From Herbiconiux sp. L3-i23 (GTDB lineage: Bacteria; Actinomycetota; Actinomycetes; Actinomycetales; Microbacteriaceae): a DNA stretch of 39,505 nt. Of the stretch, positions 1 to 39,505 are shown piece after piece (the first letter of the stretch is position 1; every line of letters starts with the position of its first letter). The DNA lies in the NCBI RefSeq assembly GCF_023734115.1, contig NZ_AP025738.1, positions 1-39,505 on the forward strand, in the 5' to 3' direction. Made by a program: the position numbers and the translations under genes. The notes beneath the pieces are model-generated. The model ran no database searches. It saw only the letters and a list, made by a program, of their open reading frames with translations, and was not told the origin of the DNA.

Positions 1-591
1 GCGGGCGATGGTCACGGCGGGGTTGGCGAACGATGTGGAGCTGGTGAACCAGTACGCCGCCCCGATGTACGCGCCGACCGCGGCCGCGGTCACCGATCCT
101 TTCCCTGTGTGGGCGAGCGCGAAGATCAGCAGCACGAGTCCCGCGGTGGCGACCACTTCCCCGACCAGGTGCCCGCCGGTTGCACGGTGGGTCTGGGACA
201 GCGCGGGCGCGGTGTCGAACATCACCCCTGCGAGGAGGGTGCCGGCGATGCCGCCGAGAACCTGCGCGGCGAGGTACGGGGCGAGGTCGCGCAGCGGCAG
301 GCCGGTCCCTGCGCGACGCCCGATCAGCCAGTCGACCAGCGACACCACGGGGTTGAAGTGCGCTCCTGACACCGGGCCGAGCATGAGGATCAGCACCGTC
401 AGGCCGAGCGCCGTGGTCAGGCTGTTCTCGAGAAGCTGCAACCCCACATCATCCGGGGAGAGACGCTGCGCGGCGATCCCGGAGCCGACCACGACCGTGA
501 CGAGCAAGGCCGTCCCGACGAACTCGGCAGCGGCACGGCGCAGCACCTGCGGCCGAATCGCGATCGGGTGGAGCGGGGTGGGAGTTTTCAT
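1..591 (-). CDS. MIP-family aquaporin-like channel, N-terminal 197 residues (gene crosses the coordinate origin)
   Basis: Seen: an ATG at 591 opens a frame that stays open to position 1 and continues in frame at 39505 (see 39335-39505), giving 253 residues. The protein is rich in membrane helices and carries both half-pore boxes of the major intrinsic protein family: an NPV-type box in HFNPVVSL and a canonical NPA box in SFANPAVTIAR just before the origin. Known: in Sinorhizobium meliloti the aquaglyceroporin AqpS replaces an arsenite pump and lets As(III), made by arsenate reductase, leave the cell. Inference: the same role here, because the gene diverges from two arsenate reductases and no arsenite pump is encoded. 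There is no strong ribosome-binding site. It shares the intergenic ArsR operator at 626-635 with the fusion gene at 640. The flavoprotein at 37941-39323 follows 11 bases after its stop. Confidence 0.9.
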   Translation of the reverse strand, partial: MKTPTPLHPIAIRPQVLRRAAAEFVGTALLVTVVVGSGIAAQRLSPDDVGLQLLENSLTTALGLTVLILMLGPVSGAHFNPVVSLVDWLIGRRAGTGLPLRDLAPYLAAQVLGGIAGTLLAGVMFDTAPALSQTHRATGGHLVGEVVATAGLVLLIFALAHTGKGSVTAAAVGAYIGAAYWFTSSTSFANPAVTIAR

Positions 592-617
592 GTCGGCTCA
601 TCTTGACCCGAACAAGG

Positions 618-640
618 TATATCAGTCAACATTGAGTCAA
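618..640. promoter_or_regulatory. ArsR-type operator between the divergent ars genes
   Basis: The 48-base gap between the channel start (591) and the ArsR fusion start (640) holds an AT-rich palindrome TCAACATTGA at 626-635 inside TATATCAG...GAGTCAAT. ArsR/SmtB repressors typically bind imperfect TCAA/TTGA dyads near the start site. No Shine-Dalgarno sequence precedes the ATG at 640, so a leaderless transcript is possible. Assignment to the fused ArsR is inferred from position. Confidence 0.6.
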
Positions 641-1314
641 TGAACACTGAACTAACTGCCACGGTGGAGGCGCGTGCTGCACGGCACGCGGCCCTGGGCG
701 ATCCGTCACGCCTGCGGATCGTCGACCTCCTCACGCTGGGAGACCTGTCCCCGTCCGAGATTCGGACAGCGCTGGGCATGCCGGGGAACCTCGTCGCTCA
801 TCACCTGAACGTGCTGGAGGCGGCGGGCATGGTGGCCCGGTCGCGGTCGGAAGCTGACAAGCGTCGCAGCTACGTCCATCTAACGGACACCGCACTGCAG
901 GGCCTCACTCCCGGCCGGGCCGAACGCGCGAGCCGGGTGGTGTTCGTCTGCACGGCGAACTCGGCCAGGTCGCAGTTGGCCGCGGCGCTATGGTCGACCC
1001 GCAGCAGCATTCCCGCAGCTTCGGGCGGCACACACCCCGCAGACCGCATCGACCCGGGCGCGATCGCGACCGCGGACCGCCACGCACTCGACCTCACCGA
1101 CGAGCCGCCGCGGGCGTTGGAGACGGTGCTGACCGGTTCGGATTTCGTAGTCACCGTGTGCGACAACGCGCACGAAGAACTCGGCGTGAACGGGCATCTG
1201 CACTGGTCGATCCCCGACCCGGTGCGACTCGGCACCGACGACGCCTTCGACACCGCCTACGACGAGCTGGAGCGCCGCATCACGGAACTCGCCCCCCGGC
1301 TCGCTGCCCACTGA
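640..1314 (+). CDS. ArsR repressor fused to arsenate reductase (LMW-phosphatase type)
   Basis: Seen: 224 residues in two parts. Residues about 10-95 form an ArsR winged helix (LGDPSRLRIVDLL, recognition helix near GNLVAHHLNVLEAAGM). Residues about 95-224 form a low-molecular-weight protein tyrosine phosphatase fold with the P-loop CTANSARSQ (Cys-X5-Arg) and the acidic DP motif in SIPDPVRLG. Known: such fusions occur in actinobacterial ars operons; the C-terminal class reduces arsenate to arsenite using a thiol partner, in actinobacteria often mycothiol and mycoredoxin. The fusion may couple sensing and reduction, although whether both halves are active cannot be read from sequence. A separate arsenate reductase follows 19 bases downstream, and the channel gene diverges upstream. 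Confidence 0.92.
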   Translation: MNTELTATVEARAARHAALGDPSRLRIVDLLTLGDLSPSEIRTALGMPGNLVAHHLNVLEAAGMVARSRSEADKRRSYVHLTDTALQGLTPGRAERASRVVFVCTANSARSQLAAALWSTRSSIPAASGGTHPADRIDPGAIATADRHALDLTDEPPRALETVLTGSDFVVTVCDNAHEELGVNGHLHWSIPDPVRLGTDDAFDTAYDELERRITELAPRLAAH

Positions 1315-1333
1315 CCCCTCAGAAAGAGAACCC

Positions 1334-1732
1334 GTGACCGACACCACCCCGACCGTCCTATTCATCTGCCAGCACAACGCCGGCCGCTCCCAGCTCGGCG
1401 CCGCCCTCCTGGAGCTCCTTGCCGGCGACCGGTTCACCGTCACCTCAGCCGGGCTGTCCCCCGCAGGCGAAGTGAACCCCGCCGTGGCCGCCACGGTCGC
1501 TGAACTGGGCCTCGACATCACCGACCGAGTGCCTCGCGCGGTCACCACCGACGACCTCGATCAGGCAGACGTCGTGGTCCTGATGAAGCCTGGCCTTGAC
1601 CTACCGTCCACGCCGCGCGGCGAAGTCTTCGAGTGGTCATTCCCGAACCCCGAGGCCTGGGACGCCGAGGCTGTACGGCCGCTGCGCGAAGCCGTCTCCG
1701 ACAAGATCCAGACCACGCTCTTGGCACGCTGA
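1334..1732 (+). CDS. arsC: Arsenate reductase, LMW-phosphatase family
   Basis: Seen: 132 residues from a GTG start, with the P-loop CQHNAGRSQ (Cys-X5-Arg) at residues 12-20 and the acidic loop EWSFPNPEAWD near the C-terminus. The protein has the usual length for the thiol-linked arsenate reductases of actinobacteria (Corynebacterium ArsC type). It reduces As(V) to As(III) in the cytoplasm. A purine-rich AAAGAGAA lies just before the GTG. It is the second gene of the plus-strand unit after the ArsR fusion and is followed by the bidirectional terminator at 1741-1778. Two reductases in tandem, one fused and one free, may differ in regulation or reductant (inference). Confidence 0.93.
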   Translation: MTDTTPTVLFICQHNAGRSQLGAALLELLAGDRFTVTSAGLSPAGEVNPAVAATVAELGLDITDRVPRAVTTDDLDQADVVVLMKPGLDLPSTPRGEVFEWSFPNPEAWDAEAVRPLREAVSDKIQTTLLAR

Positions 1733-1740
1733 GCAACGAA

Positions 1741-1778
1741 AGGGGGGTGGGATCGCTGATGCGATCCCACCCCTCTTT
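1741..1778. terminator. Bidirectional terminator between arsC and the ArsO-like gene
   Basis: A perfect 12-base stem GGGTGGGATCGC / GCGATCCCACCC (1745-1756 and 1761-1772) with a TGAT loop, flanked by A/G-rich and CTCTTT sequences. It sits between two convergent genes ending at 1732 (+) and 1788 (-), so it can serve both. Confidence 0.85.
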
Positions 1779-1787
1779 CATGTCCGG

Positions 1788-3107
1788 TCAGACGGTGGCC
1801 GGAGCGCGGCCGATTTGGAGCACCTGGGCCGGTGGGACGCAACATGCCCCGCCCAGGGATGCCCCGGAAGCGTCGAACAGGCCGGCACCGCCGCAGACTC
1901 CCGTGTCGGGTAGCACCAGCTCCACCCGGCGGGCGGCCTCGTGATCGCCTGCGAGCTCTGCGACGACGCTGCGCACTTGCTCGTATCCGGTGAGGGCGAG
2001 AAAGGTCGGTGCGCGCCCGTAGGATTTCGCGCCCACGAGGTAGAAGTCAGGCTCGGGCTGCGCGAGGTCGGCGGCGCCGGTGGCCGCGACCGATCCGCAG
2101 GAATGCACGTTCGGGTCGACCTCCGCAGCGATGCGAACGGGGGCCTGCAACGTGGGGTCCAGCTCCAACCGCAGCTCCGATAGGAATGACAGGTCGGGAC
2201 GGAACCCGGTGAGCACCACTACGCGATCAGCGGCAAGCGTACGACCATCCTCTGCCACCAGGACCGGCCGGTCCCCGTCCGTTGTGACGCGCTCGACACG
2301 GAACCCGGTCACCAGAGACACCAGCCCGGCGTCGACGAACTCCTTCGCCTTGATCCCCAGCGCCCCGCGTGCCGGCAGCTCGTCGACCTCACCGCCTCCG
2401 AAGGCATTAGCGGCGGTAGCGCGGCGCAGCGCCCACGTCACCGAAGTGTTCGGGTCACGGCGGGCCATGCGTGCCAGTGCCAGGACCGCAGTCACCGCCG
2501 AATGCCCGGAGCCGATCACCACCGTGTGCTTTCCCTCGAACCCCGCTCGGTCCCGGAAGTCTGGGATGCGATAGGACAGCAATCCGGCGACAATCTCCTC
2601 CCCGAGGGCGGGCAGACCGTCCGCGCCCGCCGGGTTGGGAGACGCCCATGTGCCGGAGGCGTCGATGACCGCCCGCGCTTGCAACAGGTACTCCTCCCCC
2701 TCGTCCGGCTGCACGTGCACCGTGAACGGCTGATCGCCGCGGCCCGCGTCAACGAGACGGTCACGGCCGAGGCGGGACACCCCCACGACCCGAGCGTGGT
2801 ACCGCACGCGGTCGCCTAGCTCGGCAGCAAGCGGCGCAAGATAGCCGCTGATCCACTGCGATCCCGTCGGATACCCCGCCGTTGGAGCCACCCACCCGGT
2901 GGGCTCGAGAATCCGCGCGCCGGCCGTGTCGATCAACTCCGGCCACTCCGAGAACAGGCGCACATGACCCCACTCGGCAACCGCCGATGCCGGGCCGGCT
3001 CCGGCCTCCAGCACAACGACCGGCAGGCCCCGCTCGACAAGATGGGCGGCGGCCGCGAGCCCCTGGGGGCCGGCACCGATCACAACCGCGGGCAGCGCGC
3101 TATCCAT
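1788..3107 (-). CDS. FAD-dependent oxidoreductase, ArsO-like flavoprotein
   Basis: Seen: 439 residues from ATG 3107. A dinucleotide fold GAGPQG lies at residues 11-16 and a second one, VIGSGHSA, in mid-protein, as in flavin monooxygenases; ATG motifs such as LTGFRPD follow. The C-terminus is cysteine-rich (CGGAG and GGACC), which could bind As(III) or another soft metal. I chose ATG 3107 over GTG 3116 because the AGGAG at 3116-3120 overlaps the GTG but is 8 bases from the ATG. Known: ArsO-type flavoproteins and related thioredoxin-reductase-like proteins are frequent in ars operons, with poorly defined chemistry. It diverges from arsR at 3200 and shares its operator region. The substrate is unknown. 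Confidence 0.8.
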   Translation of the reverse strand: MDSALPAVVIGAGPQGLAAAAHLVERGLPVVVLEAGAGPASAVAEWGHVRLFSEWPELIDTAGARILEPTGWVAPTAGYPTGSQWISGYLAPLAAELGDRVRYHARVVGVSRLGRDRLVDAGRGDQPFTVHVQPDEGEEYLLQARAVIDASGTWASPNPAGADGLPALGEEIVAGLLSYRIPDFRDRAGFEGKHTVVIGSGHSAVTAVLALARMARRDPNTSVTWALRRATAANAFGGGEVDELPARGALGIKAKEFVDAGLVSLVTGFRVERVTTDGDRPVLVAEDGRTLAADRVVVLTGFRPDLSFLSELRLELDPTLQAPVRIAAEVDPNVHSCGSVAATGAADLAQPEPDFYLVGAKSYGRAPTFLALTGYEQVRSVVAELAGDHEAARRVELVLPDTGVCGGAGLFDASGASLGGACCVPPAQVLQIGRAPATV

Positions 3108-3123
3108 CACACTCACTCCTCAA

Positions 3124-3180
3124 TGCATCGACAGAACTCGATGGATTGAGGATCCTCGATGTATCGACGAATGTCAATGT
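3124..3180. promoter_or_regulatory. Divergent ArsR operator/promoter region
   Basis: The region holds TCGATGTATCGA at 3156-3167 (arms TCGAT/ATCGA) and related half-sites ATGCATCGA near 3123-3131 and CTCGATGG near 3138-3145. It lies between the divergent ArsO-like gene and arsR. Repeated ATCGA half-sites with dyad symmetry fit ArsR-family binding; the identity of the repressor is inferred from proximity. Confidence 0.55.
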
Positions 3181-3199
3181 GACGTGTCAGAATCGTTGT

Positions 3200-3547
3200 G
3201 TGCCCACGCCGCTACCCCTCCTCCCAACCGACGCTGCGGTGTGCTGCTCACCGGTCATCGGCGGCGTGCTGACGGCCGACGAGGCCGAGAGGATCGCGCA
3301 CACTTTCAAGGCTCTGGGCGACCCCACCCGCGTGCGGCTTCTCTCGCTGATCGCCGCATCCGGTAACGGCGAAGCATGCATCTGCGACCTCACCGAGCCA
3401 GTCGGACTGTCCCAGCCGACCGTCTCCCACCACATGAAACTGCTCGTCGACGCCGGCCTCGCCACCCGCGAACAGCGCGGCCGCTGGGCCTACTACCGCG
3501 TCGTCTCCGACGCTCTCGAACAGGCCTCCCGCACACTGCGGCCATGA
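3200..3547 (+). CDS. arsR: ArsR-family arsenite-responsive repressor
   Basis: Seen: 115 residues from GTG 3200, with a winged helix (FKALGDPTRVRLLSLI, recognition helix LSQPTVSHHMKLL). Cysteines occur as a pair at residues 15-16 and as C-I-C at 60 and 62. Known: Corynebacterium glutamicum ArsR binds As(III) through a Cys15-Cys16 pair and a third cysteine near the DNA-binding helix; the matching N-terminal pair supports both the function and the GTG start. It overlaps the arsN-like gene by 4 bases (ATGA), so the two are translationally coupled. It probably represses itself, ArsN and the divergent ArsO-like gene. Confidence 0.9.
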   Translation: MPTPLPLLPTDAAVCCSPVIGGVLTADEAERIAHTFKALGDPTRVRLLSLIAASGNGEACICDLTEPVGLSQPTVSHHMKLLVDAGLATREQRGRWAYYRVVSDALEQASRTLRP

Positions 3548-4050
3548 GCGGCTTACTCATCCGGCCGATCACCGCCGCCGACTGGGGACCGGTGGAGGCG
3601 ATCTACCGAGAGGGCATCGCCACCGGAAATGCAACGTTCGAGACAAACCCGCCTACCTGGCCAGCCTTCGATTCGGGCAAGCTCGCCCTGGGGCGTCTTC
3701 TTGCCGTGGATGCCGCTGATTCGGTCATCGGATGGGTCGCCGCGTCCGCGGTGTCGTCTCGCGAGGTCTATCGCGGAGTGGTCGAGCACTCGGTCTACGT
3801 CGCGAACCGGGCTCGCGGGCGGGGCGTCGGCGCCGCGCTCCTTGACGCTTTCCTCCGAGCCGCCGACGACGACGGGGTATGGACGGTCCAGTCGAGCATC
3901 TTCCCCGAGAACCCAGCCAGCCTCGCCCTTCACGACCGCGCGGGCTTCCGTCGCGTGGGTCACCGGGAACGCATCGCTCTCATGACCTACGGCCCCTGGG
4001 CTGGACAATGGCGCGACACGATCCTCGTCGAGCGACGCCACCCTCGCTGA
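3544..4050 (+). CDS. arsN: GNAT N-acetyltransferase, ArsN/phosphinothricin acetyltransferase type
   Basis: Seen: 168 residues with the GNAT acetyl-CoA loop ARGRGVGAALL and the PAT-family landmarks YREGIATGNATFET near the N-terminus and FPENPASLALHDRAGFR near the C-terminus. Known: ArsN1 acetylates the amino group of arsinothricin and of phosphinothricin, and such genes often sit in ars operons. Here it overlaps arsR by ATGA. A general phosphinothricin or methionine-sulfoximine acetyltransferase is the alternative; operon position favours an arsenic role (inference). Confidence 0.82.
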   Translation: MSGLLIRPITAADWGPVEAIYREGIATGNATFETNPPTWPAFDSGKLALGRLLAVDAADSVIGWVAASAVSSREVYRGVVEHSVYVANRARGRGVGAALLDAFLRAADDDGVWTVQSSIFPENPASLALHDRAGFRRVGHRERIALMTYGPWAGQWRDTILVERRHPR

Positions 4051-4193
4051 TCGCGTGCCGAAACTCCGGGTCGAAGCGGCTGCCCCGTAACTCGGTTTCG
4101 ATACGGAAGGCGTTTACGGCACGCCGCGATACGAACCGGCGCGCACCTGCCGCGTTCCCGGGCATGAACCCCTGAAACCGTCTGCTGGGGGCG

Positions 4194-4796
4194 TCAGAGC
4201 CCGAATGCTCCACCGCTGATCAGGATGAACAGACCCAGGCCGATCAGAACGATTGGGAACAGGATGTGCTCCCAGCGTTCGAGGATCTCTGCAATCGGGC
4301 GTCGTGTCGCGATGAACTTAGCCACGAAGACCAGGACCGCAACGAGGGCGAGGAATACAACACAGTACGCGACCACGGCAGCAGGCCCCACGCTCAGGAA
4401 GACTGGAACGTAAACACCAATGTTGTCCCCGCCGTTAGCGAAGGTCACGCCGGCCACGGCCCATACGGCGACCTTTTTCCCTTCGATCTTGCCGTCGTCG
4501 TCGTCATCGTCGTCTCGGTTGCGCCACGCCTGCCACGCCGCCCACAGACCCAAACCCAAGGGGATGAGACCGAAGTAGGGAATGAATTCAGGGGGCAGGA
4601 AGACCCCTGCGCCAAGAGCGACGAGTACCGCTGCGCCGAGGATGCCCGCGAAGCCCAGGTATTGTCCGATCAGGATACGAGTTGTGGTCCCGCGCTGGCC
4701 GGCACCACGGGCGAAGAACAACGAAAGCACGATGATGTCATCGATGTTCGTGACGAGGAACAGCCCGATTGCTTGCAGGATGGAGAGAAAAATCAT
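4194..4796 (-). CDS. cadD: CadD-family cadmium resistance transporter
   Basis: Seen: 200 residues from ATG 4796, with five or six hydrophobic helices. The N-terminal helix has the family motif TNIDDIIVLSLFF, a later helix has ANGGDNIGVYVPVF, and there is a cytoplasmic acidic loop of seven aspartates in mid-protein. These paired Asp motifs are typical of the cadmium resistance transporter family (LysE-like superfamily). It exports Cd(II) or sequesters it at the membrane. Its ATG overlaps the stop of cmtR (ATGA), so sensor and transporter are coupled. The poly-Asp loop could be a metal-binding or regulatory segment (inference). Confidence 0.9.
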   Translation of the reverse strand: MIFLSILQAIGLFLVTNIDDIIVLSLFFARGAGQRGTTTRILIGQYLGFAGILGAAVLVALGAGVFLPPEFIPYFGLIPLGLGLWAAWQAWRNRDDDDDDDGKIEGKKVAVWAVAGVTFANGGDNIGVYVPVFLSVGPAAVVAYCVVFLALVAVLVFVAKFIATRRPIAEILERWEHILFPIVLIGLGLFILISGGAFGL

Positions 4797-5152
4797 GCTC
4801 TCGCCTGCGTCGTGCAGCAGTCCGTGACCGTGCAGGTGGGGTCGAGGCACTCTGCACCGTGATCCACGGCCAGGGTTGTTTCTAACAGAGCGGTCAGTGC
4901 AGCCGTCAGCCTAGGGTCGGCGACCTCGTACCGAGTACGGCGTCCCTCGGGTTCGGCCACAACAATGCCGCAGTCACGGAGGCAAGTCAGATGGTTGGAG
5001 ACATTCGATGGGCTGAGGCCCAGCTGGCGGGCTAGTGCCGCCGGGTAGATCGGGCCATCGAGCAAAGTCATGAGGATACGGGAACGTGTCGAATCGGCCA
5101 TCGCTCGGCCGAGGCGGTTCATCACGTCCAGACGTGTAGTAATAGTCAGCAC
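4793..5152 (-). CDS. cmtR: CmtR-type Cd(II)/Pb(II)-sensing ArsR-family repressor
   Basis: Seen: 119 residues from GTG 5152. With this start the cysteines fall at 57 and 61 (in HLTCLRDCGIVV) and at 102, the positions used for Cd(II)/Pb(II) by Mycobacterium tuberculosis CmtR, and the N-terminus aligns without gaps to CmtR as I recall it. An in-frame ATG at 5167 exists but lies inside the operator palindrome and has no ribosome-binding site. A TATATT lies 6 bases before the GTG, so the mRNA is probably leaderless. The protein represses itself and the coupled cadD, and releases DNA on Cd or Pb binding. Confidence 0.93.
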   Translation of the reverse strand: MLTITTRLDVMNRLGRAMADSTRSRILMTLLDGPIYPAALARQLGLSPSNVSNHLTCLRDCGIVVAEPEGRRTRYEVADPRLTAALTALLETTLAVDHGAECLDPTCTVTDCCTTQARA

Positions 5153-5160
5153 TCGATGAA

Positions 5161-5187
5161 TATACATGACTCAATGTATAGTCAAGT
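5161..5187. promoter_or_regulatory. CmtR operator and promoter
   Basis: A perfect palindrome TATACAT-gactca-ATGTATA spans 5161-5180. On the minus strand TTGACT (5187-5182) precedes TATATT just before GTG 5152, consistent with a promoter whose core is covered by the repressor. It also faces lspA, whose start is about 190 bases away on the other strand. Confidence 0.75.
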
Positions 5188-5368
5188 TGATCCGATCACG
5201 GTCTAGAACGACCAAGCGTCGTTCGCCAACACCCTGCCCGGTTAGCTCGCGATCCCGCTCGACAACCAAGGACTCTCTGCCCGTGCGCGCCCTGCCTGCA
5301 TCACTCCCACCCCTTCCCGACCATTGCTCCGTGACCGCGCACCGCATCATCACCGTCAGCGGCACCTG

Positions 5369-5926
5369 GTGAAGCGCGATCGAAGACGACGGTTGGTCGT
5401 TGCATTCTTGATAGCGCTCGGCATGACTGTCGTGGACCAAAGCACGAAAGCCTTCGCGCTCGCCCAGCTCAGCGAGCATGAACGCATTCCCCTTGTTGGC
5501 GACATCCTGGGACTACAGCTTGCGTTCAATCCCGGCACGGTCATGTCTCTCGGGTCAGAGAGCACTTGGATATTCACCCTGATCGGAGCCGCAGCCACGC
5601 TTGCGTTGTTCTTCGCCGCGCGGCGATCGGTGTCGACAGCGTGGTCGGTCGCCATCGGCTTCGTATGGGGTGGCGCGATCGGCAACCTCCTCGACCGCAT
5701 CCTTGCCCCGCCCGGCTTCGGCCACGGATACGTGACCGACTTCCTCGCTTACGGCAACCTCTTCATCGGCAACATTGCTGACGTCTCCATAGGAATCGGC
5801 GTCGGTATCGCCCTCATCCAGATCATCCGCCACGGCGCCCCCACGGCTGAACCGAGTGCGGATGTAGGAAAAAGATCGAGTGTGGTCCTCCGCGGTGAGA
5901 AAGTTTCTCCGCCCTCGAAGCTGTAA
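5369..5926 (+). CDS. lspA: Lipoprotein signal peptidase II
   Basis: Seen: 185 residues from GTG 5369, with four transmembrane helices and the signal peptidase II signatures: TVVDQSTKAFA, LAFNPGTVMSLG, GGAIGNLLDR (catalytic Asp about 109) and FIGNIADVSI (catalytic Asp about 138). It removes the signal peptide of prolipoproteins in the cytoplasmic membrane. An in-frame TTG at 5324 would add 15 basic residues; neither start has a good ribosome-binding site. Known: plasmid lspA genes often travel with Pb/Cd resistance genes (for example pbrBC). Two lipoproteins of the copper operon on this plasmid (30121 and 31024) would be substrates. Confidence 0.9.
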   Translation: MKRDRRRRLVVAFLIALGMTVVDQSTKAFALAQLSEHERIPLVGDILGLQLAFNPGTVMSLGSESTWIFTLIGAAATLALFFAARRSVSTAWSVAIGFVWGGAIGNLLDRILAPPGFGHGYVTDFLAYGNLFIGNIADVSIGIGVGIALIQIIRHGAPTAEPSADVGKRSSVVLRGEKVSPPSKL

Positions 5927-5929
5927 CCG

Positions 5930-6196
5930 TCAGCCTCGGCTTGTGCGGCGGAACCGGTGCGTGAGAACGCCGGCGGCGATCGCGAACGCCGTGGCGGCGA
6001 GGCCGGCCGGCACCAGGAGATACGGCACGACGACGAGCATGGAACGGCCCAGGAAGCTCTCGACGGGGATAAGGCTGGCCAGGGCGCAGATGAAGCTCAC
6101 GAGGGCCAGGACGGTCCATTGGCGGCCGCTGTAGCGCAGCACGCGCACGCCGGCGCCGTCGTACCACCACAGCCGCAGAGGCTCGGGGATCTTCAC
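5930..6196 (-). CDS. Small membrane protein of unknown function
   Basis: Seen: 88 residues from GTG 6196 with AGGAG 7 bases upstream. The N-terminal half is soluble (KIPEPLRLWWYDGAGVRVLR), followed by two hydrophobic helices (WTVLALVSFICALASLI and MLVVVPYLLVPAGLAATAF) and a basic C-terminal tail. I do not recognise the family. It is the last gene of the backbone group on the minus strand and lies past the hairpin at 6240-6275, so it may have its own promoter. Confidence 0.65.
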   Translation of the reverse strand: MKIPEPLRLWWYDGAGVRVLRYSGRQWTVLALVSFICALASLIPVESFLGRSMLVVVPYLLVPAGLAATAFAIAAGVLTHRFRRTSRG

Positions 6197-6239
6197 GGCG
6201 TTCTCCTGTCGCTCGGTGACTCCATTGTCGCGCACAGCG

Positions 6240-6275
6240 ACGCCCCCGGCCGGGAGAGAGTGCGGCCGGGGGCGT
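6240..6275 (-). terminator. Strong hairpin downstream of the 6291 gene
   Basis: Arms ACGCCCCCGGCCG (6240-6252) and CGGCCGGGGGCGT (6263-6275) pair perfectly over 13 bases with a 10-base loop. It follows the stop at 6291 on the minus strand and has no U-run, like many actinobacterial hairpin terminators. Confidence 0.7.
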
Positions 6276-6290
6276 GCTGAGTGTGTGGGG

Positions 6291-6635
6291 CTAGTCGTTG
6301 GCCGAGGGCGGGGCGTTGGCTTCCTCGATCAGATGCGGGAGGAGGCGTTGCAAGACCAGTCGAGAGTGATACAGCTCCCCGAGGGTGTAGTCCGCGAGGG
6401 TGGCGTGATCGTGCTCGTCCAGATGCGACACCGGGTCAGCGATGAATAGCAGCGACCCTCGCACCGCCTCGACGCGCTCGGAGACGGTGAGGAGGTCCCA
6501 GTCTTCGCGCATGGCGTGTAGGTGCCAGTTCACGGGCTGAGTGGGCGGCTCGGGGCCGCGCAGCAGCCGGTCGCCTTTGCGGGCGACCGATGACGGCCCG
6601 TGGCTGGCATACGTCAATGCGTCGTCCTCGTTCAC
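6291..6635 (-). CDS. Hypothetical plasmid backbone protein
   Basis: Seen: 114 residues from GTG 6635, which overlaps the preceding stop as GTGA, implying translational coupling to 6632-6994. The protein is soluble and acidic, with a helical segment LTVSERVEAVRGSLLFIA and a His/Asp-rich stretch (DPVSHLDEHDHATLADYT). No catalytic motif is evident and the family is not recognised. Confidence 0.65.
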   Translation of the reverse strand: MNEDDALTYASHGPSSVARKGDRLLRGPEPPTQPVNWHLHAMREDWDLLTVSERVEAVRGSLLFIADPVSHLDEHDHATLADYTLGELYHSRLVLQRLLPHLIEEANAPPSAND

Positions 6636-6994
6636 AGCTCGTCGAACCACCGCACGACACCGTTTGCGGAGTGGGCGGCTCGGAGCGCTTTGGCGGCGGC
6701 GGACAGTGCGGCGGCGGCCCGTTCGAGTTCGGCGGCGGCGGTGACGGTCCCTGTCGCTCCGTCCCCTCGGCTGTCCTCCCCCACATAGTGTGTGCCGTCA
6801 ACGACCCGTGAATGCCAGCCTCCGAGCTGTCGACAGACCTGTTCGAGGTCGTCGACGGTGGCGACGAGCTCTCCGAGAAGCGTGTACGAGTCGAACGGCG
6901 CGGGCACGTCTCGGGTCGAGTGCGCGAGGGTCCTGGCTTGGGCTGAGAGGTCGCGGGCGACCTCGACCTGGCGGTGTTGTTCGTTCTCGGCCAT
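6632..6994 (-). CDS. Hypothetical helical protein
   Basis: Seen: 120 residues with a ribosome-binding site AAGG about 8 bases before ATG 6994. The sequence is mostly helical: an N-terminal heptad-like region (LSAQARTLAHSTRDV), a segment LVATVDDLEQVCRQLGGWHSRV, and a C-terminal alanine-rich helix (LERAAAALSAAAKALRAAH). It could be a small coiled-coil or chaperone-like plasmid protein. It lies downstream of ssb, separated by the hairpin at 7020-7053, and is coupled to the next gene. Function unknown. Confidence 0.65.
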   Translation of the reverse strand: MAENEQHRQVEVARDLSAQARTLAHSTRDVPAPFDSYTLLGELVATVDDLEQVCRQLGGWHSRVVDGTHYVGEDSRGDGATGTVTAAAELERAAAALSAAAKALRAAHSANGVVRWFDEL

Positions 6995-7019
6995 GACTTA
7001 CCTTCTCTGGGATCACCGA

Positions 7020-7053
7020 CATGGCCGGGGCGGCTCTGACGGCCCCGGCCATG
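7020..7053 (-). terminator. Hairpin between ssb and the 6994 gene
   Basis: Perfect 12-base arms CATGGCCGGGGC (7020-7031) and GCCCCGGCCATG (7042-7053) with a 10-base loop, directly after the ssb stop on the minus strand. Confidence 0.7.
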
Positions 7054-7064
7054 TCGCGGGTTGG

Positions 7065-7427
7065 TTACTGCAGGTCGTCGCGGGCGTTGCGGCTGATGGT
7101 GACCGTCGCTCGAGCGAGGTCCGCGCCGATGCTGTCGGCGTCGATGACTCGGCCGTACTGCTTGTTGGCGTCGTCTCCCCAGCTCGACGTGTGCTCGCGT
7201 CCGGTGACGATCACGGCGTCTCCCTTGTGCAGGGATGCGGCCGCGTTCTCGCCCAGCTCGAACCGGGCTTCGATGAAGTGGGTTGTCGGGGTGTCGTGGG
7301 CCTGCCACTTGCCCTGTCGGTACTCCCCCGTGTTCTCGATGACGCGCAGCTTGGTGATCTGGATGCTGCCGGCTGGCACGACCTCGGGGTCGGCGGCCAG
7401 GTTTCCGGTGATGGTGCGTGTGGACAT
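7065..7427 (-). CDS. ssb: Single-stranded DNA-binding protein
   Basis: Seen: 120 residues with the OB-fold pattern of bacterial SSB: TRTITGNLAADPEV at the N-terminus, FIEARFELGENAAASLHKGDAVIVTGREHT in the middle, and a C-terminal strand region KQYGRVIDADSIGADL. It lacks the long acidic C-terminal tail of chromosomal SSB. It would coat plasmid single strands during replication or transfer. nrdH lies 11 bases upstream in the same unit, and leader element A precedes both, so SSB and NrdH are co-expressed. Confidence 0.9.
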   Translation of the reverse strand: MSTRTITGNLAADPEVVPAGSIQITKLRVIENTGEYRQGKWQAHDTPTTHFIEARFELGENAAASLHKGDAVIVTGREHTSSWGDDANKQYGRVIDADSIGADLARATVTISRNARDDLQ

Positions 7428-7438
7428 GGTGTCTCTCC

Positions 7439-7684
7439 TTATCGGTTACTTGCGATGCGGTCGATGTGGTCGGGGCGGAAGCCGCTCCAGTGGTCCTCGT
7501 CGGTGATGACGACGACGGGTGCTTCGGTGTATCCCAGGTCCTCGACGACGTAGGCACGCGCCGCCTCGTTCTCTCGGATGTTGACCTCTGCGAACTCGAT
7601 GCCCTTGGTCGTCAGCACTTTCTTGGTGAGTGTGCAGCGGGCGCATGACGGGCCGGTGGTGTACACCGTGATCTGCTCAGCCAT
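7439..7684 (-). CDS. nrdH: NrdH-like glutaredoxin
   Basis: Seen: 81 residues with the redox motif C-A-R-C at about residues 14-17, the cis-proline region EAPVVVI, and the NrdH-type C-terminus WSGFRPDHIDRI. Known: NrdH is a thioredoxin-reductase-linked electron donor for class Ib ribonucleotide reductase. The ATG at 7684 is preceded by a GGGAGAGGGG ribosome-binding region. The gene starts a unit with ssb and is directly downstream of leader element A. A second paralogue is at 17324, also behind a leader element. Supplying dNTPs together with SSB fits support of DNA synthesis after plasmid entry (inference). Confidence 0.87.
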   Translation of the reverse strand: MAEQITVYTTGPSCARCTLTKKVLTTKGIEFAEVNIRENEAARAYVVEDLGYTEAPVVVITDEDHWSGFRPDHIDRIASNR

Positions 7685-7715
7685 TGCTTTTGCCCCTCTC
7701 CCTACCAACCGTTTT

Positions 7716-7873
7716 TCTTTGCCTTCCGGCAATCGAGGGATTAACGGCGAGCGGAGCGGAGGGAGCAACGGACCGTGGAATACCGGACTGAGCGCAGCGG
7801 GGGAGGATATGCCGCGAAAGCCGTTGGCCCGGAGTGGAGCCGTCGTATCCTCGACAGCCGGAAAGGTCAAAGA
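7716..7873 (-). repeat. Leader element A: long hairpin with conserved core, upstream of nrdH-ssb
   Basis: Outer arms TCTTTGCCTTCCGGC (7716-7730) and GCCGGAAAGGTCAAAGA (7857-7873) pair imperfectly, followed inside by TCGA/TCGA. An inner stem CAACGG (7766-7771) / CCGTTG (7821-7826) encloses a core of about 50 bases that is almost identical to elements B and C. Read in the sense of nrdH the core begins GGCTTTCGCGGCATATCC. The right end (sense) also forms a local hairpin TTGCC-GGAA-GGCAA. Nature unknown: RNA leader or folded single-strand promoter. Confidence 0.8.
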
Positions 7874-7877
7874 ATGC

Positions 7878-8027
7878 GTGAGAGTCGCTGTGCCGCGTAG
7901 CGGCTCCCCTAGCGGGCCGGCCTCCGTGCCGGCGCGCCTGGCTCTGCGTGTGGGCATGCATGGCGGTCTGCGCTCAACGCACTTTCAGAGTGATATCACT
8001 GCGATAGCACGTCATGTCAGGCCTGGT
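7878..8027. other. Non-coding stretch between element A and the par operon
   Basis: I see no gene here. The part at 7989-8000 is a 12-base palindrome AGTGATATCACT belonging to the TGATATCA cluster. The rest is GC-rich without clear hairpins. Confidence 0.5.
7989..8000. promoter_or_regulatory. TGATATCA palindrome 1, downstream of the par genes
   Basis: AGTGATATCACT is a perfect 12-base palindrome, preceded by TTTCAG as at 9136-9141. It lies just past the stop of the ParA partner gene. With four similar sites it forms a candidate partition or operator site set. Confidence 0.55.
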
Positions 8028-8345
8028 TTACGCGCGGTGCTCGGCTCGGAGGACTTCGAGGCCACGTTGCAGGGCGCGCAGCGCGGTCTTGTGCTGGCTG
8101 CGATCCTCTAGCCCTGCGACCTCGGCCAGTTCGGCCGGGAGGGTGGCGTCGGGCCAGCGGATCAGCAGCGTCTTGGCCACGTCGGCCGGCCACTCCCCCG
8201 GCGCCGCGGTGCGCGCCGGTGCCGTCTCGCGGGGCGGCGTGGGGACGGCCGCGACCGGCGCCGGCGCCTCCGCGGGTGTGTCGGCGGCGGCGCCGAACGC
8301 CTCGATAGCTGCCGGGTCTGCCTGGGGTCGCTTCTTGATTGCCAT
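8028..8345 (-). CDS. Small ParA-partner protein (putative centromere-binding protein)
   Basis: Seen: 105 residues. The N-terminal half is disordered and rich in Ala/Pro (basic start AIKKRPQADP); the C-terminal half (ADVAKTLLIRWPDATLPAELAEVAGLEDRSQHKTALRALQRGLEVL) is compact and helical. The start ATG overlaps the parA stop (TAATG). Known: small ParA proteins work with a downstream small DNA-binding partner that has a flexible N-terminal arm stimulating the ATPase (ParG, ParB of type Ib). That role is inferred from order, size and architecture; no sequence motif proves it. TGATATCA sites flank the operon on both sides. Confidence 0.72.
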   Translation of the reverse strand: MAIKKRPQADPAAIEAFGAAADTPAEAPAPVAAVPTPPRETAPARTAAPGEWPADVAKTLLIRWPDATLPAELAEVAGLEDRSQHKTALRALQRGLEVLRAEHRA

Positions 8346-8977
8346 TACGCCACCAACTCCGCTGCGAGTTCCTGAATCTCTGCCTTGGCCTTCGGGTTGC
8401 TCCACTCGACGACGCCGAGCCCTTCACCTACTACGTCGCGGTATGCCTTGCGCTCGTAGATGACCGTCTCCAGTGGCCGGATACGGGGGTAGTCGGCCAG
8501 GTACTCCGCCGCGTCGGTGCGCTCGGTGATGTTCGGGTTGGAGGGCGCCTGTGTGATCAGGCCGCGCACGTCCAGCTCGGGGTTGAAGTCGAGGGCCTGG
8601 TCGATGACTTCGGTCATGTGGCCGAGCGTGTCGAGGTCGAGCTGGCTGGGACGGACGACGACGACGAGCTTGTCGGCGGCCGTCATTCCGGTGCGCATCT
8701 CCTTGCTGTCCTTGCCGGCGACGTCGACGATGACGACGTCATAGCGGGTGGCGAGGTCTTGCAGGGTCTGGTGGATGCTGCCGACCTTCTCGACGCACGC
8801 GATCGCGGGCTCGTGGCCTTGCTCTTCGCGGTCGGCGTGCCACCTGGACGCCGAGCGCTGTGGGTCGGCGTCGACGAGGCAGACGTCATCACCGCGACGG
8901 GCGTACTCCACGGCGAGGTTGACGGCGATGGTCGTCTTGCCGGGACCGCCCTTCTGGCTTCCGACGAGAATGATCAT
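8345..8977 (-). CDS. parA: ParA-family partition ATPase
   Basis: Seen: 210 residues with a deviant Walker A KGGPGKTT at residues 9-16, Walker A-prime VDADPQRSAS, and Walker B VVIVDVAGKD, where the usual DxP is a DVAG. It is the short type Ib ParA without an N-terminal HTH, so regulation rests on the partner protein. It forms dynamic ATP-dependent patterns on the nucleoid that segregate plasmid copies. The stop overlaps the partner start. The 270 bases upstream hold three TGATATCA sites (9068-9151), which fit a combined operator and centromere. Confidence 0.92.
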   Translation of the reverse strand: MIILVGSQKGGPGKTTIAVNLAVEYARRGDDVCLVDADPQRSASRWHADREEQGHEPAIACVEKVGSIHQTLQDLATRYDVVIVDVAGKDSKEMRTGMTAADKLVVVVRPSQLDLDTLGHMTEVIDQALDFNPELDVRGLITQAPSNPNITERTDAAEYLADYPRIRPLETVIYERKAYRDVVGEGLGVVEWSNPKAKAEIQELAAELVA

Positions 8978-9067
8978 GCTTGCACTCTACTTTCGATGTG
9001 GTAGCGGTTCGGTATCAACACGGTCTCAAACTGATAGCACATGCAAATTAGTAGCATCCTGAAACTG

Positions 9068-9151
9068 TTCTGATATCAGAATGGCATGCTATCGACGTGA
9101 TTGCAAGATGCAACCGTAGTGATATCACCTAGCGATTTCAGAGTGATATCA
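9068..9151. promoter_or_regulatory. TGATATCA palindromes 2-4 upstream of parA (putative parS/operator)
   Basis: Three copies within 84 bases: TTCTGATATCAGAA at 9068-9081 (14-base perfect palindrome), GTGATATCAC at 9119-9128, and GTGATATCAG at 9143-9152. Related GATAGCAC motifs lie nearby (9033-9040). An 8-base AT-rich palindrome is very unlikely to recur like this in such GC-rich DNA. Position before parA suggests a partition site and/or autoregulatory operator. Confidence 0.65.
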
Positions 9152-9161
9152 GTGGGGGAGC

Positions 9162-9181
9162 GCGAGGGGATCACCCCTCGC
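9162..9181 (-). terminator. Hairpin GCGAGGGG / CCCCTCGC
   Basis: Perfect 8-base stem with an ATCA loop between the 9248 gene and parA. The same hairpin, one pair longer, is at 10701-10722 beside another TGATATCA site. Probably a terminator in a duplicated intergenic block. Confidence 0.55.
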
Positions 9182-9212
9182 CGGCCGACCGGAGGGAGGC
9201 CGCGGGGTTGCG

Positions 9213-9238
9213 GGAGGGGCGGCCGATGCCGCCCCTCC
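9213..9238 (-). terminator. Terminator hairpin after the 9248 gene
   Basis: Eleven-base perfect stem GGAGGGGCGGC / GCCGCCCCTCC with a CGAT loop, 9 bases downstream of the 9248 stop on the minus strand. Confidence 0.75.
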
Positions 9239-9247
9239 GGGGGGCTG

Positions 9248-9448
9248 TCAGTCGGTCGTGCGGGTCAGCGTGTCGACGAACGTGACGTACTCGGGTCCGT
9301 CGATGGTGGCGGTGTGGGCCAGGTCGTAGCCTGCGCGGGCGTAGTCCGCGAGTTCCTGCGCCCGGTATCCGATCTGACGACTCTTGGCCACGGTGTCGGC
9401 GTCGCCCTTGCTGACGCGGTTCTCGATGACCTGGATGCTCTGGCTCAT
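9248..9448 (-). CDS. Small plasmid protein, paralogue of 17573-17779
   Basis: Seen: 66 residues. The C-terminal half (LADYARAGYDLAHTATIDGPEYVTFVDTLTRTTD) aligns with the 68-residue protein at 17573, which has LHDYGRHGYRLANTVTVPGAEFVTVIDTLTRESD. The fold looks like a short alpha/beta protein, with a helical N-terminus. I do not recognise the family. It follows the ArdC-like gene by 18 bases and is in the unit led by element D, while its paralogue is in the unit led by element C, so the family tracks with these leader elements. Confidence 0.75.
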   Translation of the reverse strand: MSQSIQVIENRVSKGDADTVAKSRQIGYRAQELADYARAGYDLAHTATIDGPEYVTFVDTLTRTTD

Positions 9449-9466
9449 GGGTGTGTCCTCTCGTTC

Positions 9467-10354
9467 TCAGGCCGCGACGGGCGCGGGGGAGCCGGTGGTG
9501 ATCGCGTCGGCCAGGGCGTGCGCAGTGCGCAGCACGTTCCCGGCGGTGGCTTTGACGGTGTCGGCGTCGCATTTGCTCCATCCGGCGACGTAGCCGACGC
9601 TGTAGGCGCTGGTGTCCAGGCCAAGAATCCCGGCGACGATGTACGCGACGCTCTCGGCCTCGGTTTCTTTGATCCCGCGGTGCTCGACGTACTCGGCGTG
9701 ATCTTCCTCGGCGTGCAGGATGACGTGTGCCGCCTCGTGCAGTGCGGTCTTTGCGGCCTGGGCGGGGGAGAGGTCGGCGTCGATGACAACGCGGCGGCTG
9801 TCGTCGGTGGTGGTGTAGCCGTTAGCGGCTCCGGGGATGCTCTCGCGCTCGACGGTCCAGCCCTTACCGGTGAGGTAGTCGACCACGGCGTCGAGGATGC
9901 CCGCGGGGTCGTCACCGGTGAGTTGGTGCGCGATGTCGCTGGGGTCGCCTGCTTCGGGGTCGATGAGGTCGGTCTGGCTCATGTCGAACACGGACACGGG
10001 GAAGAACCGCACGCGGCGCTGTTCTTCTTCTTCGCCGGTCTGCTCGTTCTCGACCGTTTCACGGATGTCGCGGCCGCCGAAGATGCGGATTCCGCGCTCA
10101 CCTTTGCGCACCTGGCGGTTGAGGCTCTGCCACGTCCGGTATCCGGCGACGTGCGTCGCCTCGGGGCTCTGCGCGAAGATCAGCAGCAGGTTTCCCAGGC
10201 TGTAGCGGTGGAACGCCTGAGCGAACGCGAGGAACCGCGTCCACGTCTCGGAGTCGCGTAGCGCTTCGATCTGCTCGGCGATCGTCTCGTGCAACGCCTC
10301 GGCCTCGGCTCGGCGTTCCTCGGTGCTCTTGCGGGTGGTGACTTTGCGGGTCAT
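9467..10354 (-). CDS. ArdC-like antirestriction protein with zincin domain
   Basis: Seen: 295 residues. Residues about 15-100 match the N-terminal ssDNA-binding domain of ArdC (FLAFAQAFHRYSLGNLLLI, AGYRTWQSLNRQVRKGERGI). Residues about 150-270 carry a metallopeptidase-like domain with the HEAAH zinc motif at 206-210 and a likely third ligand in the ETEAESVAY segment. Known: ArdC proteins are carried by conjugative plasmids, bind single-stranded DNA and protect incoming DNA from restriction. ATG 10354 has an AAGGAGAGAG site upstream. Leader element D lies directly in front, 28 bases from the start. Confidence 0.88.
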   Translation of the reverse strand: MTRKVTTRKSTEERRAEAEALHETIAEQIEALRDSETWTRFLAFAQAFHRYSLGNLLLIFAQSPEATHVAGYRTWQSLNRQVRKGERGIRIFGGRDIRETVENEQTGEEEEQRRVRFFPVSVFDMSQTDLIDPEAGDPSDIAHQLTGDDPAGILDAVVDYLTGKGWTVERESIPGAANGYTTTDDSRRVVIDADLSPAQAAKTALHEAAHVILHAEEDHAEYVEHRGIKETEAESVAYIVAGILGLDTSAYSVGYVAGWSKCDADTVKATAGNVLRTAHALADAITTGSPAPVAA

Positions 10355-10382
10355 GGCTCTCTCCTTCCATCAACCCCTCACG

Positions 10383-10584
10383 TTTTCTTGCCGTGAAGGC
10401 GACTTGTCGCCGCTAGGGAGTGCCGGGCGGAGTGCAACCCGTCAGGGCGGCGGGGGAGAGAAGTTCGGCGCGATGGGAGGGAGCGCAGCGACCGCGTGCC
10501 GAACTTGTCGGGGGAGCCGGCGGCGAAGCCGCTTGCACGAAGGTCGGCCGACCGTATGCTGCCGAAGGCTTCACGGCAAGAAAA
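10383..10584 (-). repeat. Leader element D: long hairpin upstream of the ArdC-like gene
   Basis: Outer arms TTTTCTTGCCGTGAAG (10383-10398) and CTTCACGGCAAGAAAA (10569-10584) pair perfectly over 16 bases, 170 bases apart. Inside, AAGTTCGGC (10461-10469) pairs with GCCGAACTT (10498-10506) around a core GGGAGGGAGCGCAGCGA that shares the GAGCGCAGCGA and GGGAGG words of elements A-C. A further local hairpin GGCGAC-TT-GTCGCC is at 10398-10411. It is the most divergent of the four elements but has the same architecture and gene position. Confidence 0.7.
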
Positions 10585-10755
10585 TGGGGCCCGTCAGGGC
10601 CGTGCTGCCCGGCCTGTGGCCGGTCCGTTTCCGTGTGCTGGTGGGGTGCTGGCATCGTGCCTGCATTGTGATATCAGTGTGCATTCATCGGCGGGGGAGC
10701 GCGAGGGGGACGGCCCCCTCGCCGGCGATCGCGGAGCGGGGGCCGTCGACGTCCG
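10585..10755. other. Non-coding stretch with hairpins and TGATATCA site 5
   Basis: No gene seen. It holds hairpins GGCCC-gtca-GGGCC (about 10588-10601) and CGGCC-tgt-GGCCG (10610-10622), the TGATATCA site at 10669-10676, and the stem GCGAGGGGG / CCCCCTCGC at 10701-10722, which probably terminates the 10756-10971 gene on the minus strand. Confidence 0.6.
10669..10722 (-). repeat. TGATATCA site 5 plus terminator-like hairpin (second copy of the 9144-9181 block)
   Basis: TGATATCAGTG followed by GGGGGAGCGCGAGGGG and its pairing partner CCCCTCGC also occur in the same order at 9144-9181. The block lies at the 3' side of a minus-strand gene in both cases. Confidence 0.6.
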
Positions 10756-10971
10756 CTATGGGTGGAATTCGGTGACGGTGTAGCCGGGGATCTCGCCGTC
10801 CTGTATCGCGTGAATCTCGTCGATCATGTCGTTCATCGCGTCGTGCTGGTCGAACGGGGGCAGACCGTCGTCCCAGCTCGCGCCGAGCTGCGCGTCGGCC
10901 CAGAGGGACGCGAGCCGGACGTCGGTGTCGGCGGTGAAGGTGTCGCCTTCGGGTGTGGTCATGGTGAGCAT
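10756..10971 (-). CDS. Small acidic hypothetical protein
   Basis: Seen: 71 residues from ATG 10971 with GGAG six bases upstream. It is acidic (TADTDVRLASLWADAQLGASWDDGLPPFDQHDAMNDMIDEIHAIQDGE) without cysteines or known motifs. It follows the ParB-like gene after the hairpin at 10993-11017. Family not recognised; a DNA-mimic or small regulatory role would be speculation. Confidence 0.65.
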   Translation of the reverse strand: MLTMTTPEGDTFTADTDVRLASLWADAQLGASWDDGLPPFDQHDAMNDMIDEIHAIQDGEIPGYTVTEFHP

Positions 10972-10992
10972 GTGTGTCTCCGGGGGAGTCGG

Positions 10993-11017
10993 GGAGGGGG
11001 CCGGGTCGGCCCCCTCC
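10993..11017 (-). terminator. Hairpin downstream of the ParB-like gene
   Basis: Ten-base perfect stem GGAGGGGGCC / GGCCCCCTCC with a GGGTC loop, just after the stop at 11025 on the minus strand. Confidence 0.75.
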
Positions 11018-11024
11018 GGTGCGG

Positions 11025-12428
11025 TTACTCCTCGTCGCCGTCGTAGTCCTCGGCGTAGTCGGCGGTCGGGTCGTCAGTCGCGTCGGTGGCGCTGGTGACG
11101 ATCTGCTCGACCTCGCTCAGCCCGTAGCCCCATGCGGCGAGTTGGCTGAAGTAGGCCCGGTCGGTGGGGGAGGGGTGGCGCCAGGTCTGCTTGCTGGTGA
11201 TGTTCTCCACGGCTCCGAGTACGACAGCCAGCGCCACGTGCTGCGCTTTGCCGGGGGTGTGCTCGACGAGGGCGGCGAGCTTGTCGGCCTCCCAGTAGCC
11301 GCCTCGCTCGATGCTCAGGAGTTCGTGCGCGAGGGTGTTGCCGTCGCGGGTGGCCAGGCTCACGGCCTGCCGGTGCAGGGTGAGGCCGGTGGCGATCACC
11401 GCGGCGGCGTCTTTGGGGAGCGTCTTGCGGGACAGGAACGTGGTGAGCCATTCGCGGCGCACGACCTCGGCGGATGCCCATGCCTTGTTGTTGGCGATCA
11501 GTGTTCGGCGCTCGGCCTTCTGCTCGTCGGTCATCGGCCCGCTGTTGCTGCCGGAGCCGGTGGCCTTGCGGAATCCTGCGGCTTTCGGGTCGCGGAGGTA
11601 GTAGGTCACGTCGGCTTTGCCGGTGATGTAGACCCGGACGAACGCGGCCCGGCCCTCGGCGTTCTCGATGTGCTCGACGGTGGCTTGGTCGCCTTCGGCG
11701 GTGACGAGTTCGCTGAGCCGCGTGTAGTCGGTTTCGTAGTAGCCGCGGTCGCGGTCGAGGACGTTGAAGCCGCGGGCTGTCAGGTCCGCCTCGGTGTCGG
11801 CCTTGACCTCCGCGCGTGCCCGGTCGTCCCTGGCGCGCTGGGCGGTGTGGGCGAACTGTGCGGGGTCGTGGGTGGCCACGTCGATCAGCTGCGCTCGGGC
11901 CTCGGGGTCGTCGTCGAATTCGATGAGGACGGCGGCCTGGTCGAGGGTCAGCGTGTGCTCGTGGATCGCGGAGGCGGCTGTGGCGTTCTCGGCCACGGCG
12001 AGGGCGGTTTTGACCTCTTTGGCCTTGGTGCCGGTGCGCTTGGCGATCGCGGTGACGCTCATCCCCTCGAACGCGAGTTGCTGGAACGCGGCGGCTCGGT
12101 CGCCGTCGGTGAGGGCTTCGCGCTGGTCGTTCTCGACCATCTGCTGGATGATGCGTTCCGCGGTGGCCTCGTCCGCGTCGACGATGTAGACGGGGATCGT
12201 GCTCACGCCTGCTTCCCGGGCGGCGAGGGTGCGGCGCTGTCCGGCTCGCACGAGGATGTTCCCTTGTTCGTCTCGGCGCGCCAGCACGGGGGTGAGCACC
12301 CCGTTTTCTCGGACGCTCTGCACGAACGCGGCCGTCAGCGGTGCGCTGGGCCTGACGTTGGCCTCGATGACGAGGGTCTGCGGGTCGATGTGCTCGACGG
12401 TTCCGGTGTGGATGGTGGTGTCAGCCAT
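11025..12428 (-). CDS. ParB/RepB/Spo0J-type nuclease-fold protein
   Basis: Seen: 467 residues. An N-terminal ParB domain (about 15-100) has the family motifs NVRPSAPLTAAFVQSVRENGVLTPV and RAGQRRTLAAREAG; a HTH follows (about 125-165: MSVTAIAKRTGTKAKEVKTAL). The long C-terminal half (about 230-467) is variable and ends in an acidic tail. Known: large ParB-like proteins of actinobacterial plasmids are often encoded away from parA and may act in transfer or gene control rather than partition. ATG 12428 is supported by GGGAGAGAG upstream. Leader element B directly precedes it. It lies downstream of rep. Confidence 0.88.
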   Translation of the reverse strand: MADTTIHTGTVEHIDPQTLVIEANVRPSAPLTAAFVQSVRENGVLTPVLARRDEQGNILVRAGQRRTLAAREAGVSTIPVYIVDADEATAERIIQQMVENDQREALTDGDRAAAFQQLAFEGMSVTAIAKRTGTKAKEVKTALAVAENATAASAIHEHTLTLDQAAVLIEFDDDPEARAQLIDVATHDPAQFAHTAQRARDDRARAEVKADTEADLTARGFNVLDRDRGYYETDYTRLSELVTAEGDQATVEHIENAEGRAAFVRVYITGKADVTYYLRDPKAAGFRKATGSGSNSGPMTDEQKAERRTLIANNKAWASAEVVRREWLTTFLSRKTLPKDAAAVIATGLTLHRQAVSLATRDGNTLAHELLSIERGGYWEADKLAALVEHTPGKAQHVALAVVLGAVENITSKQTWRHPSPTDRAYFSQLAAWGYGLSEVEQIVTSATDATDDPTADYAEDYDGDEE

Positions 12429-12461
12429 GATCTGTTCTCTCTCCCGATCAACTGTTTTGTT

Positions 12462-12612
12462 CGCCTGTCTGGCAAGAGGATCGTTTGAGAGCGCAGCGGC
12501 GAGAGTGCCGGGTCGTGGAATACCGAACTGAGCGCAGCGAGGGAGGATATGCCGCGAAAGCCCGGCACGGCAGCCGTGGAGCGAACTACGATTCGGCGGC
12601 CAGGCAGAGGGA
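12462..12612 (-). repeat. Leader element B: long hairpin with conserved core, upstream of the ParB-like gene
   Basis: Outer arms near GCCTGTCTGGC (12462-12472) and GGCCAGGCAGAGG (12598-12610) pair imperfectly. The inner stem GTGCCGGG (12505-12512) / CCCGGCAC (12561-12568) is perfect and differs in sequence from the inner stems of A and C, which indicates compensatory change. The enclosed core is nearly identical to A and C. A local hairpin GCC-agaca-GGC lies at its 3' end in the sense of the ParB-like gene. Confidence 0.8.
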
Positions 12613-12688
12613 CAGCAGACAAGCTCTGGCCGCGTAGCGGCTCCATTCATCGGAGCAGCTCGTGCGCCGATCGCGCTCGAGCGCGGTT

Positions 12689-14698
12689 CTACGCCGCGGC
12701 GAGAGCTGTGGCGGGGGAGAGGATGCCGGCGTCGACGAGCCGGAGCGCTTCTTTGTGGTCGGCACGGCCGTCAGGGCCTCGCGGGTACCGCGAGTAGTCG
12801 GGACGATCGTTTTGGGCGAACAGGGCGACGCCGGAGGGGGCTCGACGGCCTCGCCGTTTCTTGTTCGGTTTCCGCATCCAGGTCAGCTCGGCGTTCCACC
12901 ATTCCCACCGGCCGCGCTCGGCACCGTAGCGGGCTCGACGGGTCTCCAGGTAGCCGGCGACGTCGAGGGCGTCGGCGGCCGCGTCGAGCGCCGTGGTGTC
13001 GCCTCGACTCCATCCGGCACCGCCACGGCGGGCCAGGCGGTGGAACCGGAGCCGGTGCAGCGCGACCCGGATGCGTGCGGCGTCCAGCCCGGTCCGGTGC
13101 ACAAGGTCCTCGATTGTCGTGGTGGCCGCCTCCGGGAGGTGCTTGAACACGAGCCCCGCGGTGCGGCCCAGGCTGCGGGGGGCGGCGAACGTATCGTGCG
13201 TGAGCGGGTGGAGTTCAGCGGTTAGTCGCGTGGTCCAGTAGCTGGCGTTGAGCGGGGGGTGCGGGGGGCGGGGGCGTGCAGGCACTTGTGTCCGGTTATA
13301 GTCCTCCGGGTCTGTGGAGAACCGTTTGGAGAGTCGGTAGCGCTGCCCGTGGGGGGCGTCGACGTCTCCGACGCGGACGATCCATGCGGACTCCAGGTCG
13401 GCGTCGACGACGGGGCGGGTGAGCGCCTGGAGCGCGGTGTGGACGGTGGTTCGGCCGTAGCCTGTGTCGGCCGAGAGGCGCCGCACGTCGGCTTCTACGA
13501 CCAGCTGTGCGGACTGGGCGATGTAGAGGCAGAGGGCGTCGAGGACGGCACGGGTGCTGTGCGTCCCTGTGCTGCGGCGTGCAGCCGATGACGCCCGGTC
13601 CGCGCCCCACAGGCCCGGCATGGCGTCTGCGCGCTCCTGAGCGCGTTCTACGGCCGCGAGGGCGGTGTTCGCGCGGGCGAGATAGTTGGTGTCGTCGCCG
13701 GTGCCGTTGAGCGGGTGAGCGGCGACGTAGCGGACGGCGTTGTTCCAGGCGGCGTCCAGGGTTCGGATGCGGCCGCGCTCGGTGCGGGGGATGCGATCGC
13801 GGCCGTTCCTGCCGCGCAGCGTGCGGACGTGCTCGAACGCGGGCGCGTCGACGACGGCCAGGACGTCCGCGTATCGCCAGCGAGAGTGCGCACAGCCTGC
13901 GAGGACGGCGGCGAGGGTGTAAGACGTGTCCGCGCCCGGGGCGCTGTGCAGCATCGCGTCGACGCGGGGCGTGAGGGGCCGTCTGGGGCCAGCGATGTAG
14001 GGGTGGCCGTCGTCGTCGACGGCCATGCCGCGCAGGAGGCCCATCGTGGGCGACGGCAGCTCAGCGCCGGCGTCGACGAGGAAGGCGGTGAGGTCGGTGA
14101 TCGCGTCGAGGGGGACGGTGCAGCTGGTGAGGGCTGTGAGCGGCCCTTGGGCCACGGATACACCGCCGAGGCGGTGGGGAGCTCCGGGCGGCCGCACACA
14201 GCCGGTGGCGGGGTTGGTCAGGGGAGTGGGGTCGAGGGAGGGGAGCAGCTGGGTTGCGAGGAGCGCGAGATCTCGAACGAGGGCGGCGTCGGCGGACTCG
14301 GCCATGCCGATCCAGACGTGGCGGCCGCCGGTGGGGCCGGATGCGCAGATCAGATGTGCGACGTTCAGCTCGTCGAGCCAGTGGGAGAGTCGGCCGGCGT
14401 CGTAGGGGGCGTTCCCGCGGGAACTGTCAAAGTCGAAGCAGAGGTAGTCGTAGCGCTGGCGGTCGCCAGAGAGGTACATCGCCCAGGGGGTTCGCGGCGG
14501 CAGCTCGTTCACCGAGCACTGGTGGTCGTACTCGTTCAGGACCTCACCGGATGCGAGCTGTGCGGCGGCGCGCACGTGCTCGCGGGGGCTGAGAGCGCGC
14601 GTGAGCACCCACGCGGATGCCAGGTCAGGCTCCGACACGCGGGGGTCACCAAAGGAAATGGTGGCGCTAGTGCTAGCGCTTGGTATAGTCAGTCCCAA
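12689..14698 (-). CDS. Plasmid replication initiator with archaeo-eukaryotic primase domain
   Basis: Seen: 669 residues. Primase-superfamily motifs are YLCFDFDSS (acidic pair at about 89 and 91), SGPTGGRHVWI (120-130) and RPPGAPHR (169-176). The C-terminal half holds winged-helix-like segments (VRRLSADTGYGRTTVHTALQAL; DLVHRTGLDAARIRVALHRL). Known: such primase-HTH proteins initiate replication of actinobacterial plasmids. The start is uncertain: TTG 14698 directly abuts an AAGGAG; CTG 14692, in frame, would have ideal 6-base spacing; GTG 14638 is a further option. A 16-base palindrome (14664-14679) and a putative antisense RNA overlap the start region, consistent with copy-number control. Confidence 0.85.
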   Translation of the reverse strand: MGLTIPSASTSATISFGDPRVSEPDLASAWVLTRALSPREHVRAAAQLASGEVLNEYDHQCSVNELPPRTPWAMYLSGDRQRYDYLCFDFDSSRGNAPYDAGRLSHWLDELNVAHLICASGPTGGRHVWIGMAESADAALVRDLALLATQLLPSLDPTPLTNPATGCVRPPGAPHRLGGVSVAQGPLTALTSCTVPLDAITDLTAFLVDAGAELPSPTMGLLRGMAVDDDGHPYIAGPRRPLTPRVDAMLHSAPGADTSYTLAAVLAGCAHSRWRYADVLAVVDAPAFEHVRTLRGRNGRDRIPRTERGRIRTLDAAWNNAVRYVAAHPLNGTGDDTNYLARANTALAAVERAQERADAMPGLWGADRASSAARRSTGTHSTRAVLDALCLYIAQSAQLVVEADVRRLSADTGYGRTTVHTALQALTRPVVDADLESAWIVRVGDVDAPHGQRYRLSKRFSTDPEDYNRTQVPARPRPPHPPLNASYWTTRLTAELHPLTHDTFAAPRSLGRTAGLVFKHLPEAATTTIEDLVHRTGLDAARIRVALHRLRFHRLARRGGAGWSRGDTTALDAAADALDVAGYLETRRARYGAERGRWEWWNAELTWMRKPNKKRRGRRAPSGVALFAQNDRPDYSRYPRGPDGRADHKEALRLVDAGILSPATALAAA
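14664..14679. promoter_or_regulatory. Palindrome at the rep start
   Basis: GCGCTAG-TG-CTAGCGC is a perfect dyad overlapping the first codons of rep. The neighbouring upstream gene encodes a small RHH-like protein, so this could be its operator in a CopG-like copy-control circuit (inference). Confidence 0.5.
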
Positions 14699-14835
14699 CT
14701 CCTTCTGGGAACGACGAAGCCTCCGGCTTCACCGGCTCGGATGGTGGCGATTAGCTCGGAGTCGAAAGTTTGGCGACTGGCCGACTCGGAGCTACGAAAC
14801 TTGAGGGGCCCGCCGGTAACGGCGGGCTCTTTCGT
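14696..14835 (+). ncRNA. Putative antisense (countertranscribed) RNA over the rep leader
   Basis: On the plus strand an extended -10 box TGgTATAGT lies at 14681-14689. About 140 bases later a terminator stem GCCCGCCG-gtaa-CGGCGGGC is followed by CTCTTTCGTTT (14808-14837). Between them are hairpins TCCCA/TGGGA (14693-14710) whose loop contains CTCCTT, complementary to the rep AAGGAG, GAAGCC-tcc-GGCTTC (14717-14731 region), and an 11-of-12 stem around GTCG-aaagtttgg-CGAC (about 14752-14792). No coding frame is evident. This layout fits a copy-control antisense RNA. Confidence 0.55.
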
Positions 14836-14837
14836 TT
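14808..14837 (+). terminator. Intrinsic terminator with U-run, plus strand
   Basis: Stem GCCCGCCG / CGGCGGGC with a GTAA loop and a downstream TCTTTCGTTT. The U-run is on the plus-strand side, so it terminates a plus-strand transcript although all annotated genes here are on the minus strand. Confidence 0.8.
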
Positions 14838-15072
14838 AAGCGGCGGGGATGGGCAGCTCCTCCTTCTGAGGGCGCGGCGACGCGATGATCGGGAGTCGCC
14901 CGTTGTCCTCGACCAGTTGATCGATGAGGGCTTCCAGGTAGTACGCGATTGAGACACCGCTGCGCTCCGCGGCCTCCTGGACTTCGGCGCGTGCTTCGGG
15001 GGAAACGCGGCCTTGCAGAAGGACGGTCGGGGCCCCGTCTGCGCGGCGGGCCCGTCTCTTCATTGCACTCAT
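14836..15072 (-). CDS. Small RHH-like DNA-binding protein (putative copy-control regulator)
   Basis: Seen: 78 residues from ATG 15072 (ATG 15063 also possible), with a basic N-terminus (KRRARRADG), a short strand TVLLQGRVS, and two helices (PEARAEVQEAAERSGVSIAYYLEALIDQLVED), the pattern of ribbon-helix-helix proteins of the CopG/Arc type. It lies immediately upstream of rep in the same direction. Known: CopG-like proteins repress rep promoters. Assignment is by pattern and position, not by a clear family match. Confidence 0.7.
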   Translation of the reverse strand: MSAMKRRARRADGAPTVLLQGRVSPEARAEVQEAAERSGVSIAYYLEALIDQLVEDNGRLPIIASPRPQKEELPIPAA

Positions 15073-15127
15073 GCGTCCACCATTCCGGACAGTATGCATT
15101 CGCGGTCGTTGGCTCGCGGCGTGTCGG

Positions 15128-15670
15128 TCATTCTGCCGCGTGAGGGGGTTGATTGCTGGTTTCGTCGAGTCGTTCGCGGAGCTGCCACTTGTGAACGATC
15201 CAGCGGCCTCCGACGAAGGAGCCGGGGATGTGACCCTGTTCGAGCCAGATGTAGATGGTGCCCTTGTACTTGACGCGGAACAGCTGCATGAGGTCGCGGT
15301 AGCTGAGTTCGTCGGCGTAGCCGGCGAGCACGTCGACGGGTTCGCTGGGGCGGGGGCGGTTGCTCGTTGCGGCGAGCCAGGCGCGTATCTCGGCCTTGAA
15401 GATGATCCAGGAGTCACCGATCCGATGTCCGGGGATCGTGCCGTCGCGTAGGCGCGCTCGGACGGCTGGCGCACCGGTGCGGATGATCTTGGCGACGTCG
15501 GCGGTGGTCAGCGTGTCGGGGTACTGCGACCAGTAGTCCTCTTCGCTCACCGGCTCGGGGTTTTCATGTGGGCTCCGTTCGGGTTCGGAGTGTTTCGTAG
15601 CTGAGTCACCTAGTGAAGCGGCGCTGCCAGGTGAGGTGACGCTCTCAGTATCCCGCGGGTTGTCGGTCAT
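15128..15670 (-). CDS. Protein with two tandem excisionase-type HTH domains
   Basis: Seen: 180 residues. A disordered Ser/Pro-rich N-terminus (1-45) is followed by two MerR/Xis-like helix-turn-helix units: about 52-102 (LTTADVAKIIRTGAPAVRARL, wing GHRIGDSWIIFKAEIRAWL) and about 120-170 (LSYRDLMQLFRVKYKGTIYIWL, wing GSFVGGRWIVHKWQLRERL). Single HTH_17 domains are common in excisionases and plasmid regulators; the duplication suggests binding to a composite site. The ATG overlaps the stop of the FHA gene (ATGA). Confidence 0.8.
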   Translation of the reverse strand: MTDNPRDTESVTSPGSAASLGDSATKHSEPERSPHENPEPVSEEDYWSQYPDTLTTADVAKIIRTGAPAVRARLRDGTIPGHRIGDSWIIFKAEIRAWLAATSNRPRPSEPVDVLAGYADELSYRDLMQLFRVKYKGTIYIWLEQGHIPGSFVGGRWIVHKWQLRERLDETSNQPPHAAE

Positions 15671-16509
15671 CTGGGGGACACCCCCTGGTCATCGTTGACG
15701 AGGGAGACGGTGAGGCGGACGTCACCGATCACGGCGATGTCCTGGTCGTGCAGCTGAAGCGGCTGCCACGGCGTGAGCTCCATCGTCGCGGTGCCGGGTC
15801 GTTCGATGGTGGTTCCGTTGGAGGAGGCGCGGTCGGTGGCCCAGAGGGCGCCGTCGTGCCATTCGATGCGTAGGTGGGTGCGGGAGAGCATCCGGGACCC
15901 GTCGTCGACGCTCACGAGCAGGTCGACGTCCTCGCCGACGTCGGCAGCGGGTCGTCGGCCGATGAGGGCGGCGCCGCTGACGCGGGCGACGTCGCCCGTG
16001 CTGAACCGGAGGGTCGCGGTCGGTGCTGCCGGCCGCCGTGGTGTCGACCGCTGAACGAGGCGTGTGTGCTCGAGGTCGGGGTCGACAGGTGTCGGCGGTG
16101 GCGCGATCGGCTCGGCCGGTCGCGCTGGCGGCTGGTAGACGGCTGGAGCGGGCGTGGTGATCGGCGGAGGGCCGATCACCCCTCGATCGGGTGCGGCCGC
16201 GGTCGCGGGGACTGTGACGGCCTGCCTGCGCGGCCGGCGGCCCTTCTCGGCCGGCTCGGCAAGGTCCGTGACGGTCCCGTTGGGGTGCACCGCGACGAGC
16301 CACTTTCCGTCCGGGTCAGTGATCTGCATGCGCAGCGGCCGGTGCAGCTCCGCGGCGACCGCCGTGGCGTACGCGGTGACGGCGCGGCGGGTGACGTCGC
16401 TGGTTGCGGCGTCGAAGTGCTCGTGTCGGCCGGCGACGTTGACGTGCGCGCTGCCGTCCGGCGCGACGTCGACGTACACGACGGGGTAGGCGGGGACCGG
16501 TGCGCTCAT
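15667..16509 (-). CDS. FHA-domain protein
   Basis: Seen: 280 residues. N-terminal 1-90 form a small domain of unknown type; a proline-rich linker (about 110-160) follows; the C-terminal 175-275 form a forkhead-associated domain with ALIGRRP, SRTHLRIEW and SSNGTTIE, the conserved Gly-Arg, Ser-x-x-His and Asn landmarks. FHA domains bind phosphothreonine peptides. Similar FHA proteins occur near transfer genes of actinobacterial plasmids. The ATG overlaps the M23 stop (TGATG) and the stop overlaps the next ATG, so the three genes are one coupled unit. Confidence 0.85.
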   Translation of the reverse strand: MSAPVPAYPVVYVDVAPDGSAHVNVAGRHEHFDAATSDVTRRAVTAYATAVAAELHRPLRMQITDPDGKWLVAVHPNGTVTDLAEPAEKGRRPRRQAVTVPATAAAPDRGVIGPPPITTPAPAVYQPPARPAEPIAPPPTPVDPDLEHTRLVQRSTPRRPAAPTATLRFSTGDVARVSGAALIGRRPAADVGEDVDLLVSVDDGSRMLSRTHLRIEWHDGALWATDRASSNGTTIERPGTATMELTPWQPLQLHDQDIAVIGDVRLTVSLVNDDQGVSPR

Positions 16510-17003
16510 CAGGGCCTCCGGCACGATTCGGGCTGGCAGAGCACCATGCCGAAGACTTGGTAGAACTCCTCGGGGTTCACGAAGCCATAGGACGTCGACG
16601 GGCCGCCGAGGTCCTCGCCGGCCTTGAGGCTGGCGATCGCGGGGTCGATGGTGCCCTCCTTGTTGATGCGCAGGTCGAGGTGGCATCCGCCGGATGGTCC
16701 CTCGTTCCCGGTGAGCGCGATCGGTTCGCCGGCGGTCACAGTGTCGCCTACGGCGACGGAGATATCGGAGAGCTTCATGTGCAAGTAGGACGCGCTCCAG
16801 CCGTCTGGCGATTTGATCGTGAGCTGGATGCCTCCGATGTAGGTCACGGTGCCGTCGCTGATGGAGTAGATCTGGTCTTTGCAGTTGTTGGGCCAGTGCT
16901 GGAGGTCGACCGCGGGGTGCCAGGTCGAGGCGCCTGGGATGTCGATGACGCGGGGCCCGTAGTCGTCGGTCATGTTGAAGCCGGGCCCGAGCGGGTAGAC
17001 CAT
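16509..17003 (-). pseudogene. M23 (LytM-type) endopeptidase, probably truncated at the N-terminus
   Basis: Seen: from ATG 17003, 164 residues with a full set of LytM zinc ligands: HPAVD (H29, D33), SYLHM (H75) and GGCHLDL (H108). Known: such enzymes cut peptidoglycan cross-bridges and usually have an N-terminal membrane or lytic-transglycosylase part. The in-frame coding-like sequence continues upstream of ATG 17003 (GGGCAGNGS before MVYPLG) but reaches a stop near 17097-17099 without any ATG, GTG or TTG, and no ribosome-binding site precedes 17003. This suggests that a longer transfer-type gene lost its 5' part where the hairpin at 17099-17136 and element C now begin. A short functional protein is still possible. 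Confidence 0.65.
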
Positions 17004-17098
17004 GCTGCCGTTGCCGGCGCATCCGCCGCCGCTGGCGGCGTCGCCGGCGATGGCGCCTCTGCTTCTTCTGAGGAGTAGCCTTCGGCTCTGATTTTCTC

Positions 17099-17136
17099 AA
17101 CGGCCCCCGTCACGCTTCGCGCTGATGGGGGCCGTT
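17099..17136. terminator. Hairpin at the junction of the M23 remnant and element C
   Basis: Ten-base perfect arms AACGGCCCCC (17099-17108) and GGGGGCCGTT (17127-17136). It separates divergent units and marks the point where the M23 frame is cut off. Confidence 0.6.
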
Positions 17137-17151
17137 GCGTGGGCAACTTCG

Positions 17152-17300
17152 TTGCCTTTCGGCCTGTGGATGATACGCGCCGGTTTCGCTGCGGCAAGGG
17201 CTTTCGCGGCATATCCTCCCTCGCTGCGCTCACTCCGGTATTCCACGGTCCCCTGCCTCCGCGACCCCAACGCTGTAATTCGGCTTTTGCCGAAAGGCAA
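17152..17300 (+). repeat. Leader element C: long hairpin with conserved core, upstream of the second nrdH (inverted copy)
   Basis: Outer arms TTGCCTTTCGGC (17152-17163) and GCCGAAAGGCAA (17289-17300) pair perfectly. Inner stem GGCAAGGG (17193-17200) pairs 7 of 8 with CCCCTGCC (17250-17257). The core of about 50 bases matches A and B almost exactly but on the opposite strand of the plasmid. Both outer arms can also fold locally (GGCAAC-ttc-GTTGCC at 17142-17156 and TTCGGC-tttt-GCCGAA at 17279-17294), so two mutually exclusive folds exist. Confidence 0.8.
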
Positions 17301-17323
17301 TGAGGTTTGGAGAGGAAAGTGCC

Positions 17324-17569
17324 ATGAACGATGAACCGCTGACCGTGTACTCCAAGGCCGGCTGCGTGCAGTGCACGGCGACACTGCGGGCGCTCGATGC
17401 CGCCGGCATCGCGTACCGGGTGATCGACCTGACCGGTGACCCGGTGGCGCTGGAGAACGTCAAAGAGTCGGGCTTCCTGCAGGCGCCGGTGGTCGAGGGT
17501 GCCGGCAACCCGTGGTCGGGTTTCCGACCCGATCGGATCGACGAGCTGGTCAAGTCGAGGGTGGCGTGA
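17324..17569 (+). CDS. nrdH: NrdH-type glutaredoxin (second copy)
   Basis: Seen: 81 residues with the canonical NrdH motif C-V-Q-C at residues 14-17, the cis-proline segment QAPVV and the NrdH C-terminal signature WSGFRPDRIDEL. It is a paralogue of the protein at 7439 but keeps the more typical active site. ATG 17324 has GGAGAGG upstream. It opens a plus-strand unit of three small genes behind leader element C. The expected role is electron donation to ribonucleotide reductase; no nrdE/nrdF is on the plasmid, so it would work with the host enzyme. Confidence 0.9.
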   Translation: MNDEPLTVYSKAGCVQCTATLRALDAAGIAYRVIDLTGDPVALENVKESGFLQAPVVEGAGNPWSGFRPDRIDELVKSRVA

Positions 17570-17572
17570 GCG

Positions 17573-17779
17573 ATGAGCAGGACAGTGAGCTTCGCCACGA
17601 TCCAGACGACGTTCCCCAGCGGCGACGAGGACCACTACCGGTTGTCGCAGAAGGTCGGGGAACGGGACCAACAGCTGCACGACTACGGCCGGCACGGGTA
17701 CCGGCTCGCGAATACGGTGACGGTCCCCGGAGCCGAGTTCGTGACGGTGATCGACACCCTCACGAGGGAGAGCGACTGA
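17573..17779 (+). CDS. Small plasmid protein, paralogue of 9248-9448
   Basis: Seen: 68 residues; the C-terminal half shares the pattern DYxRxGYxLAxTxTxxGxExVTxxDTLTR with the protein at 9248. The start is 3 bases after the nrdH stop, and its stop overlaps the next ATG (TGATG). Family unknown. Co-occurrence of this family and nrdH behind elements of the same type in two places suggests an ancestral leader-nrdH-small-protein module that was duplicated and inverted. Confidence 0.75.
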   Translation: MSRTVSFATIQTTFPSGDEDHYRLSQKVGERDQQLHDYGRHGYRLANTVTVPGAEFVTVIDTLTRESD

Positions 17780-17982
17780 TGCTGTACGAGCACTCCCCCG
17801 CACCCGTTCTGCTCACCCCCGACGAGGCGGCAGTCATCCTCGGCCGCGACGTGGCAGAACTGCGGCGGTGGCGTAGCCAGAACGTGGGGCCCACGTTCCA
17901 CGACCTCGGCCGCGGACTCATCCGCTACGCCCGCGAATCGGTGATCGAGGAGGCCAGCTACGACGCCGAATCAAAGCGCTAG
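17779..17982 (+). CDS. Small excisionase-like HTH protein
   Basis: Seen: 67 residues with a winged-helix pattern of the HTH_17/Xis type: LLTPDEAAVILGRDVAELRRWRSQNVGP followed by a wing FHDLGRGLIRYARESVIEEA. Such proteins act as excisionases or local transcription regulators. It overlaps the preceding stop and ends the three-gene unit. The target site is unknown. Confidence 0.8.
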   Translation: MLYEHSPAPVLLTPDEAAVILGRDVAELRRWRSQNVGPTFHDLGRGLIRYARESVIEEASYDAESKR

Positions 17983-18063
17983 CAGAAACCGCTGCACGCG
18001 CAGATAGTCATCATGACGAGGCATCGCTCCCGAGCACCGCCTCTTCCCCTCCGGAGCTGATGG

Positions 18064-18459
18064 CTACTGCGGAATTATGTTGCAAATGCTGCGCTCGGAG
18101 CACGTCGCCGGGTCAAGCGTCCGACTTGTCGCGATCATGCCGACCAGTTCCGCCTCGAGGCGGGCGAGTTCTTCCTGCCGTGCCCGGACCTCTGCAAGTT
18201 TGTCAGCTAGCAGGGAGTTCACATGTGAGCACGGGGCCCGTCCGGCCTCGCGCAGTTCAAGAACTCCTGCGATGTCGGTCAGCTTCAGTCCGGCCGCTTT
18301 AGCGGCGCGGATAAACCCGACACGTGCAACCGCACTGTCCTCGTACGCCCGGTATCCGTTGCCTTCCCGAGTTGGCGCCGGCAGCAGTCCTTCCCGTTCG
18401 TAGAACCGGATGGTCTGTGTGCTGACGCCGGTCATTTCGGCGAGATCTCCGATGCGCAT
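18064..18459 (-). CDS. merR: MerR-family heavy-metal regulator
   Basis: Seen: 131 residues from ATG 18459. The N-terminal HTH (MRIGDLAEMTGVSTQTIRFYEREGLL) and wing are typical; a long dimerisation helix (NSLLADKLAEVRARQEELARLEAELV) follows, with Cys77 before it and Cys120 and Cys126 after it. Known: MerR, PbrR and ZntR use one cysteine before and one or two after this helix for Hg, Pb or Zn. The exact metal cannot be read from this pattern; the neighbouring MerA-like gene suggests mercury. It diverges from the 18514 gene across a MerR-type operator. Confidence 0.87.
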   Translation of the reverse strand: MRIGDLAEMTGVSTQTIRFYEREGLLPAPTREGNGYRAYEDSAVARVGFIRAAKAAGLKLTDIAGVLELREAGRAPCSHVNSLLADKLAEVRARQEELARLEAELVGMIATSRTLDPATCSERSICNIIPQ

Positions 18460-18475
18460 GTCTCTATCCCACCAC

Positions 18476-18507
18476 TTGACCTTGCACCTGGCTACAACGT
18501 CTATGGT
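18476..18507 (+). promoter_or_regulatory. MerR-type promoter and operator
   Basis: TTGACC (18476-18481) and TATGGT (18502-18507) are separated by 20 bases, the over-long spacer typical of MerR-activated promoters. Between them lies an imperfect dyad GACCTTGCA (18478-18486) / TACAACGTC (18493-18501). It drives the plus-strand genes at 18514 and 18825. Confidence 0.75.
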
Positions 18508-18513
18508 CGGTGG

Positions 18514-18828
18514 ATGGAAATCACGGTGCAGTACTTCGACGGTTGTCCGAACTGGGAGACGATGGCGGAACGGATCGCGGTGATTGCCGCGGAACGTTCC
18601 GACCTCACGGTGAAACAACAACTCGTGTCGTCGCAGGCGGACGCGGAAGCGCTCGATTTCCGCGGGTCACCCACGCTCCTCGTCGACGGGGCTGTCTTGT
18701 TTCCGGCACCAGATGGGCCGCCAGGCTTGTCCTGCCGGGTCTACCTGACCCCCGAGGGTCTTGCCGGGTCTCCGACCCTGGATCAACTGCGCGATGCCAT
18801 CGCCCACACGGAAGCGGCGGCGCAATGA
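18514..18828 (+). CDS. Thioredoxin-like CPNW protein of a metal module
   Basis: Seen: 104 residues with a thioredoxin-like pattern but a single cysteine in the motif position (FDGCPNWETM, Cys11) and a second one in LSCRVYLTPEGLAG. RGSPTLLVDG corresponds to the cis-proline region. A paralogue is at 37427. Known: proteins of this type are found next to mercury and other metal genes in actinobacteria, with no settled function. Inference: a soft-metal carrier handing its load to the MerA-like enzyme. Its stop overlaps the next ATG (ATGA), and it starts the MerR-controlled unit. Confidence 0.8.
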   Translation: MEITVQYFDGCPNWETMAERIAVIAAERSDLTVKQQLVSSQADAEALDFRGSPTLLVDGAVLFPAPDGPPGLSCRVYLTPEGLAGSPTLDQLRDAIAHTEAAAQ

Positions 18829-20177
18829 GTGACAGGTTCGATCTGGTCGTGATCGGCGCGGGTATGGCGGGAATGACCGCGGCCAACAAGTGCGCCGCGC
18901 AGGGATGGCGGGTTGGAATCGTCGATGAACTGCCCTACGGCGGAACCTGCGCGCTGCGCGGTTGCGATCCGAAGAAGATTCTGCGCCGCGGCGCAGAAAT
19001 CATCGACGCCGCTCAGCTGATGAGCGACACCGGGATCGAGGAGAACGGGGTATCGGTGGATTGGCCAGCGCTGATGCGGCGGAAACGCGGCTTCACGGAC
19101 CGTGTCCCGAAGCGGATGGAGGACGAACTCGTCGGCAATGGCGTCACCGCCTTCCACGGGCACGCCGAGTTCGGCGGGCCGAACGAGCTCATCATCGACG
19201 GCACTGCCCATCGGTCGGACCGGTTCCTCATCGCCTCTGGTGCGACACCGCGCCCCCTGGTCTTTCCCGGTGCGGAGCATCTGATCGACAGCACCGGGTT
19301 CCTGGATCTCGATGAGCTGCCTCGCCGGATCGTGTTCATCGGCGGCGGCTTCATCTCGTTCGAGTTCGCGCACATCGCCGCTCGTGCCGGTGCGGAGTGC
19401 ACGATCATCGACCGCGGGTCCCGACCGCTGCGGGAATTCGATCCGGACCTTGTCGAACTCCTCGTTACCCGATCCGAAGAGGCTGGCATCCGTGTGCTTC
19501 GCAACACAACGGTCACCGGAGTTGGGACCACGCTCGCCGGTTACCGGGTGGGTATCGACATCGCCGGAACAGCGGCCAGCATCGACACCGGCCTCGTAGT
19601 CCACGGCGCGGGTAGGGTTCCCAACCTCGACAGCCTGCATCTGGACGCTGCGGGTATTGCCAGCGGTCCACGCGGTGTGACTGTCGCCGCCCACTTGCAA
19701 AGCATCACCAACCCCGCCGTGTTCGCCGCCGGCGACGCCGCGAACACGATTGGCCGTCCCCTCACGCCCGTTGCCGTGTTCGAAGGCAAAGTCGTCGCGT
19801 CCAACATGATCAAAGGCACCACTACCACGCCCGACTACACGGGCGTGCCCACCACGGTGTTCGCCATCCCTGAGCTCAACCGCGTAGGTCTTCTCGAGCA
19901 CGAAGCCGCTGACGCCGGACACGAAATCGCCGTCCGTTTCACCGACACCAGCGACTGGTACTCCACCTACCGGGTAGCCGAAACCACCGCCGCAGCGAAG
20001 ATCATCATTGACACCGCATCGGACCAGATCCTCGGCGCACACCTCCTAGGCCCCGGCTACTCCGAACTCATCAATACCTTCGGCCTCGCCATCAAACTCG
20101 GCCTCACCACCCGCCAACTCAAATCCGTTACTGCCACTTATCCCTCCCTTGGCTCGGACCTCGGATCCCTGCTGTAA
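18825..20177 (+). CDS. MerA-like flavoprotein disulfide reductase
   Basis: Seen: 450 residues of the class I pyridine nucleotide-disulfide reductase fold. FAD motif GAGMAG (11-16), redox pair Cys42-x4-Cys47 (GGTCALRGC), NAD(P) motif FIGGGFISFEFA in the middle, and the FAD motif AAGDAA before a dimerisation domain. At the C-terminus the active-site His-Pro of glutathione reductase is replaced by Tyr-Pro (TYPS), as in mercuric reductase, but the C-terminal Cys-Cys tail and the N-terminal metal-binding domain of MerA are absent. Mercuric reduction is therefore possible but not proven; a mycothione-reductase-like role is the alternative. It overlaps the CPNW protein gene and is under the MerR promoter. 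Confidence 0.8.
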   Translation: MSDRFDLVVIGAGMAGMTAANKCAAQGWRVGIVDELPYGGTCALRGCDPKKILRRGAEIIDAAQLMSDTGIEENGVSVDWPALMRRKRGFTDRVPKRMEDELVGNGVTAFHGHAEFGGPNELIIDGTAHRSDRFLIASGATPRPLVFPGAEHLIDSTGFLDLDELPRRIVFIGGGFISFEFAHIAARAGAECTIIDRGSRPLREFDPDLVELLVTRSEEAGIRVLRNTTVTGVGTTLAGYRVGIDIAGTAASIDTGLVVHGAGRVPNLDSLHLDAAGIASGPRGVTVAAHLQSITNPAVFAAGDAANTIGRPLTPVAVFEGKVVASNMIKGTTTTPDYTGVPTTVFAIPELNRVGLLEHEAADAGHEIAVRFTDTSDWYSTYRVAETTAAAKIIIDTASDQILGAHLLGPGYSELINTFGLAIKLGLTTRQLKSVTATYPSLGSDLGSLL

Positions 20178-20410
20178 TAGACCGCGAAATCGCTCGCTGT
20201 GACGGGGCGAGATAGCCTTCCATGGTTGGTCTCTGCTGAGGACGCAATTCAGGTCCGTTTCGAGGCTCGCCCGGTCCTTCTGACTGGCCAGGATTACGTT
20301 CGCCACAGGGAACCGAGGTTGAATCGGCCTGGCGTATACGCGGCATCGGCTGGCTGGGCTTGGACTGCCGGCTACCGATTACCGAGGAGATATTGACGCG
20401 ATGAGCTCGA
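20178..20410. other. Intergenic gap before the zinc-ribbon gene
   Basis: I see no convincing gene or strong hairpin. A possible ribosome-binding AGGAG lies at 20382-20387, about 25 bases before the ATG at 20411. Confidence 0.4.
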
Positions 20411-20560
20411 ATGAACGTTGACGCGGCCACCCAGTGCTCATGCTGTGGCAGAACGATGCCGCGGTTCAAACTGCATGAGTTGCGCGACGGAGCGGCCTAC
20501 CTGTGTCGCCGATGTGGCCTGTGGATCGCCGTGCGGCTGCGCAACGACAGCGTTCGCTAA
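20411..20560 (+). CDS. 49-residue zinc-ribbon protein
   Basis: Seen: a short protein with CSCC (Cys9, 11, 12) and CRRC (Cys32, 35), the two knuckles of a zinc ribbon, followed by GLWIAVRLRND. The same protein, with about three quarters identity, is encoded at 37726-37875; the DNA is also similar, beginning with the same ATGAACGTTGAC. At the other site it directly follows a CPNW thioredoxin-like gene; here the MerA-like gene and a gap lie between. Function unknown: a metal-binding or nucleic-acid-binding accessory of metal modules. Confidence 0.8.
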   Translation: MNVDAATQCSCCGRTMPRFKLHELRDGAAYLCRRCGLWIAVRLRNDSVR

Positions 20561-20591
20561 CGCGCCCTGGCACGGCTGGACGCGAGTAGGT

Positions 20592-21224
20592 CTATTGCTG
20601 GTCGTAGGGAGCAGATGCCTGGAGCGTAGCCGCGCCATGCTGGCGCTCACCAGCTGTCATTTCTGGCTGAGCCATAGCGCGGCGCACGGACGCGGAGCTG
20701 ACGTGGAGGGTCTTAGCGATCGTTTCCCACGTCGCCGGGGGGTTCTGAGCGCGCATCTGCCGAGCGACCTCGACCCGCTCAGCGCTCATCACCGTTGGCC
20801 TCCCACCGACGCGACCCTGGGCGCGTGCGTACTCCAAACCCAGCCGAGTGTTCTCCCGAATCGTGTCCACGCGCAGCTGTGCGAATACTGCGACGATGCC
20901 GAACAGGGCTCGGCCCATCGGGGTCGTGGTGTCGATCACCGGTTCAGTGAGGCTCTTGATATCGACGTCCTTGTCCTCCAGCTCGTGCAACGTCTCGATC
21001 AGGATGCGCTCGGTCCCGCCAAGCCGATCGAGGCGACGCACCAACAGCACGTCGCCGGCGCGGAGGTAGTCCATGCACGCGAGCCATTGCGGCCGGTCCT
21101 TGACCCGGCTGGAGTCGCCGTGGTCGACGAACACACGCTCCGCTCCTGCCGCGTGCAGCTCGGCCTTCTGGGCGTTCGGGTTCTGCTCACGCTTGGACAC
21201 TCGGGCGTATCCGACGACGGTCAT
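20592..21224 (-). CDS. Serine recombinase (resolvase/invertase family)
   Basis: Seen: 210 residues. Catalytic domain with GYARVSKREQ (Ser about 10 in RVS), LVRRLDRLGG and the DTTTPMGRALFGIVAVFAQL segment before the long E helix; a C-terminal HTH (ATWETIAKTLHVSSASVRRAM) follows. It resolves cointegrates or plasmid multimers or inverts DNA at short sites. Its ATG overlaps the Fic stop (ATGA), so it is translated with the toxin-antitoxin genes. A candidate binding region is at 22208-22268, upstream of the antitoxin. No transposase of the Tn3 type is present nearby. Confidence 0.92.
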   Translation of the reverse strand: MTVVGYARVSKREQNPNAQKAELHAAGAERVFVDHGDSSRVKDRPQWLACMDYLRAGDVLLVRRLDRLGGTERILIETLHELEDKDVDIKSLTEPVIDTTTPMGRALFGIVAVFAQLRVDTIRENTRLGLEYARAQGRVGGRPTVMSAERVEVARQMRAQNPPATWETIAKTLHVSSASVRRAMAQPEMTAGERQHGAATLQASAPYDQQ

Positions 21225-21976
21225 AAGGCCCTCCCCTGCTCCGCTTCACGGCCAAGCATCGTCGGCCGACGCGAGCGGCCTGTCGACGTCGACCGTGCCG
21301 AGCGTCCCGGCGCGACGCTGTTCAGGTTGGCGAACGCGCGCAGCTGCTCCATCCGTTCCGGGGTGAGCCGGCCACCCGCGGCTGGTTGCACGATGCGGTC
21401 GAAGATTCCGCGCAGTTCGGTGAAGTCCTGTCGTTCCATCGCGGCACGTGACGCCTGGTCGTTTTCGGCCCCGGTGACACGGCTCCAGTCGAGGTCGAAT
21501 CCGGCGCCGGCGGCGATCTGCGTCCAGAAGATCCGTTGTGTGCGCCCGTTGCCCTCGCGGAACGGGTGCAGGTAGTTCACCTGGTCGTAGTGGTGCGCCA
21601 GACGATCCACGAATCGGTCACGGTCCAGGCCGTGCAGCTGGTGCTCGTCCGCGAGTTCCGCGAACGCGAACCCGGCGCCGGACTCCAGCCGGGACACCGG
21701 CATGAAGAACTCCGCGCCCGGGTCGGTGCCCTTGCGTATGTCGACGGTGCGCAACTGGCCGGCCCAGTCGTAGACGTCCTGAAAGAGCTGCCGATGGATT
21801 GCCTGGAGCTGGCGGAGATCTCCGGTGACTTGCACCGGGCGGGTAATCATCTCGGCCCGTCGCCACTCGGTCAGTTCCGCTTCGGCACGATCCAGCGTGG
21901 CGCGGTCGGTCAGGCCGAGCCGGTTGCGGAGGATGCCCGATGCGGGCTCGAGGTACGGGTCGACGAAATCAGGCAA
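21221..21976 (-). CDS. fic: Fic-family AMP-transferase toxin
   Basis: Seen: 251 residues from TTG 21976, which lies 5 bases inside the antitoxin end. The Fic motif HPFREGNGRTQR is complete at 137-148, with the catalytic His137. The flap and the anchoring helix (ELADEHQLHGLDRDRFVDRLAHHYDQVNYL) precede it. Known: class I Fic toxins add AMP to targets such as DNA gyrase and topoisomerase IV and are silenced by a separate small antitoxin. The upstream antitoxin carries the inhibitory motif, so this is a VbhT-like toxin used for plasmid maintenance. Confidence 0.9.
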   Translation of the reverse strand: MPDFVDPYLEPASGILRNRLGLTDRATLDRAEAELTEWRRAEMITRPVQVTGDLRQLQAIHRQLFQDVYDWAGQLRTVDIRKGTDPGAEFFMPVSRLESGAGFAFAELADEHQLHGLDRDRFVDRLAHHYDQVNYLHPFREGNGRTQRIFWTQIAAGAGFDLDWSRVTGAENDQASRAAMERQDFTELRGIFDRIVQPAAGGRLTPERMEQLRAFANLNSVAPGRSARSTSTGRSRRPTMLGREAEQGRAL

Positions 21977-22172
21977 GGCCCCAGCGGGCCCGTGTGCGGC
22001 GTCCCAACTCGTCGACGTCGAACTCCCCCGCTGCGTAGGCGGCCGCGTCGGCGCGGTACTCGGCGCCGGCGGTGAGGCCTTCCATCGCTGAGCTGTGGGC
22101 GGCGTCGGCCACGACGCGCTCGCGCAGCTCACGCTCGGGTGCGGAAATGGTGCTGGCGATCTTGACGCTCAT
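21969..22172 (-). CDS. VbhA-type antitoxin of Fic
   Basis: Seen: 67 residues from ATG 22172, with GAGGGAGG upstream. It contains the inhibitory helix motif [S/T]xxxE[G/N] as SSAMEG (Ser27, Glu31, Gly32), whose Glu blocks ATP gamma-phosphate binding in the Fic active site. The rest is helical. It overlaps the Fic start by 8 bases, so antitoxin, toxin and resolvase are one coupled operon. Confidence 0.88.
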   Translation of the reverse strand: MSVKIASTISAPERELRERVVADAAHSSAMEGLTAGAEYRADAAAYAAGEFDVDELGRRTRARWGLA

Positions 22173-22207
22173 GGTGGCCTCCCTCGTTGCTTCTAGTCTA
22201 CCCGACT

Positions 22208-22268
22208 TGCTCAAAAACCTATAGGGAAGGTTTTGCACAGAATGGGGTTTTGACAAGAGTTTTGAGCA
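22208..22268. promoter_or_regulatory. Putative resolvase site / operator upstream of the antitoxin
   Basis: TGCTCAAAA (22208-22216) and TTTTGAGCA (22260-22268) are perfect inverted repeats. Between them are CAAAAACCT / AGGTTTTG (22212-22220 and 22228-22235) and GGTTTTGACA (22245-22254). Four TTTTG-centred half-sites in 61 bases resemble the multiple subsites of a serine-resolvase res site; it is also placed as a promoter/operator for the antitoxin. Confidence 0.45.
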
Positions 22269-22279
22269 TCGAAGCTTCC

Positions 22280-22537
22280 CCGACATTTCGCGGCGTGCAC
22301 CGTGCGTCGCTCGGACTGCTCAGAATCGATCGATTTCGGTGCCTCGTCGTGTATTAGAGGATTCCAACAGTTCTGTTCCGAGCTGTCAGAGGGTGTTGCA
22401 GATAGCGCACCTATGCGTGCATCTTCATCGTGCGAGGTATACGTGCATCCCGAAGCCAGCCGGATCGCTTGCGGTCAATCGCGGTAGGCGTACACGGTGA
22501 GGGACCGGCTTGCGGGCGCGTCGTCGTTCGTTTCGCT
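22280..22537. other. Non-coding stretch beside the toxin-antitoxin module
   Basis: No supported gene. Codon usage and lack of starts with ribosome-binding sites argue against the short open frames on either strand. Confidence 0.4.
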
Positions 22538-22935
22538 TCACCGTGTGGAGGGCGCAAAGCGGACTCCTCCGGTCTCGTGACGGGCGTTCACGCCGGGTGC
22601 CTGTGAGTCCGTCGACACGCTGTCCTGAAGCGCGGGACCCAAATTCGTAGTGTGGTCGAGCGGAGGTTTCCCGAGGATCTTCCGCGCTGCATCCAGAGTT
22701 GCGAGCGCTTCCCCGAAGATGAGCGAGTCCAAATGCTTCATGTTGATGTGGACCAACTTCTGATCCTGGGGATCGTGCTCGACGCGGAGCGCGCAAGCGG
22801 AGCCAATCGGCTCAATTTCCCGACAAGTCGAGCGATATAGTGCACGTCCGCGATCAGTTCCGCTTGCGTCAACGATTCCCGATCGTGGTGGCGAGGACGA
22901 TGCCCCAGCCTGTTGTTCTCTCGTGGGAGGGGCAT
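22538..22935 (-). pseudogene. Frameshifted remnant of an unknown gene
   Basis: Seen: two adjoining frames read like one protein: upstream RESLTQAELIADVHYIARLV, then, in another frame, RVEHDPQDQKLVHINMKHLD and FGEALATLDAARKILGKPPL, ending at 22538. The switch lies near 22790-22800. Neither frame alone has a good start. The family is not recognised. A chance pair of open frames in GC-rich DNA is the alternative. Confidence 0.3.
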
Positions 22936-22955
22936 CGTCCTGGCCGTTGGGTCGC

Positions 22956-23999
22956 TCAGCCGTTCGAGGAGGGCGCTCCTGGGACCAGCACGGCCCGTCC
23001 GGGGATCTGACCGGTGGCGAGGCGCTCGAACACTTCGTTGATTTCCGAAAGTGGGTGTCGTTCAATCGCCGATACCAGGCGCCCAGAGCGGGCTAGCGCG
23101 AGTACCTCCTCGAGTTCATTCCGGGTACCCCAGTTGCTCGTCATCATCACTGCTTCGGCGGCGAAGCGGAAGAACGAGAACGGAAAGCTGCCGCCCGCGA
23201 GCCCGACGAGCACAAAGATACCGAGCCGGTCCACCGCTCCAGCACCAAGGGCCATGGTCGTGTCGATTCCGACAAAGTCAAGAACAGCCGCTACCCCGTC
23301 CTGGCCGGCGGCAGTGCGAATCTGTTCCGCGGCATCAGCATCTCGAGGGTCGACGGTGACGTCGGCGCCGAGCTCGTGTGCGGTCTGACGCTTCTTCTCG
23401 TCGGTGTCGACGACGATCACCTTTGCCGGGGAGAGCAGCTTCAGGAACTGGACCCCGTACTGGCCGAGCCCTCCAGCGCCGATCAAGACCGCGCTAGTGC
23501 CGGGCACGAGGTGGGGCAGTGCCTTCTTGACCGCCGAGTAAGGCGTAAGGGCTGCATCGGTGAGAGCGGCTGCTTCTACCGGGTCGAGTCCGTCTGCCCG
23601 GAGCAAATGCCGCACGGACGGCACGACCATGTACTCCGCATACCCGCCTGCTGGGCCCATGCCGCCCCACAGGAATGTGTTGCAGAGCTGTTCCTTGCCT
23701 CCCAGGCAGAAACGGCAGTGACCGCAGCCCCAGCCGCCGAACACGACGACCGCGTCGCCGACCTCGAACCCGTTGCCTTCTGCGCCGGGACCGAAGGACT
23801 CGATCCAGCCTGCATTCTCATGACCCAGGGTGTGTGGGAAAGCGACACCCGGAATCTCGCCGGACTTGACGTGCAGGTCGGAGTGGCATGCCCCGGATCC
23901 CCCGATTCGTATCAGGACCTCCCCAGGCCCAGGTTCTGGAGTCGGAACGTCCTCGATGACGAAATCCGACCCTACTTCGTTCAATCGTGCTGCTTTCAT
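22956..23999 (-). CDS. Zinc-dependent alcohol dehydrogenase
   Basis: Seen: 347 residues of the medium-chain dehydrogenase family. Catalytic zinc ligands are Cys38 and His60-Glu61 (GHE); the structural zinc lobe is CGHCRFCLGGKEQLC at about 92-106. The NAD motif GAGGLGQYG and a following Asp (VDTDEKK) favour NAD over NADP. It oxidises alcohols or reduces aldehydes; the substrate is unknown. A TetR-type gene lies 115 bases upstream in the same direction and probably controls it. Confidence 0.9.
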   Translation of the reverse strand: MKAARLNEVGSDFVIEDVPTPEPGPGEVLIRIGGSGACHSDLHVKSGEIPGVAFPHTLGHENAGWIESFGPGAEGNGFEVGDAVVVFGGWGCGHCRFCLGGKEQLCNTFLWGGMGPAGGYAEYMVVPSVRHLLRADGLDPVEAAALTDAALTPYSAVKKALPHLVPGTSAVLIGAGGLGQYGVQFLKLLSPAKVIVVDTDEKKRQTAHELGADVTVDPRDADAAEQIRTAAGQDGVAAVLDFVGIDTTMALGAGAVDRLGIFVLVGLAGGSFPFSFFRFAAEAVMMTSNWGTRNELEEVLALARSGRLVSAIERHPLSEINEVFERLATGQIPGRAVLVPGAPSSNG

Positions 24000-24114
24000 A
24001 TTGTGCGTCCTCTTCTGTTCACAGATAGGCCATTAGCAGGCCTTGTTCGGGATGGTGGTTCGCGGTCGCCTGCGATCGCAGGGTGCAACTCGTAGAAGCG
24101 TCGGTGCTGTTCGA

Positions 24115-24768
24115 TCAGGGCGTTGGGTTCGCACCTCCCATCGACGTCAGGTTCACGTGGCGAGGCGGGCTGCCCATCCCGGGGAGGCGGCGCGGGGCGG
24201 CAACGAGAGGTCCCGACGTGAATTGCACGAGGGTCCGCACGTAAGCGGTCTCCGGATCAGCGCCCGCTGTGACCATGTCCTCGAGGGCGATCCGAATCGA
24301 ACTCGCCACGGCTGCGGCAGCCGCGCGGGCGGCGACAGAGTCCGCCGCCAACCCGAGCCGGGGCGCCAACACGGGCGCGACCGACAGCTCACCGTCATGA
24401 ACCTTTCGCATGAACACCGACCACATCTCCGAGTTGCGGAACACGACGGGATACAGCTGCAAAGTGCGCTCAGCAGATTCGCCCAGCAAGCTTGCCCGGA
24501 ACGCGAGGCGCAGCACCTCCGTCAGGGCGATGTCTGGATCCGTTTCGACGATCACCGCGTTGAAACGTCGAATGGACCAGTCGAACACTGGCCCAACCGA
24601 CTCGGCCTTGACCGGAAAGTACCGATAGAACGTTCGCTGCGAAATGCCGATCTCGCTCGCGATCTCAGTGATCGTCAGGTCCGTGGTGCCGCGGGCGATG
24701 AACAGTGCGCAGCATTGTTCCGATGCGCGAAGGCGCGCGCCCTCTCGCGGCTCGATTTCGCACTCCAT
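24115..24768 (-). CDS. TetR-family regulator
   Basis: Seen: 217 residues from ATG 24768 (GTG 24771 also possible). HTH: LTITEIASEIGISQRTFYRYFPVKAES at about residues 30-60; the ligand-binding part is helical (YPVVFRNSEMWSVFMRK and following). A TATAGC box ends about 9 bases before the start, so the mRNA may be leaderless. A 19-base palindrome at 24791-24809 sits over the promoter, consistent with autoregulation. It probably also controls the dehydrogenase downstream. Confidence 0.85.
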   Translation of the reverse strand: MECEIEPREGARLRASEQCCALFIARGTTDLTITEIASEIGISQRTFYRYFPVKAESVGPVFDWSIRRFNAVIVETDPDIALTEVLRLAFRASLLGESAERTLQLYPVVFRNSEMWSVFMRKVHDGELSVAPVLAPRLGLAADSVAARAAAAAVASSIRIALEDMVTAGADPETAYVRTLVQFTSGPLVAAPRRLPGMGSPPRHVNLTSMGGANPTP

Positions 24769-24790
24769 CACGGGGGTGATGCTATACCTG

Positions 24791-24809
24791 CGTGGCAGAA
24801 ACTGCCACG
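24791..24809. promoter_or_regulatory. TetR operator
   Basis: CGTGGCAG-aaa-CTGCCACG is a perfect 8-base dyad just upstream of the TATAGC box of the TetR gene at 24768. Confidence 0.7.
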
Positions 24810-24938
24810 GCCTACCCAGGTGCGAAGTCTCCTCGCTGGAGGTTCGACCCTGCAGCAGATCTCCAATCACATCCGGCTCTCAGTTCCCGCCGGCACTGCT
24901 GCCTCCGTGTCGTGGTGCGCAAATCTATACGAGGGCCT

Positions 24939-26281
24939 TGACCCTCGATCGTGGACACGGTGTCGGTTCGGTTATGCCGCTTCCGCGAGGGTAGCGGACG
25001 TGGTCTCCGCGTAGGCGGTCTCGTAGTTGTTCGGGGTGATCTGGCCGATCGCGGAGTGGCGCCTGCGGGTGTTGTAGCGGTTCGCCCATCGGAACACGGC
25101 CCGGTAGGCGGTGGCCTGGTCCGGGAACGCCGCCTGGCCTTCGAGGAGCTCCCGCTTGAGTGTGGCGTTGAAGCTCTCCGCGAGTGAGTTGTCGGCGCTC
25201 GTGCCCACCGCACCCATGGACTGGACGATGTTGAGCTGCTCGCAGAGGGCTGCGTAGGCCTTCGAGGCGTAGACGCTGCCGTGGTCGCTGTGGAAGATCG
25301 CGCCGGCCAGCGTCCCGCGGTCACGGGCCGCAGCGCGCAGGGCGTCTTCGACGAGCCCTACGCGCATGTGGTCGGCGACCTGCCAACCCGCGAGCTTCCG
25401 TGACCCGAGGTCGATGCAGGTCGCGAGATACAGGTTCGACCCGTCCGCGATCGGGAGGTAGGTGATATCGCCCACGTATCGGCGGTTCGGCTCACCAATG
25501 GAGAAGTCCCGCTCGATCAGGTCGGGGGAAGCGGCGTCCGGACTGGTCCGGGATCGTGGTCCTCACCCGTCGACGCAGCCGGATCCCCGCGAGCTGGTGT
25601 TCCCGCATCACCCGGGCGACCCGCTTGTGATTCACCCGCCCGGCCGCCGCGGCGCCGTCGTTGAGGTCGGCGGTGATCCGCGGCGCCCCATAGGCGCGAT
25701 CGCCACCCTGCGCGGGGTCCTGCAGCACACGGATTCGCGCCGCCAGCGCGGCGTCTGCGGCGGCCCTCGCGGCCCGTCCCGGGGCCACCGCCAGCCAGGC
25801 GTAGAACGACGACCTCGCGATCTGAATGACCTCACACAACCGCTTCACGCCGTAGGCGTCCTTGTGATCCTCAACGAACTGGAAGCGGTTCACCAGTTCG
25901 TCTCCCCCGGCGAAATACTTCGCCGCCTGACGAAGGATGTCCCGCTCCGTCTGAAGCTTCAGCTTCTCCGCTTCCAGCCTCGCGTTCTCGGCCTCCAGCC
26001 GGAGGACCTTCGCCGCCTGTGACTCCGCCCGCGCCGGCGCGGGCGTCGACGCTGTGCCGGTGGTCGTGATCCCCGAGCCGTGCTTCTCGACCCACTCCCG
26101 CAGCGCACCGCGGGAGATCCCCAGATCCGCCGCGATGCCCTTCAACGTCGCACCCGGCGTGGACGCGAACAAGTCCACCGCCCGCTGCCGGAACTCGTCC
26201 GTGTAGTTCTTCCTTGCCATCCCTTGGATTCTCGCTTCCCCAGCAACGTGCTGGAATCAGCGTGTCCAAGATCAGGGGTCA
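24939..26281 (-). mobile_element. IS3-family insertion sequence
   Basis: The element is 1,343 bases long with terminal inverted repeats TGACCCTCGATCGTGGACAC (left, 24939) and TGACCCCTGATCTTGGACAC (right, read on the minus strand from 26281), 20 matches in the first 24 bases, ending in TG...CA as in the IS3 family. No matching 3-4 base target duplication is seen (left flank ...GGCCT, right flank AGCGC...), so one flank was lost or rearranged after insertion. It carries a frameshifted transposase and truncates the monooxygenase gene at 26272. Confidence 0.88.
24972..26220 (-). pseudogene. IS3-family transposase, orfA fused to orfB and then frameshifted
   Basis: Seen: from ATG 26220 the orfA part shows a HTH (LKGIAADLGISRGALREWV) and a leucine zipper (VLRLEAENARLEAEKLKL). 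It runs in frame into orfB (FQFVEDHKDAYGVKRLCEV), where IS3 elements normally need a programmed -1 shift; a G5 run near 25910 may have gained one base. A second frame change near 25538-25542 breaks orfB before the DDE core: the catalytic part (CIDLGSRK, FHSDHGSVY, NSLAESFNATLKREL) resumes in another frame and ends at 24972. The frameshifts make the enzyme inactive unless they are sequencing errors. Confidence 0.85.
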
Positions 26282-26862
26282 AGCGCCACCATCGGCAGCC
26301 CGAGGCGTCCGGCACGTACTGCCGACGAGGGTGTGCCGCCGACAGCGACCCACACCGGCAGGTCGCCCTCATGCCGCGGGTTGGCCTCAGCAGCATCCAG
26401 TGCAGGACGGTAGCGACCGCTCCAGGTGACCTGCTCCTCGTCACGGAGGCGCAGCAGGAGGTCGAGCTTTTCAGCGAAAAGCTGGTCGTACTCGGCCATG
26501 TTCTCCCCGAACAGGGAGAAGGGCTCGGCGAATGCGCTGCGGCCCGCACCGATCTCAGCGCGACCGTGGCTGATCAGGTTCAGCGTGGCGAAGTCCTGGT
26601 AGAGGCGCACAGGGTCGAGGACGGTGAGGATCGTTGACGTCGTGGTCAGCGTGATCTTGCTCGTCGCTCGTGCGATCGCGGCGTGCATGACCGCGGGCGA
26701 GGAGACGGCGAAGGCTCGGGTGTGGTGCTCACCGATGCCGAACACGTCGAGGCCGTGCTGCTCGGCGAGGACGCCGAAGCTGATGATGTCGTCGATGCGG
26801 CTGGCTGCCGTGTCGGGGCTGCCGGGGTAGATGTCGGAGAGCGAGAAGACGCCGAGTTCCAT
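26272..26862 (-). pseudogene. Luciferase-like monooxygenase, C-terminus lost to the IS
   Basis: Seen: 196 residues from ATG 26862 with the LLM-family start MELGVFSLSDI, the segment FGIGEHHTRAFAVSSP, and GRAEIGAGRSAF. Typical members have about 330-350 residues in a TIM barrel; this one stops at VALDP, where the last codons and the TGA come from the IS right end. The missing part is not found on the other side of the IS. Known: LLM enzymes use reduced flavin. It probably once formed an operon with the quinone oxidoreductase 64 bases upstream. Confidence 0.85.
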
Positions 26863-26926
26863 GAGGGTGCTTTCTGTGTGTCGCTGCCGCGGGGAGTTCG
26901 GGTCTCCCCGCGGCAGAGTCTGTGGG

Positions 26927-27859
26927 TCAGTTGATGGCGATGACGAGCTTGCCGAGGGTGCCGGCACCGAACACACCGATTGCCTCCGGCACAGCGTCGA
27001 GGTCGAAGACCTGCTGCACGGTCACCGTGGTGTGCTTCTCCGCGTGACGTGCAGCGATCCGGCCCAGGGTGTCTTCGGACGGGTTGGCGTAGACCGAGAC
27101 GACCCTGATGCCGTCGACCGGCACGTCTTCTGCGCTGCGGAGCATCGTGGACACGAACGTGCCACCCTGCTTCACGACCGGTACGACCAAATCAGGAGCT
27201 CCGGCGAAGTGCAGCACAACGTCAATACCCTCCGGGTGCGATGCCGTGACCTGCTCGATGACGTCACCGCGGTAGTCGACGGTCTCGGCAGCGCCGAGTT
27301 CCTTCACCAGAGCGATCTCCTTGTCCGAGTGCGCGGTGGCGATCACGTGCGCGCCAGCGCGGACGGCGAGCTGCAGAGCCTGCTGCCCGACACCACCCGT
27401 AGCCCCCGCGACGAGCACAACCGCACTCTCGCGGATATCGGCCGCGTCGAAAGCGTCAGTCGCTGCCGTGCCGGCGAGACCGAGGGCTGCGGCTTCGGTG
27501 AACTCGATGTCGGCCGGGAGCTTGGCGATGCCCACAGCGACCGGGACCGTGACGTACTCGCCGAACGACCCGTCCCCGAGGCCGTCCTTCATCACGACGC
27601 CGAAGACGCGGTCGCCGACCTGAAAGCCATCGACGCCCTCACCGAGAGCATCGACCTCACCGGCGAAGTCCTTGCCAACGACGACCGGGAAGGTGTGCGG
27701 CATGAAATCGAGAGCGGCGCCGCTGGCGACACCGAGATCGAACCCGTTGAGAGACGCGGCACGCACGCGGACACGCACTTCACCTGCGGCAGGTGTGGGC
27801 GTCTCGATGTCCTGGATCTGTGCGGGCTGACCTGACTCGCTGAGCGCGAAAACCTTCAT
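26927..27859 (-). CDS. NADP-dependent zinc-free quinone oxidoreductase (MDR family)
   Basis: Seen: 310 residues from ATG 27859 with GAAGGAACG upstream. An N-terminal GroES-like domain (ARAASLNGFDLGVASG, PVVVGKDFAGEV) without zinc ligands is followed by the Rossmann motif VAGATGGVGQQALQLA and a C-terminal segment FDLDAVPEAI. This is the NADPH:quinone reductase type of medium-chain dehydrogenases. It diverges from a TetR gene across the operator at 27879-27898 and is thus probably induced by an electrophile or quinone. Confidence 0.88.
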   Translation of the reverse strand: MKVFALSESGQPAQIQDIETPTPAAGEVRVRVRAASLNGFDLGVASGAALDFMPHTFPVVVGKDFAGEVDALGEGVDGFQVGDRVFGVVMKDGLGDGSFGEYVTVPVAVGIAKLPADIEFTEAAALGLAGTAATDAFDAADIRESAVVLVAGATGGVGQQALQLAVRAGAHVIATAHSDKEIALVKELGAAETVDYRGDVIEQVTASHPEGIDVVLHFAGAPDLVVPVVKQGGTFVSTMLRSAEDVPVDGIRVVSVYANPSEDTLGRIAARHAEKHTTVTVQQVFDLDAVPEAIGVFGAGTLGKLVIAIN

Positions 27860-27878
27860 CGTTCCTTCTTCCGTTTGA

Positions 27879-27898
27879 TGTGGAGCAGACGTTCCACA
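27879..27898. promoter_or_regulatory. Operator between quinone oxidoreductase and TetR
   Basis: Inverted arms TGTGGA (27879-27884) and TCCACA (27893-27898) lie in the 91-base divergent gap, upstream of the oxidoreductase start. Confidence 0.6.
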
Positions 27899-27950
27899 TA
27901 GATCCAACCACGAAACGGAGAAAGTATTCCAATTCGCGTAGAATCGCTTC

Positions 27951-28568
27951 ATGACCACGACCGACCGCCCTCTCCGAGCCGATGCCGAGCGCAATCGCCA
28001 GGCGATCATCTGCGCCGCCGGCTCCGTGTTTGCTGAGGAGGGCACAGCAGTCACGCTCGAACGCATCGCGGCCGTGGCCGGTGTCGGTGTCGGCACGATC
28101 TACCGCCGGTTCAGCTCCGTGGATGAGCTCGTCAGCGTTGTCCTGGAAGAAAAGATGCGACGTTACGCCGACCGGACGGAAGAGGCAGCAGTCCAGGCGG
28201 AGGCAGAGCCGTGGGAGGCGTTTCGCGACTGGGTGCTGTACATCCTCGAACAGCAAGCCACCGATCTCGCCTTCAGCGACGTGATCCTCTCCACTGACGT
28301 TGGCAGCGAGTTGTTCCAGGCGGAGGTACGCCGCGCGTTTCGCGCCTCGGTCCTCCTCGTCAACCGCGCCCGAGCCGCGGGTGCAATCCGCGTCGACTTC
28401 GACCACAGCGACCTGCTGATGCTGCAGCACGCCAACGCAGGCCTGATCCGCGGGACCCACCGAAGCGCCCCCGGCGCGTGGCGACGCCTCGCTGACTACA
28501 TGCTGCAATCGTTTCGGACGTCAGCAGAAGACCTGACCGCGCCGCCTCAAGCATGGCGCGTCCGTTAG
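27951..28568 (+). CDS. TetR-family regulator of the quinone oxidoreductase
   Basis: Seen: 205 residues. HTH at about residues 33-60 (VTLERIAAVAGVGVGTIYRRFSSVDEL); the C-terminal domain has the pattern of TetR regulators with WEAFRDWVLYILEQQ and LQHANAGLIRG. It is divergent from the quinone oxidoreductase and probably represses both genes. The ligand is unknown. Confidence 0.88.
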   Translation: MTTTDRPLRADAERNRQAIICAAGSVFAEEGTAVTLERIAAVAGVGVGTIYRRFSSVDELVSVVLEEKMRRYADRTEEAAVQAEAEPWEAFRDWVLYILEQQATDLAFSDVILSTDVGSELFQAEVRRAFRASVLLVNRARAAGAIRVDFDHSDLLMLQHANAGLIRGTHRSAPGAWRRLADYMLQSFRTSAEDLTAPPQAWRVR

Positions 28569-28892
28569 TGAAGCAGACCAGCGTCCGCAGCTAGAGGCTT
28601 TGCATGCCGAGACACGACTCGATAGCCCCGCGCTACGGCCTCGCCGGAAACGTCCACCGAAACTGAGATACGGCACACGTTTCTGGAGCGCACTCAAGGC
28701 TTGTGCGGCGAACCTCACCGTAAACGATCGTTTCCGACCCACCACCAACGGGCGTACTGTGGCCGGTGTCAGCCTGGACCCCCGCTGACGGCGTGGGTCT
28801 GGCGAAAGCGGTCGGGCCCATCCGTCGTTCCCGCGGCCGATCAACGTCCCCTTGCTGCGCGCTCGCCTCGACGCGCGTGGCGAGGAACGGCC
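28569..28892. other. Non-coding stretch between redox and copper regions
   Basis: No supported gene. It contains a perfect palindrome AAACGATCGTTT at 28722-28733 (within GTAAACGATCGTTTCC) whose role is unknown. It is a natural boundary between two cargo blocks. Confidence 0.45.
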
Positions 28893-29483
28893 TTACTCCG
28901 TGGGGCATCGACGTTCTGCTGGTTCGGTGTAGGAGGGCACTGGACGTGCTTCTGCGTCTGCCGAGGTCGTCGCTGCGCCGTTGCGTTCGATGTCTTGGAT
29001 GAGCCACTCCATTTCGAGGATCTCGCGTCGTTGCGCTTCGCTGATTTCGACGGCGAGTTCACACACCCGGACGTCTTGGATCTGGGCGCGTTCGGAGCGG
29101 GTGATGGCGAGGGAATGATGCGGGATCATCGAGTTCATGAATCCGGTGTCATTGACCAGGATTTGACTGCGATCGAGGAACACGCCGCCGCCGATGAGTA
29201 CGAGGCCGGCGGCGATGATGGCGATGTTTGCTTTGGTGTTCTTGTACATGTTCAGCATCCAGCCGAGCATGATGAGGACCATGGTGCCGCCCATGGTGAG
29301 AGCCATGAACACGCGGCTTTCGCTGAAGCGGATGTGGCTCCACTGCCAGGAGCCGACGAACATCACCCAGTACATGATGACCATCGCGGTGAGGATCATC
29401 GCGCCGAATCGGATGTACATGTTCATCGGCGTGTGCGACTTCTGCTGGCCCTGATCGGTGCCTGCGTTGCTGTTTGAAGGCAT
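28893..29483 (-). CDS. DUF305 membrane protein of the copper operon
   Basis: Seen: 196 residues. Three hydrophobic helices (about 27-47, 60-78 and 86-104) are followed by a soluble DUF305-like helix pair with MNSMIPHHSLAI and SEAQRREILEMEWLIQDI. DUF305 proteins share the PHH motif and are frequent in copper islands, where they are thought to bind copper or silver outside the membrane. It is the last gene of the copper operon. The long Arg/Ala-rich C-terminal tail has no evident motif. Confidence 0.87.
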   Translation of the reverse strand: MPSNSNAGTDQGQQKSHTPMNMYIRFGAMILTAMVIMYWVMFVGSWQWSHIRFSESRVFMALTMGGTMVLIMLGWMLNMYKNTKANIAIIAAGLVLIGGGVFLDRSQILVNDTGFMNSMIPHHSLAITRSERAQIQDVRVCELAVEISEAQRREILEMEWLIQDIERNGAATTSADAEARPVPSYTEPAERRCPTE

Positions 29484-29531
29484 GGGAAAGAACCCCTTCC
29501 GTTCGTAGTTTTCCGGCGGGTGAGGGTGCGG

Positions 29532-29933
29532 TCAGAGGGTGCTGAGTAGCTCAGCGCAGGCGTTCTCGCAGCGGCGGCAAGATTCGGCGCAGATACGGCA
29601 GTGTTCGTGCATGTCGGCGTGCCGTTCGCATTCGTCTGCGCAGCTAGCACACGCGGTGCGGCAGGCTTCGAGGGCGGCCCTGGTGAGGTTGGCGTTGTAG
29701 CCGGTGTGGCGAGAAAGGATTCCGCCTGTTGCTTCGCAGAGGTCTGCGCAATCCAGGTTGGTGCGGATGCACTTGGTGAGGTCCGCAACCATGTCTTCAC
29801 TGAGACATGCGTCGGCGCACGCGGTGCATGCTTGGGCGCACTCGAGACAGGCTTCGATGGACGCGACCAGCTTGTCGCGGTCAATGTCTCCGAGGTCGCG
29901 CGGGTAGGTGTTCAGCATTTCTCGAATGACCAT
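29532..29933 (-). CDS. Four-helix-bundle copper-storage-like protein
   Basis: Seen: 133 residues from ATG 29933 with AGGAAAG upstream. Seventeen cysteines are spaced C-x2-C and C-x3-C along four amphipathic helices (for example IEACLECAQACTACADAC and CRICAESCRRCENAC), plus HADMHEHC. Known: Csp proteins bundle four such helices and store many Cu(I) ions in the core. No signal peptide is seen, so this is a cytosolic (Csp3-like) form. It buffers Cu(I) together with CopZ upstream in the same operon. Confidence 0.88.
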   Translation of the reverse strand: MVIREMLNTYPRDLGDIDRDKLVASIEACLECAQACTACADACLSEDMVADLTKCIRTNLDCADLCEATGGILSRHTGYNANLTRAALEACRTACASCADECERHADMHEHCRICAESCRRCENACAELLSTL

Positions 29934-30076
29934 GGTGGTCTTTCCTCTCGGTCGATCACCGCCCAGTTGGACAATAAGTCGAGGCAGCGCAACCGCACGG
30001 GACTTGCGCACGGTCGGGATGCGCGGTATCCGAGGTGTCGTCCTCTCTTCCTTTGTTGGGGCCAGGTGAAGATGAA

Positions 30077-30115
30077 GGAGCCGCCGCGCGGGGCGGTGGA
30101 ATGCGCGGCGGCTCC
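30077..30115 (-). terminator. Hairpin after the Asp-box lipoprotein gene
   Basis: Perfect 13-base arms GGAGCCGCCGCGC (30077-30089) and GCGCGGCGGCTCC (30103-30115), a few bases after the stop at 30121 on the minus strand, followed by TTC-rich sequence. It may attenuate transcription into the Csp gene. Confidence 0.8.
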
Positions 30116-30120
30116 AGTCG

Positions 30121-30960
30121 TTAGGCGGAGGGCAGCCGGCTGAGTCCGCTGTCGTCGACGACAAGGATGTCGCCGGCGTCGGTGACGGTGATTGCTTGCG
30201 CGGCTCCGTGTACCGTTCCGATGTCTTCCCAAGCGGGATCGTCGGTCGTGCTCCTCCAGATGGTGCCTCTGTTGTCGACGCCGACGAGTTGCTGGTGGTT
30301 CTGGGAGTTGACGATGGGATACAGGTTCGGCGCACCGGGTAGCGGATCGAACGTTGCCCCTTCGTCGGTGCTGACCTGGGGGCCATCGGGGGTCGTGACG
30401 ATGATTCGTCCCGCGGCGTCGACGACGAGACCGAAGACGAGCAGGGTCGCTCCCGTGGGAGACCACGTGACACCACGATCAGCGCTGGCCATGATCAGGC
30501 CGTTGCCTGTTTCTTGCCCGTACAGGGTGCCGTCGGACCCGGCGGCGAGGACGTGGAAGTCTTTCTCGCCCGTGAATGCGACCGGTTCCCAGGTGGTGCC
30601 ACCGTCGCCGCTGCGGATGATGCCGAGGTTTCCGTCTCCGAGTTCGGCTGGGGTGCCTCTGGCCGGGTGGCCGGAGGCGATGAGGTCGTCGTCAACGGCA
30701 GTGAGTCCCATTGCGTCGAAGCCGTAGCTGCCGACACGTGTACCGATTTGCCCGTCGGCGGTGGCGGCGTAGAGACCCTCGTGGGTGCCGAGCAGGAACC
30801 CGTCGCCGTTCGGGTCGGGCACGATGGCGTGCACATGTGCGGTGGCGGTGGCGGCCGTGTGGTCGGCGCCGGTGGACGGTGGCGCGGTGGCCGCACAACC
30901 GGTGAGCGTCAGAGCGAGGAGCGCGACAAGACTCGTCGTCGCGCGCAAGGACGTGCGCAT
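30121..30960 (-). CDS. Secreted lipoprotein with Asp-box repeats (F510_1955-type)
   Basis: Seen: 279 residues with a lipoprotein signal peptide ending in LTLTGC (Cys22). Beta-propeller Asp-box motifs recur: SGDGGTTWEPV, SADRGVTWSPTG and STDEGATFDPL. HVHAIVPDPNGDGFLLGTHEGLY near the N-terminus is typical of a family named after glycosyl hydrolases but found mostly in copper islands. Enzymatic activity is doubtful; a copper-related periplasm-side role is inferred from position between DUF305 and Csp genes. It depends on signal peptidase II, which the plasmid encodes at 5369. Confidence 0.82.
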   Translation of the reverse strand: MRTSLRATTSLVALLALTLTGCAATAPPSTGADHTAATATAHVHAIVPDPNGDGFLLGTHEGLYAATADGQIGTRVGSYGFDAMGLTAVDDDLIASGHPARGTPAELGDGNLGIIRSGDGGTTWEPVAFTGEKDFHVLAAGSDGTLYGQETGNGLIMASADRGVTWSPTGATLLVFGLVVDAAGRIIVTTPDGPQVSTDEGATFDPLPGAPNLYPIVNSQNHQQLVGVDNRGTIWRSTTDDPAWEDIGTVHGAAQAITVTDAGDILVVDDSGLSRLPSA

Positions 30961-30981
30961 TACGCACCCTTTCGAGTTGAG

Positions 30982-31015
30982 GGTGAGGACGCCCGTCGGG
31001 TTGGGCGTCCTCACC
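30982..31015 (-). terminator. Hairpin after the DUF305 lipoprotein gene
   Basis: Perfect 13-base arms GGTGAGGACGCCC (30982-30994) and GGGCGTCCTCACC (31003-31015), directly after the stop at 31024 on the minus strand. It probably lowers expression of the distal genes. Confidence 0.8.
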
Positions 31016-31023
31016 GGGTGCGG

Positions 31024-31635
31024 TTAGAGCTGGCCGAGCAGTTCCTGCATCTGAGCGATCTCGGCAGTCTGCGTGTCGACGATGGTCTGCGCCATCTCGA
31101 CCGCGTCCGGGTTCTGCCCGTTGTCGACTTCGTCTTGAGCCATGTCGATGGCGCCTTCGTGGTGCATCGTCATCTGCTCGAGGAACAGCCGGGCCGCGTC
31201 GGTGCCGGTGGCCGATTCGAGGGCGGCCATGTCGTCCTCGCTCATCATCATGTCGCCGCCGTGGTCCATGCCCTCCATGGACTCGGTGTCGCTGTCGGCA
31301 CCCCACTCGTCCAGCCAGTCCTGCAGCTGGTCGATTTCGGGTTGCTGGGCCGTTTTGATGTCCTCGGCCAGAGTGATCACCTGCTCGTCGATGCCGTCCT
31401 TGGCGAGGAGCATGTCGGACATCTCGATCGCCTGCTTGTGGTGCGGGATCATCATCTGCGCGAACATGACGTCCGCGTCGTTGAAGTCCGCTGCCGGCGC
31501 GGACGACGACGAGCTTCCGCCGTGATCCATGCCCGGCATGGATTCCGAACCAGAGCCGGTGCTGCCGGTGCAGCCTGCGAGGGTGAGCGCGGCGGCGAGG
31601 GTGAGCGCGGCGGTCGCCGCGGTACGAATCTTCAT
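31024..31635 (-). CDS. DUF305 lipoprotein, Met/His-rich
   Basis: Seen: 203 residues from ATG 31635 with GGAGAA upstream. A lipobox LTLAGC (Cys22) is followed by two ferritin-like DUF305 repeats: MIPHHKQAIEMSD and MTMHHEGAIDMAQ. Met/His-rich linkers MPGMDHGG and MEGMDHGGDMMM occur before each, suited to Cu(I)/Cu(II) or Ag(I). Known: DUF305 lipoproteins are common in actinobacterial copper clusters. It acts on the outer face of the membrane. Confidence 0.92.
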   Translation of the reverse strand: MKIRTAATAALTLAAALTLAGCTGSTGSGSESMPGMDHGGSSSSSAPAADFNDADVMFAQMMIPHHKQAIEMSDMLLAKDGIDEQVITLAEDIKTAQQPEIDQLQDWLDEWGADSDTESMEGMDHGGDMMMSEDDMAALESATGTDAARLFLEQMTMHHEGAIDMAQDEVDNGQNPDAVEMAQTIVDTQTAEIAQMQELLGQL

Positions 31636-31733
31636 CAGGGGGTTCTCCAAAACAGGGGTACGTGAAAGGACGCCGGTCGGTATGACGGGCGCGACGAGAG
31701 AGCCGGCGCCACGAGGGGCCGACTCGGGTCGCA

Positions 31734-32168
31734 TCACGTACGGCTGATGCAGAGAACGGTGAGGGAGGGTGGCCGCAAGTCCGGCCTGGGGAAGAGGGCG
31801 GTTGCGAGCGGCCTGGGACGGGCGAGGGTGGAAAGCCACCGCAGGGCGGTGCGTGGCCCGACTAGCAGCAGCAAGGTGGCCAGCAGAGCGAGCACGCACG
31901 CCATGGCGAGCATGTCGGCGTGGCCGGTGCCGCAGTCCGGGCACGGTTCATCCGTCGCGGTAGTGCCGGCATGATGGTCGTCCACGGCGCTGCTTGCCGG
32001 TGCGGTGACCGTGGTCTGGTGACCGGTCTCCGTGGCGGTGTGGGTGTTGAGGGAGTGCATGGCCAGCAGGCCGCCGATGACCGCGGCGATGAGGGTGATG
32101 AGCAGCAGCAGCGTGCGCGCCATCGACCGGCCGGCGTAGAGCCGGTCCGTCAGTGCGATCAGCGACAT
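31734..32168 (-). CDS. DUF6153-like small membrane protein
   Basis: Seen: 144 residues with GGGAGGTGAC before ATG 32168. A first hydrophobic helix (TLLLLITLIAAVIGGLLAMHSLNTH) is followed by a Thr/His-rich external loop with CPDCGTGH, then a second helix (MLAMACVLALLATLLLLVG) and a Pro/Arg-rich tail. The CPDC...H loop could bind copper. DUF6153 proteins are frequent neighbours of DUF305 and copper ATPases. It lies 36 bases after copB. Confidence 0.82.
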   Translation of the reverse strand: MSLIALTDRLYAGRSMARTLLLLITLIAAVIGGLLAMHSLNTHTATETGHQTTVTAPASSAVDDHHAGTTATDEPCPDCGTGHADMLAMACVLALLATLLLLVGPRTALRWLSTLARPRPLATALFPRPDLRPPSLTVLCISRT

Positions 32169-32203
32169 GTCACCTCCCTGCCTTCCACGGTACGTCACAC
32201 CGG

Positions 32204-34360
32204 TCAGCGGGTGATAACCGCGTCCGGGCTGAGGTCCAGCCGCCGCAGCAGCTGCGCGTTGAGGGCGACGACGATGGTGGACAGCGACATCAGGATTGCG
32301 CCGACCGACATCGGCAGCACGAAACCGATCGGGGCGAGGATACCGGCAGCCAGCGGCACCGAGATCAGGTTGTATCCGGCGGCCCACCACAGGTTCTGCT
32401 TCATCTTCTGGTAGCTGGCACGGGACAGCTCGATCACGGACAACACTGAGCGGGGGTCGTCGCTGGCGAGGATGACTCCGGCGGACGCGATCGCGACATC
32501 CGTTCCCGCGCCGATCGCGATCCCCACGTCGGCCTGGGCCAGGGCAGGGGCGTCGTTCACTCCGTCGCCGACCATCGCGACCTTCCGGCCCTCGTTCTGC
32601 AGCTGCTTCACCTTGGATGCTTTGTCTTCCGGGCGCACCCCGGCGAAGAACCGGTCGATACCCAGTTCAGTAGCCACGGACGCCGCGACCGCTTCGGCGT
32701 CACCGGTGATCATCACGACCTGGACGTTCCGGGCGTGTAGCGCGTCAACGGCCTGCCGGGACTCGGGGCGGATCTCGTCCGCCAGCCGCAGGGCGCCGGC
32801 AACCTTCCCGTCGATGAGGACGTGCAAGATGATCGCGCCCTCTCCTCGCCACTGGTCCGCGATCGGCAGCTCGTGCGCGCCGGCCTGTTCGAGCAAGTAC
32901 GGTCCACCGACCTGCACCACGTGCCCGTCAACGGTCGCGCGCACTCCGACAGCGGGTGAGGACTCGAAGCCGGTCGATGCCGACACCCGCAGGTTCTTGT
33001 CTTGGGCAGCGGTGACGATGGCACGTGCCAGCGGGTGCTCGGAGTCGGACTCTGCAGCTGCAGCGAAAGCAACGAGGCGGTCTGCGTCGATCCCGCTCAC
33101 CGGTTCGACGCCGGTCACGGCAGGGGTGCCCTTGGTGAGGGTGCCGGTCTTGTCGAACAGCACGGTGTTCACGGTGCGCATGCTTTCCAGCGCGAGCCGG
33201 TCCTTGATGAGCACGCCGCCGCGGGCGGCGCGCTCGGTGGCGATCGACACCACCAGCGGGATAGCGAGGCCCAGCGCGTGGGGGCAGGCGATGACCAGCA
33301 CGGTGATGGTGCGGATGACCGCGTCGTCGGGCAGGCCGACGACCGTCCACACCACGGCGGTGATCGCCGCAGCACCGAGCGCGAACCAGAACAGCCAGCC
33401 GGCGGCGCGATCGGCGAGTCGCTGCGCCTTTGAGGAGGAGTTCTGCGCCTCGGTGACCAGGCGTTGGATACCGGCCAGGGCGGTGTTCTCGCCCACGGCG
33501 GTGATCTCCACCCGCACCCCGGAGTCGGTGGCGACGGTGCCGGCTACGACCGGGTCGCCGTCGCTGCGGCGGACCGGGCGGGATTCGCCGGTGATCATGG
33601 ACTCGTCCATGCTCGCCGAACCCTGCACCACCCGGCCGTCAGCGGGCACGCGCCCGCCGGGGCGGACCACCACTACGTCCCCGACCTGTAAGTCGGTGGG
33701 GGCGACGGTCACGGTGGTGTCCCCGTCGACCTTTTCGGCCTCGTCCGGTAGCAGTGCGGCGAGGGAGTCCAGCGCGGAGGTGGTTTGCGCCAGGGATCGC
33801 ATCTCGATCCAGTGGCCCAGCAGCATGATGACGATCAGCAGCGCCAGTTCCCACCAGAAGTCCAGCTCGTGGTGCAGCAGGCCGAGGCTCGCCCCCCAGG
33901 ACGCGAGGAACGCGACCGTGATCGCCAGCCCGATCAGCAGCATCATGCCGGGCTTGCGGTTTCGGAGCTCGCTGACCGCGCCGGTCAGGAATGGGGCGCC
34001 ACCCCACACGTACATAACGGTGCCCAGGACCGGGGAGATCCACCCCATCCAGGCGGCATCCGGCAGCGAGTACCCGATGATCATCGAGAACATGCCGGAG
34101 AACCCAACTACGGGGACGGCGAGGATCAGCATGATCCAGAACAGCCGCCGGAATTGACCGACGTGGTCACCGTGACCGGCATGCCCCCCGTGCCCGTCCT
34201 GCTCATCATGACCGGCAGGCCCGTCGTGCGGCGCCTGGTGCGCGTGGCCGGCGTGCTCGTCGTGCTGGCTGTCGGGTTCGGCGACGGCTTCGCGCATGCC
34301 GCGTGCCGTGTTCTCGTCAGTGGGACCGGCGGGGGTGTGGTGGTGGTCGTGCTGGCTCAT
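32204..34360 (-). CDS. copB: Copper-translocating P1B-type ATPase, CopB type
   Basis: Seen: 718 residues. The N-terminus (1-70) is extremely His-rich with no CxxC domain. The ion-channel motif is CPH (ACPHALGLAIP, about residue 356), the mark of CopB (P1B-3) pumps; DKTGT (phosphorylated Asp), TGES, GDGVND and the eight-helix layout are intact. It exports copper or silver, generally with a preference for Cu(II)/Ag(I). It is the second ATPase of the csoR operon, 41 bases after copA. Confidence 0.93.
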   Translation of the reverse strand: MSQHDHHHTPAGPTDENTARGMREAVAEPDSQHDEHAGHAHQAPHDGPAGHDEQDGHGGHAGHGDHVGQFRRLFWIMLILAVPVVGFSGMFSMIIGYSLPDAAWMGWISPVLGTVMYVWGGAPFLTGAVSELRNRKPGMMLLIGLAITVAFLASWGASLGLLHHELDFWWELALLIVIMLLGHWIEMRSLAQTTSALDSLAALLPDEAEKVDGDTTVTVAPTDLQVGDVVVVRPGGRVPADGRVVQGSASMDESMITGESRPVRRSDGDPVVAGTVATDSGVRVEITAVGENTALAGIQRLVTEAQNSSSKAQRLADRAAGWLFWFALGAAAITAVVWTVVGLPDDAVIRTITVLVIACPHALGLAIPLVVSIATERAARGGVLIKDRLALESMRTVNTVLFDKTGTLTKGTPAVTGVEPVSGIDADRLVAFAAAAESDSEHPLARAIVTAAQDKNLRVSASTGFESSPAVGVRATVDGHVVQVGGPYLLEQAGAHELPIADQWRGEGAIILHVLIDGKVAGALRLADEIRPESRQAVDALHARNVQVVMITGDAEAVAASVATELGIDRFFAGVRPEDKASKVKQLQNEGRKVAMVGDGVNDAPALAQADVGIAIGAGTDVAIASAGVILASDDPRSVLSVIELSRASYQKMKQNLWWAAGYNLISVPLAAGILAPIGFVLPMSVGAILMSLSTIVVALNAQLLRRLDLSPDAVITR

Positions 34361-34401
34361 GGCGAGCCTCCTTCCACGTGCATCCCGGGGGATGCGGCGG
34401 G

Positions 34402-36678
34402 TCAGATTCGGGCGGGAACGCGGGAATCCGGTGGGGTGAGAGAGGGTGTGGTGGCCGGGGTGGCGCGGAAGCCGCGTAGCCGCAGGCTGTTGGTCACCAC
34501 GAACACCGAGGACAAGGCCATCGCGGCCGCGGCGACCAGCGGGTTGAGCAGCCCGGCCATCGCCACCGGGATGGCGGCGACGTTGTACGCGAATGCCCAG
34601 AACAGGTTGCCCTTGATGGTGCCCAGGGTGCGACGTGCGAGCCGGATCGCGTCGGCGACGACCAGCAGGTCGCCGGAGACGACGGTGATGTCGCTGGCGG
34701 CGATCGCGGCGTCCGTGCCGCCGCCCATCGCGAGACCCAGGTCAGCGGCGGCCAGCGCGGCGGCGTCGTTCACACCGTCGCCGACCATCGCGACCACTCG
34801 GCCCTCGTCCTGCAGGCGCCGGACGATGTCGAGCTTGCCGGCCGGTGTGACGCCGGCGTGGACCTGGTCGATTCCGACGGTCGCGGCGATGTGGCGGGCG
34901 GCGCCGTCGTTGTCGCCGGTGAGCAGTACCGGCGTCATCCCCATTGCCTTGAAGCGGGCGACCGCTTCGGCACTGGTGGGTTTGACCGTGTCAGCGACCG
35001 CGATGATGCCCAGGTTCTCCCCGTCACGGCCGATCGCGACCACTGTCGCCCCGGCCGATTCCAGACTGGTCGCTTCCTGCTGCAGGTCAACCGCTGGGGC
35101 GATGCCCCATTGCTCTTGCACCCATGAGGGGCGACCGGCGACTACGAGCGACCCGTCCACGATGCCCTGCACCCCGAACCCGGCATGAGAGGCGAACGTC
35201 TCGGCCGCCGACACCGGGCCGGACTCGGTGACGATGGCACGCGCGACGGGGTGTTCCGACCCGGACTCCACGGCTGCGGCCGCGGCCAGCAGTTGGGCGG
35301 TGGTGACGCCGGGGGCGGGGTGCACCGCGGTGACTGTCATGGTGCCGGAGGTAACGGTACCGGTCTTGTCCAGCACGATCGTGTCGACCTTGCGGGTCTG
35401 CTCAAGGACCTGCGGTCCCCGGATGAGGATGCCCAGCTGCGAGCCGCGACCGGTTCCCACCAGCAGGGCCGTGGGGGTAGCAAGCCCCAGTGCGCACGGG
35501 CAGGCGATAATCAGGGTCGCCACGGCGGCGGTGAACGCCAGCTCTATCGAGCCACCGACAATCAGCCACCCGACGAATGCGGTGATCGCCAGCAGGATCA
35601 CGACCGGCACGAACACACCCGATACCCGGTCAGCGAGACGCTGCACCTTGGCTTTCCCGGTCTGAGCCTCCTCCATCAGGCGCCGCATCCGCGCCAGCTC
35701 GGTGTCGGCACCGACACGGGTGATCTCCACCGTGAGGCGGCCGCCGACGTTCACGGTGGCGCCCACCACTCGGGACCCGACGCTGACTTCGACCGGCGCA
35801 GATTCGCCGGTGAGCATGCTCGCGTCGATCGCAGAAGACCCGTCGACAACGAGCCCGTCGGAGGGGATCTTCTCCCCCGGCCGGACCAGCACGGTGTCAC
35901 CGGCAACCAGCTGCGCCACCGGAACTCGCTGCTCCACCCCGCCGACGATCTTTACGGCGTCTTTCGCGCCCAGTTCCAGCAGTGCACGCAACGCCTCGGA
36001 TGACGACTTGCGGGCGCGGGCTTCGGCGTACCGGCCGGCGAGGATGAAGACCGTCACCAACGCGGCGACTTCGAGGTAGATCTCGTGCCCGCCCGCCTGC
36101 GGGGTGCCGATGAGCGTGAAGGTCATCGTCATTCCCGGCATCCCGGCGCCGCCGAAGAACAGTGCGTACAGCGACCAGCCGAACGCGGCGATTACTCCGA
36201 CACTGATCAACGTGTCCATCGTCGCTGCGCCGTGGCGGGCGTTGACGGCCGCGGCGCGGTGGAACGGCCACGCCCCCCACACCGCGACCGGGGCGGTAAG
36301 GGTCAGTGCTAGCCACTGCCAGTACTCGAACTGCAGCGTCGGGACCATCGACAGCACTGCGACCGGCACCGCCAGGGCGGTGCTGATCAGCAGACGCTGC
36401 CGTAACGACACCAACTCACCATCCGCTGCCGGCGGCGCACCCTCGCCTGAGGGGTCGGCGGCCGGCGGGGCGGGAACGGCGGCTTGGTAGCCGGCTGATT
36501 GCACTGCGGCGATCAGTGCTGCAGGGTCGACGTTCTCGCCTCGTACCCGGGCTTTCTCGGTGGCGTAATTGACGGTCGCTTCCACGCCGGGCAGCTTGTT
36601 GAGTTTGCGCTCGATCCGTGTCGCGCAGGACGCGCACGTCATCCCGGTGATGTCGAGCTCGACATCAACCGTGCTCAT
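34402..36678 (-). CDS. copA: Copper-translocating P1B-type ATPase, CopA type
   Basis: Seen: 758 residues. An N-terminal heavy-metal-associated domain has MTCASC at 13-18; TGES, CPC ([11 protein letters not shown], about residue 390), DKTGT, the HP motif (SEHPVA) and GDGVND are present. This is the standard Cu(I)-export CopA (P1B-1). Its ATG overlaps the copZ stop (ATGA), so chaperone and pump are coupled. Regulated by CsoR from the operon start. Confidence 0.96.
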
Positions 36679-37001
36679 GACGAGCTGCTGGCCAGGGAGT
36701 AGCCAGCCTCCTCCACCGCTGCAGTCACCGCAGCGGTGTCTACCGGTGCGGCGCTGCGGATCGTGACACGCGAGGCCCCGCCGGCGTTTAGGTCCACATC
36801 CACGCTCTCCACGCCCTCGATCGCGGTCAGCTCCTCCGTGACGCTCATCACGCAGTGCGAACAGGTCATACCCGACACCAGAACCTCAGAGGTCACCGCC
36901 GCCGCCGACACGTCAGTGGTCGTGGGGGCAGATGCGGTCGAGCAGCACGCACAGCCAGCCGAGTCCTTCAGACCCAGGTCGTCGCGGTTGTCAATGTTCA
37001 T
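36675..37001 (-). CDS. copZ: CopZ-like copper chaperone with extra cysteine-rich N-terminus
   Basis: Seen: 108 residues from ATG 37001 with GAGGAG upstream. The C-terminal 68 residues form a heavy-metal-associated domain with MTCSHC. The N-terminal 35 residues include CACC, a second potential soft-metal site that ordinary CopZ proteins lack. It carries Cu(I) to CopA. It lies between csoR and copA. Confidence 0.9.
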
Positions 37002-37032
37002 CACAGTCTCCTCGTGTGGGGTGATCGGTTGG

Positions 37033-37314
37033 TCAGGAACGGACGAGACGAGCGATCGCGTCATTGGCTTCACGGATCTTCTCCGCGGCAACTTGGCCAC
37101 CCTCGGCACTGGCCTCGGCGACGCAGTGCGTGAGGTGATCCCCCAGCAGCGACAACGCGACGTTCTCCAGCGCCTTCGTCGCTGCGGAGACCTGCGTGAG
37201 GATGTCGATGCAGTACTTGTCGTCCTCCACCATCCGGGCGATCCCACGGACCTGGCCCTCCGCGCGACGTAGCCGCTTCAGCAGGTCCTCTTTATTTCCC
37301 ACATATCCGTTCAC
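37033..37314 (-). CDS. csoR: CsoR copper-sensing repressor
   Basis: Seen: 93 residues from GTG 37314, all-helical, with RLRRAEGQVRGIARMVEDDKYCIDILTQ and the Cu(I) ligand set Cys35, His60, Cys64 (HLTHC), matching Cys36/His61/Cys65 of M. tuberculosis CsoR. No ribosome-binding site precedes the GTG; a TACAGT box 7 bases upstream suggests a leaderless mRNA. It represses the nine-gene copper operon from the palindrome at 37326-37340. Confidence 0.94.
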   Translation of the reverse strand: MNGYVGNKEDLLKRLRRAEGQVRGIARMVEDDKYCIDILTQVSAATKALENVALSLLGDHLTHCVAEASAEGGQVAAEKIREANDAIARLVRS

Positions 37315-37325
37315 ATGCGATACTG

Positions 37326-37340
37326 TACCCCCCTAGGGTA
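37326..37340. promoter_or_regulatory. CsoR operator
   Basis: TACCCCCCTAGGGTA has dyad arms TACCC/GGGTA and the C/G-run centre typical of CsoR boxes. It lies just upstream of csoR and also faces the divergent gene at 37427. Confidence 0.75.
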
Positions 37341-37426
37341 TAAAGACGCAAGCTGGTGGTCTTCGATAAGTCGAGAGAGCGATCGATCCATGCCGCGGAT
37401 CGGTCTTCCGGGAGGATGATGGCGGT

Positions 37427-37729
37427 GTGAGCATTCAGATCCTCCATATCGAGGCGTGCCCGAACTGGGTCGAGGCAGGCGATCGCGTCCAGGAAGCGAT
37501 GCGATTGCTGGGGTCTGACGACGTCGAGATCACATTTCGGCAGCTGACGCCCACAAAAGACGCGATGCATGTTCCATTTGCGGGATCACCGACGATCCTG
37601 CTCGACGGCGAGGACCTGTTTCCGGGGGCGGAGCCGATCCCTGAATTGGCGTGCCGCGTGTACGCGACTCCTACCGGTTTGGCGGGGCTGCCGACCGTGG
37701 AGCAGATCGTCGAGGCGATGAAATCATGA
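37427..37729 (+). CDS. Thioredoxin-like CPNW protein (second copy)
   Basis: Seen: 100 residues from GTG 37427 with GGGAGG upstream. It shares with the protein at 18514 the motifs EACPNW (Cys11), AGSPTILLDG and ELACRVYATPTGLAGLPT. It diverges from csoR across the CsoR operator, so copper control is possible. Its stop overlaps the start of the zinc-ribbon gene (ATGA). Biochemical role unknown. Confidence 0.8.
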   Translation: MSIQILHIEACPNWVEAGDRVQEAMRLLGSDDVEITFRQLTPTKDAMHVPFAGSPTILLDGEDLFPGAEPIPELACRVYATPTGLAGLPTVEQIVEAMKS

Positions 37730-37875
37730 ACGTTGACTCGAGCGTGCAGTGCTCGTGCTGTGGCAGAACGTTGCCACGGCTCAAAGTGCATCGGATGAGC
37801 GACGGAGCGGGGTATATCTGCCGTCGATGCGGCCTGTGGATCGCGCTGCGTCCACGCAACGACAGGCTCGAATAG
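37726..37875 (+). CDS. 49-residue zinc-ribbon protein (second copy)
   Basis: Seen: short protein with CSCC (9, 11, 12) and CRRC (32, 35), the same spacing as the protein at 20411, and the same C-terminal GLWIALRPRND. Translationally coupled to the CPNW protein. The coupling and the repetition of the pair at a second metal module support a real gene despite its size. Function unknown. Confidence 0.82.
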   Translation: MNVDSSVQCSCCGRTLPRLKVHRMSDGAGYICRRCGLWIALRPRNDRLE

Positions 37876-37940
37876 TGATGATCAACTTGTAGCCACCGCG
37901 CTGTAAAAACCTGAGGCGGCGATCGAATCTCCCTCCCCGG

Positions 37941-39323
37941 TCAGGCGCTCACCAGCGATCGCGTCTCACGCTCCCACGCTTGGGCCGCCATCTGCACGGC
38001 GTCCCAAGGAGAGCCGAGTGGGGGCGTGTAGGAGAGGTCGAGGTCGCTCATTGCAGCGACGGTCATGCCGTGGTGCAGGGCGGCGGCGTAGGTGTCGACG
38101 CGCTTGGAGATTTCAGCGCCGCGGATGCCAACGAGCTGCGCGCCGAGGAGGCGGCCGTCGCGGGTGTCTCCGGTGATCCGAATGCTGATCGGGGTCGCTC
38201 CGGGGTAGTAGCGCTTGTGGTCGTCCGCGATCGCCGTGTGGCTGTGCGGGGCGTAGTCCGCGCTGGTGGCTTCATGATCGCGCAGGCCTGTACGGGCGGC
38301 TACGACGTCGAAGACCTTCACGACCTGGGTGCCGAGACTGCCGGCGAACCGGGCGTTACCGCCGATCGCGTTCTCTCCGGCGACGCGGCCCTGCTTGTGG
38401 GATGTGGTGCCGAGGGGCAGGTAGGTGACGCCGAGGAGGCGGTGGTGGGTGACCACGCCGTCTCCGGCTGCCCACACGTTCGGCAGGCCGGTGCGCATCT
38501 GCTCGTCGACGACAACCGCACCACCCGCACCCGTGGTTGCGCCGGCCGCGGTGAGCAGCCTGGTGTTGGGGCGCACGCCCACGACCACGAGCACGAGGTC
38601 GGCGCTGCGAGAGAAAGCGTCACCGTCGCGGGTGCCGGTCACGGTGAGGCGGCCGGCGTCGCGGGTGACAGCTTCGATGCGAGTTCCGGTGAGGACATCG
38701 ACACCGTGGCGGGTGAGTTCGTCGCGGACGAGGGAACCCAGTTCGGGATCGAGGGTGGAGAGCACTTCCGGTCCACGTTGCAGCTGTGTGACGTGGAGGC
38801 CGCGGACGGTGAGGGCTTCGGCCATTTCGAGGCCGACGTAGCCGGCGCCGACGATGATCGCGGTCTCGGGTTGTTGCTCGTCGAGGTAGCGCTCCAGCGC
38901 GAAGGTGTCGCCCATCGAGTGCAGCAGGTGCACGCCGTCGTCGGGGCCGAGCTGGTCGAGCCCGGTGATGCCGGCGGTGGAGGGGGATGCTCCGGTGCCG
39001 ACCATGAGCTCGTCGTACGCGATCGTCGATTCGATGCCCGCGGCGTCGCGGACGGTGAGTGTGCGGCCGCCGACGTCGATGCCGGTCGCAAGGGTGTCCA
39101 GCCGCAGGTTCATGCCGGTGGCTTCGAGGTCGGCGTGCGTGCGGTGGGCGAGGGACTGCCAGGGCTGCACTTCGCGGGAGAAGTAGTAGGGGATGCCGCA
39201 GATGGAGAAGTTCGGGTAGGCGTCGGCCACGACGACGGTGACGTCGACGGAGGGGTCGAGTTCGCGGGCGCGCAGGGCGGTGGAGATTCCGGCGTCGCTT
39301 CCGCCGATCGCTACAAGGTGCAT
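37941..39323 (-). CDS. CoA-disulfide-reductase-like FAD oxidoreductase of the ars operon
   Basis: Seen: 460 residues. FAD motif at the N-terminus (IGGSDAGIST), single redox Cys42 in SICGIPYY, the NAD(P) motif VGAGYVGLEMAEAL, GVRPNT, the FAD motif WAAGDG, and a C-terminal dimerisation domain. This is the single-cysteine class of flavoprotein reductases (CoA-disulfide reductase, NADH oxidase). Known: members are found in actinobacterial ars operons and may keep thiols reduced for the arsenate reductases. It follows the aquaporin-like channel by 11 bases and is thus the second gene of an ArsR-controlled operon that crosses the origin. Confidence 0.87.
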   Translation of the reverse strand: MHLVAIGGSDAGISTALRARELDPSVDVTVVVADAYPNFSICGIPYYFSREVQPWQSLAHRTHADLEATGMNLRLDTLATGIDVGGRTLTVRDAAGIESTIAYDELMVGTGASPSTAGITGLDQLGPDDGVHLLHSMGDTFALERYLDEQQPETAIIVGAGYVGLEMAEALTVRGLHVTQLQRGPEVLSTLDPELGSLVRDELTRHGVDVLTGTRIEAVTRDAGRLTVTGTRDGDAFSRSADLVLVVVGVRPNTRLLTAAGATTGAGGAVVVDEQMRTGLPNVWAAGDGVVTHHRLLGVTYLPLGTTSHKQGRVAGENAIGGNARFAGSLGTQVVKVFDVVAARTGLRDHEATSADYAPHSHTAIADDHKRYYPGATPISIRITGDTRDGRLLGAQLVGIRGAEISKRVDTYAAALHHGMTVAAMSDLDLSYTPPLGSPWDAVQMAAQAWERETRSLVSA

Positions 39324-39334
39324 GGTGTGGCCTT

Positions 39335-39505
39335 TCAGGACGTGGTTTCGGGTTGCGTGGGCACCACGACGTCGCCCGGGGTGCGGGCGGCGGTCGGGTA
39401 GAAAACGAGGAGGAGCGCGAGGCCGAGGGCAGCGCCGACGAGCTGGGCGAGGATGAACGGGGCCACGGAGGCGGGGGCGATGCCGGCGAAGGTGTCGGTG
39501 AACAT
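39335..39505 (-). CDS. MIP-family aquaporin-like channel, C-terminal 56 residues (continuation of 1-591 across the origin)
   Basis: Seen: read from 39505 downward, the frame starts directly after the second NPA box encoded at positions 1-30 and gives a last transmembrane helix (QLVGAALGLALLLVFY) and a short polar tail, ending at a TGA at 39337-39335. By itself it could be mistaken for a 56-residue ORF starting with ATG, but MFTDTF is the normal sequence following the second NPA box of this family, and the codon phase joins exactly (591 is a multiple of three). The flavoprotein gene begins 11 bases downstream, so channel and flavoprotein very probably form one operon under ArsR control. Confidence 0.9.
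   Translation of the reverse strand: MFTDTFAGIAPASVAPFILAQLVGAALGLALLLVFYPTAARTPGDVVVPTQPETTS

Follow-up and report, generated by a model that had tools for sequence, protein, structure and literature searches.

Candidate strand-specific DNA hairpins before leading-region gene classes in Herbiconiux sp. L3-i23 and their relatives in plasmids and phages

The bench-tested single-strand promoters known to us stem from the enterobacterial plasmids F and ColIb-P9. A folded single strand also serves as the complementary-strand origin of phage M13, where RNA polymerase acts on it, and in ssDNA phages the main coding strand is the packaged strand. According to an excerpt of PMC9849209, Frpo1 and Frpo2 (ssiD) of F work in vivo as single-strand promoters; the excerpt describes them as single-strand stem-loops with -35 and -10 sequences, located before ssb-type genes in the leading region. 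An excerpt of Samuel et al. (2024; PMC11541004) reports Frpo-like leading-region candidates, identified by BLAST with five known sequences, by a -35/-10 consensus and by fold. The family described here, which is defined by a conserved core, resembles Frpo1 and Frpo2 in leading-region location and in position before ssb-type genes, and it has the plasmid region and the gene classes in common with ssi1-ssi3 of ColIb-P9. It may overlap with the candidates of Samuel et al., which likewise are candidate single-strand promoters of leading regions.

The window, i.e. the whole stretch of DNA analyzed, is an entire contig (C2) of 39,505 bp, a small plasmid, and contains four elements, A to D, given here on the strand of the gene behind them. 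Element A (7716..7873, minus strand; folding strand plus) precedes a gene for an NrdH-like glutaredoxin (7439..7684, minus strand, PF00462), with ssb as the next gene (7065..7427, minus strand, PF00436, E 8.7e-9). Element D (10383..10584, minus strand) precedes an ArdC-like gene with an ArdC N-domain (9467..10354, minus strand, PF08401), and element B (12462..12612, minus strand; folding strand plus) a ParB_N gene (11025..12428, minus strand, PF02195). Element C (17152..17300, plus strand; folding strand minus) lies before a second gene for an NrdH-like glutaredoxin (17324..17569, plus strand, PF00462), on the strand opposite to A, B and D and directly past the end of the similarity to the nearest plasmid. 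All four elements are directly upstream of a gene and in its sense direction, as the preliminary description had stated, and Pfam matches were obtained for all of the genes it had named (nrdH, ssb, ardC-like and parB-like).

A, B and C share a core, on the sense strand GCTTTCGCGGCATA-N-TATTCCACG, at 7774..7821 (minus strand), 12514..12561 (minus strand) and 17200..17247 (plus strand), respectively. These were the only exact matches in the 3.18-Mb genome, in which the backwards core pattern, used as a control, had 0 matches. A search with a 20-base core and up to three mismatches again returned A, B and C, with 1 match for the backwards control. The near-identity of the three cores claimed earlier is confirmed. 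A and B are 86% alike across 74 nt. In covariance model R1, which has A, B and C among its building sequences together with a near relative of the copy in F, they scored 76.7, 64.0 and 79.1 bits, respectively. D has outer arms and promoter-like boxes in common with the core-bearing relatives and a different center; no match to the covariance model was reported for it at E 0.1, and its nhmmer match was weak (E 0.014). The four-member family proposed before needs splitting: the part concerning A, B and C, with core, stands, and D is a core-less sister.

The exact core pattern was found in at least 118 genome stretches from four phyla, assigned by us from record titles, so that the phylum may be wrong for some MAGs or drafts, and in 28 IMG/VR contigs. 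Among the matches listed, 177 copies had 80 bases on each side, and 118 were kept after removal of copies with flanks at least 70% alike. In order to shorten alignment A1, 20 of the 118 were left out by hand, and A and B were added; its 23 invariant letters come from searching with an exact pattern and do not measure conservation. The checks on the family that had been suggested earlier turned up further copies in plasmids and phages, stem covariation above shuffles in double-change cells, and a gene-class bias downstream. Rfam had 0 matches above the gathering score in the window, and in 16 loci it had none that lay at the core. The best weak match at A, to P10, reached 17.5 bits against a gathering score of 37 and looks like chance. 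A literature search with the sequence letters of the core gave no relevant paper among the matches listed, and one for an actinobacterial leading-region promoter or for structured RNAs acting as ssDNA gave nothing fitting.

F and ColIb-P9 themselves carry copies of the core family, at 53995-54072 and at L015:3709-3786, respectively, in both cases before a leading-region DNA methylase. An nhmmer profile built from A, B and C alone matched F with E 2e-4, and a profile from actinobacterial copies matched F with 1e-5 and ColIb with 7e-6; with a near relative of the F copy contained in R1, these profiles are the independent evidence for the two copies. Identity of the family with Frpo1 or Frpo2 of F, or with the three Frpo-like regions of ColIb, was ruled out by the lack of any core-family sequence match. 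Frpo1 and Frpo2 are separate from the core-family copy of F, and the ColIb copy is distinct from the Frpo-like regions at L015 7881-8157, 14917-15186 and 17972-18082, which we read as ssi1-ssi3.

The inner stems quoted earlier as differing but still pairing are present in A, B and C, and their changes compensate. In 100 relatives, the part of the stem that lies outside the core had 199 double-change cells, compared with 80.8 +- 7.0 in shuffles; 0 of 500 shuffles reached the observed number. The covariation score was 0.278 versus 0.097 in shuffled alignments and at most 0.160 in slid controls, with 24 of the 100 alignment rows pairing better when shifted by one column. Counted as pairs with a double change, the outer stem (8 of 9) did no better than shuffles (7.9, whole structure). 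Single folds are moderate only. As RNA, the sense strands of A, B, C and D had z values of -1.63, -0.02, -3.24 and -2.24, and as DNA, the other strands had values of -2.39, -1.28, -1.37 and -3.14; for C as DNA, the sense strand was nearly equal (-33.4 versus -33.7 kcal/mol, sense z -1.89). The case for the elements as predicted structures rests on comparison.

Comparison also distinguishes the strands. Mismatches in the outer helices, read on the folding strand, were G.T in 92 and A.C in 36 cases (p 8e-7 against one half), and in the apical stem 28 and 9, respectively. A GCGNAGC loop was present in 50 of 137 distinct cores and its mirror form in 0, though related copies share loops. DNA folding energy was lower for the folding strand in 112 of 118 copies, which are not 118 independent trials, since the core is common to all; the G.T/A.C count in the outer helices is unaffected by this. 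By these signs, the folding strand is the predicted complement of the mRNA, i.e. the template strand of the genes behind. This bears on a structured mRNA leader that regulates these genes, which the preliminary description had named as the other possibility beside a promoter. The placement of A-D directly before genes and in their direction, and the folding of the sense RNA, clearest for C (z -3.24), would suit a leader. However, the mRNA strand would then have to fold, and the excess of G.T pairs, the GCGNAGC loops and the energy of the DNA folds all point to the opposite strand; the -10-like box within the element is on that strand as well, and in 21 of the 23 viral contigs tallied the element runs antisense to most of the coding sequence. 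We consider a leader highly improbable. The promoter half of the earlier proposal is favored by the strand asymmetry, by gene classes typical of leading regions, and by a -10-like box that lies on the template strand.

All four elements of the window have promoter-like boxes: TTGGCC-16-TATCCT in A (7824..7851, plus strand, which is its folding strand), TTGCAC-16-TATGCT in D (10533..10560, plus strand), GGCACG-17-TACGAT, with a poor -35, in B (12564..12592, plus strand), and TTGCCG-16-TATCAT in C (17170..17197, minus strand). Among the 118 copies, the -10-like motif TANNNT occurred at offsets 23-28 of the folding strand in 52, compared with 4 on the mirror side and 5.1 +- 2.2 (highest 13) in 500 shuffles. 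In Actinomycetota, it was found at offsets 22-27 in 33 of 43 copies, and in 0 of 43 on the mirror side. It was rarer outside this phylum (9/36, 10/22 and 2/5; viral copies 2/12, with 2/12 also on the mirror side). Over half of all copies are without it. By eye, the core copy of F has no such box. A -35-like TTGA or TTGC stretch was present in 72 of 118 copies and was weak in Actinomycetota (12/43). In duplex DNA, the boxes are directed away from the gene; in the hairpin, they are directed into it.

The sequences themselves show that the stem covaries, which strand folds, that many copies have a -10-like box at a constant distance, and which gene classes lie behind. We read the elements as putative Frpo/ssi-like single-strand promoters or primer sites, i.e. 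a family that is new by sequence but not by kind. They are probably strand-specific DNA hairpins, active while the plasmid is single-stranded and above all upon entry of the transferred strand into a recipient. The strand that is the template for the genes behind would fold onto itself; the stem would hold the -35-like box (often TTG..), with the TANNNT -10-like box 15-17 nt farther out. Host RNA polymerase, reading outward from the hairpin, would copy the 5' arm into the leading genes (nrdH-ssb, ardC and parB-like), and the product would be mRNA, perhaps also a primer for the second strand. The switch would shut after second-strand synthesis, because in duplex DNA the boxes face away from the gene. 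We infer that RNA polymerase uses the hairpin, with the RNA serving as mRNA and/or primer, and that in the window it is the folding strand that would be transferred. The core (CGTGGAATA / TATGCCGCGAAAGC) may bind a conserved host factor or keep the fold.

Pfam families on the gene side of 89 loci included ParB_N (9), N6_N4_Mtase (7), SSB (6), ArdcN (4) and DUF932 (3). On the other side (82 loci), ArdcN appeared once, and ParB_N, N6_N4_Mtase, SSB and DUF932 were absent from the 25 families listed of 46. Since genes in unannotated loci were taken as the longest ORFs, the tally is rough; in A2, the ORF of the window was swapped by hand for the NrdH ORF. In stretches with several copies, all copies were on one strand in 12 of 16 cases (5.9 expected). 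Six plasmids with mobilization genes were inspected, and in them the element is directed to the oriT side, with oriT inferred from those genes; by gene order, the strand transferred is the one that folds in 6 of 6. A leading-region position before leading-region genes was observed in relatives, while the window was judged on gene classes alone; a search of its genome for relaxase or MobC with PF03432, PF08751 and PF05713 gave no match. MobC on the other side of 5 of 82 loci, and NikA-like families in 3 of 82 (four of these being L039, L063, L072 and L081), is at odds with a simple rule based on the transferred strand. Strands were mixed in L006, L068, L077 and the window, and copies faced each other's opposite way in pairs in G423, G497 and G519, so that the caveat raised earlier about the orientation of C holds and extends to other stretches.

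In viral contigs, the folding strand was the main coding strand in 21 of the 23 tallied (of 28, several being near-duplicates). Two element-bearing contigs have genes for a pIV-type secretin or Zot, and in microvirus MG945503 the folding strand is on the coding strand. Together with the occurrence in small phages, this would suit a function that is foremost a single-strand origin, in which primase, PriA or RNA polymerase would be drawn to the folded strand and prime second-strand synthesis, with gene proximity being secondary. D, with promoter boxes and no core, likewise suggests a possible separate role for the core. Nevertheless, plasmid copies stand in gene direction before leading genes with a -10-like box, microvirus PQ006669 has the opposite orientation, and the viral contigs include several tailed phages. 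Known phages gave no match at E 0.01 and few at looser limits, some unrelated and some Microviridae. The best model match in M13 was unconvincing (7.7 bits, E 3.7), and phiX174 had none that was convincing. The complementary-strand origin of G4 was matched weakly (17.2 bits, viral strand, overlapping the annotated primer), and alpha3, phiK and St-1 had no model match up to E 5, their aligned stretch having a different loop. A G4-type primase origin was rejected, as the weak G4 match is not common to these sister phages. We regard a single-strand origin as a serious but somewhat doubtful possibility, which overlaps with the promoter or primer-site reading, so that the two likelihoods are not exclusive.

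It is nearly an even question, with a slight lean toward doubt, whether the family could be one sequence-conserved entry signal in at least four phyla: folded DNA with an invariant core, read by a common host factor, that acts as promoter and primer site in conjugative plasmids, in integrated elements and in small phages, with the F and ColIb copies before the methylase lying outside Frpo/ssi. A sequence-defined family spanning phyla would directly mark leading regions, perhaps also the transferred strand, and would indicate the genes made first in the recipient; it would also raise the question of which host protein recognizes a folded DNA core so conserved. The idea of early expression becomes testable in the Gram-positive Actinomycetota.

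Copies near transposases, in tailed phages or facing in reverse (including C) weigh against single-strand promoters. For 9 of 10 large neighbors, mostly picked from Bacillota, there were matches to families of transposases or integrase cores, in part below the cut-off. If the element were a mobile hairpin repeat, or a piece of a transposon, that spreads by insertion and has no function for its neighbors, this would account for the transposases adjoining copies and for multiple copies in one genome. Yet the outer stems vary and stay paired, and many copies stand in one orientation before genes of a few classes only, which makes such a repeat quite unlikely. The transposase types beside copies were ISL3, Mutator, IS110, IS240-like and rve, and Caldicoprobacter has three near-identical copies, with the core identical in two of them.

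The preliminary description had reported a nearly identical core in elements A (7716-7873, minus strand), B (12462-12612, minus strand) and C (17152-17300, plus strand). By exact pattern, this core (sense 5'-GCTTTCGCGGCATA..CGGTATTCCACG) was found three times in the genome (3.18 Mb in total), each time on contig C2, whose full 39,505 bp make up the window. Element D (10383-10584, minus strand), which had been counted as a fourth member of the family, belongs to it in part. Its outer arms are those of core-bearing elements, for example at locus L020, and its centre is a different hairpin. Near full-length relatives of D were present at loci L004, L126, L020 and L016 (two copies), and a partial one at L067.

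The further copies that the preliminary description had proposed to search for do exist. The exact pattern matched at least 118 genome stretches and 28 contigs in IMG/VR, with hosts (assigned from record titles) including Actinomycetota, alpha-, beta- and gammaproteobacteria, Bacillota and Bacteroidota. In the family of the window's host, 21 of 199 genomes contained the exact core (backwards control 0) and 28 of 199 were matched by the covariance model at E 0.001. In a phylum-wide sample, the only core match in 396 genomes was the window's own. The distribution is therefore patchy, as for mobile DNA. Two loci titled Vibrio cholerae strain 35D (L094, L116) have elements that by eye resemble an Arthrobacter element (L021), perhaps as a result of contamination or misassignment.

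Covariation was analyzed in an alignment of 100 sequences, comprising A, B and 98 out of 118 non-redundant copies. The inner helix is invariant in this alignment by construction of the search pattern. In the stem outside the core, the compensatory change postulated earlier was evident from 199 double-change cells, compared with 80.8 +- 7.0 in shuffled alignments; none of 500 shuffles reached 199. The covariation score of 0.278 dropped to 0.160 or less when partners were slid, and the value for the +1 slide is partly due to 24 rows in which the stem pairs better one column over.

Helices tolerate G.T pairs, but hardly A.C pairs. With both given equal scores, the strand complementary to the mRNA had 92 G.T versus 36 A.C pairs in the outer helices and 28 versus 9 in the apical stem. 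Of 137 distinct cores, 50 had GCGNAGC, an unusually stable DNA mini-hairpin, in the apical part of this strand; none had the mirrored form. Folded as DNA, the mRNA-complementary strand was also the more stable of the two for 112 of the 118 copies, and its best fold contained the inner helix in 88 cases, versus 40 for the other strand. For element C alone, with long arms, both strands fold about equally.

Of 118 copies, 52 had TANNNT on the folding strand at offsets 23-28 past the core (mirror side 4 of 118, shuffles 5.1 +- 2.2), and 56 had it at offsets 22-27 (mirror side 4). The latter matches comprised 33 of 43 copies in Actinomycetota (mirror side 0), 10 of 22 in Bacillota (0), 9 of 36 in Pseudomonadota and other (2), 2 of 5 in Bacteroidota (0) and 2 of 12 in viruses (2). 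Over half of the copies are without a -10-like box. A -35-like part, TTGA or TTGC in the stem, was present in 72 of 118 copies, with only 12 of 43 in Actinomycetota. The folding strand reads TTGGCC-16-TATCCT in A, GGCACG-17-TACGAT in B and TTGCCG-16-TATCAT in C; the boxes of D are TTGCAC-16-TATGCT. Along the duplex, the boxes are directed away from the gene. In the folded form they face outward, and the template would be the other arm followed by the gene.

Of the gene classes noted downstream of the window's elements, ParB-like, SSB and ArdC recurred among the relatives. For 89 of 106 non-viral loci, the gene side was represented by its longest ORF within 400 nt, which matched ParB_N in 9 cases, N6_N4 methylase in 7, SSB in 6, ArdC in 4 and DUF932 in 3, and a transposase in a few. 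For the 82 loci with an ORF on the other side, the most frequent match was MobC with 5, followed by NikA-like (3) and ArdC (1). In the six plasmids looked at (F, ColIb-P9, a B. glumae plasmid, a P. aeruginosa IncP plasmid, pTZC1 and Gulosibacter pARLON1), the element is directed to that side of the mobilization genes on which oriT lies, as judged from a deduced oriT position and, in pTZC1, with about 9 kb in between unread. This is the known layout of leading regions. In the P. aeruginosa plasmid, which has two copies, the gene after the first copy is on the opposite strand.

A profile from A, B and C alone matched F (E 2e-4), and a profile from actinobacterial copies matched both F (1e-5) and ColIb-P9 (7e-6). 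The covariance model R1, which included A, B, C and a near relative of F's copy, scored 61.8 bits in both plasmids. Each has one copy, before a leading-region DNA methylase: F 53995-54072 (L012:5996-6073) and ColIb 23708-23785 (L015:3709-3786). These sites are distinct from Frpo1 and Frpo2 and from the three Frpo-like regions of ColIb. Related literature is PMC11541004, PMC12826799, PMC9849209 and PMC7736820; the last, a study of plasmid methylases, notes that an Frpo (ssi) lies upstream of ecoGIXM. Judged by sequence, the element is a separate family with a conserved core; its mode of action, as a promoter or primer site on single-stranded DNA, is probably like that of Frpo/ssi.

Among viruses, 23 of 28 contigs were tallied, several of them near-duplicates. 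The element was antisense to the main coding strand in 21 of the 23, which makes the coding strand the one that folds. L136 and L157 are filamentous-phage-like, and L138 has a rolling-circle Rep. Three contigs with the core (L144, L151, L152) have tailed-phage genes for terminase or portal proteins, although tailed phages have duplex genomes; the flanks of L135 are identical to those of L144. Of the two annotated microviruses read, one agrees with this arrangement of strands and the other has the opposite; a third record was without annotation. In G4, a weak model match (L169:3925-3996) overlaps the annotated primer of the complementary-strand origin, a match that the model search did not find in alpha3, phiK or St-1.

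Some copies fall outside the single-strand promoter account, namely those divergent from MobC-like genes or beside transposases. At L039, L063, L072 and L081, the core adjoins MobC-like genes but points in the direction opposite to them, in conflict with a simple transferred-strand rule. In Bacillota, the core was found beside transposase-type genes. A 458-aa ORF lies at a distance of about 140 nt from each of three near-identical Caldicoprobacter copies (L022, L088, L105). At four further loci (L043, L060, L108, L161), 24 nt separate the core from an ORF, which in L043 is a Mutator-family transposase.

Of 16 stretches with several copies, 12 had all of them on the same strand, and L006, L068, L077 and the window had both orientations; opposite-facing pairs were present in genomes G423, G497 and G519. 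In the window, C runs in the other direction from A, B and D, and the caveat raised earlier on this point stands. Among plasmid records, NZ_CP089591 (Microbacterium sp. J1-1) is nearest to window positions 7000-18000, with 93.0% identity over 89%; the similarity ends at about 17055, just before element C. This end suggests that two plasmid segments were joined in the stretch 17055-17300, and C may be part of another segment. The window also contains heavy-metal genes (32204-34360, 34402-36678, 4194-4850 and 640-1314). Two encode P-type ATPases in which stretches are repeated, one a member of a cadmium-transporter family, and one a protein resembling ArsR/arsenate reductase (below curated cut-offs).
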